This document shows, piece after piece, positions 1 to 51,453 of a stretch of DNA of 51,453 nucleotides. Origin of the DNA: Saccharospirillum sp. (GTDB taxonomy: Bacteria > Pseudomonadota > Gammaproteobacteria > Pseudomonadales > Natronospirillaceae); assembly GCA_022565595.1 (NCBI GenBank), contig JAIUML010000030.1, forward strand, positions 1 through 51,453, in the 5' to 3' direction. A model generated the notes under the pieces. That model searched no databases and was not told the DNA's origin. It saw nothing but the letters and a program-made list of their open reading frames with translations. The translations under genes and the position numbers were made by a program. Numbering within the stretch: position 1 is the stretch's first letter; each line of letters begins with the position of its first letter.

Positions 1-126
1 ATCGAGAGGATATGCTCGTATAGGGTTGATTCGTCCATAGGCACCTGAAAAGCGTGATTGAACAGCGCTCAGGATATGGAAGGCAACGGGGAAATGCTAG
101 TTTCCCACTCGAACAGTGGAAGACCC
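1..126 (-). mobile_element. Probable insertion sequence end with transposase start (partial)
   Basis: On the minus strand an ATG at 36-38 opens a frame reading MDESTLYEHILS and running off the window edge. This resembles the N-terminus of ISL3-type transposases, which often begin M-x-x-x-x-LY-x-x-IL. About 90 bases upstream, at 118-126, the minus strand reads GGGTCTTCC. Here the subtilase frame to the right stops looking like protein and becomes Cys/Arg-rich, so this is where I place the element's terminal repeat. Only one end is visible, so neither the opposite inverted repeat nor a target duplication can be checked. The family call is tentative. Confidence 0.35.
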
Positions 127-889
127 TGATCGATTCAGGTGTCGGTGACCAGGTTACCGGGCAGATTGCAGGCGGGCAGGATGGCTCGCCATCCATGTAC
201 GCAAAGATGTTGTCGTAAACCTGGGCGGTGAGGGTAAAGGTTCTGTTCAACGGAACTTCGTTGCTACCGCCATCCAGTGCAGAGCCCGATATTTTAACGA
301 ACGGGTCGGCACCCTTTTCTTCCGCAACCGCTCTCAGCGCCGCGTAGGCATTAATGGAGTGAGTGACTACGGCATCCGGCGAGTCTGTCCAGGCGGTACT
401 TCTGAGTAGATTACGAACGTCTTCCAGCCCCAGATCCGGTTCATAGGCTTTCATAACCGCGACGATACCTGCGACGAAGGGTGAACTGAAGCTGGTACCG
501 CAGACTACCGGCAGAGATTCGGGGCTTGCTCCATTTGGAGTCGTGGGGATGCAGGCAGGGGCCCAGATATCTACTCTTGAACCGGCGTTGGCATAATTAG
601 AGACGCCATTGCTGTCAGGCACGGTAGCGCCGACACAGATGGTTTCGTCTGCTTTGCAAGGAACCATACCGTCAGCGCTGATAATATGACCCGTGTTCCT
701 CAAGGTATCGTTGCCCGAAGACACCACAACAATGACGCCGTTGTCTCTGGCGTTGCGCAGTGAAGAGTAGAGGCTGTCTTCCAGAAAAAAATCGCAAAAT
801 AGGTTGTCGCAGGGCCCGCCTGAGAAATATCTCAACAAAGCTGGATGCTCAAGGAATTGGATGGGCCACCAGAGCGGTGGCCAGGATCA
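127..889 (-). pseudogene. Subtilase (S8 peptidase) remnant, truncated at both ends
   Basis: The minus strand is open from a TGA at 887-889 to the left edge, without an initiator Met near the front. It encodes the C-terminal half of an S8 serine protease: a DNGVIVVVSSGND strand, the oxyanion-region Asn, and the catalytic-Ser motif GTSFSSPFVAGI with the Ser codon at 491-493. A Cys-paired extension (PSCPPAICPVTW) follows, typical of a secreted enzyme. The catalytic Asp and His segments are absent. Recognisable subtilase sequence begins only near 830, shortly after the hairpin that follows the neighbouring oxidoreductase gene. On the other side it breaks near 126, where an insertion sequence seems to start. 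It cannot make an active protease as it stands. Confidence 0.75.
864..882 (-). terminator. Hairpin downstream of the dimethylglycine-dehydrogenase-like gene
   Basis: GGCCACC and GGTGGCC form a perfect 7-bp stem around a 5-base loop, 13 bases past the stop of the minus-strand gene. There is no clear T-run, so termination strength is uncertain. Confidence 0.4.
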
Positions 890-894
890 TGGTT

Positions 895-3462
895 TCAACT
901 ACGGGGTTTTATGTTTTCCGGGTCGTAGAGCGGCTGGTAGCCCACGCCTTCTACTCGCACTGGATAGGTTTCGTTGAAGTACTCCATTAACAGTTCAGTG
1001 CCGACCTCAGCATGGTTGACGGGTAAATACGCCAGGGCAATGTTCTTGCCGACGGACGGCCCGTAAGCAATGCTGGTGGTGTAGGAGCGGCGACCGAGTT
1101 CATCGATCAGAACCTCGCCGCTGGCTGGGTCCAGAATCGCACAGTTGCCGACCGGGTAGCGGGCGATACCATGAGCATCATGGTTGTCGATCATCGTCAG
1201 GGTGCAAAGGTAGGCCGGCTGACGCTCACGCTCGCGATGCGCTACGTGAGCTTCCTTGCCATGAAAGTCGGCGGCCTTGACCTTGGGTCGATGCAGGCCT
1301 GCCTCGACCAGGTTGTACTCGGTCAGTAAATCCGCATTCTGCAAGCGCAGGCTCTTTTCGAGACGACGGCTGTTGGCGTAAGTTTCAATGCCAATGGGAG
1401 TCACGCCCTGGTCGTACAGCAAATCCCAAAGCGCCAGGCCATAGCTGAACGGCAGGTGCAATTCCCAACCCTGTTCACCGACATAGGAAATACGAAACGC
1501 CGAGACGGGTATGCCTTTCAGCGTCAGATCACGCCAGTGAGCAAAAGGAAAGGCTTCCTGAGACCACTGTTCCGGTCTGTCGGCCACCTTCTGGATGGTC
1601 TCGCGTGCTTTCGGCCCCCAGATGCCCAGGCAGGCCCATTGATCCGAGAGGTCCATAACGTAGACATTGTTGAAGCCGTGGTCTTCGGCCATACGCTTCA
1701 TATAGGTGCTGTCACGGGCACCGGCATCGGCACCATCGATGACACGATAGCGGTCGGTCGCCAGGCGGATAATCGTCAGGTCGGCGCGCACACCGCCAGC
1801 GCTGTCGAGGAAATGGGTATAGACGCCTTTGCCGATGGGTGTATCACCCCCGACCTTGGCAACGCTCAGGTATTCCAGTAGAGCTTCTGCGTCCTGACCT
1901 ATCACCTCATATATGGCGAAGTGAGACAGGTTGATCATGCCGACGTTTTCCGACAGCTCCAGATGCTCGGCGTTGGAAACACGCCAGAAGTGGCGATTGT
2001 CCCATTCGTTCTCACGCACTGGAATGCGATCGCCATATTTCTCCAGCAGCGCCTTGTTAGAGGCATAGCCGTGCGCACGTTCCCAACTGGCCAGCTCCAT
2101 GAAATGACCGCCCAGGGCCTCCTCGCGTGCCCAGAAAGGGCTGCGGCGCAAGCCACGTGCGGCGGTGTAAGGTTCACGGCTGTGCACGGGTGGGTTGTAG
2201 ATCTTGAACGCCGACTCGTAGCAACGCTCCCAGATGTAGTGCTCTGTTTTCTGTATGGGGTAAAAGCGTGAAACGTCGATGCTGTGGTGGTCGATGTGGG
2301 TGCGGCCATCGGTCATCCAGTCGGCGATCAGTTTGCCCATGCCGGGGCCATCTTTCACCCAGATGGCAACTGCGTACCAGAGGCCGCGTACATCGGCCGA
2401 TTCACCGATGGAGGGGCCATTGTCTGTAGTAACCTGGAGTAGACCGTTGAACGAGCGTTTTTCGTCGTAACCGAGTTCGGCCAGGATGGGCGTCAGCTCA
2501 ATGGCGCGCTCCAGCGGTTCGATGATCTGTTCCATTTCCAGATCCCGCTGGGAAGGCGACAGCCGTGCCACTTCTTTTTCCAGAATGTCGCGCGGGTGCA
2601 CCAGCCGAGGGTTGTTCTCCTCATAGTAGCCCCACTCGATTTCACCGCCCTCGGAGGTTTTCGGGTCGCCTGTGTCGCGCATATAGGCGGAGTTGCCCTG
2701 GTCGCGCAGCAAGGGGTAGCCGATTTCCTTGCCGGTGCCTGCGAACTCATCGAAGGGCCCGAACCAGAGCAGAGGATGGTCGACCGGCATGACGGGCAAA
2801 TCTTCCCCGGCCATATCGGCAATCAACCGCGCCCAGAGTCCGGCACACACAACGACGTACTTGGCCGCGATGTAGCCACGGTGGGTTTCCACACCGACAA
2901 TGCGGCCATTCTGGATATCGAGCTTCAGCGCTGGAGTGTTGGCAAAGGCCTTGAGCTTGCCGGTTTCCACGGCCTTTTCGACCAGTTCGGCCACCACAGT
3001 CTGTGAACGAGGAATCACCAGGCCGGCGTCTGGATCCCACATGGCACCCTGTATCAGTTCTTCTTCCAACAGGGGGAATTTTTCCTTGGCTTCTGCCGGG
3101 CTGATCAGGCTGACATTGGTGCCAAAGGCCTTGCCGGAGGTCACTCTGCGGCGCAGTTCATTCATGCGCTCGTCGTCGCCTACTCTTGCCACTTCAAGGC
3201 CACCAATACGCTCGTAGTGACCCATTTTTTCGTAAAAATCGGCGCTATAGGTGGTGGTATAGCAAGTGAGTGGGTCGTGTGACGTCATGTAACAGAAATC
3301 CGACGCGTGCGCTGTGGAGCCAATGTCAGTCGGAATGCCGGACTTGTCGATGCCGACGATGTCGCTCCAGCCACGCTCGATCAGGTGGTGCGCCACCGAC
3401 GCTCCGACGATGCCGCCCAGACCGACGATGACCACCTCTGCTTGTTTCGGAAACTCTGCCAT
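895..3462 (-). CDS. Dimethylglycine/sarcosine dehydrogenase-like FAD oxidoreductase with GcvT domain
   Basis: The 855-residue product has the layout of dimethylglycine dehydrogenase. An N-terminal Rossmann FAD site (VVIVGLGGIVG, residues 10-20) is followed by a DAO-type oxidoreductase domain to about residue 430. A C-terminal aminomethyltransferase (GcvT) domain carries YVGEQGWELHLP. His52 in GSTAHAS aligns with the histidine that binds FAD covalently in this family (GSTWHA). The family oxidises N-methyl groups of glycine derivatives and passes the one-carbon unit to tetrahydrofolate. Longer upstream starts are possible, but the ATG at 3462 has GGAGAAGG six bases ahead and matches family length. 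The substrate is inferred: the GSTAHASDF variant belongs to a poorly characterised branch, and no betaine genes are adjacent. Confidence 0.8.
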   Translation of the reverse strand: MAEFPKQAEVVIVGLGGIVGASVAHHLIERGWSDIVGIDKSGIPTDIGSTAHASDFCYMTSHDPLTCYTTTYSADFYEKMGHYERIGGLEVARVGDDERMNELRRRVTSGKAFGTNVSLISPAEAKEKFPLLEEELIQGAMWDPDAGLVIPRSQTVVAELVEKAVETGKLKAFANTPALKLDIQNGRIVGVETHRGYIAAKYVVVCAGLWARLIADMAGEDLPVMPVDHPLLWFGPFDEFAGTGKEIGYPLLRDQGNSAYMRDTGDPKTSEGGEIEWGYYEENNPRLVHPRDILEKEVARLSPSQRDLEMEQIIEPLERAIELTPILAELGYDEKRSFNGLLQVTTDNGPSIGESADVRGLWYAVAIWVKDGPGMGKLIADWMTDGRTHIDHHSIDVSRFYPIQKTEHYIWERCYESAFKIYNPPVHSREPYTAARGLRRSPFWAREEALGGHFMELASWERAHGYASNKALLEKYGDRIPVRENEWDNRHFWRVSNAEHLELSENVGMINLSHFAIYEVIGQDAEALLEYLSVAKVGGDTPIGKGVYTHFLDSAGGVRADLTIIRLATDRYRVIDGADAGARDSTYMKRMAEDHGFNNVYVMDLSDQWACLGIWGPKARETIQKVADRPEQWSQEAFPFAHWRDLTLKGIPVSAFRISYVGEQGWELHLPFSYGLALWDLLYDQGVTPIGIETYANSRRLEKSLRLQNADLLTEYNLVEAGLHRPKVKAADFHGKEAHVAHRERERQPAYLCTLTMIDNHDAHGIARYPVGNCAILDPASGEVLIDELGRRSYTTSIAYGPSVGKNIALAYLPVNHAEVGTELLMEYFNETYPVRVEGVGYQPLYDPENIKPRS

Positions 3463-3668
3463 CTGTACCTTCTCCGCCTGAACAGGCTGTTGTTCCTTCA
3501 GCAGGTTAGAATAGACCCTGCTGAGCTGTTGTGTGAATGCTCCACGGAGTATAGGGGGCGAGCCAGGGGGCTGTGCACTGATAACGACAGCGACCACACT
3601 GATATCGACTTGCTCGCAGCTAGCGAATGGGCTATTGGTAGGGGGCGTATTCAGACAGGAAGCACTCG

Positions 3669-4358
3669 ATGAAAACCATGGGACTGATTGGCGGCATGAG
3701 CTGGGAATCCACCCTGATCTATTACCGCCTGCTCAATGAAAAAGTGAAAGCCAGGCTCGGCGGCCTACACTCTGCCAAACTGATTCTCAATAGCGTGGAT
3801 TTTGCGGAGATAGAGCGATTGCAGCACCAGGGCGATTGGGCAGCGACGGCCGAGATACTGACTGAGGCCGCACAGTCACTGGAGGCTGCCGGGGCGGATT
3901 TTCTGGTCATCTGTACCAACACCATGCACAAGGTGGCACCCCAGGTTCAGCAGGCGGTGAGCCTGCCCTTGTTGCACATTGCCGACGCCACCGCCACCGT
4001 GCTGTTGCGAGACGGTATAGAACGGGTAGGGCTCCTGGGCACCCGTTTTACCATGGAGCACCCGTTTTACCGCGAGCGTCTGGAAGCTCAGGGCATAAAG
4101 GTTTGTGTGCCCAGTGAGGCTCAGCGCGACATCATACACTCTGTCATCTACGAGGAACTGTGCCAGGGGGTGGTCAACGAACGCTCCAAATCGGCCTATC
4201 TTGAGATAGTGGATTCATTGGCATCAGAGGGGGCTCAGGCGGTTATCCTGGGGTGCACCGAAGTTGGCATGTTGATTCAGAATGGCGATACGAACGTACC
4301 CCTTTACGACACTACCGAGATTCACGCAGACCAGGCCGTTGAATGGGCTTTGGTCTGA
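3669..4358 (+). CDS. Aspartate/glutamate-type amino acid racemase
   Basis: The 229-residue protein belongs to the PLP-independent Asp/Glu racemase superfamily (YgeA/RacX type). It opens with KTMGLIGGMSWEST, the family's N-terminal substrate loop. Its two catalytic cysteines lie in LVICTNTMHK (near residue 82) and VILGCTEVGM (near residue 198). These two-Cys enzymes invert the alpha carbon through a two-base mechanism. The length matches family members of about 230 residues, and AGGAAG lies eight bases before the ATG. It is divergent from the flavoenzyme gene across a 206-base gap and is followed 25 bases later by an acetyltransferase gene. The exact amino acid cannot be read from sequence; broad-specificity members exist. 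Confidence 0.85.
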   Translation: MKTMGLIGGMSWESTLIYYRLLNEKVKARLGGLHSAKLILNSVDFAEIERLQHQGDWAATAEILTEAAQSLEAAGADFLVICTNTMHKVAPQVQQAVSLPLLHIADATATVLLRDGIERVGLLGTRFTMEHPFYRERLEAQGIKVCVPSEAQRDIIHSVIYEELCQGVVNERSKSAYLEIVDSLASEGAQAVILGCTEVGMLIQNGDTNVPLYDTTEIHADQAVEWALV

Positions 4359-4383
4359 ACCTCAACCAGATAGAGGTCATTTT

Positions 4384-4836
4384 ATGCAGGAATACAGCAT
4401 CACGCCGTTGGTCGAACAGGACAAACCGGACTGGCGTCGCTTGTTTAATGGCTACGCCGACTTTTATAAAACATCGTTAAATGAAGAGGTGGCTGAGCAG
4501 GTGTGGCAGTGGTTGATGGACCCGGACCATGTCTTTGAAGGACTGATCATGAGAGATACCGATCAGCAGGCCATTGGCATTGTTCATTTCAGGGCCTGCC
4601 CTCGTTCGCTGAGCGGGGGTGATATTGGCTTTGTGGACGATATCTTTATTGATCCCGACGCTCGAGGTTCTGGCGCGGCCGATCTCTTCGTCGCCAGGCT
4701 TGAATCCATCGCACGCGAGCGTGGCTGGCCATTGTTGCGCTGGGTTACCCAGCATTTCAATGACCGTGGCCGAGCTTTTTATGACAGATACACAGGGGGC
4801 CCCAGCGACTTCATCATGTACCAGTTGAAGATCTGA
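4384..4836 (+). CDS. GNAT family N-acetyltransferase
   Basis: This 150-residue single-domain GNAT protein starts at MQEYSITPL. The acetyl-CoA-binding segment is DDIFIDPDARGSGAADLFVARLE (residues about 82-104), containing the R-G-x-G-A loop. RAFYDRYTGG near the C-terminus is the usual last strand region. The start at 4384 is preferred because a GAGGT lies eight bases upstream; an in-frame ATG 34 codons earlier overlaps the racemase gene. It probably forms an operon with that gene. The acceptor substrate is unknown; free amino acids or peptides would fit the neighbour but are not shown. Confidence 0.85.
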   Translation: MQEYSITPLVEQDKPDWRRLFNGYADFYKTSLNEEVAEQVWQWLMDPDHVFEGLIMRDTDQQAIGIVHFRACPRSLSGGDIGFVDDIFIDPDARGSGAADLFVARLESIARERGWPLLRWVTQHFNDRGRAFYDRYTGGPSDFIMYQLKI

Positions 4837-4910
4837 ATTTCTGTTCAGTGTGCTCACATCCGAGTATGCTGCACGCCCTAAAAAATCAACCTCGGAAAGA
4901 TGGAGCCACC

Positions 4911-5300
4911 ATGACCGACAAACTGAACGCTGTTGAACGAGACAGGATTGAGCAATTGAATGCGGAAGAGCGCTATGATTACGCACTGCAGCGGATGGTG
5001 GAGTTGAAGCAGGTCTGGTCACTGCGCGATGCCGAAGGCGGCGTCTTGATGTCGACCGACGATGAAGAGTGCATGCCCATCTGGCCCGATGAGGACTTTG
5101 CGAAGACCTGGCTAACCGACGATTGGGCGGATTGTGAAGCCTTCGCCATTAGCCTCGATGCCTGGCTGCAGCGCTGGTTGCCCGGTATGCAGACCGACGA
5201 AATCAACGTCGTGGTCTTCCCCGGCCCGGATGAAGATGGTCTGATACTGCGTCCGAAAACTCTGCGTGAAGCCCTGCAGGCCATTCGCGACGCTGAGTGA
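4911..5300 (+). CDS. DUF2750 family protein
   Basis: The product is a soluble 129-residue protein without signal peptide or membrane segment. It matches the DUF2750 pattern: an N-terminal helix (RYDYALQRMVELKQVWSL), then the acidic centre GVLMSTDDEECMPIWPDEDFA and a C-terminal NVVVFPGPDEDGLILRPKTLREAL. The family has no assigned function and is often encoded near housekeeping genes. The ATG at 4911 is chosen over one 21 codons upstream because GGAG lies seven bases before it and the product then begins where the family begins. The next gene follows after 32 bases on the same strand. Confidence 0.75.
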   Translation: MTDKLNAVERDRIEQLNAEERYDYALQRMVELKQVWSLRDAEGGVLMSTDDEECMPIWPDEDFAKTWLTDDWADCEAFAISLDAWLQRWLPGMQTDEINVVVFPGPDEDGLILRPKTLREALQAIRDAE

Positions 5301-5332
5301 CAACGGCTCATTTACTGGGGGAGGAAATGCCT

Positions 5333-5770
5333 ATGGATTGGTCCTTATTGGATTTCGGTTGGCGTGTGGTGCTGGCCATAGTGGCAGGGGGTGTGGCCAA
5401 CTTCATCTTGGGTGCACTCTGGTATGCCCTCCTCTTTCAAAAGCCTTGGGTTCAGTCCACAGGGCGCACAGCAGAGGAGATTCAAAGCACCGGTGGGCCG
5501 GGTGCTGGCTTGGGGCTGACTTTGCTCGGTGGCATTGCCACTACACTGGTTGTGGCCATTGTCTATCAATGGGCCGGTGGCAGCACTGTGCTGGACGGGC
5601 TCCTGATTGGCCTGATACTTGGGCTAGGAGTTTCGTTCTGGGAGCGCCTGAAAACAGCCGTTTACAACGTCGATGACAGGGTTCGCCCCTGGGCCATGTT
5701 TCGTATCGATACGGCTTACAATGTGTGTGGCCTGGCGGTTGCAGGCGGTGTCTATGCGCTTATAGCCTGA
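5333..5770 (+). CDS. DUF1761 family membrane protein
   Basis: This 145-residue integral membrane protein has four hydrophobic segments, near residues 10-32, 60-80, 84-103 and 126-145. The first contains the family's small-residue motif GGVANFILGALWYALLF, followed by the PWVQSTGRT loop. These features match DUF1761, a small inner-membrane family of unknown function. Two ATGs lie six bases apart. The upstream one (5327) sits only two bases from GGGGGAGGAA, whereas 5333 has the ideal spacing, so I chose the latter. The gene ends tail-to-tail with the next minus-strand gene across a shared hairpin. Confidence 0.75.
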   Translation: MDWSLLDFGWRVVLAIVAGGVANFILGALWYALLFQKPWVQSTGRTAEEIQSTGGPGAGLGLTLLGGIATTLVVAIVYQWAGGSTVLDGLLIGLILGLGVSFWERLKTAVYNVDDRVRPWAMFRIDTAYNVCGLAVAGGVYALIA

Positions 5771-5783
5771 CCTGCAACCAGTA

Positions 5784-5810
5784 ACGGCCTTGTCAGCTTT
5801 GCAAGGCCGT
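5784..5810. terminator. Bidirectional hairpin between convergent genes
   Basis: ACGGCCTTG and CAAGGCCGT form a perfect 9-bp stem with a 9-base loop. It lies in the 22-base gap between the DUF1761 gene and the convergent hypothetical gene, and contains the latter's stop codon and last codons. It lacks a T-run on either side. Confidence 0.5.
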
Positions 5811-6449
5811 CAACACTGTATCCCGTTCTACCTGAGTCAGGCCAGTAATGCCTTGAGGTGTCTCGGTTCTCAAACGATCCGTAACCTGCGCCACCTGTTG
5901 CTGAGCCTCATCACTGGATGAAATCGCGACACTGCCTGGTCGTAAAGTCTGATCACGCTGGGTGTTGAAGGCTTGAGTCAACTCTCCCAGGCGTTCCTGG
6001 TCGGCACTGTTGCGCTGCTCCAGCTCGTTGATGGCGGTATCGAGATTGGCGCGAGTCTGTTCCGGGTTGTTGGTGAACAGCGGCTCGCGTTCGGCCGGCT
6101 CGCTGCGACCCCGTTCAAGTGCCCGTTCGGTGGCGTCTTCGAGCGCTTGACGGTTCTCTGAGGGTGGGTTGCCATCATCGAGCCGCTGTCGCTCAGAGCG
6201 CAAATCGTTGGCCAGATCCTGACGCTGCTGCACGGCATTGCTGAGCCCGGAAGCCTCCTCCACCAGGGCACGCTCCGATACGTCATCAGCCGCCAGGCGG
6301 GTATCCACCCGGATATCCGGTTCATTACCCGGGCGCCGGTTTTCAGCCAAAGGCGCCTGATTGGTGCGTGCTTCAGAGTTGTTGCGATCTTGCGGGGATA
6401 TCGGCCGAATACTGGTCGAAACCCCGGTGACATCCATTGCCATGTCCAC
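5793..6449 (-). CDS. Hypothetical helical protein, possible coiled coil
   Basis: The 218-residue product is very hydrophilic, rich in Gln, Arg, Glu, Asp and Asn, with no signal peptide and no cysteine. From about residue 60 it is almost all helix-forming sequence (QQRQDLANDLRSERQRLDD; ANLDTAINELEQRNSADQER), which suggests a coiled coil. The first 55 residues look disordered. A C-terminal segment with SSSDEAQQQVAQVTDRL recalls flagellin-related or surface-appendage helices, but I do not recognise a family. AAGG lies nine bases before the ATG at 6449; ATG codons at residues 3 and 5 are alternatives. Function unknown. Confidence 0.65.
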   Translation of the reverse strand: MDMAMDVTGVSTSIRPISPQDRNNSEARTNQAPLAENRRPGNEPDIRVDTRLAADDVSERALVEEASGLSNAVQQRQDLANDLRSERQRLDDGNPPSENRQALEDATERALERGRSEPAEREPLFTNNPEQTRANLDTAINELEQRNSADQERLGELTQAFNTQRDQTLRPGSVAISSSDEAQQQVAQVTDRLRTETPQGITGLTQVERDTVLTALQS

Positions 6450-6587
6450 TGACCTTTGCCGAAAGTGAGCCTTTTAGTTTAGTCGAGATTGGCTAAATTT
6501 CAACCAGGCCGCCAGTCGGGGTGTGCCCTTTGCTTCAGCCCGGGAATTGATTCGCATCAACAAGGTGTCAACGAGTCAGAACAGTGC

Positions 6588-6616
6588 TTGATGATGTCCG
6601 CCTGGCCCAGTAGCAT
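6588..6616 (+). promoter_or_regulatory. Possible sigma-70 promoter for the DUF1538 operon
   Basis: TTGATG at 6588-6593 and TAGCAT at 6611-6616 are 17 bases apart, 33 bases before the GTG start of the DUF1538 gene. The -10 match is only moderate. Confidence 0.3.
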
Positions 6617-6648
6617 AAAACCAAGTCGGTTGTTCACCAGGCAGGTCT

Positions 6649-8142
6649 GTGCCCTTACTCAAAGAGTTTTCCCATGCCTTTGTGCATGCCCTGAAGAACC
6701 TCCTGCCCATTGTTGTGGTGGTGGTCTTCTTTCAGTTGGTCGTGCTCAGGCAGATGCCCGATGGCGCCACCAGCATGGTTATCGGCCTGCTCATTGTCGC
6801 TGTGGGTGTGGCGCTGTTTCTACAGGGGCTCGAACTCAGTATTTTCCCTGTGGGCAAGAGCCTCTCGAACCAGTTTGCCCGGCGCGGTTCGGTGCTGATC
6901 CTGCTCTCCTTTGGTTTTGCTATTGGTTTTTCGGCCGTTGTTGCCGAGCCCGCCCTGATTGCCGTGGCTCAACAAGCTCAGGAAATCAGCGAGGGCCGTA
7001 TAGACGCCCTGACCCTGCGTTTGCTGGTGGCGGCGTCCGTGGGCCTGGTGGTGGCCTTGGGCGTGTTTCGCACTATTTTCGGCTACCCCTTGCACTGGTT
7101 CATGATCATCGGCTATGCGACAGTCGTTTTTGTGACCTGGTTTGCGCCGGAAGAGATCGTCGGCCTCGCTTACGATTCTGGCGGCGTGACCACCAATATC
7201 GTCACCGTACCTCTGATCGCCGCCCTTGGTATTGGTCTGGCCACTTCCATTCGCGGTCGTAACCCCTTGATGGACGGCTTCGGTCTCGTTGCGCTGGCCG
7301 TCATGGTGCCGATGATCAGTGTTCAGCTCTATGGCATCTTTGTCTATTCCACCACCCCGAGCGAAGCCGAACTGCTGATGGGCCATGCTCAGGACGAAAA
7401 GATACCCTCCGGACTGATCGTTATGGTACTGGATCTGCTGGAAATGATTCGCGATGTATTGCCCATCATCCTGACCATTTTGTTTTTCCAGTACCTGGTT
7501 TTAAAACGCCCTCTGGCCAACCCACGCAAGGTCATCCTGGGTTTTGGCATGGTGATCATCGGCCTTTATGCCTTTGTCGTCGGCCTTAAACTCGGCCTGT
7601 TTCCCATAGGAACGTCCATGGCTGAGCAGTTGATCGGGCTGGATGCCTATGGCTTTATTTACCTCTTTGCATTCATGATCGGTTTTGCCACCACCATGGC
7701 CGAGCCGGCGTTGATAGCCGTTGGCCAACAAGCGGAACAAGCCGCGAACGGCCGCATCAATGGCAGCGCCATTCGCATACTGGTTGCTCTTGGGGTGGCT
7801 GTGGGCATCAGCATTGGTGTGCACCGCATCATTGTCGGCGGCTCCATGCACTACTACATTATGGGTGGCTACACCCTGGTCATTTTGCTGACCTTCCTGT
7901 CACCACGTTACATCGTCGCACTGGCTTATGATCTGGGAGGTGTTACCACCTCAGAGGTGACGGTACCGCTGGTGACCGCTCTCGGCATTGGTCTGGCCAC
8001 CAACATAGAAGGGCGCAATGTGTTGATCGATGGCTTTGGTTTGATTGCCTTTGCCTCCATATTCCCGATTGTCACCGTCATGATCTACGCCATAGTGATG
8101 GAGTGGTACGGCAAGCGGCAATCCTTAACCAAAACAGAATAG
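6649..8142 (+). CDS. DUF1538 family membrane protein with internal duplication
   Basis: This 497-residue polytopic membrane protein is built from two homologous halves (about residues 10-235 and 258-490). The repeated signatures are LLPIVVVVVFFQ and VLPIILTILFFQ; VAEPALIAVAQQA and MAEPALIAVGQQA; AYDSGGVTTNIVTVPL and AYDLGGVTTSEVTVPL; and GRNPLMDGFGL and GRNVLIDGFGL. Inverted or tandem halves with conserved Gly/Glu/Asp motifs inside membrane segments are typical of secondary transporters, but DUF1538 has no proven substrate. The start is GTG with AGG close upstream. It is followed within 8 and 21 bases by PII-like and CBS-domain genes, which suggests that transport is gated by a small-molecule or nucleotide signal. 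Confidence 0.85.
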   Translation: MPLLKEFSHAFVHALKNLLPIVVVVVFFQLVVLRQMPDGATSMVIGLLIVAVGVALFLQGLELSIFPVGKSLSNQFARRGSVLILLSFGFAIGFSAVVAEPALIAVAQQAQEISEGRIDALTLRLLVAASVGLVVALGVFRTIFGYPLHWFMIIGYATVVFVTWFAPEEIVGLAYDSGGVTTNIVTVPLIAALGIGLATSIRGRNPLMDGFGLVALAVMVPMISVQLYGIFVYSTTPSEAELLMGHAQDEKIPSGLIVMVLDLLEMIRDVLPIILTILFFQYLVLKRPLANPRKVILGFGMVIIGLYAFVVGLKLGLFPIGTSMAEQLIGLDAYGFIYLFAFMIGFATTMAEPALIAVGQQAEQAANGRINGSAIRILVALGVAVGISIGVHRIIVGGSMHYYIMGGYTLVILLTFLSPRYIVALAYDLGGVTTSEVTVPLVTALGIGLATNIEGRNVLIDGFGLIAFASIFPIVTVMIYAIVMEWYGKRQSLTKTE

Positions 8143-8150
8143 GTGAAACC

Positions 8151-8501
8151 ATGAAATTTTCCGTATTGGTCGCCATCGTCCCTGAAGAGATGGAGCAGGA
8201 ATGCATTGATGCCGCGCGCGAACTGGGCGCCGGTGGCATCACCATCCTGCAAGGTCGAGGCATCGCCAATGAGGCGAAAAAATCCTTTTTCGGGCTCAAT
8301 TATGATGGTTGCCAGAGCGTATTGCTGATGGTTCTGGAAAAACAGCTTTCGTTGCAGGTATTGAAGACGCTCAAGCATCTGCTTGACCCGGAAGGCACCA
8401 ATTCGAAAGGGCTGGTGTTTACCACCGCTCTTGAGCACCTGGCCGGTATCGACATGAGCCAGGTCACCCGGTTCGAACGCACCCTGAAGCAAACACTCTG
8501 A
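8151..8501 (+). CDS. PII-like signalling protein
   Basis: The 116-residue protein has the ferredoxin-like order of the PII superfamily. MKFSVLVAIVPEEMEQECIDAARELGAGG is the first beta-alpha unit, LQGRG with FFGLNYDG replaces the long T-loop, and VLLMVLEKQ and GLVFTTALEHLAG supply the later strands. The classical uridylylated Tyr motif of GlnB/GlnK is not evident, so it is a PII-like rather than canonical nitrogen PII protein. Such proteins usually bind adenine nucleotides and control a membrane partner encoded beside them. Here the partner would be the DUF1538 protein eight bases upstream. AGGTG lies seven bases before the ATG at 8151. Confidence 0.75.
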   Translation: MKFSVLVAIVPEEMEQECIDAARELGAGGITILQGRGIANEAKKSFFGLNYDGCQSVLLMVLEKQLSLQVLKTLKHLLDPEGTNSKGLVFTTALEHLAGIDMSQVTRFERTLKQTL

Positions 8502-8522
8502 TCCACAAGTGAGGTTAGCCCT

Positions 8523-8909
8523 ATGCAAGTCAAAGATGTGATGGTAACCGACGTGGCCACCATTTCGCCCTTCGCTACGCTGCGCGAAGCGTTGAGTACT
8601 ATGAAGAGCCGTAAGGTCAAATCCCTGGTGGTCGAGAAACAAAGTGACCATGATGCCTACGGGCTGATCACGTACACCAACGTCCTGAAAACCGTCATTG
8701 CCGAAGAGGGCGACATCGACCTGCTGAACGTTTACGACGTCTGTGCCAAGCCAGTCATTAGCGTCGGCGAAAGCCTGGCGCTGCGCCATGTTGCCAGCCT
8801 GATGGTGCAACTCAAGGTGAAACGCTTGCTGGTAATGCGCGACAACGAAATGCAGGGCTTTGTATCGATGGACGACATTATGGAAAACCTGCTCAAGGAA
8901 ATTGAGTGA
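8523..8909 (+). CDS. Tandem CBS-domain protein
   Basis: The 128-residue protein consists of one Bateman module. The first CBS repeat starts VKDVMVTDVATISPFATLREALSTM and ends with LVVEKQSDHDAYGLITYTNVL; the second starts VYDVCAKPVISVGESLALRHVASLM and ends VMRDNEMQGFVSMDDIM. Such modules bind adenosyl compounds and regulate transporters or enzymes. It is the third gene of the DUF1538 operon, with a GAGG before the ATG, and is followed 33 bases later by a strong hairpin terminator. Together with the PII-like gene this gives two potential nucleotide sensors for one membrane protein. Confidence 0.85.
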   Translation: MQVKDVMVTDVATISPFATLREALSTMKSRKVKSLVVEKQSDHDAYGLITYTNVLKTVIAEEGDIDLLNVYDVCAKPVISVGESLALRHVASLMVQLKVKRLLVMRDNEMQGFVSMDDIMENLLKEIE

Positions 8910-8942
8910 GGTCCATTCCCGGATAAGTTTCGGTATAGCATG

Positions 8943-8970
8943 ATGGGCTGCCTTCGGGTGGCCCATTTTG
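8943..8970 (+). terminator. Intrinsic terminator of the DUF1538 operon
   Basis: TGGGCTGCC and GGTGGCCCA pair around a TTCG tetraloop, followed by TTTTG. It lies 34 bases after the CBS-domain gene. Confidence 0.75.
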
Positions 8971-9068
8971 TTTATGGCTTGCGCACTAAATCAATGGGTT
9001 AATGCTGGTGGCGGTCTTTCTTGCTTCAGAAAAACGCGTATGCGCAGAAAGTAGCTGTTAGAAAAAAT

Positions 9069-9488
9069 ATGGATATCGAAACATTCTTCCCATTACTTCT
9101 TGGCGCAGGTTTCGGCGCTTTTTTTGCTGTTTTGAAGGGGAAGTCTGAAAGGTTGTGGCAAGAGAGATTCGAAGCTTTGAAAGAGCTATGTCTAGCCTCA
9201 AACACTCTTATCCACAGTAATGAAAGTGGACACTTGGAAGAGCTCGGAGTTCGCGTCATGGGGGATGCAGAGAAGGATCTAGCCAGCATCGAAGATGCGT
9301 ACGTCGCGATGACATCTGCAATGACAGACTCACATAATGCACATCCGGATGAGAGTCGCTCAGACTACATGCGGGTTGTTTCTATGAATGCCGAAACCTT
9401 GATAATGGATGCCAAGCAATTGGCCAGACTTATAGATGCCGGGAATTTTGGCAGTGGAGCGAAAGTTTGGTTACCCTTGGGGTTTTAG
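9069..9488 (+). CDS. Hypothetical membrane-anchored protein
   Basis: The 139-residue product begins MDIETFFPLLLGAGFGAFFAVLKGKSERLW, one N-terminal membrane segment (about residues 5-24) followed by a positive stop-transfer stretch. A mainly helical cytosolic part without cysteines follows. I recognise no family. The stretch is visibly more AT-rich than its neighbours and uses rarer codons such as AGA, CTA and ATA, which suggests recent acquisition. The ribosome binding site is weak; a TTG start 16 codons earlier is an alternative. It is isolated between the terminator at 8943-8970 and tldD, whose start follows 16 bases later. Confidence 0.5.
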   Translation: MDIETFFPLLLGAGFGAFFAVLKGKSERLWQERFEALKELCLASNTLIHSNESGHLEELGVRVMGDAEKDLASIEDAYVAMTSAMTDSHNAHPDESRSDYMRVVSMNAETLIMDAKQLARLIDAGNFGSGAKVWLPLGF

Positions 9489-9504
9489 AGTGCGGAGAAC
9501 CCTT

Positions 9505-10890
9505 ATGCTCAATCCTGCCATCGCTCGGCGCGTGCTGGACCACGCCCTTTCACAGGGGGCCGATTTTGCTGACCTTTTTATTGAGAGACAACTGCGCCAG
9601 AACCTCAGTACGCTGTTGGACGACGTCGAGAACGTCACCTCTGGGCTGGAATTCGGCATAGGCATTCGCCTGGTGTATGGTTATCAGGTGCTCTACGGTT
9701 ACACCAACCAGGCCAGCGCGGAAGCTTTGTGCAAGGTCATCGACCAGCTCGCCGCCAAGGATCGTCGTGATCCGGTGACCACCGCCGTCGCCTTCGATTT
9801 TCGTGCCCCGAGTCGCCACTATAGCGCGCAAATCCCGCTCAGCCAGGACGCCGCCCTGGATGCCAAAATCGACTACCTGCGCCGCGCCGACCGGGCTGCC
9901 CGAACACGGAGCGAGCAAATCGTACGCACCATGGGTGTGGTGATGCAGCGCGAACAGCGCATCGAAGTCTTCAACAGCGAAGGCCTGCACACCCAGGATA
10001 CCCGTCACTACTGCCGCGCCATGATCACGGCTCTGGCCAGCGACGGCCAGCAGCAAGCTTCGGGCCGGGAAGACGTCGGTGGCCTGGTCGGCTGGGAAGT
10101 TCATCAGCAAAGCGCCCCTGAAAAGATGGGGGAAGAAGCCCAGCGCCAGGCTCTGGTTAACCTTGGCGCCAGGCCGTGCCCATCCGGCCACATGCCGGTG
10201 GTGATCGGCAATGGTTTCGGTGGCGTGATTTTCCACGAAGCCTGCGGCCACCTGTTGGAAACCACGGCCGTTGCCAAGAAGGCGTCGGTGTTTCATGACA
10301 AGATGGGCGAGATGATTGCTCACCCATCTGTTAGCGCTGTGGACGATGGCACCATCGACCGTGCCTGGGGTTCTATTGCCATTGATGACGAAGGCATGGA
10401 AACCCAACGCACTCAACTGATCCAGAACGGCAAGCTGACCGGTTTTCTGGTCGACCGCATCGGCAGTGAGCAAACCGGCTATGCCCGTACCGGCTCCGGC
10501 CGACGTGAGAGTTACCGCTATGCCCCCGCCTCGCGTATGCGCAACACCTTTATCGAAGCCGGCAAAGATGACTTTGATGACATGATCGCTTCCATCGACC
10601 GCGGCATTTATGCAGCCCGAATGGGTGGCGGCTCGGTGCAGCCCGGTACCGGCGAGTTCAACTTTGCCGTGACCGAAGGCTACTACGTCGAAAACGGCAA
10701 GGTGCAATACCCGGTCAAGGCCGCCACCCTGATCAGCACCGGCCCCAAAGTACTCCGGGAGATCAGCATGGTAGGCAGCGACCTTGCCCTGGCCTGTGGC
10801 ATGTGTGGCTCAGTCAGCGGCGCTGTACCTACCACCGTGGGCCAACCTGCCCTGAAAGTGAACGACATCCTGGTAGGGGGGAACGCCTGA
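9505..10890 (+). CDS. tldD: Metalloprotease subunit TldD
   Basis: The 461-residue protein is TldD, the catalytic subunit of the TldD/TldE zinc protease. In E. coli this protease unfolds and cleaves small peptides, matures microcin B17 and degrades the CcdA antitoxin. The HExxxH zinc motif is HEACGH at residues 244-249, followed by LLETTAVAKKASVF. MGGGSVQPGTGEFNFAV is the conserved C-terminal region. The ATG at 9505 has GGAG nine bases upstream and fits the family; longer in-frame starts overlap the preceding hypothetical gene. The stop overlaps the tldE start by one base, so the two subunits are probably translationally coupled. Confidence 0.92.
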   Translation: MLNPAIARRVLDHALSQGADFADLFIERQLRQNLSTLLDDVENVTSGLEFGIGIRLVYGYQVLYGYTNQASAEALCKVIDQLAAKDRRDPVTTAVAFDFRAPSRHYSAQIPLSQDAALDAKIDYLRRADRAARTRSEQIVRTMGVVMQREQRIEVFNSEGLHTQDTRHYCRAMITALASDGQQQASGREDVGGLVGWEVHQQSAPEKMGEEAQRQALVNLGARPCPSGHMPVVIGNGFGGVIFHEACGHLLETTAVAKKASVFHDKMGEMIAHPSVSAVDDGTIDRAWGSIAIDDEGMETQRTQLIQNGKLTGFLVDRIGSEQTGYARTGSGRRESYRYAPASRMRNTFIEAGKDDFDDMIASIDRGIYAARMGGGSVQPGTGEFNFAVTEGYYVENGKVQYPVKAATLISTGPKVLREISMVGSDLALACGMCGSVSGAVPTTVGQPALKVNDILVGGNA

Positions 10891-12218
10891 TGCCACGCCC
10901 AAATTACATCGACACCCTCTTGCAGCAAGTGACGGACGCCGGCGCAACAGCCGATGTGCTGATCGACGAGCAGACGTCGCTCTCACTCAAGGCGCGTGAC
11001 GGCCAACTGGAAGAACAGGCCGTGAGCGATACCCGCCTCATCGGCCTGCGCCTGATCAAGGATCAAAAAGTCGGCCTCGCCTTCAGCGAAGCCACCGACG
11101 CAGACGCCATTAGCCATCTGGTGGAACAGGCACTGCTCAACGCACGCTTTGCCAAGGCTGACAAACACCAGCGCATCCTCGATAACCCGACGGAATTGCA
11201 CAGCGACGATGCACTGCTGTGCCCACCAAGCGACCTTGGCGATGCCGAACGCATCGAACTCGCTCTGCAACTAGAGCGTGCCTGTCTGGAGTACCCCAGC
11301 ATCAAAAGTCTGCCCTACAACGGCGTGAGCGAGAGTATCCGTACCCGGCAACTTTACAGCACCGGCGGCCTCAGCGCCCAAACCCGCCAACGCGTAAACG
11401 CCCTTTATGCCTACGCCCTGGCCGAGCGGGACGAGACCACCGCCATGGCCTTTAAAGGCCAGGTCGCCCGCACGGGCGGTCAACTGAGATTAAACCCACT
11501 GGTGCACGACGCCTGCACCGAAGCCGAGCGCATGCTCACCGGCAGCCCGGTAAAAAGCGGCTACTACAGCGTCATCTTCGAGCGCGACGCTCAGCAGAGT
11601 TTGTTTGACGTCTTCTCGCTGTGCCTTTCCGGCAAGAGCGCCATGGAGGGGGTTAACCCCTGGCGCGACAAGGTCGGCCAGAGCGTTGCCAGCACACTGC
11701 TGACGCTCACCGACCAGCCCCTGTTGAAAGAAGGCTTCGGCTACCAACTGTTCGACGCTGAAGGTATTGCCTGTCAGCCGACCAACATCATCACCGAAGG
11801 CCGCCTCGAAAGCCTGCTGCACAACAGCCTCACCGCCAACTACTTCAACCTCACCACAACGGGCCATGCTCAACGCAGCCCGAAAAGTGCCTTAGGTGTT
11901 GGCGCCCACCAACTGCACATAGCGCCCGGCAAAGCGAGTCACAGCGACCTGACCAGCGGCGACTACCTCGAACTCACCGACCTCCAGGGTACCCACTCCG
12001 GCGCCAACGCCCTTTCGGGTGAATTCAGCTTCGGTGCCAGTGGCTACCTGTGCCGCAACGGCGAACGGCTGCAACCCGTGCGCGGCATTACCGTCGCCGG
12101 CAACTTCTACCAGATGCTTAACCGCATCGAAGCAGTGGGTGATGAAGTCCTGTGGGACTGGCAATGCGGAGACCTCATGCCCCTGCTGCGGTTTGGGGAT
12201 GTGGTGATTTCCGGGTGA
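10890..12218 (+). CDS. tldE: Metalloprotease subunit TldE (PmbA)
   Basis: The 442-residue product is the partner subunit TldE/PmbA. It shares the TldD fold but lacks HExxxH, as expected. Family landmarks are TSLSLKARDGQLEEQAV near the N-terminus, ERDAQQSLFDVFS in the middle, and GTHSGANALSGEFSFGASGYL with GITVAGNFYQML near the C-terminus. The start ATG shares its first base with the tldD stop. The two genes are adjacent here, unlike in E. coli, where tldD and pmbA are unlinked. A hairpin follows eight bases after the stop. Confidence 0.92.
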   Translation: MPRPNYIDTLLQQVTDAGATADVLIDEQTSLSLKARDGQLEEQAVSDTRLIGLRLIKDQKVGLAFSEATDADAISHLVEQALLNARFAKADKHQRILDNPTELHSDDALLCPPSDLGDAERIELALQLERACLEYPSIKSLPYNGVSESIRTRQLYSTGGLSAQTRQRVNALYAYALAERDETTAMAFKGQVARTGGQLRLNPLVHDACTEAERMLTGSPVKSGYYSVIFERDAQQSLFDVFSLCLSGKSAMEGVNPWRDKVGQSVASTLLTLTDQPLLKEGFGYQLFDAEGIACQPTNIITEGRLESLLHNSLTANYFNLTTTGHAQRSPKSALGVGAHQLHIAPGKASHSDLTSGDYLELTDLQGTHSGANALSGEFSFGASGYLCRNGERLQPVRGITVAGNFYQMLNRIEAVGDEVLWDWQCGDLMPLLRFGDVVISG

Positions 12219-12225
12219 GGGAAAT

Positions 12226-12252
12226 GGGTTGCCCTTGGGTGGCCCGCTCTTT
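12226..12252 (+). terminator. Hairpin after tldDE
   Basis: GGGTTGCC and GGTGGCCC pair (with G-T pairs) around CTTG, followed by a short pyrimidine stretch with TTT. It also serves as the boundary to the convergent ChaC-type gene. Confidence 0.45.
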
Positions 12253-12260
12253 CCGTGTTC

Positions 12261-12761
12261 TTAATCCATTCGACGCTTTGGTTGGCTGGCGATGTAATCG
12301 TCTACTTCTCGCAAAAGGTCGCTGCAATGATGGTCGGCGATGCCGAGATGTGTGAAGTGGTCAACGATGCTGGCGAGGTATTCCCGGCTGGTACCCAGAA
12401 ATCCTGCCCCGGTGGCGATGAAGCGTACCTGATCGACCGGGTCGATATCTGAGCGGACATCCGGAACGGCGTGATCGGCAATAAAGGTTAGTGCCTGAAC
12501 CGGCCCGTCGGCCAGATCTGTCTGTATAAAAGAAGGGACATAGCCAGGCGCGATCACTTCACGGCGCCAGAGGATCTCGGTCTCCGCATCCACTGCATGA
12601 GCAGGGATCCGAAAGGCCAGCCCTTCACATCCATCGCCGGCCTTGTCTCGGTCCAGCGCGAGTGCAGCGTCGACATTGAATGTTCGGTAGAACGATGTTT
12701 CAGGATCGGTGATCCGGCTGCGCAATTCAGGGTGGTGGGCGAAAGCGTCGGGTGTTTCCAT
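12261..12761 (-). pseudogene. ChaC-type gamma-glutamylcyclotransferase with internal deletion
   Basis: The 166-residue product keeps both ends of a ChaC-like glutathione-specific gamma-glutamylcyclotransferase. METPDAFAHHPELRSRITDP matches the usual N-terminus of the proteobacterial form. From about residue 31 the text aligns with the second half (ALALDRDKAGDGCEGLAFRI, AETEILWRREVIAPGY, ATGAGFLGTSREYL). Between them some 80-90 residues are missing, including the YGSLMWDP substrate loop that defines the fold. The frame is intact across the junction near 12671, and the catalytic Glu of the RRE motif remains. Full-length members are about 220-240 residues. Without the YGSL loop it should not bind glutathione, so I call it a pseudogene, although it can still be translated (GAGG upstream). 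Confidence 0.7.
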
Positions 12762-13092
12762 CCGGGTATTTCCTCAAAAGAGATCTGTGTCAGTTCGGTC
12801 GGCCAGGAGTTGAGGGATGCATCTATAGTACCACCCTCGGTTTGGTGTAACAGAGGGCCCGTCCATTTAGAAGGTCTAGCGAGTCATGATGCCTCAGCGG
12901 TAGAACTTCAGGCTGTCTGGAAGTTGACGGCGAATGGAGTGAATTTGCAAAAAGAACGATGTTATGCTTTTTTTAATTGGCTTATGCCGAACGCAGTTGT
13001 CGGCGCTGGTAAGCAACCGGCACCAGTCAGCGAAAGGCGCTTTGTAGTAACGAAACCCGGATATTCAGGATTGATCATTGGGAGGCAGTTTC
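12762..13092. other. Intergenic region without a recognisable gene
   Basis: The 331 bases separate the divergent ChaC-type gene and the lipoprotein gene. A plus-strand reading frame passes through part of it but has no ribosome binding site or recognisable sequence. AT-rich sequence around 12950-12980 is the likeliest promoter area. Confidence 0.5.
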
Positions 13093-14802
13093 ATGAAGAG
13101 CTTAAGCTACGCAAGGTGTTGGTTCCTATTTATGCTTGTGCCCTTACTGTTGTTGGGTTGTGACAGCAGCGATGGTACGGGTGCTCAAAACGGCAATGGT
13201 GACACTAATGGCGAGGTGCCTGATGTGGCCAATGCTGTTGCCGAGGCCGACGGTTTCGCCCAGAAAGGTCCGTTTCAGTTCGGCGGCACTGCAAGCATTC
13301 AACAGCTTTCGGAGGATGGCGCACTCCTGGGAGAGGCTCTGCAGACGGAAATCGGCAATGCAGGCGAATTCAAGTTCAACGGCATCGATTGGTTCGGTCC
13401 CTCATTGATCACAGTCAATGGTGACTGGTTTAACGAAAGCGCGGGCAACTTTGCCGGGCAGCCGTTGACCTTGCGCAGTGTGGTCGCGATTCCGGATCCG
13501 GATGATGACGATGCGATGTCACCCTTTCCCACCTCCGTTAACGTGCTCACCGAGGCGATGACACACCTGGTGCTGACCCGGCTTGAAGACGGCTCTTCCT
13601 TCGATGGCAGCGTAAATCTCGCAAACAGAAGGCTCAATGAAGTTCTTGAGTTCGAGGGGGATGTGCGCAATCTAAACCTGTTTGTGCTCGACAGTCAGCA
13701 CCCGCGCGACCGCCAGGTAAGCGGCGTCTTTGCCAAAATTATGGTCGCACTTTCCGCACGTAACGATCTTGCGAGCATCATTGAGCAAGCTGGCACCACA
13801 GCATGGGATGGTAGCCAGGTCGAGGAAGCCTTTGCTGAGCGTTTGCAGGAGCTGCGTGAAGAGGCGGCTGCATTGCTGGGAGACGGTGGCATCGAAACCG
13901 CCCGTACCTGGCTTGCGAACAACTACGGCGGTGTCGAGTTCAGTCGGCAGTTGACGAACCAGGGGCCGCTCGGAATGACTCTGGGCTGCAACCCAAATGC
14001 AGAGGACGCCTTCGGCAACAAGCAGCTTTGCCTTGGCCATGAATGGGAGCTCACTTTGGAGGAATCGGAAAGCCGAATTTTCTGGTTTGAGGCGCCACAT
14101 GATGGGGCTTTCCTGTTTCAGTCAGGCGGCAATTTTGGCGCCAGCAGGAGACTCGAGCTTTTCCAAACAATCAGCGATAGCGGAGTTCTGGGCACTCTAC
14201 TTGAAGTTAACCCGGTCGGAGCCGGTGGAATAGCGGTCGGGACTGATATTCTGTCCGAGGGAACGATCCGCTATGTGCGGATCCAGAATGCCAGTAACCT
14301 TGGCACGCGGACAGGATTCATGGCCGCACAAACGCTTAATGCCGGCTCGCCCCAAAACCCTCGCTGGATCTTCCCTGATCTGACCATCTCTGCTGCATTC
14401 GTCAATCAGGATTTTACGCTTAGAACAGGCAGCCGGAGTACTGGCGATGCAGCTCCAGACTCAGCCCCACTCACTAACGATCACAGCTACCTGCGCTTCA
14501 CGCTGCCCGCCGGAATCATCCGGGTTGGTGTTAATCATTCGCCCTGTGAGGTCACCAATTCCAATAGCAGGGTATACCTATACAGAGCACCGGGTACGGG
14601 TGGTGATTCCATAGTCGGCGCCTTTGCGGACCCTGATCGGCTAATACAACAGCTCAGTGGCAATGACTGTACGCTCAATCTGGATATCGATGCACCATCC
14701 GAAGGAGAATACCTGCTGAAGCTTGTTAATCGCAGAAATAATGTTTTTGGCGTGAATGAACCAAGCGGCCGTACTCGCGGCTATCATGTATTCGCCGACT
14801 GA
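13093..14802 (+). CDS. Large lipoprotein of unknown function
   Basis: The 569-residue product starts with a lipoprotein signal peptide and lipobox LLLGC (Cys near residue 19). Asp follows the Cys, which in enterobacteria favours inner-membrane retention. A Gly/Asn-rich linker follows, then an all-beta start (AQKGPFQFGGTASIQQLSEDGALLGEAL) resembling carboxypeptidase-regulatory-like or surface-anchor beta domains. Next is a helical region (about residues 150-280). The C-terminal half, with ESRIFWFEAPHDGAFLFQSGG and SYLRFTLPAGIIRVGVNHSPCEV, resembles two pre-peptidase-type beta sandwiches. No catalytic motif is visible. GGAGGC lies seven bases before the ATG. It lacks the TGTAAG element found before three other lipoprotein genes. 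Confidence 0.75.
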   Translation: MKSLSYARCWFLFMLVPLLLLGCDSSDGTGAQNGNGDTNGEVPDVANAVAEADGFAQKGPFQFGGTASIQQLSEDGALLGEALQTEIGNAGEFKFNGIDWFGPSLITVNGDWFNESAGNFAGQPLTLRSVVAIPDPDDDDAMSPFPTSVNVLTEAMTHLVLTRLEDGSSFDGSVNLANRRLNEVLEFEGDVRNLNLFVLDSQHPRDRQVSGVFAKIMVALSARNDLASIIEQAGTTAWDGSQVEEAFAERLQELREEAAALLGDGGIETARTWLANNYGGVEFSRQLTNQGPLGMTLGCNPNAEDAFGNKQLCLGHEWELTLEESESRIFWFEAPHDGAFLFQSGGNFGASRRLELFQTISDSGVLGTLLEVNPVGAGGIAVGTDILSEGTIRYVRIQNASNLGTRTGFMAAQTLNAGSPQNPRWIFPDLTISAAFVNQDFTLRTGSRSTGDAAPDSAPLTNDHSYLRFTLPAGIIRVGVNHSPCEVTNSNSRVYLYRAPGTGGDSIVGAFADPDRLIQQLSGNDCTLNLDIDAPSEGEYLLKLVNRRNNVFGVNEPSGRTRGYHVFAD

Positions 14803-15041
14803 GGAGGTAACATTCGTCGCCTGATGGGTGGTTGGAGTCTCGGGATTTGAGGCAGAGACGATGGAGCGTTATACGTCTCGCTTGTATAAGAAACCTGGAT
14901 GCCGAGATTGGAGATAAAGAGACGAAATAGAGTCCCATCAGTTGCTGAATTATTGAGGGTATCTATACCACTGAGAAAAGTATGGCCCAGCCTTTAATAC
15001 CCCTGGTCCAGGTATCAAAGACTGTGCAGAAGGTTAACCTT

Positions 15042-16028
15042 TTACCCCCAGAGTAATTCAGAACCAGGGTAGAGGGTGCCGTTTTCGTAGGGCAGTCCAT
15101 TGCTGTGGTCTTCGGCGAGCAGCAGTGGCCCGTCCAGATCCACCCAGCGGGCCTGCTCTGCGAGCAGCAAAGCCGGTGCCATAGCCAGGGAGGTGCCGAT
15201 CATGCAGCCGACCATAATCTCGAATCCCTGTGCCTTTGCCTCGGCCAATAAGGCCAGGGCTTCAGTAAGACCACCGGTTTTGTCGAGTTTGATGTTGATG
15301 CCCTGATAGCGGCCTTGCAGCAGGGCCAGTGACGTGCGGTCAATGCAGGATTCATCGGCAATGATGGGCAGCGGTGGTTCATAGCCTTCCAGACGGTGTT
15401 CTTCGTCTGGTTTCAGGGGTTGCTCGATCATTTCGACACCCAGGGCTTTCAGTTCGGACGCATAATCTACCAGTTGATTGAATCGCCAGCCCATGTTGGC
15501 GTCGATGATCAAACGGACGTCAGGTGCGGCATCGCGCACGGCTCTGACTCGATCAAGGTCGCCATTGCGGCCGAGTTTGAGTTTCAGAAGCGGCCGCTGT
15601 GCATTCCGGCGCGCAGCCTCAGCCATTGCTTCAGGGCTGCCCAATGACAAGGTAAAGGCGGTGGTGATGGGCGTCGCCGGGTGATTTCGACCCGCCAGCT
15701 CACGTGTGCTGATACCTTGCTGCCTGGCCTCCAGCTCAAACAGAGCGCAGTCGATGGCATTGCGCGCGTTGCCGGCCGGTAAGCGTCGCTGAAGTTCCTG
15801 TCGGCTCAACCCGTTCTCGAGTGCGGGCAGGCAGCTCTCCACCATCCGAGTGACTGACGGGTATTCCGGCTCGAAGACGTCGTTGCGTTCGCATTCTCCT
15901 CGGCCGGTGATGCCGTTTTCGGTGATTTCTACCACCACCACTTCTCCGTGCATCATGGGATCCATACGCGAGATGACAAAGGGCTCGTTCAGCGGCCAGC
16001 GCTCAACGCTGTATCGAACGCGTCTCAT
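15042..16028 (-). CDS. dgcA: N-acetyl-D-glutamate racemase DgcA (enolase superfamily)
   Basis: The 328-residue enolase-superfamily protein belongs to the muconate-lactonising/dipeptide-epimerase group. The catalytic lysines are K151 in LKLKLG and K247 or K250 in NIKLDKTGG. Metal ligands are D176 (LIIDAN), E202 (MIEQP) and D225 (IADES). Taken alone it could be an L-Ala-D/L-Glu epimerase. Its four-base overlap with the DUF1611-type dgcN gene matches the dgcN-dgcA operon of marine bacteria, where DgcA racemises N-acetyl-D-glutamate to the L form. I therefore prefer DgcA. Murein-peptide epimerase remains the main alternative; no murein-peptide genes are nearby. Confidence 0.8.
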   Translation of the reverse strand: MRRVRYSVERWPLNEPFVISRMDPMMHGEVVVVEITENGITGRGECERNDVFEPEYPSVTRMVESCLPALENGLSRQELQRRLPAGNARNAIDCALFELEARQQGISTRELAGRNHPATPITTAFTLSLGSPEAMAEAARRNAQRPLLKLKLGRNGDLDRVRAVRDAAPDVRLIIDANMGWRFNQLVDYASELKALGVEMIEQPLKPDEEHRLEGYEPPLPIIADESCIDRTSLALLQGRYQGINIKLDKTGGLTEALALLAEAKAQGFEIMVGCMIGTSLAMAPALLLAEQARWVDLDGPLLLAEDHSNGLPYENGTLYPGSELLWG

Positions 16029-17041
16029 TGGGTAGCCTCCAGAGCATCGACAATGGCATCTACTCCGGTGCGTACGGGGTCGACCACTGGGACGCCATAG
16101 CGTGTCGCATAGTCCTGCATCAGGCTGTGTGCCTCATCGTCCGAGAGACTGGATGTGTTCAGGGCGATGCCGCCGAGACGGATGTTTGGGTTGGTCATGC
16201 GACCCATCTCCAGGTTGACGCGAATCAGGTCGTCGAACTCGGGTATGGCGTAGCCCTCCATCAAGTCCATCTGGGTGCGCCCGGCCTCATGGCACAATAT
16301 GAGGACATCGGCCTGGGCACCATGCAGCAGGCCCAAACTGACGCCGGCATAGGCGGGGTGGAAGAGCGAGCCCTGGCCTTCTATCACATCCCAATGGTCT
16401 TCATCATTGGCGGGAGTCAGGCCCTCTATCGCGCCGGCGGTAAAGTCGGAAATAATGGCGTCGATGGGGATGCCTGAGCCTTCGATTAAAATGCCGGTTT
16501 GCCCGGTGGCTCTGAACGTTGCCTTGATGCCACGCTCCTGCATCGCCTTGTGAATCGCTAAAGTGGTGAACATCTTGCCGACGCAGCAGTCGCTGCCGAC
16601 GGCGAGCAAGCGTTGGCCGCTGCGTGGCAGGCCAGTGCCGCATTCCAGTTGGCCTTTATAGTGGCGTACATCAATCAGTTGTTGGCCGGTTCTTTTTGCC
16701 ACGGTGACCAGGTCGGGTATGTCATTCAGGCGCATGTGCAAGCCGCTGGCGATGTCCATACCGGCTTCCATCGCTTCGATCAATAGACCAATCCAGTTGG
16801 CGGGCAAGGTGCCACCGATTGGAGCAAGGCCGAGCACAAAGGTTTTGGCACCGGCGTCGGCCGCTTGCTGAATGGTCATTTCGGTGAGACCCAGGTCTAC
16901 TTTCGCTTGTGGCAAGCGCATTTGCCCCAGGCATTTCTCGGGGCGCCAGTAGTGAATGCCTTTGGCGACCTTGGCCATCAGGAAATCCTCGGCGTCGCCG
17001 AGGAATAACAAATAGGGTGTTTTAATTTCTATGGTGGACAT
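16025..17041 (-). CDS. dgcN: D-glutamate N-acetyltransferase DgcN (DUF1611)
   Basis: The 338-residue protein is a DUF1611 member. Its N-terminal half includes YLLFLGDAEDFLMAKVAKG and the C-terminal half carries a P-loop-like GSDCCVGKM at residues 149-157. It then shows GSDCCVGKMFTTLAIH and the conserved EGQGSLFHPAY and CHEAGR segments. In the D-glutamate pathway described for marine Proteobacteria, DgcN acetylates D-Glu to N-acetyl-D-Glu, the substrate of DgcA. GGAGG lies five bases before the ATG at 17041. It lies 110 bases downstream of an amino acid permease gene and may have its own promoter in that AT-rich gap. Confidence 0.85.
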   Translation of the reverse strand: MSTIEIKTPYLLFLGDAEDFLMAKVAKGIHYWRPEKCLGQMRLPQAKVDLGLTEMTIQQAADAGAKTFVLGLAPIGGTLPANWIGLLIEAMEAGMDIASGLHMRLNDIPDLVTVAKRTGQQLIDVRHYKGQLECGTGLPRSGQRLLAVGSDCCVGKMFTTLAIHKAMQERGIKATFRATGQTGILIEGSGIPIDAIISDFTAGAIEGLTPANDEDHWDVIEGQGSLFHPAYAGVSLGLLHGAQADVLILCHEAGRTQMDLMEGYAIPEFDDLIRVNLEMGRMTNPNIRLGGIALNTSSLSDDEAHSLMQDYATRYGVPVVDPVRTGVDAIVDALEATQ

Positions 17042-17151
17042 GGCAACCTCCTGCCGGGTTCAGCACGATGAAAAGGAATGATTAAAAAATACAATGATAT
17101 TCAGGTTTAACGGCTCGTTTCTGGTGCCGTTTATTCGTCTTGTTGAATCTG

Positions 17152-17880
17152 TTAATTGACCGCAGTTACTCCTCTGGCAGCAATCACCGTGCGCTGTTCT
17201 GGTCGGTTTAAATGGTGGTTCAAGCGCCCTTCCAGAGTTCGCCAGAACAGCACAAACAGTGTGGTGATCAGCAAATACAAAATCGCCGCAATAAAATAAA
17301 TATTGATGTCAAAGGTTTGGGAAAAAGCGCGCCGAGTATGTCCCATAATGTCCAGAATGGTAATCACACTGGCGACCGCACCTCCCTTGAGCATGAGGAT
17401 GACTTCATTTCCCAGGGCAGGAAAGGCGATACGATAGGCGTTGGGCAGAATGATGCGCCGGTGCAGCGTTAATGGGGTCATGCCGCAGGCCAGGCCGGCT
17501 TCAATTTCACCGACGTTCACCGATTGCAGCCCGCCTCTCATGATCTCGATTTGGTAGGCAGTGGAGTTCAGGGTGAATGCCAGCAAGGCACAATAAATGG
17601 GCTCTCGGAAGAACCACCAGAGGCCCAGTGCGCTCAATTCTTCGCGGAACTGACCACTGCCGTAATACACCAGGAACAACTGCGCCAAAAGCGGTGTGCC
17701 TCGAAAAAAGGAAACAAAGAGCCGAATCGGCGCTTGCACCCAAAGATTGGGTTTGCGTCGGAGCACGGCCAGAGGCAGTGCAAAACAGGCCGCCAATAGC
17801 ACCGGTATTAAGGTGAGTTGCAGCGTTACCCACATACCCATCAGTAACTTGTCGGAATACTCTAAAGCCAGACTAATCAT
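17152..17880 (-). CDS. Polar amino acid ABC transporter permease (HisM/ArtM-like)
   Basis: The 242-residue inner-membrane permease has five hydrophobic segments. Its EAA loop reads EAGLACGMTPLTLHRRIILPNAYRIAFPALGNE, which docks the ATPase. It is one half of a heterodimeric PAAT-family permease; the other half lies immediately upstream, with a one-base stop/start overlap at 17880. GGGGGGA precedes the ATG. The substrate is not readable from permeases, but the operon with dgcN and dgcA suggests glutamate or D-glutamate. No ATP-binding gene accompanies the pair. Confidence 0.88.
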   Translation of the reverse strand: MISLALEYSDKLLMGMWVTLQLTLIPVLLAACFALPLAVLRRKPNLWVQAPIRLFVSFFRGTPLLAQLFLVYYGSGQFREELSALGLWWFFREPIYCALLAFTLNSTAYQIEIMRGGLQSVNVGEIEAGLACGMTPLTLHRRIILPNAYRIAFPALGNEVILMLKGGAVASVITILDIMGHTRRAFSQTFDINIYFIAAILYLLITTLFVLFWRTLEGRLNHHLNRPEQRTVIAARGVTAVN

Positions 17881-18602
17881 CAGTGTCCCCCCAGCGTTTT
17901 CAGGCCTCGGCTGGCGCGTTTTTCTGCTCGCCCAAGCAAGACTTCAAAGGACAGACACACCAGCCAGTACATTAGGCAAACCGTCAGGTAGAAGGTGAAC
18001 GGCTGTTTGGTGGCGCCAACGGCTATACCGGCCATACGCATCAAGTCGTTGAGTGCAATCACTGATACCAGCGCGGTATCCTTGATCAGGTTGATCCACA
18101 AGTTGCCAAGGCCGGGCAGAGCAATGCGCCATATTTGCGGCAATTCGATGCGTCGGAACACCAGCCAGGGTGAGAAACCATAGGCTTGTGCCGCCTCAAT
18201 CTGGCCTTTGTCGAGTGCTTGCCAGGCGCCGCGAATGACTTCGGCCGAATAAGCGGCAAATACCAGAGACAGGGCAACCACACCGGCAACGAAGGGGCTT
18301 AATTCAACATAGCCAATGTCCGGGTTGATCCAGTTCAGAACCTGACGAAGCAGTAGCCCGGCTCCATGGTAAATAATGAACAGAGTGAGCAGTTCCGGCA
18401 GGCCTCTTAGGGTAGTGGTGTAGGCGATGGCCAGGCTTTTCAGTGCCCTGTTTCTGGACATCAGCACCGTGGCGACCAGAAAGCCCAGGGCGAGGCCAAT
18501 GGGCAAACTGGTCAAGGCAAGCCTGAGTGTGACCCATAGGCCACTGAGCAGTTGGTCGCCCCAGCCATGTTCGCCCAGTTGGAGTAGTTGGAGTGTCTCC
18601 AT
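17880..18602 (-). CDS. Polar amino acid ABC transporter permease (HisQ/ArtQ-like)
   Basis: The 240-residue permease has the expected membrane segments and the EAA loop EAAQAYGFSPWLVFRRIELPQIWRIALPGLGN (near residues 145-176). PGLGNLWINLIKDTALVSVIALNDLMR is the characteristic segment after it. It is the HisQ-like partner of the next gene and shares a base with it. The binding-protein gene lies 121 bases upstream on the same strand, so the order is binding protein, HisQ-like, HisM-like, dgcN, dgcA. Confidence 0.88.
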   Translation of the reverse strand: METLQLLQLGEHGWGDQLLSGLWVTLRLALTSLPIGLALGFLVATVLMSRNRALKSLAIAYTTTLRGLPELLTLFIIYHGAGLLLRQVLNWINPDIGYVELSPFVAGVVALSLVFAAYSAEVIRGAWQALDKGQIEAAQAYGFSPWLVFRRIELPQIWRIALPGLGNLWINLIKDTALVSVIALNDLMRMAGIAVGATKQPFTFYLTVCLMYWLVCLSFEVLLGRAEKRASRGLKTLGGH

Positions 18603-18723
18603 TCGGCCACCTTTTTTATTGATGCGGGTCTGGTTGTTTGGTGGTGTTAGGCAGTTCTCGCCAGAGCCCCGATGACAATTGAGCTATTGCGTCCTTTCGG
18701 GGCCTGACCTGAATGCCGGGGTA

Positions 18724-19506
18724 TCACTCCAGTGTCAGCAGGTTCACGTCGAAGTAGCGGTTGTTGATCTCGTCATAGACACCGTTTTCGATAATCGCCG
18801 CCAATGCTGCGTTGAGACGCTCGCGCAGTGCGTCGTCATTTTTGCGGACGGCCATGCCGACGCCGTAGCCAACGTATTCCGGATCAGTGATCAGTTCGCC
18901 AACCCGTTCGCAGCAACTGCCTTCTTGCGTTTGTAACCATTCGACCATGGGAATAATGTCTCCGGCTTGCAGGTCCAAACGGCCATTGGCCAGATCAAGA
19001 TTCACCGCATCCTGAGTTGGGTAGAGCCGAATGGTAGAGTCGGGATACTGTGCCTCCAGGAAGTCACCCTGGGTTGTTGAGCCTTGCGCACCAATGGTTT
19101 TTCCCGCCAGAGCGGCTGGTGAAACATCGGTAATGTTGGCACTTTTGTGCCCAACAAAGGTCATGGCAGACGCCTGATAAGGGTCGGTGAAAGAGACTTG
19201 TTCCATGCGCCGGTCGGTGATGAACATGGAGGCCAATATCACATCGTAGCGGCCGGCCATCAGGGCGGGGATAATGCCATCCCAATCCTGCGCAACCCAA
19301 ACACAATTGACCCCCATCTGCTCGCACAACGCATTGCCGATATCTATGTCAAAGCCAGCCAATTGACCGTTTGAGTCATAATAGTTGAACGGAGGGTAAG
19401 CGCCCTCGGTACCCAGGCGGATAGTGGATTGCGCCCAGATGGTAGAGCTGGCTAATAGAGTGACCGCGATAGCAGTCAGCTTTTTCAGGTGAGAAAGCAT
19501 TGTCAT
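18724..19506 (-). CDS. Periplasmic amino acid-binding protein of ABC transporter
   Basis: The 260-residue protein has a cleavable signal peptide (about residues 1-25, cleavage after SSTIWAQ). The class 3 solute-binding fold of the Lys/Arg/Orn-binding group follows: IRLGTEGAYPPFNYYD, GFDIDIGNALCEQM, ILASMFITDRRMEQVSFTDPY and the hinge motif. GIGAQGSTTQ-type sequence contacts the ligand carboxylate in this family. A CC pair (GSCCERVG) is unusual in the second lobe. Sequence resembles basic amino acid binders, yet the downstream dgc genes argue for glutamate; specificity is open. GAGGTG precedes the ATG by five bases. Confidence 0.85.
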   Translation of the reverse strand: MTMLSHLKKLTAIAVTLLASSTIWAQSTIRLGTEGAYPPFNYYDSNGQLAGFDIDIGNALCEQMGVNCVWVAQDWDGIIPALMAGRYDVILASMFITDRRMEQVSFTDPYQASAMTFVGHKSANITDVSPAALAGKTIGAQGSTTQGDFLEAQYPDSTIRLYPTQDAVNLDLANGRLDLQAGDIIPMVEWLQTQEGSCCERVGELITDPEYVGYGVGMAVRKNDDALRERLNAALAAIIENGVYDEINNRYFDVNLLTLE

Positions 19507-19593
19507 GGAGCACCTCTTGTTGCTGTTATTGGTCTAAGTAGTCGAGTGGAGCATGCATTGAGGCGGTTTGGCTGACAAATGATCTATTCCCAT

Positions 19594-19605
19594 GCTATAC
19601 ATAGC
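19594..19605. promoter_or_regulatory. Possible LysR operator
   Basis: GCTAT-AC-ATAGC, a 5-bp inverted repeat, lies between the divergent binding-protein and LysR genes, 25 bases before the preferred LysR start. Location and symmetry suit a LysR site, but the short arms make this tentative. Confidence 0.3.
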
Positions 19606-19630
19606 GACTGGCTATATTTGGGCTGATGTG

Positions 19631-20584
19631 ATGGCAATGACCCCGGACCGATTGTTACGCAACCTGGATTGGAATCTGTTGCATACCTTTGTCACCATTG
19701 TGGACGAGGGAAGTATTACTGCTGCTGCACACAAGCTGGCCTACAGCCAGCCCAGCGTCAGCAATGCATTAAAGCGGTTGGAGGACAGCCTGGGTACCGT
19801 ACTTCTGGTTCGGAAAAAGGGCACCTTCACGCTGACACACAAGGGCCGGATGGTCTACGAATACGCGACGTCCGCGAACACTATACTGGTGCAAATGGCC
19901 GACCAGTTTGCCCGACAGGATGCCCAACTAGGGGGAGAGTTGGCGATTCAGATTGCCAGTCATATCTATAACCCGCCGTTTGACCAGAGCTTGAAAGCCT
20001 TTCATGCCGATCACCCTGATGTGCTGATCACCATCAATACCCATCCCAGCAAGGATATTCTCAAACACCTGATGAACCGTGAGGTGAACATTGGTCTGAG
20101 CAATATGAAGTCGGTGCACAGCGCCCTGAATTTTGAGCTGATCGGTTACGAGGAAATGGGGTTTTACTGCGGCCCGGGTCACCCCTTGTTTGGCAAGGAA
20201 AATGCCTCTCTTGATGAATTGGGCGGTTTACCCTACATCTCATTCGAAAGCGATCAGCCAGGTGAGGGGTTGAGCGATATTGCACAATTGCGTGCGTCAC
20301 ATCGAAACTGGGGCCGCACTGTGGCGATTTCTTCTAACGAGGAGGAAATTCGTCGTTTGATAGTGACGGGTCTGGGCTTTGGGGCACTCACCGTAGAAGG
20401 GGCGCGGGCTTTTGTGAGCCAGGGGTTGTTGTGGCCCATCAATATCAACGCGCCTCTCCCTTCATGCGAGGTGTACCTGGCGACGCCCGCGGCTACCCCC
20501 TTGACTGAGGCCGAAGCGCATTTTGTGGCGCTGTTGCGACAGAGCAGCGCTGAGTTCATGAGGAGCAGGTTTTTCAGTCGTTGA
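19631..20584 (+). CDS. LysR-type transcriptional regulator, probable regulator of the dgc locus
   Basis: The product of about 317 residues has an N-terminal LysR winged helix. LDWNLLHTFVTIVDEGSITAAAHKLAYSQPSVSNALKRLEDSLG carries the helix-turn-helix and KKGTFTLTHKGRMVYEYA the wing. The C-terminal half is the two-lobed effector-binding domain. It is divergent from the amino acid transporter and dgcNA genes, the classic arrangement for a LysR controlling its neighbour. A LysR-type D-glutamate sensor (DgcR) has been described for dgcNA, but I cannot tell from sequence whether this is its orthologue. Start choice is weak: ATGs at 19592, 19631 and 19637 all lack a good ribosome binding site. Confidence 0.8.
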   Translation: MAMTPDRLLRNLDWNLLHTFVTIVDEGSITAAAHKLAYSQPSVSNALKRLEDSLGTVLLVRKKGTFTLTHKGRMVYEYATSANTILVQMADQFARQDAQLGGELAIQIASHIYNPPFDQSLKAFHADHPDVLITINTHPSKDILKHLMNREVNIGLSNMKSVHSALNFELIGYEEMGFYCGPGHPLFGKENASLDELGGLPYISFESDQPGEGLSDIAQLRASHRNWGRTVAISSNEEEIRRLIVTGLGFGALTVEGARAFVSQGLLWPININAPLPSCEVYLATPAATPLTEAEAHFVALLRQSSAEFMRSRFFSR

Positions 20585-20653
20585 GCCGGTAGGGGCGTCG
20601 TGGATGAGCAAGTGGTTTGTCGGCGCCGAACCGGACCGCTCGCTTGACTCCCA

Positions 20654-21775
20654 TTAGATGATAGTGCGATGCGTCGCTGCCCGGTTGACAATGAGTGGGT
20701 CAATGGAGCCCATGCGGTGGATGTCTTTGTTCGGGTAGTCGAACTGGCTCAACACATAGCGCATGGCGTTTAAACGTGCCCGTTTTTTGCAGTCGGATTT
20801 GATAACGATCCAGGGGGCCTCTGACGTATCGGTCTGGAAGAACATGGCTTCTTTTGCTTTGGTGTATTCATCCCACTTGTCGAGCGAGGCACGGTCGATC
20901 GGGCTGAGTTTCCATTGTTTGAGCGGATGTGATTCTCGCTCGGTAAAGCGACGCCGCTGCTCTTCGCGTGTGACTGAAAACCAGAATTTAATCAGGTGGA
21001 TGCCTGAGCGCACCAGGTTGCGTTCGAAATCGGGCGCCTGGCGCATGAATTCTCGGTAGTCTTCATCAGCGCAAAAGCCCATGACTCGCTCAACACCTGC
21101 CCGGTTGTACCAGGATCGGTCAAACAACACAATTTCACCTGCGGTGGGTAGGTGATTAACATAGCGTTGGAAATACCATTGACCCTGCTCAGCGATGGTC
21201 GGCTTCTCCAGTGCGATAACCCTGGCACCCCGGGGGTTGAGGTGTTCCATAAAGCGCTTGATGGTGCCACCCTTGCCTGCTGCATCGCGCCCCTCAAACA
21301 GAATGACAACACGTGCGCCGGTCTCCTTGACCCAATGTTGCAACTTGAGCAGCTCCACTTGCAGGTTGTACTTTTGCTTTTCGTAGGATTTCCGGCGCAG
21401 TCGGTTGCGATACGGGTAATTGCTTTCTCGCCAGTCCTGGCGCAATTCTTCGTCAGAGTCTGAGCCAAGTTGAGACGTGCGTTCAAACTCCTCACGTAGC
21501 AAAGTGCGCCTGAGCAGTGCCACATCATCAGGCGAGGCACCGGACAGAATAGCACTGAGCTGGTTGGACACCTGCTCGATCTCGCCTTGCTCGGCTTCAT
21601 GGCTGCCTTTAGCAGAAATTTCCTTCAGCACGACTTCCAATGCCGCCTGAGCGCCCTGGGTGCGCTCTTTGGCACTAAACTCAGAAATAGCCGCTGGGGT
21701 CAGATCTTTCGCGGTATCGCCTGCGTCTACTTCATGTCGGTTGTCTGACTTGTTTAAGTGCTTTCCAATAGCCAT
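20654..21775 (-). CDS. ppk2: Polyphosphate kinase 2
   Basis: The 373-residue product is a PPK2 that transfers phosphate between polyphosphate and nucleotides. Walker A is GRDAAGKGG (residues 162-170). The lid and Walker B regions follow as YFQRYVNHLPTAGEIVLFDRSWYNRAGVE and HLIKFWFSVTREEQRRRF. A charged N-terminal extension of about 115 residues precedes the kinase core. The ATG at 21775 is preferred because GAGG lies six bases upstream; that GAGG belongs to an in-frame GTG four codons earlier. Class (ADP- or AMP-phosphorylating) cannot be assigned securely. It stands alone, tail-to-tail with the LysR gene. Confidence 0.9.
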   Translation of the reverse strand: MAIGKHLNKSDNRHEVDAGDTAKDLTPAAISEFSAKERTQGAQAALEVVLKEISAKGSHEAEQGEIEQVSNQLSAILSGASPDDVALLRRTLLREEFERTSQLGSDSDEELRQDWRESNYPYRNRLRRKSYEKQKYNLQVELLKLQHWVKETGARVVILFEGRDAAGKGGTIKRFMEHLNPRGARVIALEKPTIAEQGQWYFQRYVNHLPTAGEIVLFDRSWYNRAGVERVMGFCADEDYREFMRQAPDFERNLVRSGIHLIKFWFSVTREEQRRRFTERESHPLKQWKLSPIDRASLDKWDEYTKAKEAMFFQTDTSEAPWIVIKSDCKKRARLNAMRYVLSQFDYPNKDIHRMGSIDPLIVNRAATHRTII

Positions 21776-21851
21776 CTGACGCCTCACAGTTGAGCATGGT
21801 GGGATGTGATCGTTTCGATATTAGCCGAAGGTAAAAAAATCACCTTGATCC

Positions 21852-22127
21852 ATGTCAGATGGATGGGCTTCTTTATCTGACAGAAAAGCAGTCATAGCAC
21901 TCTGGGAGGAGGTTGGCCTTGTTGTGCCTCAAAACGACCCGGGCAAGGACATCGACTGGAAAATGCAGGTCGACCCCTAACTTTTCCGGATTGCTAAGTA
22001 CGAAGGGCGCATCGTCGCTACCTTAATATCCGGCTATGAGAGGCACCGAGGTTGGATCAACTACCATTATTTGTTCTGCGGCAGTCGTCATTTTCCGGCT
22101 AACGCGTCTTATTGGCGCCAACTCTAA
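21852..22127 (+). pseudogene. YpeA-like GNAT acetyltransferase remnant
   Basis: A plus-strand frame starting ATG at 21852 reads KAVIALWEEVGLVVPQNDP and GKDIDWKMQVDP. It meets TAA at 21978-21980 and then continues LFRIAKYEGRIVATLISGYE with RHRGWINYHYLFC, ending at TAA 22125-22127. This follows the E. coli YpeA order ([43 protein letters not shown]). The acetyl-CoA loop and the C-terminal half are missing. It is therefore a decayed gene with one internal stop and a 3' truncation. Confidence 0.7.
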
Positions 22128-22231
22128 GCCATGTACAGTGGCCTCTGCTTCAGGGTACAAGGGGCAGGCTCCCGGTAGTGCTCAGTCGTGCTGATTGCTC
22201 AGCCTCATTGCTGCATTAACGATCATTCAAT

Positions 22232-22260
22232 TGCCATAAATGTGTCCCATAAATGTCATA
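22232..22260 (+). promoter_or_regulatory. Pho-box-like direct repeats upstream of phnD
   Basis: TGCCATA (22232), TGTCCCA (22243) and TGTCATA (22254) recur with exact 11-base spacing, the geometry of PhoB boxes (TGTCATA-like heptamers with 4-base spacers). The last unit ends 57 bases before the phnD start. PhoB is not encoded in the window. Confidence 0.6.
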
Positions 22261-22317
22261 TTAATGGCGTACCTTGGCATCACTTGAACCGAAATCTCAC
22301 ATGTTCTGAGGTGATGC

Positions 22318-23265
22318 ATGCGTACTTTAATGACCGTAGTAACACTCGCCGCCGTGGCGGTAACGCCAGCTCTGGCTAACTTCCAGCTGGACAGCCGTTA
22401 CACCGATAATGATGGCGATATGATTGCCGATATCCCGACCAACGCTTCGCAGTGGGTAAACCCAAATACCCTGGTGTTTGCTTACACTCCGGTGGAAGAC
22501 CCCGCCGTATACGCTGAAGTTTGGCAGCCATTCCTGGACCACATGGCGGAAGTGACTGGTAAGCGGGTGCAGTTCTTCCCGGTTCAATCCAACGCCGCTC
22601 AAATTGAAGCGATGCGTGCGGGACGTTTGCATGTTGCCGGATTCAACACTGGCTCCAACCCACTGGCCGTTGCCTGTGCCGGTTTCCGCCCCTTCGCCAT
22701 GATGGCTTCTGAAGATGGCAGCTTCGGTTACGAAATGGAATTCATTACTCACCCGGGTTCCGGCATCAACAGCATTGAAGACATCCGTGGTCGCACCCTG
22801 GCCTTTACGGCCGAGACGTCCAACTCGGGCTTCAAGGCGCCACAGGCACTGCTGGAAGCCGAATACGGTCTGGTGGTCAACAACGACTACAGCCCGGCAT
22901 TCTCTGGTGCGCACGATAACTCCATTCTCGGTGTCGTCAACCGAGACTACGATGCCGCTGCCATTGCTAACTCTGTTGCGCATCGCATGATGCAGCGTGG
23001 CGTGATCAACGATGGCGATTATGTCACCATCTATCAGTCTGACAGCTTCCCGACCACCGGTTACGGCACTGCGCACAACCTGCACCCGGACTTGCAGGAA
23101 AAGATTCACGAAGCCTTTTTCAGTTTTGACTGGACCGGCACCAGTATGGAAGCGGAATTCGGCAATTCAGGCGAGTCTCAGTTTATCCCTATTACGTTCC
23201 AGGAGCATTGGTCGGTGATTCGTCAGATCGATGCCGCCATGGGCGTGCAATACACCTGTAATTGA
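22318..23265 (+). CDS. phnD: Phosphonate/phosphite ABC transporter binding protein PhnD
   Basis: The 315-residue periplasmic protein has a signal peptide (MRTLMTVVTLAAVAVTPALA). It then shows the PhnD-family order: LVFAYTPVEDPAVYAEVWQPFLDHM, the QSNAAQIEAMRAGRLHVAGFNTG segment, and the anion-binding loop ETSNSGFKAPQALL. GAHDNSILGVVNRDYDAAAIAN follows. It captures phosphonate, phosphite or a related oxyanion for the PhnC/PhnE complex. GAGGTGATGC lies immediately before the ATG. A terminator-like hairpin separates it from phnC, which would raise binding protein levels over the membrane components. The ligand cannot be decided without the binding pocket model. Confidence 0.88.
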   Translation: MRTLMTVVTLAAVAVTPALANFQLDSRYTDNDGDMIADIPTNASQWVNPNTLVFAYTPVEDPAVYAEVWQPFLDHMAEVTGKRVQFFPVQSNAAQIEAMRAGRLHVAGFNTGSNPLAVACAGFRPFAMMASEDGSFGYEMEFITHPGSGINSIEDIRGRTLAFTAETSNSGFKAPQALLEAEYGLVVNNDYSPAFSGAHDNSILGVVNRDYDAAAIANSVAHRMMQRGVINDGDYVTIYQSDSFPTTGYGTAHNLHPDLQEKIHEAFFSFDWTGTSMEAEFGNSGESQFIPITFQEHWSVIRQIDAAMGVQYTCN

Positions 23266-23282
23266 TCCCAGGATATACCTTT

Positions 23283-23312
23283 AAAAACCTGCCTCTATCT
23301 AGGCGGGTTTTT
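23283..23312 (+). terminator. Partial terminator between phnD and phnC
   Basis: AAAAACCTGCC and GGCGGGTTTTT pair (one G-T) around an 8-base loop with a T-run. It sits inside the operon, so it probably acts as an attenuator that makes phnD more abundant. Confidence 0.7.
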
Positions 23313-23329
23313 GCGTATTGGAGTACCCC

Positions 23330-24157
23330 ATGCTTACGGTAGACAAGCTCAATAAAACGTACAAAACGGGCGACAAAGCCCTGACCGATGTCAGCTTTAC
23401 AGTGCCCAAGGGCCAGGTTGTTGGTTTGATTGGTCCATCTGGTGCGGGCAAGTCGACCTTGATTCGCTGCATCAATCGCCTGGTAGAGCCCACCTCGGGA
23501 TCTGTGCGTTTGAACGATACTGAGATCAGTCGCTTGAGTGTAGGCGAATTGCGCCGTGCACGACGTCGCATTGGCATGATCTTCCAGGAGTACGCCCTGG
23601 TAGAGCGTTTGACTGTGATGGAAAACGTTCTATCGGGTCGTTTGGGTTATGTGCCTTTCTGGCGCAGCTTCCTGCGCAAGTTCCCCGGCGACGACATTGC
23701 CAAAGCCTACCGGTTGTTGGATCGGGTTGGGCTGATGGCGCATGCCGACAAGCGAGCAGATGCACTCTCCGGCGGTCAGCGTCAGCGAGTAGGTATTGCT
23801 CGCGCTCTGGAGCAGGATCCGGAGCTGATGCTGATTGATGAACCGACGGCAAGTCTGGACCCGAAAACCAGCCGCCAGATTATGCGGTTATTGGTCGAGA
23901 TCTGCGCCGAGAGTAGTCTGCCTGCCATCATCAATATTCACGATGTGGTATTGGCGCAACAGTTTACGGATCGCATCATCGGGCTCCAGGCCGGGCAGGT
24001 GGTTTTTGATGGTTCGCCCAACGAACTGACGGAAGCTGTACTGACCCAGATTTATGGTGAAGAAGATTGGACGGCCATGCGTCGCGGCGCTGCAGAGGAC
24101 GCCGAAGCCGAGGCTGAGGCGCATCGTGAGACCGAGAAATTGATGAGCGCCCTATGA
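23330..24157 (+). CDS. phnC: Phosphonate ABC transporter ATP-binding protein PhnC
   Basis: The 275-residue ABC ATPase has Walker [10 protein letters not shown] (near residue 35), signature LSGGQRQRV, Walker B LMLIDEP and the switch His in IINIHDV. The insertion around [20 protein letters not shown] is characteristic of PhnC proteins. The Ala/Glu-rich tail ([16 protein letters not shown]) is extra and probably disordered. The ATG at 23330 has GGAG six bases upstream; a TTG four codons earlier is less likely. Its stop overlaps the first permease start (ATGA). Confidence 0.92.
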
Positions 24158-24960
24158 CAAAGCAAAGCTACCCTACGCAGTGGCGAAGACCACCGCAAAT
24201 CATTCAGGCGAAACATTGGCGTTATCTGGTGACCTTTGGTGTGTTGCTGTATCTGATCATGGCCATAGGCACAGTCGAGGTGAACTGGGGCCGAGTCGTG
24301 GAAGGCGTTGAGCGTGGCCAGCGTTTCATTGCCGGTTTCCTGCAACCGGATTTTACGACACGCTGGCGTGACATTTCACGCGGCCTGATTGAAAGCCTGA
24401 CCATGACCTTTACTTCCACTGTCGTCGGTGTGTTGATCTCTATCCCCATCGGTGTAGGTGCAGCACGCAACCTTGCTCCGAGATGGGTCTACTATGTCTG
24501 CCGCAGCGTCATTGCTGTGAGTCGTTCCTTGCAGGAAATCATCGTCGCCATTTTCTTTGTTGCGCTCTTTGGTTTTGGTGCCTTTGCCGGCTTCCTGACC
24601 TTGACCTTTGCCACCATTGGTTTTATTGGCAAGCTGCTGGCGGAAGACATTGAAGATATTGATGAAGCTCAAGCGGAGGCGGTTCGTGCGACCGGAGCTT
24701 CCTGGTTACAACTGATAAATTACGCCGTTCAGCCGCAGGTGATGCCGAGGCTAATCGGTTTGTCTCTGTACCGGCTAGACATTAATTTTCGTGAGAGTGC
24801 GGTGATCGGCATTGTTGGTGCTGGTGGTATTGGTGCAACCTTGAATACGTCGCTCTCTCGATACGAATACGACAGTTCTGGTGCGATTCTGATCATCATA
24901 ATCGCTATTGTGATGATGACCGAATACTCTTCCAGCCACTTGCGCAGGTGGGTGAAATGA
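24154..24960 (+). CDS. phnE: Phosphonate ABC transporter permease PhnE (first)
   Basis: The 268-residue permease has six likely membrane segments and the PhnE-type coupling loop [56 protein letters not shown] follows, typical of PhnE. It overlaps phnC and the second permease by four bases on each side, so the three are translationally coupled. It is paired with the next gene to form a heterodimer instead of the homodimer made where a single phnE exists. Confidence 0.9.
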
Positions 24961-25778
24961 CTACGACTCCAACCACTCAAACACCAACACCTGTTTGGCA
25001 CCCACGCACGCCAAAGGCACGCATTACCTTGTGGTTCTTCTGGTTGCTGACGGTGGCCCTGTTCGTTTATTGCTGGAACCTGATGACAGCAAACACCATG
25101 TGGGTGTTCGTTTACGATGCCCCTCAGGCGGCCAGTGATTTATTCAACCGGGCATTCCCGCCACGCTGGACTTATATGGAGCGGTTGTGGAAACCGTTGT
25201 GGGATACCATCAATATCGCCACCCTGGGCACCTTGTTGGGTATCATGATGGCGGTGCCTTTGGCTTTTCTGGCGGCCAGTAATACCACGCCATCGAAGGT
25301 ATTTCTGCGGCCATTTGCCCTGTTTTGCATTGTTACTTCTCGTTCAATCAACTCCCTGATCTGGGCGTTGCTGTTGGTGTCAATTCTGGGCCCTGGCTTG
25401 CTGGCCGGTATTCTCGCCATTGCCTTTCGCTCCATTGGTTTTATTGGCAAGCTGCTCTATGAAGCTATTGAAGAGACGGAAGTCAGCCAGGTAGAAGCCA
25501 TTACGGCGACGGGGGCTTCTCAGGCTCAGATTCTGAACTATGGCATCGTGCCGCAAGTGTTGCCGGCCTTTTACGGCATCAGTGTCTTTCGTTGGGACAT
25601 CAACATCCGGGAGAGCGCCATACTTGGCCTGGTCGGTGCCGGGGGCATTGGCTCGCAATTGCAGGCGAGTATGAATGTGCTAGCCTGGCCTCAAGTCATG
25701 GTGATCCTGGTGGTCATACTCGGCACGGTCGTTGTGTCGGAGTGGGTGTCGGCTTGGGTGCGCAAAGCGGTTATTTGA
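24957..25778 (+). CDS. phnE: Phosphonate ABC transporter permease PhnE (second)
   Basis: The 273-residue permease is a diverged paralogue of the preceding one, with EAIEETEVSQVEAITATGASQAQILNYGIVPQVLP as coupling loop. RWDINIRESAILGLVGAGGIGSQL follows. The ATG at 24957 overlaps the preceding stop as ATGA; a GTG three codons earlier is possible. It ends the phnDCEE set. No C-P lyase, phnW/X or phosphite dehydrogenase gene follows, so use of the substrate must be encoded elsewhere. Confidence 0.9.
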   Translation: MTTTPTTQTPTPVWHPRTPKARITLWFFWLLTVALFVYCWNLMTANTMWVFVYDAPQAASDLFNRAFPPRWTYMERLWKPLWDTINIATLGTLLGIMMAVPLAFLAASNTTPSKVFLRPFALFCIVTSRSINSLIWALLLVSILGPGLLAGILAIAFRSIGFIGKLLYEAIEETEVSQVEAITATGASQAQILNYGIVPQVLPAFYGISVFRWDINIRESAILGLVGAGGIGSQLQASMNVLAWPQVMVILVVILGTVVVSEWVSAWVRKAVI

Positions 25779-25790
25779 TCTCATTAAACT

Positions 25791-25822
25791 GGGCGCCGCC
25801 GTTGACTTACAATGGCGGCGCC
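25791..25822 (+). terminator. Hairpin after the phn transporter operon
   Basis: GGCGCCGCC and GGCGGCGCC form a perfect 9-bp stem with a 13-base loop, 14 bases after the last permease. There is no T-run. Confidence 0.5.
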
Positions 25823-25850
25823 TGCCTGATTCCTATCTTGAAATTCACTC

Positions 25851-25879
25851 TGTAAGTCATCTGTAAGCTCCTGCTGTCA
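25851..25879 (+). promoter_or_regulatory. TGTAAG direct-repeat element, copy A
   Basis: TGTAAG at 25851 and 25862 (11-base period), then six bases and CTGTCA. The same order occurs before the next lipoprotein gene and, less completely, before a third. It ends about 45 bases ahead of the ATG at 25925. It is a likely operator and promoter region. Confidence 0.6.
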
Positions 25880-25924
25880 CCATGAACTCCTGGTATTGAT
25901 TCAGATCGAAGACAGGGGGAAAGG

Positions 25925-28384
25925 ATGATGGTTTATTCTGGTTATTATCGGGCCATGGTTTTATTCGCCGGTGTGGCGATTGGTCTGGCCGGCTGTGGTG
26001 GTTCGGGCAGCGATGACGCGGCTGAGGTAGACCCCCCAACCGAATCCGATGATCCAATGGAAGCACTCACTTTGTCAGCTTCGTCCGACATCATGCAGGT
26101 TCACCTGAGCTGGGGTGGCGCTGACGCCGTGGACATTCTTTACAGCTCTGACCCTGGGTGCGACTGGGATAATTATTCGTTGTGCAGTGGCGCTGGCATG
26201 CTGTCGGGTGTTACTGATTCCGAGGTCGCTATCGGGGCGGTTGAAGAAAACCTGTCTACCGAGAGAGGCTGGTATTTTGTGGTAGAGGCGGATGAGCGGC
26301 GCTCGTCTCAAGTAGCGGCCAGGCCCGCTGTGCCGTCTTTTGGTGGCTACCAGATCTATGCGCTGGAAACCGATGGCGATAACCTCTATGTTGGTGGCAG
26401 CTTCAGCCGAGTCGCACTGGCGACCGGGGGGCTGGCCATGTTCGACGCTCAGCAAGATAACACCCTGACCGGTGTGCTGCCCTATATGGAAGGCCAGGTT
26501 CTCGACATTGTTGACGATGGCACCGGTGGCTGGATTGTGGGCGGTCTGTTTGAGCGCGTCGATGGCAAGGAGCGCATCAATCTGGCCAGATTGCGACAGG
26601 ATGGTACCGTCGAAACCGATTGGCAGGTCGATGTTAACGGGCCTGTTTATGCGATGGCGGTTCAGGGGGATCGTCTCTTTATTGGGGGAGACTTTTCGCA
26701 ACTGACGATCGACAAGGATGCCCAATACAATCGATCAAACCTGGCGGCCATTGAACTGTCGACTGGCGTACCGGTGACTGGCTGGAATCCGACGATCAAC
26801 GATCCGGTTTGGGCGCTGACCAGCAACGAAACGCAGTTGTACCTCGGTGGCAGCTTTACCCAGGTCAACGGTACTAATCGCAACCACCTGGCGGCACTGT
26901 CGATCGACGACGGCTCGGTCAACAGCGGCTGGACACCCAGTGCAAACGATACGGTCAACACGCTCTTGTATGATTCAGGAGCGGTGTTCGCCGGAGGACT
27001 CTTCACCAGAGTGTCTGATGACGACAGGGATTTCCTGGTAAAAATCGATGCCGTCTCGGGAGGGGTTGATGGACAGTGGAACCCGGGAGCGCCGGATGAA
27101 GTGCTTGTCCTGGGCCTTTGGGAAGATCAGCTCCTGGCCGGTGGCGTCCACAGCTCCTCCGATTGGCCTACGCCGTTTTCAATCATCGATCGAACCGACG
27201 GGGCACACGATCAGAGCTGGGATCTGCCCGACTCTTACCTGAGTGACGATGTGCACGGTTTGGCCGTTTCCGGTGATCGCATTTACATCGCCACCGAGCG
27301 TAACCTGATGGCGTTGGACGCACCGTTGAAAACATCAGCGCCTTGGGAGGCGAAAATCGGGGTCGCCTTTGACGATGGCCCAAGAGCGATAGCAGCCACA
27401 CCAGATCAGGTTTTGGTTGGCGGTGAATTTCCGGAGTCTGGCGGCAATCGATACAACAGCATCGCGGTAATGGATATTGAGACGGGTGTCCTGCAGGAGC
27501 CGCTTTCTGGTTCGACAGGGCAGGTATATGAGCTGTTGTATAACGACGGGCGGCTCTATGCCGGGGGTACTATGTACTTCAATGCAGATCAGCAGAGCAT
27601 CGCTGCATTCGACCTGACGACCATGGCTCGGGATGAGGACTGGAAGGCTACCGCCAGCAGTTCAAGGGATGTGTCCGGGCTGGCCATCAGCGGTGGCACC
27701 TTGTATGCCGGAGGGCGTTTTGGAAAGGTGGGTGACGAGGATGTTGTTCGAGTCACCGGTTTTGATCTGGTCAGCGGTGAACTCAGTGATTTTACCCACG
27801 CGCCAGAGCCGGATGACACCGTCAATGCTCTGGCCGCTACGGAAGACCAACTGTTGCTGGGTGGGCGCTTTGGCAATGTCGCCGGTCAGGCCCATGAGCA
27901 CCTTGTGTCGCTCAAAACTGCGGATGGCACCATGACCACGGGCTGGACCATGGAAGCGTCCAATACCGTCAACACCTTTCACTGGGGCAACGACACAACG
28001 CTCTACGTGGGCGGTCGGTTCAACACCCTGGGTGGAGAGAGCCACAATGGCATCGCCCGTTTGCTAATGGACGATGGCAGTTTCGACCTGGATACCGGCT
28101 GGACTCCAGCGGCATCGAATACGTTGTCGATTGCTACCGGTGAGAATCGCGTCTTCGTCGGTCGCAGTATCGCCCAGGATGCAGCCGATGGGCTGATGGC
28201 GTTTTCGCGTTTTAGCAACGGCAGTCAAGTCGATGATTGGGATCCAGCGCCAGATAAAAGTGTGAATGCCCTCTTGTACCACGACGGCAAGCTTTTTGTT
28301 GGTGGCTGGTTCCAGAAGCTGGACGGAAAACACCGTAACCTCTTTGGCGTGCTGGATGCCGACACCGGAGAGCTAATTTGGTAG
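25925..28384 (+). CDS. Lipoprotein with beta-propeller-type repeats
   Basis: The 819-residue product has a lipoprotein signal and lipobox GLAGC (Cys near residue 24), followed by a Gly/Ser/Asp linker. A fibronectin-like beta domain (about residues 45-135) precedes the body. The body consists of roughly a dozen repeats of 45-60 residues, each with the pattern V-x-AL-x-x-x-x-x-x-L-x-x-GG-x-F-x-x-V and then A-x-(I/L)-D-x-x-(T/D)-G-x-x-x-x-W-x-P. Examples are LYVGGSFSRV, LFIGGDFSQL, LYLGGSFTQV and LFVGGWFQKL. This resembles DUF5122/delta-60 propellers of unknown function. GGGGAAAGG precedes the first of two ATGs. No enzymatic motif is seen. Confidence 0.8.
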   Translation: MMVYSGYYRAMVLFAGVAIGLAGCGGSGSDDAAEVDPPTESDDPMEALTLSASSDIMQVHLSWGGADAVDILYSSDPGCDWDNYSLCSGAGMLSGVTDSEVAIGAVEENLSTERGWYFVVEADERRSSQVAARPAVPSFGGYQIYALETDGDNLYVGGSFSRVALATGGLAMFDAQQDNTLTGVLPYMEGQVLDIVDDGTGGWIVGGLFERVDGKERINLARLRQDGTVETDWQVDVNGPVYAMAVQGDRLFIGGDFSQLTIDKDAQYNRSNLAAIELSTGVPVTGWNPTINDPVWALTSNETQLYLGGSFTQVNGTNRNHLAALSIDDGSVNSGWTPSANDTVNTLLYDSGAVFAGGLFTRVSDDDRDFLVKIDAVSGGVDGQWNPGAPDEVLVLGLWEDQLLAGGVHSSSDWPTPFSIIDRTDGAHDQSWDLPDSYLSDDVHGLAVSGDRIYIATERNLMALDAPLKTSAPWEAKIGVAFDDGPRAIAATPDQVLVGGEFPESGGNRYNSIAVMDIETGVLQEPLSGSTGQVYELLYNDGRLYAGGTMYFNADQQSIAAFDLTTMARDEDWKATASSSRDVSGLAISGGTLYAGGRFGKVGDEDVVRVTGFDLVSGELSDFTHAPEPDDTVNALAATEDQLLLGGRFGNVAGQAHEHLVSLKTADGTMTTGWTMEASNTVNTFHWGNDTTLYVGGRFNTLGGESHNGIARLLMDDGSFDLDTGWTPAASNTLSIATGENRVFVGRSIAQDAADGLMAFSRFSNGSQVDDWDPAPDKSVNALLYHDGKLFVGGWFQKLDGKHRNLFGVLDADTGELIW

Positions 28385-28399
28385 TGCCAAAGTGGCTGC

Positions 28400-28428
28400 T
28401 GTAAGTCGTTTGTAAGGGCGGACTGTCA
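28400..28428 (+). promoter_or_regulatory. TGTAAG direct-repeat element, copy B
   Basis: TGTAAG at 28400 and 28411, then six bases and CTGTCA, exactly as in copy A. A second shared block (TTCAG-x-TCG) lies about 30 bases further on in both copies. It starts 16 bases after the preceding gene and lies 75 bases before the next start. Confidence 0.6.
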
Positions 28429-28502
28429 TGATGAGCCCTCTCTGAGTTCAGGTCGTCTGGAGGCAGAGTGGGATTTGTTTCGTACTAGAACAGGGGTTCA
28501 TC

Positions 28503-30545
28503 ATGACAACCGATAAAGGACGTTCAGGGCCTTTGCTCCGGCCTTATTCAAAGGAGCTGATGGTCGGGTTGACGCTCGCCAGTGGCGTTCTACTTTCAGC
28601 CTGCAATAGCAGTTCCGGAAACGGAGAAGAGGATGTTGATCAGGCAACCTTTGAAGTAAGCACTCAGGCCGGTACAGGCGGCAGCATCAGCCCACAAACG
28701 CAACAGGCGAGCCGTGGTGAGGTGCTGGATTTCGAGATTGCCATCGAGAGCGGCTTTAGCCTGGTGGATATTGATGGCTGCAGCGGCAGCTTGTCCGATA
28801 CCACCTACACCACCGGAGCAATTGAGGCGGATTGCACCATTACGCTGACCTTTGATGAATTGGCCGAAGCGCCCGAACCAGGCGTTTCGCTGCTGGTTGC
28901 CGCCAATGAAGAAGTCGAGTTGGGCAGCTATGGGCCAGCGTTGATGAATGGCCTCAGTCAGGCTTTTATCAATGCCAAGGGTGATGTCAGCTTGCGCAGC
29001 ACCATGCGTGATTTGGATCACAACATTGTTTCCGGTGGTGCAAGCCACCTCTTGTTGCCGGCCGACGGTAGTGGACCCACGCCTTTTCTTAGCCAGTTTT
29101 TGACCATACCACAGTTTCCGGATGCAACACCGGTCCGCTTCGCCCGACACAGCCCGGCACCCGACGGCAGCCTGATGGCCTTGGTGGGGTTTGAAGAAGG
29201 CTCCACGGAATTCGCCGCGGCTGTGCGCTATCACGAGGGTGACTATCAGATCATGATTGAGCCGGATGACGTACCAGGGTTAACCGGCTACAGCCTTCGG
29301 TCGGATTTTGATTTCGGCAATATCTTCCGGTTCAATGAGTCTGGCCAAACCGCCATTCGACTCAGAGTAACCGATGCAGCGGATAACAATACCGTCACCT
29401 GGTTGTTCGGGGAGCCGGAAAACCTCGCACCCGCCTTTACCTGGGGAGACGGTACCGGTCAGTTCCACCTGGAGTATGGTGAGTATTTGTTTCGCTGGCC
29501 TTTCCTGAGCGTGGGCAATTCCAGCCCGGCCATCTCTGCTGACGGGTCGATCGCTGTCTATGCCAGCACCAAAACGGATCGGGACAGCCAGCCGGACGAT
29601 GAATTTGCCACGATCAAGGCGCTGTGGTCAGTGGCTCCAGAGCAGAGCGACCCGGAAATACGCGTCAGAACCCATGCGCCCTTTACAAGCCAGGGAACGG
29701 GTATGCTGGAGGAGTTCAGTGATATCGCGCCGGGCGGTCAGGAACAGGGCTACTCACTGAATGATCAGGGCGAGATCGCGCTGTTGAACGGTTACACCGA
29801 TGACGGGTTCAAACGGGACCTCTGGTTCCTGGATGAAGATGGCTACTGGCCCATTGCCCGCCATGGCACGGTGGCGCCCAATACAGACCAGGTAGGCCTG
29901 AGCACCGGCGCCACTTTTGGCCGGATTGGTGTGCCGGCGCTGTCCAACTCCGGGCAGATGACGTTTCAAGCCGAGGTCGAAAGCCAAACCAGCGTTTGGG
30001 TGGCTAGCCGCGTTGAAGCTCAGCCCATTGCCATCGAAGGCATGGACGCACCGGGTCTTGAAAATTGGACGTTTGCGCGCCTGGGCCTGGATGCCTTGCC
30101 ACCGCTGGATGCGCCCTTCATCAATAACAAGGACCAGGTGATTTTTTGGGCCGAGTTGGAAGACACGAGCAATGGCAGCTCCGCCGACAGTCTGTGGCTT
30201 CACGATGCCTGTAATGGACTCTGGTTGATTGCCATGGAAGATCAGGAGATTGAGCTTGAAGGCGTGCCTGTAGTTATAGATTGGGAGGACGGCCAGGCCG
30301 TAAGAGGCAAGGAAACCGCAGAGCGTACGCTGAGAAGTCTGGATACGCCGCCTTTCTACGCCAACACTGGCCCAACCGGCCCCAATACCGGCCAGCGATA
30401 CCCCTTGAACGACCAGGGTGAGTTTGTCTTTGTGGGCGAACTGGCTGGAGACTACTCCACGGGTTTGATTTCAGAAGGCGATACCGGGACCTACCATCGA
30501 CAGGATGTCGTTTTGAAAGCCCAGTTGCCACAATGTGAGGCTTGA
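28503..30545 (+). CDS. Lipoprotein of unknown function
   Basis: The 680-residue product has an unusually long N-region before the hydrophobic stretch and lipobox LLSAC (near residue 34). Residues about 48-118 form a bacterial repeat beta domain: FEVSTQAGTGGSISPQTQQASRGEVLDFEI, then the paired cysteines of GCSGSL and DCTITLTF. The remainder carries spaced motifs such as SFINAKGDVSLRS, AISADGSIAVYAS, SLNDQGEIALLNG and ALSNSGQMTFQA. These resemble propeller-like repeats in which each blade contains a loop (N/S)-x-x-G-x-(I/V/M). AGGGG precedes the ATG. It ends tail-to-tail with the next gene. Confidence 0.78.
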   Translation: MTTDKGRSGPLLRPYSKELMVGLTLASGVLLSACNSSSGNGEEDVDQATFEVSTQAGTGGSISPQTQQASRGEVLDFEIAIESGFSLVDIDGCSGSLSDTTYTTGAIEADCTITLTFDELAEAPEPGVSLLVAANEEVELGSYGPALMNGLSQAFINAKGDVSLRSTMRDLDHNIVSGGASHLLLPADGSGPTPFLSQFLTIPQFPDATPVRFARHSPAPDGSLMALVGFEEGSTEFAAAVRYHEGDYQIMIEPDDVPGLTGYSLRSDFDFGNIFRFNESGQTAIRLRVTDAADNNTVTWLFGEPENLAPAFTWGDGTGQFHLEYGEYLFRWPFLSVGNSSPAISADGSIAVYASTKTDRDSQPDDEFATIKALWSVAPEQSDPEIRVRTHAPFTSQGTGMLEEFSDIAPGGQEQGYSLNDQGEIALLNGYTDDGFKRDLWFLDEDGYWPIARHGTVAPNTDQVGLSTGATFGRIGVPALSNSGQMTFQAEVESQTSVWVASRVEAQPIAIEGMDAPGLENWTFARLGLDALPPLDAPFINNKDQVIFWAELEDTSNGSSADSLWLHDACNGLWLIAMEDQEIELEGVPVVIDWEDGQAVRGKETAERTLRSLDTPPFYANTGPTGPNTGQRYPLNDQGEFVFVGELAGDYSTGLISEGDTGTYHRQDVVLKAQLPQCEA

Positions 30546-30550
30546 GAAAA

Positions 30551-30583
30551 GTAAAGGGGCCTAGAAGCAAGGCCCCGTTTTAC
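30551..30583. terminator. Bidirectional terminator
   Basis: GGGGCC and GGCCCC form the core stem with flanking GTAAA/TTTTAC pairing. It lies in the 46-base gap between two convergent lipoprotein genes. TTTT follows on the plus strand, and the minus-strand reading ends in a mixed T/C stretch. Confidence 0.7.
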
Positions 30584-30591
30584 TCCGGAAC

Positions 30592-32151
30592 TTAGTAAAT
30601 CACTTCAATGGTTGGCAGCAAAGGCGCAGTGCAACCATCCCCGTTCTGCAAGCAGGTTTCGCTGAAGGCATCCCCCTCGTTCAACCCAAGCATCGTCTCA
30701 ATACCGACGATAACCTGAAGTTCCGTTCTGGATTCAGTCAACGCCTGTTTGAGCCAGGGAGTTGCGTCCCCCCAAAGCCAGGGTTGTGGCTCTACCAGGC
30801 TGTTATTGCCACTCAGGTTGATGGGGTTGTTTTGCGCAGCAAAGACGGTATCGGGAGTGCCCGTCCATTCCTCCAGAGAGGCTCTGATAAAGGAATAAGG
30901 GTTGTTCCCGTCGACCTGGTTCAGCCGCAAACTGGCGGCGATCACATCATCTTCTGTGCTGATGCCGGCCGGTAAATTACTCAGATTGAAGGTCAGAGCT
31001 AGGTGGTATTGAGTATAGGCGTCAGCATCGCCCTGGGTGCCGAGTTTGGCCAGGGTAGCGGTTGTCGGAGCCAGTAAGGTTGCACCAGGGTTGTCCTGCG
31101 CCAGTTGATAGTGACTGTCGGTACCGTTGCGCCAGACGAGTTGCGATGGCCCGAAGTCCATCCCAAGCGACGCATAAGCCGGATGCAACTCAGGCGGTAC
31201 GGCTGAGCCATTAGCGTCTTTGCTGGTGCCCGAGGCGATTTGGTACAGATCACAAGTAGTAAAGCCATAGTAGAAGGCGGCCTCTGCCTCAGTGGCCTGG
31301 TCGCCATTGAGTAAAACGCCAGACTTGTCGGCATAGCCGCCGCCAGTGCAGTTGTCGCTGTTGAAAGCACCCTCGGCCAGTTGAGCCATGGCACCCAGGT
31401 CGGGATGAAAAGCCACCAGATCAATCTGTGGCTGGCTGACGCTGAGCCCGAATTTGTGGCGTACCCAATAGCGATAGGTGGTATTGGTGGCCGTGTGATG
31501 AACGTCCATGGCCAGCAACAGCCAGCTCAGTTCGTTGTAGAGTGCGCCGGCACCATTGATAACAAAGTCCTCCCCGCGCCATTGCACGGCCAGGTTTTGA
31601 AATTCATAGTTGAGGTCATAATCGGCATCGCTCTGATGCCAGTGCAAGTTACCACTGAAGGTGATTTCAGCATTGTCCCCATTGCTCACCTGAACACAGG
31701 CCGGGCCAAAGGACTCGCCGCCGCTCTGGCTGCTGAGGGTGACGGGGCCAGCCGGGCAGGCTGCCTGTTCCATAAAGTCGATCAGGTCGGCGGGCTCGGT
31801 GCCGAGGTGGTCGAACAACCGGTCAGTGAGGTGATAAGGGACCGCCATCAAGGCGTTGCCCAGAATTGCAGTGTCGATCATCTGGCGTTGTTGTTGGTCT
31901 TCGGCATTGCCGTCGTAAAGGCTGGCAATCGGTTGTGCCCAATCGTTCAGCCCGGTGTAGCTTGTGCTGAACGCGAGCTGAGAGCTGAAACGAAAGATTT
32001 CTGCTGGCGTATTGGCACCGGGTGTAGAGCCGCCGTTGGTGCTGGTATCGTCGACATTGTCGTTGTTGCCACTACCACCACCGCCGCTACTGGAGTTGCA
32101 GGCGGCAAGCGTCAGGCTGATCAGGGCAATGGAAAGCAGATGTTTGGGCAT
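30592..32151 (-). CDS. Lipoprotein of unknown function
   Basis: The 519-residue product has a short lipoprotein signal with lipobox LAAC (Cys at about 18) and a Gly/Asn/Ser linker (CNSSSGGGGSGNNDNVDD). It contains several Cys pairs. A central beta-rich domain (ITFSGNLHWHQSDADYDLNYEF; VQWRGEDFVINGAGAL) and a late part with DVIAASLRLNQV and DATPWLKQAL can be seen. The latter resembles DNRLRE-type or other carbohydrate-associated beta domains. I recognise no family with confidence. It lies directly downstream of the STAND regulator on the same strand, 57 bases from its stop, with copy C of the TGTAAG element in between. Confidence 0.75.
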   Translation of the reverse strand: MPKHLLSIALISLTLAACNSSSGGGGSGNNDNVDDTSTNGGSTPGANTPAEIFRFSSQLAFSTSYTGLNDWAQPIASLYDGNAEDQQQRQMIDTAILGNALMAVPYHLTDRLFDHLGTEPADLIDFMEQAACPAGPVTLSSQSGGESFGPACVQVSNGDNAEITFSGNLHWHQSDADYDLNYEFQNLAVQWRGEDFVINGAGALYNELSWLLLAMDVHHTATNTTYRYWVRHKFGLSVSQPQIDLVAFHPDLGAMAQLAEGAFNSDNCTGGGYADKSGVLLNGDQATEAEAAFYYGFTTCDLYQIASGTSKDANGSAVPPELHPAYASLGMDFGPSQLVWRNGTDSHYQLAQDNPGATLLAPTTATLAKLGTQGDADAYTQYHLALTFNLSNLPAGISTEDDVIAASLRLNQVDGNNPYSFIRASLEEWTGTPDTVFAAQNNPINLSGNNSLVEPQPWLWGDATPWLKQALTESRTELQVIVGIETMLGLNEGDAFSETCLQNGDGCTAPLLPTIEVIY

Positions 32152-32184
32152 GGTTGAACTCCGTTTAGTTGTTGTTCAACCAGT

Positions 32185-32213
32185 GTCCACAAACCACTTA
32201 CATCTGCCTTACA
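32185..32213 (-). promoter_or_regulatory. TGTAAG direct-repeat element, copy C
   Basis: On the minus strand TGTAAG occurs at 32213-32208 and 32202-32197, again 11 bases apart, ending 45 bases before the lipoprotein start at 32151. The first box contains the TAA stop of the upstream regulator gene. The CTGTCA block is replaced here by GTGGACAC. Confidence 0.55.
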
Positions 32214-35200
32214 GGGAGGTGAGTTTCCGGTAGGTCGCTACTAATGGTTCGGGTGGTGGGGCATCCAGCTCTCTTTTGTAGTGTGCTTTGGCCTGTTCAA
32301 AGGTCAGCTCCAGCGTTCTTGCGTTGCCCTGTTTTGCCTCGGTTCTAAGCAGCCCACTCCAAAGTGCTTGTTCTAGTGGCAGATGCCGCAATGCCCTGCG
32401 GTAGTGCTGGCGCGCCTGGTCGCTGTCGGCTTGTTCCAGTTGTTTACTAAGCGTCAGTACCAGGGTCAGATAGTGCTGGTTGAGGGTTTCCTGGTAAATG
32501 GCGGCTTGTGTTTCGTCCAGAACCTCCAGGTGCAGCCGACCGCTGAACAGATTAACGGCCTGTTGCAAAACCGGGTGGGTCAGTTGTCGGGCCTGTTGAG
32601 CGAGGCCTTCCAACTCCCAGCAGTCCACCCAGACCTGATGTGGGTTAAGCCGAACCTGACCAGCTTCAACAATCAAGGCATTGGCATTGCGCAGAGCGTC
32701 ACGCACACGGTGAGTGGTCACATGCAGGCTGTTGGCGGCTTTGTCCGGGTCACTGTCTGGCCAGAGAGCACTGGACAGTTGTTCCAACGGTAAGCCATCC
32801 TTGCCAGCAAGAATCAGCTCGGAGAGCAAAGCACGAGTGCGCTTTTGAGGCAGGCGCCCCAGCAACTGGCCATGGGCTTTTACATCGAATTGGCCCATGA
32901 CCTGCAACTGGCAAGGCCAGGGCCAGCTCTGTCGGAGCCCGCAATGCGTTGGTGGCAAGAGTTTGCGCGCCGAGATCAGCCAATACACATAGTCCGGTTC
33001 AATGTTTTCTCGCAAGGCCAGGGCAGCCAGAGTGGCCAACTCCTGATCACGAATCTGTATCGGGAAAAACAGCCGCTCTCGGGCACCGGCATGAAAGGCG
33101 CGGCGAATAAAGGGCAGGGCGCGTTCCGGCTGTCGGCGGTGCAGGGGGATTCGTGCCAGAGTCAAATACACCATGACATCGACAAAGCCGCTGTCAAAAC
33201 TACGAAAGGCCTTTCTGGCTCTGGCCGCTGAACGCAGGGCTTGCGGGTAGTGACCCGCCTCCGAGAGCAGACTGGCATAAATGGATTCAAAACCGGCGGT
33301 TATGGCTTCTGAACCGTGGCGGTGCATGGTCTCCAGACTGCGCTCGGCATGGTCCAGGGCCTCTGGAAGGTGGCCGCTGAGCCAGGCCTGACCGGCCAGG
33401 ACATGGGCCTGAAAGGTATCGTAAAAAGGCCGATGAGCTTTCAATTCAGTGCGCATGAACCATCCCGCCCAATCGTTCATGATGCGGTTGTCGTGAAAGC
33501 AAAGCGCGCAGTGAATGGGCGGTATGGCGTTATCCCAGGTGCTGATGCCGTGTGTTCGAATCAACTCGCGGCCGTGCTCAGCTTTTGCCAGACAAGCGGC
33601 CTGATCGGCCTCAAACAGCAATGACCAGAGCGAGTCAAAGGTTGCCCAGAGACACTGGGCCAAAGGGCCGGCCTGGCGGACCAGATGTGGGCTTTCGTTG
33701 ATAATGCTGACGACGGCAGCGGCATCGGCACGGCGACCGAACTGCCAGGTACTCAGGTACATCAACTGGCTGGCCAGCATCAGGCGCTCATCGGCTGGAA
33801 TGGACTCTTTGGAGATCGCCGAAAGGCCCTCCTGATGCCAGCGTTTGAGTTCATCTGAGCCCGGGCGGGCATAACCCAGGGCAGTGAGCATACCGCGAAC
33901 AACCCTGTACCAGAGCGCCTCCGGTAAAGACGAGCGAAGGCCATCCTCAACCGCCAACAAGGCATCAATCCAGGGGGTATACTCGGAGATGTGGGCCCAT
34001 TCCAGCCAGATGCTGTCGACAATGCCACTCCACGCCAGGGCCATGTGCAGGCTATCCTGTTGTTGAGTCAGGTTAGTCCAGGCAGAGGTTAAATGGGCGC
34101 GCGCTGACCGAGTATCCGTCAGTAGCAGGCAAAGGCCTAGCCAAACCTGCAGATAGGGGTCTTCATCGACCAGGCTGGAAGGCAAAGCCTGAAGCCATTG
34201 GTAGAGCTGGTCACCCCGGCCCTGTTGCAGCAGGGTGCCGCCCTGTTCGCGCAGACCCTGTGCCAGGCTTTGTGTAGCGCCGGAGTCCTGTAGCAGGGTT
34301 GCCGCTTCGCTCCAGTCGCCGGCTCGCCACAGAGCATGGCCCCACTCTAGCTGCCACCGCTGGCGTTGTGCCGCACTCAAAAGGGATTCGCTGCGCTGCA
34401 GTAGAAACTCTCTGAACAGGTCATGCAGCACATAGCCGGGGCCGAGATCCGGGTGGTTTTCCTCGCGAATAAAGGCATGATCCAGGTACAGTTGCTCGAG
34501 CCGCTTTTGGGCGTGGGTGAGTTCAGTAACCTCATTGACCAGCGTCTTTGGGATGTGCCGCACCCACACCGCACGCATCAGCAACTGGCGAGCCTCTTCG
34601 TCCAGGGGTGCAAAGACTTCCTGTTCAAACCAGTCTCTAATATTGCGTTGCAACAGGTGCTGTTCGTCCTGTCGTGACGGCCGTCGGCTGTGTTCCATCA
34701 ACAGCATTAGCCCGGCTGCCCAGCCGCGAGTTTCAAGCGAAAGCGCCTTTAGTCCTGGTGCCAGATGAGTGTTGTGTTGATCAAGCAGGGCTTGTTGTTC
34801 GCTGTCGCGGAATACCAGATCGTCTTCGTCAATAAAGGCCAGCAGATTCTGGGCGCGCAGCCTTGCCCAAATGGAAGGCGGCTCCTGTCGACTGGCGAGC
34901 AGGATGCGGTGGCCAGCATTGAGCAGACTCTCGGCAAAATGTATGACCAAAGTCTGTACCGGGTGAGTCTCTGGCAGGTTCTGTACATCATCCAGAAATA
35001 CGGCGCTATCGACGGGCGTAATATCCAGCCATTTTTGGGTAAAGTGTTCTGCTAAGCGGTCGACTGAGGCTGCGTATTCTGGTGTCAGCACAGGTAAGGC
35101 CAGTGCGGTTTCTCCAAAGCTGTCCAATGCGCGCTGTCGTAGGCTGAAAAACCACTCACCAATACCTAAAGCGGTTTTTGGTATGGGCAGATACAGATGG

Positions 35201-35373
35201 TTAATTTTACGTTGTGATAAAAAATCCAGCGCCAGGGTGGTCTTGCCATAACCGCCGGCGGCGACCAGCCAAAGGATGCGTTCCGAGGTGATGGACTCCA
35301 GTGTTTGATTCAGCCTTGGGCGTCTTAAAACTGCCTTTTGTGACCGGGAGGAATTCGCAACCTTGCGTCCCAT
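32209..35373 (-). CDS. MalT-like STAND ATPase transcriptional regulator with SARP-type DNA-binding and BTAD domains
   Basis: The product has about 1054 residues (1057 from a TTG at 35382, whose residue numbering I use). A STAND/MalT-type ATPase is N-terminal, with P-loop AAGGYGKTT (41-49) and Walker B VFLDDV (128-133). A long helical TPR-like region spans about 340-800. The C-terminus (about 820-905) is an OmpR/SARP winged helix: GRLPQKRTRALLSELIL and LSSALWPDSDPDKAANSLHVTTHRVRDAL. A BTAD-like helical tail (about 910-1050) ends it. MalT itself ends in a LuxR helix-turn-helix, so this is a different fusion. OmpR/SARP winged helices bind direct repeats at 11-base period, as seen before three neighbouring lipoprotein genes. 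The inducer is unknown. Confidence 0.85.
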   Translation of the reverse strand: MGRKVANSSRSQKAVLRRPRLNQTLESITSERILWLVAAGGYGKTTLALDFLSQRKINHLYLPIPKTALGIGEWFFSLRQRALDSFGETALALPVLTPEYAASVDRLAEHFTQKWLDITPVDSAVFLDDVQNLPETHPVQTLVIHFAESLLNAGHRILLASRQEPPSIWARLRAQNLLAFIDEDDLVFRDSEQQALLDQHNTHLAPGLKALSLETRGWAAGLMLLMEHSRRPSRQDEQHLLQRNIRDWFEQEVFAPLDEEARQLLMRAVWVRHIPKTLVNEVTELTHAQKRLEQLYLDHAFIREENHPDLGPGYVLHDLFREFLLQRSESLLSAAQRQRWQLEWGHALWRAGDWSEAATLLQDSGATQSLAQGLREQGGTLLQQGRGDQLYQWLQALPSSLVDEDPYLQVWLGLCLLLTDTRSARAHLTSAWTNLTQQQDSLHMALAWSGIVDSIWLEWAHISEYTPWIDALLAVEDGLRSSLPEALWYRVVRGMLTALGYARPGSDELKRWHQEGLSAISKESIPADERLMLASQLMYLSTWQFGRRADAAAVVSIINESPHLVRQAGPLAQCLWATFDSLWSLLFEADQAACLAKAEHGRELIRTHGISTWDNAIPPIHCALCFHDNRIMNDWAGWFMRTELKAHRPFYDTFQAHVLAGQAWLSGHLPEALDHAERSLETMHRHGSEAITAGFESIYASLLSEAGHYPQALRSAARARKAFRSFDSGFVDVMVYLTLARIPLHRRQPERALPFIRRAFHAGARERLFFPIQIRDQELATLAALALRENIEPDYVYWLISARKLLPPTHCGLRQSWPWPCQLQVMGQFDVKAHGQLLGRLPQKRTRALLSELILAGKDGLPLEQLSSALWPDSDPDKAANSLHVTTHRVRDALRNANALIVEAGQVRLNPHQVWVDCWELEGLAQQARQLTHPVLQQAVNLFSGRLHLEVLDETQAAIYQETLNQHYLTLVLTLSKQLEQADSDQARQHYRRALRHLPLEQALWSGLLRTEAKQGNARTLELTFEQAKAHYKRELDAPPPEPLVATYRKLTSL

Positions 35374-35529
35374 AAAAAGCAAAACCTTTGTCTTCGGTGT
35401 TTGTGGCAGCGTCGAGCCGAGCTGCTGCCCATTTTTTTATTTTAACCGATCTTAAAGGCTTTGAAGGACAGACTCAACCGACCCTAATGGAACTTTCGGA
35501 CGAAAGTGTCGTCATTAATTGCCGGGACG

Positions 35530-36228
35530 TTATTCGTACACGCGGATGGAGCTGGCCTGCATGCGATAACCGGCGGTACCGAGGTCTGTTTCTGTTCGGG
35601 TGACACTCATGGCGCCTTCGATCCAGTAGGGTTCATAGATGTTGTCGAACGGAATGGCCTCGTCCAGCACCACATGAACGATCTGGTTGGCAGGCGGCGG
35701 TGGGGTGTGAATGCAGGCGCCGAAGTAGGGTACCAGGAAGAACTCCTTTACCGCCTCGGCCTCGAACTCAAGCGGTACCAGAAAGCCCGGAATGCGGCCT
35801 TCCTGCCCATGCAGGCTTTCGACAAAAGGCACATCGGCCAGTGCCACAATCAGGTCGGCATAGAGGCGCTGAGCTTCCGGGTCGTCATCTTCCATCGACA
35901 TGATGTCGTAGTCCTCAATGTCGATGACGTCCTGCAAGTAGCTGAAGTCGAAGTCTTCGGGCAGCAGGTCGTCCCAGGTGAATTCCCGGTAGGCGACAGT
36001 TTGGGCTTCTTCCTCGCTCAAGGGCTCTATGAGGTCGGTAGGCTCCAGCGCCAGTTCATCGGCCGACAGGCCGTTCTGGTCAGGCGCTTCGGCGGGTCGG
36101 TTGGCGACTTCAAGAATCTCCGCGTCGATTTCGGCCTCGGCAGACGGCTCCTGGCTGCAACCAGCGAGCAGCACAGCAGACAATGCAATGGCAGGGAGAG
36201 CGTGGCGAGTCAATTTGACGCTTTGCAT
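35530..36228 (-). CDS. DUF3299 lipoprotein
   Basis: The 232-residue product has a lipoprotein signal with lipobox LLAGC. A very acidic linker (EAEIDAEILEV; EPTDLIEPLSEEEAQ) follows, then the DUF3299 core: FTWDDLLPEDF, RIPGFLVPLEFEAEAVKEFFLVPYFGACIHTPPPPANQIVHV and YWIEGAMSV. The GACIHTPPPPANQ motif is diagnostic. The family often accompanies metal or ABC-export lipoproteins, but the function is unproven. The ATG at 36228 is chosen because the signal peptide then starts correctly; 29 extra upstream codons would disrupt it. The regulator gene follows 156 bases downstream. Confidence 0.8.
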   Translation of the reverse strand: MQSVKLTRHALPAIALSAVLLAGCSQEPSAEAEIDAEILEVANRPAEAPDQNGLSADELALEPTDLIEPLSEEEAQTVAYREFTWDDLLPEDFDFSYLQDVIDIEDYDIMSMEDDDPEAQRLYADLIVALADVPFVESLHGQEGRIPGFLVPLEFEAEAVKEFFLVPYFGACIHTPPPPANQIVHVVLDEAIPFDNIYEPYWIEGAMSVTRTETDLGTAGYRMQASSIRVYE

Positions 36229-36301
36229 GGAATAAGGGTACCCGGATGCCGATGGATAATGAATAAATGATACATTGTAACCACACAAGAGTACTGACTT
36301 T

Positions 36302-36925
36302 ATGATAAATGCCAAGTTTTATAGCCCGCTTTTGCTCGCCATTTACTTGCCGTTCAGTGCAGCCGAGACGTTGCCGCTGGATGACATAGAGACCTGGGAG
36401 ACGCACAGCTTTGAAGGTGAGTCGACCTATGAATGGCGAGCAGACGAGCAATGCCTGCTGATGCGCAGCGACAATACCGCCTCGGCAAGGATCTGGGAGC
36501 AGACCTACCCGCTGGATGCAGACACCCGCCTGAGTTGGCGCTGGCAGCAGCGCGAAGGCATCAGTGGGGTAGACCAGCGCAGCAAGCCCGGCGACGACTT
36601 CTCGGCCCGCATCTATGTGGTGGTTAAACACCCTCTTTTATTCTGGCGGTCTCGCGTTTTAAGCTATGTGCACGCCGATGTTGAACCGGTGGACGATTTC
36701 TGGCCGAACCCCTTTACCAGTCAATTCCAGATGTGGGTGGTCAGCAACGGTGATGAAAACCAATGGCACGACATCGAACGTACAATACAGGACGACTGGT
36801 ACCAGGCCTTCGGCGACCGCCCCGAGCGCTTTCATGCCATCGGCCTGATGGTCGATTCCGATAACAGCGGGCAAAGCACCTCCATGTGCCTGTCCGATTT
36901 AACCGTGGAGCATGGCGATACTTGA
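36302..36925 (+). CDS. DUF3047 secreted protein
   Basis: The 207-residue product has a Sec signal peptide (about residues 1-21, cleavage after FSAA). The DUF3047 beta sandwich follows: WRADEQCLLMRSDNTASARIWEQ, LSWRWQQREGISGVDQRSKPGDDFSARIYVVV and FHAIGLMVDSDNSGQST. It is divergent from the DUF3299 gene, with about 73 bases between the chosen starts, and is probably cotranscribed with the DUF2244 gene 38 bases downstream. Function unknown; the domain resembles carbohydrate-binding jelly rolls. Confidence 0.8.
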   Translation: MINAKFYSPLLLAIYLPFSAAETLPLDDIETWETHSFEGESTYEWRADEQCLLMRSDNTASARIWEQTYPLDADTRLSWRWQQREGISGVDQRSKPGDDFSARIYVVVKHPLLFWRSRVLSYVHADVEPVDDFWPNPFTSQFQMWVVSNGDENQWHDIERTIQDDWYQAFGDRPERFHAIGLMVDSDNSGQSTSMCLSDLTVEHGDT

Positions 36926-36963
36926 TCAAAGAAGACCGACAGCCCGATCATCTGAGGTTGCTG

Positions 36964-37434
36964 ATGACACCCAACCGCTCCATGAGCTGGCAGGGCAATG
37001 TGCGCATTCTGGCGTCCCTCTTCGCGCTGTCTGGCTTGATCATCGGCGCTATGCTCTATGTCGGTGCCTGGCCCGTAGTGCCCTTTGCTGGCCTTGAGCT
37101 GGCGGGGGTGACAGCAGCGCTCTATTACACCGCCTTGCGCTGCCGGCAGCAGGAAATTCTGATCATCGAAGACGAGGCCCTTCGACTTGAGAAAGGCATC
37201 TATCGGCTTGAATCCAAGTGGGAACTGCCACGCCGCTACACTCGCCTGGTGATGACCGAACCGCCACACCCCTGGACGCCCCCCGCCCTGCATTTGCGCC
37301 ACAGAGATACCGAAGTACCACTGGCCCCATTCTTGAATAGTGACGACAACGCCCTGCTGGTGCAGGCGCTGCAACGCCAGGGCATTGCCATAGAACGCCG
37401 TGCCCGAGCGTCGATACCCGGCGGCCCCTTTTAA
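36964..37434 (+). CDS. DUF2244 membrane protein
   Basis: The 156-residue protein has two adjacent membrane segments, about residues 15-35 and 40-60. A cytosolic beta-rich tail follows (LIIEDEALRLEKGIYRLESKWELPRRYTRLVM; ALHLRHRDTEVPLAPFLN). This is the DUF2244 layout. The N-terminal MTPNRSMSW and the PLAPFLNSDD segment fit the family. The ATG at 36964 has GAGG six bases upstream. A TTG at 36922 overlapping the previous stop would give 14 extra residues and is less likely. Confidence 0.8.
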   Translation: MTPNRSMSWQGNVRILASLFALSGLIIGAMLYVGAWPVVPFAGLELAGVTAALYYTALRCRQQEILIIEDEALRLEKGIYRLESKWELPRRYTRLVMTEPPHPWTPPALHLRHRDTEVPLAPFLNSDDNALLVQALQRQGIAIERRARASIPGGPF

Positions 37435-37473
37435 ACTGTCAACCTAACTTGACTGGTATTCGACCATAATCAA

Positions 37474-37491
37474 GTTGACGTTAACGTCAAC
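37474..37491. promoter_or_regulatory. Likely LiuR operator upstream of liuA
   Basis: GTTGACGTTAACGTCAAC is a perfect 18-bp palindrome, 52 bases before the liuA start. It resembles the operators proposed for the MerR-type regulator LiuR in gammaproteobacteria. No liuR gene is in the window. Confidence 0.65.
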
Positions 37492-37543
37492 GTTAATTAG
37501 CCTGAGCCCATCTCAATAAAGACAAGCAATGGTGGACTTCGGT

Positions 37544-38707
37544 ATGAGCATCCCCTCTTTGAACTTCGGTCTGGGCGAGACCATCGACATGCTGCGCGAC
37601 AGCATTCACGATTTTGCCCAAAACGAAATCGCCCCACGCGCGGCCCAGATCGACCAGGACAACGAATTCCCCAGCGACCTCTGGCGCAAATTTGGTGACC
37701 TCGGTCTGCTCGGCATCACCGTGGAGGAAGAACTCGGCGGCACCGGTATGGGCTACCTCGCCCACATGGTCGCCATGGAAGAAATCAGCCGCGCTTCCGC
37801 CTCGGTCGGCCTGAGCTACGGTGCCCACTCCAACCTCTGCGTCAACCAGATTCGGCGCAACGGCAACGACGCGCAAAAAGCCAAATACCTGCCCAAACTG
37901 ATGAGTGGCGAACACGTCGGCGCCTTAGCCATGAGCGAACCCGGCGCCGGTTCAGACGTCGTCAGCATGAAACTCAAGGCCGAACGCAAGGGCGACCATT
38001 ACGTGCTCAACGGCAACAAGATGTGGATCACGAACGGCCCGGATGCAGACGTACTCGTCGTCTACGCTAAGACCGACCCTAACGGTGGCAAGCGCGGCAT
38101 CACCGCCTTCATCATCGAAAAAGACTTCCCCGGCTTCAGCACCGCCCAGAAACTCGACAAGCTGGGCATGCGTGGCAGCAACACCTGCGAGCTGGTGTTC
38201 GAAGACTGCCAGGTACCGGCCGAAAATGTGATGGGCGCCGAAGGCGATGGCGTCAAGATCCTGATGAGTGGCCTGGACTACGAACGTGCCGTATTGGCAG
38301 CAGGCCCCATCGGCATCATGCAGGCAGCCCTCGATGTGGTCATGCCCTATGTCCACGAGCGCGAGCAATTCGGCCAGCCCATCGGTGAGTTCCAGTTGAT
38401 ACAGGGCAAGGTGGCCGACATGTACACCCGCCTCAACGCCTGCCGAGCCTACGTATACGCGGTAGGCGCCTCCTGCGACCGAGGCGAAACCACCCGCAAA
38501 GACGCAGCCGGCGCCATTCTCTACGCGGCCGAAAACGCGACCCAGGTGGCCCTGGATGCCATCCAGATACTCGGCGGCAACGGCTACATCAACGAATACC
38601 CGACAGGCCGTCTATTACGCGACGCCAAACTCTACGAGATCGGCGCAGGCACCAGTGAGATACGACGCATGTTGATTGGTCGGGAGCTTTTCAACGAGAC
38701 CCGTTGA
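37544..38707 (+). CDS. liuA: Isovaleryl-CoA dehydrogenase
   Basis: The 387-residue acyl-CoA dehydrogenase oxidises isovaleryl-CoA to 3-methylcrotonyl-CoA with FAD in leucine breakdown. [20 protein letters not shown] matches the LiuA N-terminus. The catalytic Glu is at the isovaleryl-type position in [15 protein letters not shown]. Accordingly the usual C-terminal site reads [14 protein letters not shown], with Gly-Ala where other dehydrogenases have Glu. An ATG five codons earlier (37529) is the alternative start. It is separated from the rest of the liu genes by 486 bases of hairpin repeats, yet lies on the same strand downstream of the palindromic operator. Confidence 0.93.
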
Positions 38708-38730
38708 ATTTGTGTATTCGATTTAAACCC

Positions 38731-38845
38731 GTGCAGGTGACCGGGGTAGGCCCCTGAGGGGACGCCGTGAACCCATCCATGGGGGCTTGGATGCGGCATC
38801 CATGCCGCATAACACCCCTCAGTGGCCTACCCCGGCCCCCTGCAC
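38731..38845. repeat. Long hairpin element, copy 1
   Basis: Self-complementary arms (GTGCAGG with CCTGCAC; CCGGGGTAGGCC with GGCCTACCCCGG; CTGAGGGG with CCCCTCAG) enclose a core. The core contains GCGGCATCCATGCCGC preceded by GACGCCGTGAACCCATCC. The same core occurs in three other elements of this window, while the arms differ. It lies 24 bases after liuA. Confidence 0.85.
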
Positions 38846-38860
38846 TGGTCAATGTCAGCA

Positions 38861-38931
38861 GGGTTGGGTGAGAAGAAAAAGCAATCGGAAGGCCGGACCC
38901 ATGTGGGCCAAAGGCCCACTCCACCCAACCC
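38861..38931. repeat. Nested hairpin after copy 1
   Basis: Outer stem GGGTTGGGTG with CACCCAACCC encloses a perfect inner hairpin GTGGGCC-AAA-GGCCCAC at 38903-38919. It has no shared core and could stop transcription. Confidence 0.55.
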
Positions 38932-38962
38932 ACACACGTTCAGGCGTTACGAATGGCTAGCA

Positions 38963-39161
38963 CGAGGTGGGGGGTGACCCTCCAGTTGTGACTGGAATGG
39001 CTAGCGGCAGGTGGGGGGTGTTGCTCTCTCGGGCGTTAAGCGGCAGGACGCCGCTTTCGAGCCCCCATGGACGGGTTCACGGCGTCCCGTAGGAGTAACA
39101 CCCCCCACCTGCCGCGGGTTAAAAGTACGAATGTAGCGCTGGAGGGTCACCCCCCACCTCG
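38963..39161. repeat. Long nested hairpin element, copy 2
   Basis: Outer arms pair CGAGGTGGGGGGTGACCCTC (38963-38982) with its complement ending at 39161. Inner arms pair GCGGCAGGTGGGGGGTGTT (39004-39022) with its complement ending at 39115. The core (GCGGCAGGACGCCGC, then CGAGCCCCCATGGACGGG and TTCACGGCGTCC) is the reverse orientation of copy 1. The element ends 32 bases before the acyl-CoA dehydrogenase start. Confidence 0.85.
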
Positions 39162-39193
39162 GGCGGGTTCAACCGAAAAAGGTAAACAACAAA

Positions 39194-40351
39194 ATGACTA
39201 ACAAAGACTTCGGACTGAACGATACGCAAATCATGATGCGGGACGCTGCTGAGGTGTTTGCTCAGGAGCGATTGAAGCCTATGTCCCCCAAGTGGGACAA
39301 GAGTGCTGAGCATCCCATTGAGGTGATTCGGGAACTGGGTGACATGGGCTTTTTTGGGCTGACCGTGCCCGAGGAGTGGGGTGGGACCGAGGCTGGGTAT
39401 TTGAGCCTGGCGCTGGTTGTTGAAGCCATCGCCAAGGGGGATGGCGCGCTGTCTACCATTACCTCTGTGATGAACTCCGTGGTCTGCGGCCCCTTGCTCA
39501 GCTTTGGTTCGGACGAGCAGAAAGCCACCTGGCTCAAGCCGTTAGCCAGTGGCGAGAAACTGGGTGCCTTCTGCCTCAGTGAACCTCAGTCCGGGTCGGA
39601 TGCGGCCAATCTCAAGTGTCAGGCTCGCGAGACTGACAACGGCTGGGTGTTGTCTGGCACCAAACAATTTATTACCAACGGCGCCATTGCCGATCTTGCC
39701 ATCGTATTCGCAGTAACGGATGCCTCGGCGGGCAAAAAAGGCATCTCTGCCTTTCTGGTGCCGACTCATCTGCCCGGTTTTGAAGTGAGCCGGGTGGAGG
39801 AGAAAATGGGTCAGCATGCTTCTGATACTGCTCAACTGACCTTCAACGATATTGAACTGCCGGCGGATGCGCTGCTCGGTAGTGAAGGCAAGGGTTATGG
39901 TATTGCCCTGGCCAACCTTGAAGGCGGGCGCATTGGTATTGCTGCCCAGTGTCTCGGTATGGCGCAGGCTGCGCATGAAGTGGCTTGCCAGTATGCGCTT
40001 GAGCGCACCAGTTTTGGCAAGCCGCTTATGCAGCATCAGGGTGTAAGTTTTCGCCTGGCCGATATGGCCACCCAGATCGAGGCCGCGCGCCAACTGGTGT
40101 GGCATGCGGCGCGGTTGAAGGATGCGGGCTTGCCCTGTTTGCGTGAGGCCGCCATGGCCAAGTACTTGGCCAGTGAAATGGCCGAGAAGGTCTGCTCGGA
40201 TGCGATGCAGACGCTTGGCGGCTATGGTTACCTGAGTGATTTTCCGCTGGAGCAGATCGCCCGTGATGTGCGTGTTGCCAAAATCTATGAAGGCACCAGC
40301 GACATCCAGAAACTCATCATTGCCCGGTCGATAGAGGAGCAGGGTGCATGA
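39194..40351 (+). CDS. Acyl-CoA dehydrogenase, short-branched-chain type
   Basis: The 385-residue enzyme has the general acyl-CoA dehydrogenase fold: [15 protein letters not shown] for FAD contact, [14 protein letters not shown], and [32 protein letters not shown]. The Glu in IYEGT is the usual catalytic base, unlike LiuA, so it is not a second isovaleryl-CoA dehydrogenase by mechanism. Position between liuA and liuB suggests isobutyryl-CoA or 2-methylbutyryl-CoA from valine or isoleucine, products of the bkd complex encoded downstream. The ATGA at its 3' end overlaps the liuB start. AAAGGT lies about ten bases before the ATG. Confidence 0.85.
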
Positions 40352-41955
40352 GCCGATTACAGACCCAAATTGATCCGCGCAGCGAGGCCTTTCGCACCAA
40401 TCGCGATGCCAGCCTGGCACTGCGGGAAACCCTGCAACAACGGCTCGGCCAGGTGGAAATGGGTGGTGGCGAGGCGGCACGCAGCAAGCACCTGGCGCGG
40501 GGCAAGCGTTTGCCTCGGGAGCGTATTGAGCGCTTGCTGGATGCCGGTTCGCCCTTTCTGGAACTGGCACCGCTGGCCGCCTGGGGGCTTTATGACAACG
40601 CCGTGCCCAGCGCCGGGGTCATTGCCGGCATCGGCCGAGTGGAAGGGGTGGACTGCCTGATCGTTGCCAACGATGCGACGGTCAAGGGCGGCACCTACTA
40701 TCCGATGACGGTGAAAAAGCACCTGCGCGCTCAGGCCATTGCCGCCGAGAACCGCTTGCCGTGCATTTATCTGGTCGACAGTGGTGGCGCTTTTCTGCCG
40801 TTGCAGGATGAAGTCTTCCCCGACCGGGAGCATTTTGGCCGTATCTTTTTCAATCAGGCCAATCTCTCGGCCAAGGGTATTCCTCAGGTGGCGGTGGTCA
40901 TGGGTTCCTGCACGGCCGGGGGCGCCTATGTGCCAGCCATGTGTGATCAGAGCATCATTGTGCGCAACCAGGGCACCATCTTCCTCGGTGGTCCGCCGCT
41001 GGTAAAAGCCGCGACCGGTGAAGAAGTCAGTGCCGAGGATCTGGGTGGTGGCGACGTGCATGCCCGGGTCAGTGGTGTGGCGGATTACCTGGCCGATAAC
41101 GACGACCATGCGCTGGTTCAGGCGCGCCAGGTTATGCGGCACTTGAACTGGCCAGAAAAAGACAACAGCGGTGTAACGGCACCCGAGCCACCGGCTTACC
41201 CCGTCGAAGAACTCTATGGCCTGATTCCGGCCGATGTGCGCACCCCCATGGAGGTGCGCGAAATCATAGCCCGCCTGGTCGATGGCTCGCGCCTGGATGA
41301 ATTCAAGGCGCTCTATGGCGCCACCCTGGTCTGCGGTTTTGCCCACATCGAAGGCCACCCGGTCGGCATTGTCGCCAACAATGGCATTCTGTTTTCCGAG
41401 TCTGCCCTCAAGGGCGCGCACTTTATAGAGCTGTGCAATCAACGTGGCATTCCGCTGTTGTTCCTGCAGAACATCACTGGCTTTATGGTTGGCCAGAAAT
41501 ACGAAAACGGCGGCATCGCCAAGGACGGAGCCAAGCTGGTCACCGCTGTGGCCTGTTCGACCGTGCCAAAACTGACGGTGATCATCGGTGGCAGCTTTGG
41601 TGCTGGTAACTACGGCATGTGCGGCCGCGCCTACGACCCACGCTTTTTGTGGACCTGGCCGAATGCGCGCATCTCGGTGATGGGCGGCGAGCAGGCGGCG
41701 AGCGTGCTGGCCACGGTCAAAGCCGACCAGAAAGAAAAAACCGGCGAGACCATGACCGAAGCGGATATCGAGGCCTTCAAGGCACCGATTCGCGACCAAT
41801 ACGAGACCCAGGGCGACCCCTACTACGCCACGGCACGCCTCTGGGACGATGGCATCATCGACCCGGCCGACACCCGCGCCACTCTCGCGCTGGCGCTCTC
41901 GGCCTGCCGCAATGCTCCCATTGAACCCACACGCTACGGCGTCTTCCGGATGTGA
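40348..41955 (+). CDS. liuB: Methylcrotonyl-CoA carboxylase carboxyltransferase (beta) subunit
   Basis: The 535-residue subunit transfers CO2 from carboxybiotin on LiuD to 3-methylcrotonyl-CoA. Its two crotonase-like halves show [39 protein letters not shown] and the second-half [27 protein letters not shown]. These are the methylcrotonyl type rather than propionyl type (PCCB) sequences. The start overlaps the preceding dehydrogenase stop, and the next gene follows after 10 bases. Cytosolic, in complex with LiuD. Confidence 0.94.
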
Positions 41956-41965
41956 GGCCGAAACC

Positions 41966-42754
41966 ATGACAACTCTGACTCTGACCCAGGAGAAGGGCGT
42001 GGCCACCCTGACGCTGAGCCGGCCCGAAGTGCGCAATGCCTTCAATGCCGAACTGATTGCCGAACTGACGGCCCATGTGCAACAACTGGCACAGGCATCT
42101 GAAGTGCGTGTGCTGGTGTTGCGCGCTGCGGGTGAGCACTTCAGCGCCGGAGCGGACCTGAACTGGATGCGGTCGATGAAAGACCACAGCCAGCAGCAGA
42201 ACCAGGAAGACGCCGGCCGCCTGGCCACCCTGATGCGCACCCTGGACGAATGCCCCAAACCCCTGGTCGGCATCGCCAACGGCGCCGCCATGGGCGGTGG
42301 AGTCGGTTTGCTGGCCTGTTGCGACATCGTGCTGGCCAGCCCCAATGCCTTTTTTGCGCTGAGCGAAGTCCGCCTCGGCCTGACCCCGGCCACCATCTCG
42401 CCCTTTGTGGTGCGCGCCATGGGCGCACGCCAGGCACGGCGTTATTTTCAGACCGGTGAGCGCTTCAGTGCCACCCAAGCTCAGGCATTGGGCCTGGTGC
42501 ACGAAGTGGTGCCCGATGCCGAAATCGAAGCACGGCTGGCCTCCCTGTTGGCAGACCTGCTGGCTGGTGGCCCCGAAGCGCAACAAATGGCCAAGCAACT
42601 GGTCAAGACAGTGGCCGAGCAACCGGTCAGCGACGAGCTGATGGCCGACCTGGCGCAACGCATCGGCAAGCAACGCGTCGGTGCCGAAGGGCAGGAAGGC
42701 CTCAGCGCTTTTCTGGAAAAACGCAAAGCCTCCTGGCTGGAGTCCGGCTCATGA
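41966..42754 (+). CDS. liuC: Methylglutaconyl-CoA hydratase
   Basis: The 262-residue enoyl-CoA hydratase family member hydrates 3-methylglutaconyl-CoA to HMG-CoA. Oxyanion-hole segments are HFSAGADLNWMRSMK and NGAAMGGGVGLLACCDI. The catalytic region is SEVRLGLTPATISPFVV. ADLNWM is typical of LiuC over general crotonases. The ATG at 41966 is chosen because it follows the liuB stop by ten bases; an earlier in-frame ATG lies within liuB. The stop overlaps the liuD start by four bases. Confidence 0.92.
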   Translation: MTTLTLTQEKGVATLTLSRPEVRNAFNAELIAELTAHVQQLAQASEVRVLVLRAAGEHFSAGADLNWMRSMKDHSQQQNQEDAGRLATLMRTLDECPKPLVGIANGAAMGGGVGLLACCDIVLASPNAFFALSEVRLGLTPATISPFVVRAMGARQARRYFQTGERFSATQAQALGLVHEVVPDAEIEARLASLLADLLAGGPEAQQMAKQLVKTVAEQPVSDELMADLAQRIGKQRVGAEGQEGLSAFLEKRKASWLESGS

Positions 42755-44739
42755 AACCGATCAAACGACTGCTCATTGCCAACCGCGGTGAAATTGCCGT
42801 GCGCATCATGCGCAGCGCGCGTGAACTGGGCATAGAGACGGTGGCGGTTTACTCCGAAGCCGACCGTCAGGCACTGCACGTACGCGAAGCCGACCAGGCC
42901 ATTTGCCTGGGTGCGCCACCAGCGGCGCAGAGTTATCTGAATACCGAGGCGCTGTTGAGCGCCCTCAAGGAAACCGGCGCCGATGCCGTCCACCCCGGCT
43001 ACGGCTTCCTGTCGGAAGACGCCGATTTCGCCGAACTGGTGATCAAGGCGGGTTACATCTGGGTTGGTCCACCGCCAGAAGCCATGCGAGCCATGGCCTC
43101 CAAGGCCGCTGCCAAGCAAACGCTGGAACCCAAGGGCGTGCCGATGATTCCCGGCTACCATGGCAGTGACCAGAGTGACGAACGGCTGATTCAGGAAGCG
43201 AAACAGGTCGGCTTCCCCTTGCTGGTCAAAGCCTCGGCAGGCGGTGGCGGCAAGGGCATGAAGGTCGTCTCTCGTGCCGAGGAACTCGCCGATGCCATCG
43301 CCAGCGCCCGGCGCGAAGCGAAAAGCGCCTTCGGTGACGACCGCCTCTTGCTTGAACGCTACCTGACCAACCCACGCCATGTCGAAGTCCAGGTACTGGC
43401 CGACCATTACGGCCGTGCCATCCACCTCTTTGAACGCGACTGCTCGCTGCAGCGCCGCCACCAGAAAGTGGTCGAAGAAGCGCCCGCGCCCGACCTCAGC
43501 GACGACACCCGCGCCGCCATGCACAAGGCCGCCGTCACCTGCGCTCGCAGCATCGGCTACGAAGGCGCCGGCACGGTGGAGTTTATCCTCGATGCCAGTG
43601 GCGATTTCTTCTTCCTGGAAATGAACACCCGCTTGCAGGTCGAACACCCGGTCACCGAATGCATCACCGGCCTCGACCTCGTCGCCTGGCAACTCCGCAT
43701 CGCCTCAGGCACGGCGTTGCCGGACGACCTGATCAGTGAGCCTCAAGGCCATGCCTTTGAAGTGCGCCTCTACGCCGAAGACGCAAACCAGGACTTCCGC
43801 CCCACTACCGGCACCGTGCAGGCCCTGCACTGGCCCCAAGGCGCAGGCGTTCGCGTCGATACCGGCATAGTTGCCGGGAGCGAAGTCTCCCCTTTCTACG
43901 ACCCCATGCTGGCCAAGCTGATCGTACACGGCCAGGACAGAACCGAAGCCCTGGCCAGGCTGAACCGGGCACTGGCCGAACTGCGGCTGACGGGCCTGAC
44001 CACCAACGTCAACTTCCTGCGTCGGCTGTGCGCAGCCGAAGCCCTGGCCGATTTCGCCATCCATACCCATTGGATCGAGCAGAACATCAACCTCTGGAAA
44101 AGCCAGCACAACCCGCACCAGAGCGCCTGTGCCGGCGCGCTGATCGCCAGCGCTGCTCAATGGCACCAGCAGCAGGCATCCAACGACCCCTGGCAACGCC
44201 AGACCGGCTGGCGCCGCTTTCAGCAGCGGCGCTGGTTATACAGCCTGAGCGAGCAGGACCAGTGCGTCGTCATAGAACAGCACGAACTCTGGCAAGCCCG
44301 CTGCGGCCAGGCTCACCTCAGCCTCACCGATCTGCGTTGGGAACCACTCGGCTCCAATCAGGGCCGCCTCAGTGCACGCCAGGATCACAAACAGGTCCGC
44401 TGGGATGCCTGGCTGACCGACAACGGCATCGAATTCGACGACGGCCACCAACGCCAGGCCCTCACCTGGTGGCTCGCCGAACAGGCCCATGAAGACGGCG
44501 CCGCCAGCAGCGGCCGAGTCACCGCCCTGATGCCAGGCACCATCACCGCCGTACACGCCGAAGTCGGCCAGTTGCTGAAAAAAGGCGACAAGGTGCTCTC
44601 CATGGAAGCCATGAAAATGGAAACCACCCTGACCGCCCCGGCAGACGGCACCCTGAGTCAGTGCTCACTGACCGTCGGCGATCGTGTGCAGGATGGCCAG
44701 TTACTCTTCCTGCTTGAGACTGAGGAGGCCGAGGCATGA
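42751..44739 (+). CDS. liuD: Methylcrotonyl-CoA carboxylase biotin-containing (alpha) subunit
   Basis: The 662-residue subunit has an N-terminal biotin carboxylase (LLIANRGEIAVRIMR, ATP-grasp GGGGKGMKVV, EMNTRLQVEHPVTE). A variable linking domain follows, and then a C-terminal biotinyl domain with EAMKMET, biotin on K622. It carboxylates its own biotin using ATP and bicarbonate and hands the group to LiuB. Length and the PDYxxxRxT-like gap fit MCC alpha. Both ends overlap neighbouring genes by four bases. Confidence 0.94.
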   Translation: MKPIKRLLIANRGEIAVRIMRSARELGIETVAVYSEADRQALHVREADQAICLGAPPAAQSYLNTEALLSALKETGADAVHPGYGFLSEDADFAELVIKAGYIWVGPPPEAMRAMASKAAAKQTLEPKGVPMIPGYHGSDQSDERLIQEAKQVGFPLLVKASAGGGGKGMKVVSRAEELADAIASARREAKSAFGDDRLLLERYLTNPRHVEVQVLADHYGRAIHLFERDCSLQRRHQKVVEEAPAPDLSDDTRAAMHKAAVTCARSIGYEGAGTVEFILDASGDFFFLEMNTRLQVEHPVTECITGLDLVAWQLRIASGTALPDDLISEPQGHAFEVRLYAEDANQDFRPTTGTVQALHWPQGAGVRVDTGIVAGSEVSPFYDPMLAKLIVHGQDRTEALARLNRALAELRLTGLTTNVNFLRRLCAAEALADFAIHTHWIEQNINLWKSQHNPHQSACAGALIASAAQWHQQQASNDPWQRQTGWRRFQQRRWLYSLSEQDQCVVIEQHELWQARCGQAHLSLTDLRWEPLGSNQGRLSARQDHKQVRWDAWLTDNGIEFDDGHQRQALTWWLAEQAHEDGAASSGRVTALMPGTITAVHAEVGQLLKKGDKVLSMEAMKMETTLTAPADGTLSQCSLTVGDRVQDGQLLFLLETEEAEA

Positions 44740-45629
44740 GCAATACTATCCGCCTGGTTGAAGTCGGCCCCAGAGACGGCCTGCAAAACGAAGCCAGACC
44801 GCTCAGCGTAGAACAGCGCCTGGAGTTGATTCAAAAACTGGCAGACAGCGGCCTCACAGAAATAGAAGCCGGCAGCTTCGTCTCCCCCAACTGGGTGCCA
44901 CAAATGGCCAACACCGACCAGGTGCTGGCCGGCCTCAACCTCAAAGACGCTAACCACTACCCGGTATTGGTACCCAACCAGAAAGGGCTGGACGCTGCCA
45001 TACAGGCCGGCGCCAAAGACATCGCCGTCTTCGGCGCCGCCAGTGAATCCTTCAGCCAGAAGAACATCAACTGCAGCATAGAAGAAAGCCTCAACCGCTT
45101 TCACCCGGTAGCAGCCCAGGCAAAGGAAGCCGGCATCAGAGTCCGCGGCTACGTCAGTTGCCTCGTCGCCTGCCCCTACGAAGGCCCAATTCAGCCAGCC
45201 CAGGTGGTACCGGTCGTCCGCGCTCTGTTCGAGATGGGCTGCCATGAAGTTTCCCTCGGCGACACCATAGGCCGAGGCACGCCAAAATCCATCAAGGCCG
45301 TGCTGGACATCTTGCTCACAGAATTCCCGGTAGAACGCCTGGCCCTCCATTGCCACGACACCTATGGCATGGCACTGGCCAATATCATGGCCGGACTGGA
45401 GCGAGGCATTCGAGTATTCGACAGCAGTGTCGGCGGGGCAGGCGGCTGCCCATACGCCCCAGGGGCCAGCGGCAACGTCGCCACCGAGGACGTCGTCTAC
45501 CTGCTCGAACAGGAGGGCTTCAACACAGGCGTCAACCTCTCGACTCTCGTCGACACCGGTCGCTGGCTGTTCGACCTGCTCGACAAGGTGCCCGCGTCAC
45601 GGGTGAACCTTGCTTATTCGGCTGGGTAG
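44736..45629 (+). CDS. liuE: Hydroxymethylglutaryl-CoA lyase
   Basis: The 297-residue TIM-barrel enzyme cleaves HMG-CoA to acetoacetate and acetyl-CoA, the last step of leucine breakdown. VEVGPRDGLQNE carries the metal-site Asp, and ALHCHDTYGMALAN supplies the metal-binding histidines. The active-site Cys lies in the signature SSVGGAGGCPYAPGASGNVATED. It overlaps liuD by four bases and ends the liu operon just before hairpin copy 3. Confidence 0.94.
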   Translation: MSNTIRLVEVGPRDGLQNEARPLSVEQRLELIQKLADSGLTEIEAGSFVSPNWVPQMANTDQVLAGLNLKDANHYPVLVPNQKGLDAAIQAGAKDIAVFGAASESFSQKNINCSIEESLNRFHPVAAQAKEAGIRVRGYVSCLVACPYEGPIQPAQVVPVVRALFEMGCHEVSLGDTIGRGTPKSIKAVLDILLTEFPVERLALHCHDTYGMALANIMAGLERGIRVFDSSVGGAGGCPYAPGASGNVATEDVVYLLEQEGFNTGVNLSTLVDTGRWLFDLLDKVPASRVNLAYSAG

Positions 45630-45648
45630 GGGAACTCGACAGTGGTAC

Positions 45649-45763
45649 GTGGTGCGCTACCGGGTGGCCCTGTTTGGGGTCGCTGTGGATACATCCCTGT
45701 AAGCTCGACCGCAGCATCCATGCTGCGGACGCCCCCATACAGGGCCACCCGGCATCCCACCAC
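45649..45763. repeat. Long hairpin element, copy 3
   Basis: Arms GTGGTG...CCGGGTGGCCCTGT and ACAGGGCCACCCGG...CACCAC pair with one interior mismatch zone. The core, GGTCGCTGTGGATACATCC and CCGCAGCATCCATGCTGCGG, has the orientation of copy 1. It starts 19 bases after liuE. Confidence 0.85.
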
Positions 45764-45943
45764 TCACTACTCGGCATCGTTAAGCCTGCAAAACAGCCAA
45801 AGTTCCACGATTAATCAATGGCAATTTGGACAGCGTCAAAGGCGGGAACAAGCTTCGAATCACTTGGCTAAATTGCAAGTTGGAGCAGTACTTGAATGGC
45901 AAATTTTTCAAGTTAGTAAAAGCTGGTTAAGCCGAATATGAAA
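45764..45943. other. Spacer between hairpin copies 3 and 4
   Basis: This 180-base AT-richer stretch holds a frame ending KLRITWLNCKLEQYLNG then KFFKLVKAG and a stop (about 45805-45930), with no start or ribosome binding site. It may be the tail of a lost gene. I recognise no family. Confidence 0.3.
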
Positions 45944-46057
45944 GTGGCGGGATGCCGGGTACAGAGCCTTGGGGACGTCCGCAGCATGGATGCTGCGGTC
46001 GAGCGTACATGGACGTATTCACCGCGACCCCAAGGCCTGTACCCGGCAGCGCGCCAC
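45944..46057. repeat. Long hairpin element, copy 4
   Basis: Arms GTGGCG...TGCCGGGTACAG...CCTTGGGG pair with CCCCAAGG...CTGTACCCGGCA...CGCCAC. The core CCGCAGCATGGATGCTGCGG, then TCGAGCGTACATGGACG and TATTCACCGCGACC, is the reverse of copy 3, making an inverted pair. Confidence 0.85.
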
Positions 46058-46197
46058 GAACCACAGTCGCAAAATATAAAGTTTACAGAGACAAACGAAA
46101 CAACAAACCACGGTTCGACTGCCAAAAGCAACGAGAGCCGCTAAGCTAGAAGCACGCCCACAAGGCATGATTAACAACGACAACAGGAATGGGAACC

Positions 46198-47364
46198 ATG
46201 AGTAAAAGCATCCATAAACCCGGCTTTATCCTGGGTGATGCCCTCGACATCCCCACCTTCAGGGTATTGAAACAGGACGGCACCCTTTATAAAGGCGCCA
46301 GTGAACCGGACCTCGACAAAGACTTTGCGCTCAAACTCTATGATGACCTCGTCTTCATCCGAGTCCTCGATGAACGCATGGTCGGCGCACAGCGTCAGGG
46401 CCGGATACCTTTCTATTTGGCCTCACTGGGTGAAGAAGCCGCCAGCGTCGGCAGCGCCGCCGCCTTGCAATCGCAAGACATGATCTTCGCCCAGTATCGT
46501 GAACAGGGTGCGCTGCGCCATCGTGGATTTACCGTCGACCAGTTTATGGATCAATGCTTCTCCAACGAACGCGACCTCGGCAAGGGTCGGCAAATGCCGA
46601 TTCATTATGGTTGCAAAGCCTTGAACTACAACACCATCTCCTCACCCCTGGGCACGCAAATTCCCCAGGCCGCCGGTTACGCCTACGGGCAAAAACTGGA
46701 AGGTCTGGATGCCGTCACCATCTGCTATTTTGGTGAAGGCGCCGCCAGCGAAGGCGACTTTCATGCCGGCCTGAACATGGCCGCTGTGTTGAAAAGCCCG
46801 ACTATCTTCTTGTGCCGCAATAACGGTTACGCCATTTCCACGCCTTCATCCGAACAGTTCCTGGGCGATGGCGTCGCCTCGCGTGGGGTGGGGTATGGCA
46901 TAGCGACCTTGAGGGTGGATGGTAACGACCTCCTGGCCGTTTATGCCGCTACCCAGGCTGCTCGGGAGTATGCCCTTGAACATCAAGCGCCGGTCCTGAT
47001 CGAGGCGATGAGTTATCGGCTGGGTGCGCATTCCACCTCGGACGACCCGACCGGTTATCGCTCCAAAGAGGAAGAAGCCAAGTGGGCGAAGAAGGACCCG
47101 ATTCTGCGTTACAAGCATTGGCTCACCGAGAAAGGCTGGTGGAACGATGAAGAAGAAAAAGCACTTTATGCGAGTCACCGTGAAACCATTCTGGCTTCCC
47201 TGAAGCTGGCCGAAAAACGGCCGATGCCGAAGATCGATGAGATCATCAACGATGTCTACGACACGCCAACCCCTCAGTTGCAGCAGCAGCTGAAACAACT
47301 GAAAGCCCACATTCGCAAATACCCCGACAAGTATCCAAAAACGTCCGGGAGGTTGGACGCATGA
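46198..47364 (+). CDS. bkdA1: Branched-chain 2-oxoacid dehydrogenase E1 alpha subunit
   Basis: The 388-residue thiamine-diphosphate enzyme subunit decarboxylates the 2-oxoacids of leucine, isoleucine and valine. The ThDP/Mg segment is [55 protein letters not shown] is the phosphorylation-loop region conserved in BCKDH E1 alpha. The ATG at 46198 is chosen with GGAATGGGAA upstream; the ATG three codons earlier would sit on that ribosome binding site. Its stop overlaps the bkdA2 start (ATGA). The gene follows hairpin copy 4 by 140 bases, where its promoter is expected. Confidence 0.9.
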
Positions 47365-48338
47365 GTCAGATGAATTTATTGCAGTCGATCAACAATGCGC
47401 TCGATACCGCCATGGCGGCGGATGACAAGGTGGTCTGTTTTGGTGAAGACGTCGGCCACTTCGGTGGGGTGTTCCGGGCGACCAGTCACCTCCAGGAAAA
47501 GTATGGCCGTGGGCGGTGCTTCAATACGCCCCTGACCGAGCAAGGCATTATCGGTTTTGCCAACGGCATGGCCAGCCAGGGCCACAAGCCGGTGGCGGAA
47601 ATTCAGTTTGGTGATTACATCTTTCCGGCCTTTGACCAGATCGTGAACGAGACGGCGAAGTTCCGGTATCGCAGTGGTAACGAATTCAACGTCGGCGGTT
47701 TGACCATCCGCACACCCTACGGTGGTGGCATACGCGGCGGCCATTATCACAGCCAGAGCCCGGAAGCCTATTTTGCTCACACCCCTGGCTTAAAAATTGT
47801 GGTGCCGCGTAATCCTCATCAGGCGAAAGGTTTGTTGCTGGCGTCCATTCGTGACGACAACCCGGTGATCTTTTTCGAACCCAAGCGTTTGTATCGTGCT
47901 TCGGTTGGCGATGTGCCGGAGGAAGACTATGAATTGCCGATAGGCGTGGCCGAAGTTGTGCGCGAAGGCAAGGACGTTACCCTCCTTGCCTGGGGCGCCC
48001 AGATGGAAATCATCTCCGAAGCCGCCGTCATGGCAGAAAAAGACGGCATCGATTGCGAAGTGATTGACCTGCGCTCCATCCTGCCATGGGACATCGACAC
48101 CGTAGTGGCATCGACCCAGAAAACCGGTCGGCTGATTGTCAGCCACGAAGCGCCCATCACCAACGGTTTTGGTGCCGAGATCGCCGCCACCGTTCAGGAG
48201 CAGGCGTTTCTGTATCTGGAAGCACCCATTATGCGGGTATGCGGCATCGATGTGCCCTTCCCGTTGTCGCACGAAACCGAGTATATGCCGGATGCGACCA
48301 AGGTGTATGAAGCCATTAAAGCCAGTGTGAATTATTGA
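47361..48338 (+). CDS. bkdA2: Branched-chain 2-oxoacid dehydrogenase E1 beta subunit
   Basis: The 325-residue subunit completes the E1 heterotetramer. Landmarks are [50 protein letters not shown] and [23 protein letters not shown]. The C-terminal transketolase domain contains [12 protein letters not shown] and [13 protein letters not shown]. It lies 10 bases before bkdB and overlaps bkdA1 by four bases. Together they feed acyl groups to the E2 core. Confidence 0.92.
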
Positions 48339-48348
48339 GGAACCGGTC

Positions 48349-49938
48349 ATGACTGAAGATTTTATACTGCCGGACATCGGTGAAGGCATCGTAGAGTGCG
48401 AACTGGTGGAATGGCTGGTGGAAGAGGGCGACATGGTGCTGGAAGACCAGCCCGTAGCCGATGTACAAACCGACAAGGCGCTGGTGCAGATCCCGGCCAA
48501 GCATGCTGGCCGGATCGTGAAGCGTTATGTCGAGCAAGGCGAAATTGCCAAAGTGCATGCGCCACTTTTTGCATTGGATATTGAAGCAAACGCTGCAATG
48601 GCGGAAGACAAAAAACCAGCCGTTGAAGCCGTCCCTACAGAACCGAAACCAGAACCCGCTGCGGCACATGCCGAAGTCCCATCCACAAACCACGAAGAAG
48701 ACTTCATTCTGCCGGACATCGGCGAAGGCATTGTCGAGTGTGAACTGGTGGAATGGCTGGTGGAAGAAGGCGACACCGTAACGGAAGATCAGCCAGTGGC
48801 CGATGTACAAACCGACAAGGCCCTGGTGCAGATCCCCGCCAAGCACGCTGGCATCGTGATCAAACGCTACGTCGAGCAGGGCGACATCGCCAAGGTGCAC
48901 TCACCCCTGTTCCGCCTGGCCCGTGCCGATGGTGGCGACATGCCCCACCCAGCGCCGAACGTTGCGCCAGCCAAAGCACCCGAAGCCGTCAGCGTAACCC
49001 GGCAACAGGTCGCCAGCACAGACAGCAATCGACGCAAGGTGCTCGCCACACCGTCGGTAAGACGCCTCGCCAGAGAGCATGAAGTCGAACTGAATGACGT
49101 ACCCGCCTCCGGCAAGAATGGACGAGTGTTGAAAGAAGACATGCTGCGTTACCTTGGCGAGTTGGAGCCCGCCGCTAAAGCCGAAACAAAGCCCAAAACC
49201 GAGCGCCATACCCAAACACGCCAGAGCGACAACGGGGTAGAAGTCATACCCATGAAAGGCGTGCGCGCAGCCATGGCCAAACAGATGTTGAACTCGGTAC
49301 AAACAATACCGCACTTCACCTACGCCGAAGAAGTCGACATCACCGAACTCAACCGCCTACGCAGAAAGCTGAACCAACGCCTGGAAAGCGAAGGCCTGAA
49401 GCTGACGCTGATGAGCCTCTTCATCAAGAGCCTCTCCCTCGCACTGGCACGCCACCCCATCGTCAACAGCCATATGAAAGATGATGCAGTAGAGATTCAC
49501 CAGTTCGCCGACCATCACATTGGTATGGCAGTAGACAGCCCAATGGGCCTGTTGGTGCCGAACATCAAGGGCGTCAATCACCTAAGCCTGAAAGAAATTT
49601 CAGCCGAAGTAAAACGCCTAACCGATGCAGGCCGAGCCGGCAGGCTGGGACCGGATGACCTCAAAGGCGGCACCATTACCATCTCCAACATCGGCGCCAT
49701 TGGCGGCACCGTCACCACCCCCATCGTCAACAAACCCGAAGTCGCCATCGTCGGCATCGGCCGCCTGCAACGTCTGCCAAGACCCAACGACAGGGATGAA
49801 CTCGAAATCCGCGAGATCATCCAGGTAAGCTGGTCCGGCGACCACCGAGTACTGGACGGCGGCACCATAGCTCGCTTTAACAACGACTGGAAAGCCATGC
49901 TGGAGCAGCCCGACGAAATGTTGTTGTGGATGGTTTAA
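48349..49938 (+). CDS. bkdB: Branched-chain 2-oxoacid dehydrogenase E2 with two lipoyl domains
   Basis: The 529-residue acyltransferase begins with two lipoyl domains (residues 3-74 and 117-188), lipoate on K43 and K157 in QTDKALVQI. I count 65 of 72 identical residues between them, so the duplication is recent or kept homogeneous. A Glu/Ala/Pro linker joins them. The peripheral-subunit-binding domain is LATPSVRRLAREHEVELNDVPASGKNGRV (about 230-265). The catalytic domain ends with SWSGDHRVLDGGTIARFNNDW, His and Asp active. Pseudomonas BkdB has one lipoyl domain. No E3 (lpdV) gene follows, so the shared dihydrolipoamide dehydrogenase must serve. Confidence 0.92.
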   Translation: MTEDFILPDIGEGIVECELVEWLVEEGDMVLEDQPVADVQTDKALVQIPAKHAGRIVKRYVEQGEIAKVHAPLFALDIEANAAMAEDKKPAVEAVPTEPKPEPAAAHAEVPSTNHEEDFILPDIGEGIVECELVEWLVEEGDTVTEDQPVADVQTDKALVQIPAKHAGIVIKRYVEQGDIAKVHSPLFRLARADGGDMPHPAPNVAPAKAPEAVSVTRQQVASTDSNRRKVLATPSVRRLAREHEVELNDVPASGKNGRVLKEDMLRYLGELEPAAKAETKPKTERHTQTRQSDNGVEVIPMKGVRAAMAKQMLNSVQTIPHFTYAEEVDITELNRLRRKLNQRLESEGLKLTLMSLFIKSLSLALARHPIVNSHMKDDAVEIHQFADHHIGMAVDSPMGLLVPNIKGVNHLSLKEISAEVKRLTDAGRAGRLGPDDLKGGTITISNIGAIGGTVTTPIVNKPEVAIVGIGRLQRLPRPNDRDELEIREIIQVSWSGDHRVLDGGTIARFNNDWKAMLEQPDEMLLWMV

Positions 49939-49946
49939 GCCTGGAA

Positions 49947-49973
49947 GGCGTCGATAGTGATATCGACGCTTTC
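49947..49973 (+). terminator. Terminator of the bkd operon
   Basis: GCGTCGAT and ATCGACGC pair around a 6-base loop and are followed by TTTC, eight bases after bkdB. The same hairpin sequence recurs downstream of the CPBP protease gene. Confidence 0.6.
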
Positions 49974-50312
49974 GCTTGCTTAAGATTCAATTAATGTAGA
50001 GGTGCTTTCTTTAATCTGACCATTGGATGTTAGACGAGAGTCAAGTCATCAGCCATTACAGCGAACTTGATGAAGGTCAAATTGTCCAGTAGCGATATGG
50101 GCAGGCCGTGTTCCTTGGCATTAACAAGCTCCTCTTTCCGTTGATGAGTCCGTTCTAGCGGGTGAAGTTCAGGCACCCGGTGGATACCTATGGACAGTGC
50201 ATGCAATACCCGTCCATCATCTAGTCGAATATGGCGAGATAAACTACTCTTTAATTTTTCGCATTGGATTGCTGTGCCTTTATGGGGTAGTCGGGAAAAA
50301 GGGAGCAAAGTA
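49974..50312. other. Intergenic region before the CPBP protease gene
   Basis: The 339 bases include a minus-strand frame (50030-50350) of ordinary amino acid composition, ending ISLLDNLTFIKFAVMADDL. It has no clear start signal, overlaps the next gene and is unrecognised, so I do not call it a gene. The promoter of the protease gene should lie near its 3' end. Confidence 0.35.
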
Positions 50313-51116
50313 ATGACAGAACGTACATCAACGGAATCCAGGAGTACCACGGAAAGCTCAGGTGAATTAAAGACGGATGGGGAGTCTCAGCCTAGTCCGT
50401 CGGTTGGCAAGTCTATAGTCTGGCTAATCGTCTTTGCATTGCTGTTTTATGGTGCCGTCATTATTTATGGACTGGTATATGGTGGCTATTTGGTCTTGAT
50501 TGAACCTGATCGTTTTTCAGATCGCCAGGCAGTCGAGGACGCCATCAGGAATGCCATGATAAGCCCTTCGGGAATCGCGATGACTTTTGCAATTCAAGCG
50601 ATCCTTATTATTCCTTTAATCATGTGGGCTTCGAATTTTGCTCATCAATCCTGGCGTAAGACATTGGCATTCAAGCCTGTTCGCTCGTCAGTTCTGGGGT
50701 TGTGGTTTCTGGTGTATGTCATTTATTTCGTGCTGCAGGGTATTGCTCAAAGTTTTGTACCGATAGAGCATGAGGACATCATCTCGTCTTTGGCTGGCAG
50801 TAGCCACCTTGGCCTGGCGTTGGGTATGGTTTTGGTTGCGCCAGTTATTGAAGAACTGGTTTTCCGCGGTTATCTGTTCAAGGCGTGGCGGCACACGCGT
50901 CTGGGGCTTTGGGGTACTCTTGTTCTCACTTCTTTGTTGTTTACGGTTGTTCATGCGGCTCAGTACTCAATCATGTTGCTCCTTTATGTCTTTGCTCTAT
51001 CCATTTTGCTGGGTATTGCGCGAGAAAAAACGGGTTCTATCTGGACTCCGATAATGATTCATTCGTTCAATAATCTGATTGCTGTTATTGCTCTTGTTTA
51101 TGTAGGGATGGTTTAG
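50313..51116 (+). CDS. CPBP family intramembrane metalloprotease
   Basis: The 267-residue protein has a Ser/Thr/Glu-rich cytosolic N-terminus (about 40 residues) and then six or more membrane segments. The CPBP (CAAX protease and bacteriocin-processing) motifs are in order: EELVFRG with E180, E181 and R185, then LLFTVVHAAQY and MIHSFNN. The Glu and His residues form the intramembrane active site. The ATG at 50313 has GGGAG about eight bases upstream; a long in-frame extension upstream is not family-like. Substrate unknown; roles in bacteriocin processing or self-immunity occur in the family. No peptide gene is visible beside it. Confidence 0.85.
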   Translation: MTERTSTESRSTTESSGELKTDGESQPSPSVGKSIVWLIVFALLFYGAVIIYGLVYGGYLVLIEPDRFSDRQAVEDAIRNAMISPSGIAMTFAIQAILIIPLIMWASNFAHQSWRKTLAFKPVRSSVLGLWFLVYVIYFVLQGIAQSFVPIEHEDIISSLAGSSHLGLALGMVLVAPVIEELVFRGYLFKAWRHTRLGLWGTLVLTSLLFTVVHAAQYSIMLLLYVFALSILLGIAREKTGSIWTPIMIHSFNNLIAVIALVYVGMV

Positions 51117-51128
51117 GTCGAGTTCTGG

Positions 51129-51170
51129 GGTCGGCTATCGCCGACTACGTCGATGATGATATCGACGCTC
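51129..51170. repeat. Double-hairpin unit, copy 1
   Basis: TCGGC-TATC-GCCGA (51131-51144) is followed by CGTCGAT-ATCGACG (51148-51167). The second hairpin nearly equals that after bkdB. It lies 12 bases after the protease gene and could be its terminator. Confidence 0.7.
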
Positions 51171-51235
51171 CAGTGGGGGAAGATTGGCGAGTTGATTTGC
51201 TATTGACGCGGAAGGTAGTAACTCGTGAATTAGGG

Positions 51236-51275
51236 TCGGAGTACGCCGACTGCGTCGATGGGGACATCGACACTC
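51236..51275. repeat. Double-hairpin unit, copy 2
   Basis: TCGG-CCGA (51236-51249) is followed by GTCGATG-GGGA-CATCGAC (51254-51271) and ACTC. It is similar to copy 1 throughout, 107 bases further on, and ends exactly where the intron-like sequence begins. Confidence 0.7.
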
Positions 51276-51453
51276 GTGTGCCCGGCATGGGCCAGAACTT
51301 GTTACCTGAAAGGAGGTAACCGGAAGTAGTGACGACAACCGTAGCGAAACGCAAGGGGGAAGCCGTGAGGTCAGCCTGAAAGAAGCGCGTAGCAAAAGCA
51401 CGACCGCAGGAATACGAACAGACAGTGAGGCCGGGTGTGGGCGATGAGTGCGC
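51276..51453 (+). mobile_element. Group II intron, 5' end (partial)
   Basis: The sequence begins GTGTGCCCGGCATGGGCC, matching the GUGYG 5' consensus of group II introns. It continues with a GTTACCT/AGGTAAC hairpin (51301-51320) and purine-rich domain I-like sequence including GAAGCCGTGAGGTCAGCCTG and AAAGAAGCGCGTAGCAAAAG. I recognise this as similar to proteobacterial group II intron RNA upstream of the maturase gene. Domains IV-VI and the reverse transcriptase lie beyond the window edge. Confidence 0.6.

Follow-up and report, generated by a model that had tools for sequence, protein, structure and literature searches.

A candidate STAND-SARP regulator and its probable TGTAAG direct-repeat operator before lipoprotein genes of Saccharospirillum sp. 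and other Gammaproteobacteria

A 1054-residue protein of Saccharospirillum sp. is best read as a MalT-like STAND switch whose C-terminal SARP domain directly activates lipoprotein genes, a reading to which we assign a probability of about 85%. The computed features behind it are a paired TGTAAG motif that is rare, goes with the regulator and stands before homologous genes elsewhere, together with the geometry of the presumed promoters and the SARP fold of the regulator; direct binding, activation, and control by ATP and an inducer are steps that we infer. STAND proteins are relatives of the immune NLRs, and we know of few bacterial members with a known target set; here regulator, probable operator and probable targets can be named together from sequence.

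The repeat motif and the genes behind it

The window (the whole 51,453-nt stretch of DNA analyzed) carries three copies of the motif and three lipoprotein genes behind them:

25851..25867, forward strand: candidate operator A, TGTAAG-TCATC-TGTAAG, an 11-bp direct repeat, exact match
28400..28416, forward strand: candidate operator B, TGTAAG-TCGTT-TGTAAG, exact match
32197..32213, reverse strand: candidate operator C, TGTAAG-GCAGA-TGTAAG, exact match, which overlaps the regulator gene's stop codon
25925..28384, forward strand: lipoprotein A, 819 aa, with beta-propeller repeats (DUF5122, Rax2); lipobox rule passed
28503..30545, forward strand: lipoprotein B, 680 aa, with DUF7453 and NxxGxxAF repeats; lipobox rule passed
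30592..32151, reverse strand: lipoprotein C, 519 aa, with no Pfam family at E<=0.01; lipobox rule passed

A first-pass annotation had placed TGTAAG-N5-TGTAAG at 25851, 28400 and, on the minus strand, 32213, 45 to 90 bases before large lipoprotein genes, with no further paired copy in the window. Exact copies do lie at these positions, 57 nt (A), 86 nt (B) and 45 nt (C) before the respective lipoprotein ATG, and the window holds only these three even with two mismatches allowed; shuffled windows gave no exact motif in 100 trials and an average of 1.76 occurrences with two mismatches. Random scatter through the genome, which the annotation had named as fatal to its proposal, is not what is seen: the assembly, 66 contigs and 4.77 Mb at 99.94% completeness, has three exact copies, all in the window at the regulator locus, and the reversed-pattern control has none in the same 4.77 Mb. 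From the window's base composition about 0.3 exact motifs are expected by chance per genome, and 0.0004 in 6.4 kb.

Near matches show no excess in this genome, either at up to two mismatches (106 for the motif, 175 for the control) or at up to one (6 and 4). Among one-mismatch sites considered as extra targets, L006 and L008 both fall within ORFs, that at L006 being on the opposite strand, and L007 lies between genes and is not followed by any same-strand ORF of at least 100 aa. Given these positions no additional target is claimed and, judged by the exact motif, the predicted regulon in this genome is the adjoining genes A, B and C and nothing else.

Conservation of the motif before orthologues, on which the annotation had also staked its case, extends to all three lipoproteins, though for B only to its N-terminal domain: each has a homologue elsewhere behind an exact copy. 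Lipoprotein A is 36% identical over 424 aa to one Natronospirillum target (L078), lipoprotein C is 28% identical over 423 aa to a target in an Aquisalimonas MAG (L100), and lipoprotein B is 39% identical to a second Natronospirillum target (L077), only the N-terminal ~100 aa being homologous. A phosphonate-type ABC transporter is encoded just upstream of the locus.

Architecture of the regulator

The regulator gene comprises the following parts:

32209..35373, reverse strand: STAND-SARP regulator gene, 1054 aa
34144..35334, reverse strand: MalT-like STAND ATPase, residues about 14-410, with a GGYGKT P-loop
32944..34143, reverse strand: TPR-like, all-helical presumed sensor region, residues about 411-810, from the model (pLDDT mostly 85-96)
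32644..32916, reverse strand: OmpR-type winged helix, residues about 820-910, recognition helix N-S-L-H-V-T-x-H-R-x-R
32212..32643, reverse strand: BTAD part of the SARP domain, residues about 911-1054, from a BTAD match (E 4e-4) and a fold match to AfsR/EmbR

The annotation's description of this protein as a MalT-like STAND ATPase and TPR-like region joined to a winged helix and BTAD-like tail held up at both ends, the N-terminus resembling MalT and the C-terminus having a SARP-like fold. A profile match to MalT (PDB 8bob) at E 4e-21 covers the N-terminus, the NCBIfam MalT model spans residues 5-411 at a score below its whole-protein cut-off, and MalT ranks first in Foldseek. The Walker A sequence GGYGKT is kept in all seven covering rows of an eight-row alignment, and the STAND NTPase is followed, as in MalT-type proteins, by a helical domain, which may sense a ligand. 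At the C-terminus a LuxR-type (GerE) HTH was not matched at E<=0.01, a winged helix and BTAD standing there instead; the Pfam BTAD score (21.2) falls just below the cut-off of 22.1. The model of this domain (pLDDT 94) has the SARP arrangement of an OmpR-type winged helix followed by BTAD, and a PDB search with it returned six chains at E<=0.001, all AfsR or EmbR. The SARP domain is C-terminal, not N-terminal, in the aligned homologues, and we therefore regard the regulator as a SARP variant and not a plain SARP.

MalT of E. coli shares the N-terminal STAND ATPase, the helical region next to it and a C-terminal DNA-binding domain, but its DNA-binding domain is a LuxR-type HTH and its targets are maltose genes, whereas the effector here is a SARP domain. 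HilA of Salmonella is likewise a gammaproteobacterial OmpR-type winged helix with a BTAD/TPR-like region that binds direct repeats, but has no STAND ATPase, carries its DNA-binding domain N-terminally and has other targets. The closest PDB match of the C-terminal model is AfsR of Streptomyces coelicolor (PDB 8hvr, 8k60), which likewise combines a SARP, a STAND/NOD ATPase and a TPR region (PMC10936776), but with the SARP N-terminal, so that the domain order is reversed in our regulator. The latter differs also in being gammaproteobacterial, in an ATPase nearest MalT, in its TGTAAG repeat and in closest-clade targets that are mostly lipoproteins or exported proteins and not antibiotic regulation. 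Among the matches listed in searches of the open-licence PMC literature, we found no such system of regulator, operator and lipoproteins.

Association of motif and regulator across genomes

Other OmpR-type winged helices bind 11-bp direct repeats, so repeat geometry alone does not name the binding protein. A common OmpR-family response regulator with a PhoB- or CpxR-like box might own the repeats, the STAND-SARP gene just lying nearby; the boxes of PhoB and CpxR resemble the motif, and the transporter directly upstream, being of phosphonate type, would suit this alternative.

In 22 genomes of the family (regulator cut-off E<=1e-60), the three with the regulator hold 3, 4 and 9 exact sites; 16 of the 19 without it hold none and the remaining three one or two each (four sites). 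Five other genomes of the genus have no exact motif. A survey of 369 genomes of the class (E<=1e-100), scoring the best two candidates per genome, gave 32 with the regulator and 337 in which it was not found, the sense in which "without" is used here. The motif is present in 16 of the 32 and in 36 of the 337 (p 3e-7), in 15 of 31 regulator genomes when our own is excluded (p 1e-6), and at two or more sites in 11/32 against 5/337. By hand tally, regulator genomes contain 40 motif copies (three of them the window's) against 6 of the reversed control, and the 337 genomes without contain 47 against 48, the 47 sites and 36 genomes including G238, G216, G066 and G147, regulator-less at E<=1e-100. 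These four have homologues at E<=1e-40 and were regrouped with the regulator for the target, lipobox and -10 counts; G233, whose regulator is divided between two frames, was kept in the regulator-less group, and the target analysis took in 40 of 41 regulator-less class sites, G373 being left out.

In distant gammaproteobacteria, too, motif and regulator co-occur and often adjoin. Of 40 regulator homologues collected without reference to the motif, 16 have it in exact form no more than 600 bp away, measured from the matched part of the protein and not the start codon. In the flanks of these regulators TGTAAG at spacing 5 ranks first among 944 hexamer and spacing combinations (spacings 0-20); its own register shifts come to 3-4, and no unrelated pair exceeds 2. 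Motif-adjoining regulators include homologues just 20-25% identical to our protein, and proteins of the closest clade are 18-27% identical to the wider motif-bearing homologues (99 pairs). The tree omits L163/L168 (a split gene) as well as L164, L165 and the short fragments of L158; L129, the same locus as L080, was dropped.

No exact site was found within 600 bp of 24 of the 40 homologues (two of these have a one-mismatch site) or in 16 of the 32 regulator genomes of the class sample. The genome of Arhodomonas aquaeolei, whose homologue is 45% identical, lacks an exact site, and the two sites of an Alcanivoracaceae genome are not next to its homologue. At E<=1e-40 the regulator was not found in G405, though it has five sites, four before lipoproteins, or in G088, though it has four, none before a lipoprotein; homologues at this looser cut-off occur in 5/36 motif-bearing and 0/36 motif-free genomes (p 0.054).

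This co-occurrence opposes ownership by a PhoB- or CpxR-type protein: such regulators are expected in nearly all of the genomes surveyed, yet the motif shows no excess where the STAND-SARP gene was not found and is missing from the five congeners, and it is top-ranked beside that gene over deep divergence. We consider that alternative improbable. That the three are just duplicated stretches of promoter or repeat element, devoid of regulatory meaning, is scarcely credible. Copies A and B do share, beyond the motif, CTGTCA six bases on and a TTCAG-x-TCG block, as had been noted; across 31 core sites, however, only one column from -10 to +44 outside the 17 bp exceeds 0.45 bits, and the same motif adjoins regulators in many families. 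Overlapping sites, forming triple repeats, were found at G071 and G238.

Promoter geometry, predicted mechanism and targets

Putative -10 elements follow two of the candidate operators:

25878..25883, forward strand: putative weak -10 of promoter A, CACCAT, with TGT before it, 10 nt past the second repeat; matches nAnnnT, not TAnnnT
28427..28432, forward strand: putative weak -10 of promoter B, CATGAT; matches nAnnnT, not TAnnnT

SARPs activate transcription through contacts with sigma region 4 and RNA polymerase. Their promoters typically carry direct repeats at 11 or 22 bp with the 3' repeat 8 bp from the -10 element, and TGTAAG-N5-TGTAAG has the 11-bp period. TAnnnT occurs 10-11 nt after the motif at 12/31 core sites, at 22/43 other regulator-genome sites and at 4/44 comparison sites. 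It is absent at this distance from promoters A, B and C, of which A and B have only the looser nAnnnT at 10 nt, and C has it only at 9 nt (by eye); the comparison set, too, has some nAnnnT excess at 10-11 nt (13/44; shuffles 7.3, sd 2.4). The CTGTCA common to A and B is probably -10 region, which explains it better than a third repeat. The afs box of AfsR spans 22 bp, is built of direct repeats of 11 bp, lies over the -35 region and stops shortly upstream of the -10 (PMC10936776), and the position of TAnnnT in relatives agrees with it if 11-bp repeats are counted.

We propose that the regulator is a one-component transcription activator, held inactive by its STAND ATPase and TPR-like region until inducer and ATP are bound, as MalT and AfsR would suggest. 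The released SARP domain would bind TGTAAG-N5-TGTAAG-N5, one protomer per repeat, and this 22-bp box would replace the -35 element and stop 5-6 bp short of a weak -10, in a manner similar to that of the afs box. In Saccharospirillum sp. genes A, B and C would thereby be turned on rather than repressed; in relatives the regulator may also act on genes for further lipoproteins, for exported proteins and for a Slam-like TPR-barrel protein, and some distant genomes may have it controlling itself. Were the regulator to own the motif but act mainly as a repressor, lifted by its loss or by an inducer, the box would likewise overlap the promoter, and the sign of regulation lies beyond computation. The position of the box and the weak -10 elements nevertheless match activator-dependent SARP promoters, and the fold matches that of AfsR, whose structure was determined on its promoter with RNA polymerase; we rate a repressor as very unlikely.

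The annotation had envisaged a regulator-driven set of large lipoproteins. The link of motif to regulator stands, as does an excess of lipoboxes in the closest clade, but the targets are wider than large lipoproteins. In that clade 19 of 31 downstream genes have a lipobox against 8 of 222 background ORFs, the latter being 16/230 less eight target genes removed by hand and including some antisense ORFs; an evident lipoprotein missed by the rule (L092) was not added. Outside it there is no enrichment (6/43 targets, 7/44 in the comparison set), and we therefore limit the term lipoprotein regulon to the closest clade. In relatives the motif also stands before genes for small exported proteins and for a TPR-barrel protein resembling Slam, and in a number of distant genomes it precedes the regulator gene itself. 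The Slam-like protein, one Natronospirillum target (L068), matches PF04575 (score 32.9, cut-off 22), has TPR repeats before its barrel part, as do Slam/DUF560 proteins of type 11 secretion (PMC8406197), and also matches the EpsL outer-membrane model weakly, below cut-off. A Halorhodospira MAG has a homologue of L068 behind the motif, which differs from Slam/DUF560 in having no PF04575 match at E<=0.01.

A broader view, which we hold tentatively and at somewhat less than even odds, is that gammaproteobacteria possess inverted-AfsR switches, STAND first and SARP last, with a near-invariant operator, which in the closest clade, whose genera are largely halophile and alkaliphile, would govern a dedicated, ligand-gated refit of the outer membrane by which it gains large lipoproteins and an exporter of Slam type. 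The regulator would bring SARP-type activation, investigated chiefly in actinomycetes, to Gammaproteobacteria with reversed domain order, and uncharacterized lipoprotein families (propellers, DUF7453, VWA and no-family proteins) would be tied with a Slam-like protein to one control circuit. Since regulator, probable operator and probable targets can be named, and the relatives include named isolates such as Natronospirillum operosum, which has four exact sites, a simple reporter would serve to look for the inducer.

The strict operator also provides a ready query for further members. In both Natronospirillum genomes TGTCAG-N5-TGTAAG precedes Rieske-like and cytochrome-b-like genes (named by eye), which we rejected as not being an envelope lipoprotein target. 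CGTAAG-N5-TGTAAG before a lipoprotein gene in G016 (L252), left uncounted, is a possible degenerate member.

The motif and the neighbouring regulator in Saccharospirillum

Three large lipoprotein genes (A, B and C) encoded beside a STAND-SARP regulator had been reported to lie behind paired TGTAAG-N5-TGTAAG, and this was borne out by exact copies at the following window positions:

25851-25867, plus strand, 57 nt upstream of the start of A
28400-28416, plus strand, 86 nt upstream of the start of B
32197-32213, minus strand, 45 nt upstream of the start of C

All three products carry a lipobox, and 100 shuffles of the window yielded no copy. The claim that the motif is not scattered at random also held, since the whole genome contains those three exact copies alone (about 0.3 expected from base composition) and none of a reversed-pattern control. 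Looser matches (≤2 mismatches) show no excess, at 106 versus 175 for the control, and the motif signal is therefore strict. Nor does it simply mark all lipoproteins, because a further large lipobox ORF (13078-14802), which is 574 aa long and matches no Pfam family at E≤1e-4, lacks it. Directly upstream of the regulon (20654-25778), a polyphosphate kinase 2 gene lies near a phosphonate-type ABC transporter operon comprising a binding protein, an ATPase and two permeases.

The composition ascribed to the 1054-residue regulator was upheld: a MalT-like N-terminus, a TPR-like helical middle and a SARP-like C-terminus. Its N-terminal 400 residues match MalT (PDB 8bob, E 4e-21), and also the NCBIfam MalT model, with a score under its cut-off; the last 246 residues were modelled at pLDDT 94, and the only PDB chains matching that model at E≤0.001 were the AfsR SARP domain and EmbR. 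The regulator thus combines the same kinds of module as AfsR in reversed order, its switch resembling that of MalT. A search of its own genome found one other protein, 24% identical in the ATPase part only.

Association of motif and regulator across genomes

Among 22 genomes of the family examined, only two others, both Natronospirillum, encode a full-length homologue (48% identical). The three regulator genomes contain 3, 4 and 9 exact sites, and the 19 others 0-2 each, 4 in total. A GTDB contig scan added homologues from Arhodomonas, an Alcanivoracaceae MAG, an Aquisalimonas MAG, a Halorhodospira MAG (two copies) and Thioalkalivibrio denitrificans (contig-cut); a ninth hit, a fragmentary homologue from Streptosporangiaceae (27%), was left out.

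In a class sample, scoring two candidate proteins per genome, 32 of 369 genomes had a homologue at E≤1e-100. These held 40 exact sites versus 6 control sites, and the 337 genomes without a regulator found held 47 versus 48 (sums made by hand). The motif occurred in 16/32 regulator genomes, being absent genome-wide from the other 16, versus 36/337 others (p 3e-7; 15/31, p 1e-6, leaving out the Saccharospirillum genome). Homologues at E≤1e-40 appeared in 5/36 motif-bearing "regulator-less" genomes versus 0/36 motif-free ones (p 0.054).

Adjacency was assessed with 40 regulators found independently of the motif, counting all hexamers repeated at spacings 0-20 within 600-bp flanks on each side. 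TGTAAG at spacing 5, counted together with its reverse complement, ranked first (16/40); its register shifts scored 3-4 and unrelated hexamer pairs ≤2. The exact motif was absent from the flanks of 24, although a one-mismatch copy lay beside 2 of these. Placement varies: in a divergent promoter, just 3' of the regulator gene (as in Saccharospirillum) or directly before it, the last in three related genomes with the start codon 51-52 nt downstream. In a tree of 46 homologues, whose details are unsure owing to some long branches, motif-adjacent regulators are spread over several deep clades. Identity to the Saccharospirillum regulator is 20-25% for the motif-adjacent homologues of the wider set (11 entries).

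Exceptions occur on both sides. Arhodomonas has no exact motif genome-wide despite its homologue. Genome G405 has five exact sites (L243-L247), four of them before lipoproteins that are Ser-rich after the Cys, and G088 has four (L230-L233), none before a lipoprotein; neither yielded a regulator at E≤1e-40. In G405 the regulator may be missing from the draft, or a different one may act. More generally, divergent regulators may recognise other sequences, and genes may be absent from draft assemblies. Taken together, the comparative evidence indicates that the operator-regulator pair is real and conserved.

Promoter geometry and a possible mechanism

The core clade comprises Saccharospirillum, two Natronospirillum, Alcanivoracaceae, Aquisalimonas, Halorhodospira and Thioalkalivibrio genomes, Arhodomonas contributing no site. 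TAnnnT starts 10-11 nt downstream of repeat two at 12/31 core sites (shuffle mean 0.8) and 22/43 other regulator-genome sites (2.1), compared with 4/44 comparison sites (2.4); the corresponding values for nAnnnT are 23/31 (2.9), 28/43 (6.7) and 13/44 (7.3). Taken as 22 bp, the box ends 5-6 bp upstream of the -10, close to the position of the AfsR afs box, placed at -40 to -19 (PMC10936776). Promoters A-C have no TAnnnT at 10 or 11 nt; A and B have nAnnnT at 10 nt, and C at 9 nt only. Such poor -10s would suit activator-dependent promoters, yet they weaken the promoter evidence.

In AfsR, ATP binding lifts inhibition exerted by the NOD and TPR parts (PMC10936776). By analogy with AfsR and MalT, ligand plus ATP would free the regulator, whereupon two SARP domains would bind the repeats side by side and recruit RNA polymerase. 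The parts are of known kinds; what sets the system apart is its domain order, together with a strict operator and a lipoprotein programme.

Probable target genes

In the core clade, 19/31 first genes after the motif encode a lipobox versus 8/222 background ORFs tallied by hand (p 1e-14), and several more targets have a hydrophobic N-terminus. Conservation before orthologues, as anticipated by the first-pass annotation, was found for homologues of A (36% over 424 aa with the L078 target) and C (28% over 423 aa with the L100 target, whose genome belongs to a different family); for B, similarity to the L077 target is confined to the N-terminal 100 aa. Further targets include BNR/YCF48 and FG-GAP proteins, a VWA lipoprotein and a FecR-domain protein; about half of those scanned matched no Pfam family. 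The L068 target, a TPR and barrel protein, shares with Slam a match to PF04575 (32.9 bits, cut-off 22), which its homologue behind the motif in a Halorhodospira MAG (L101) did not reach.

In the wider class lipoboxes are not enriched (6/43 targets versus 7/44 in the comparison set). Some motif sites there precede the regulator's own gene, and others a paralogue without the ATPase:

L172:443-2299 (genome G228), ATPase-less paralogue, second gene behind the motif
L174:2-1954 (genome G335), ATPase-less paralogue, second gene behind the motif

Both begin at the regulator's helical part and keep the winged helix, and are perhaps a constitutive or partner form.

TGTCAG-N5-TGTAAG is kept before a Rieske-like gene (named by eye) in both Natronospirillum genomes (L250, L251); it was left out of the candidate regulon and is probably unrelated promoter sequence. 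In Natronospirillum operosum (L257:3159-7779), a Slam-like TPR-barrel gene is followed by a gene with a FecR-domain-like start (by eye), and a lipoprotein gene with the motif lies nearby; in the other Natronospirillum the motif directly precedes a FecR-domain gene (L069). In two related genomes, a SpoIIE-type phosphatase gene lies downstream of the motif (L186 in G223, L189 in G071; products 66% identical, Pfam run on L186 alone), pointing to a putative further signalling output in that clade.
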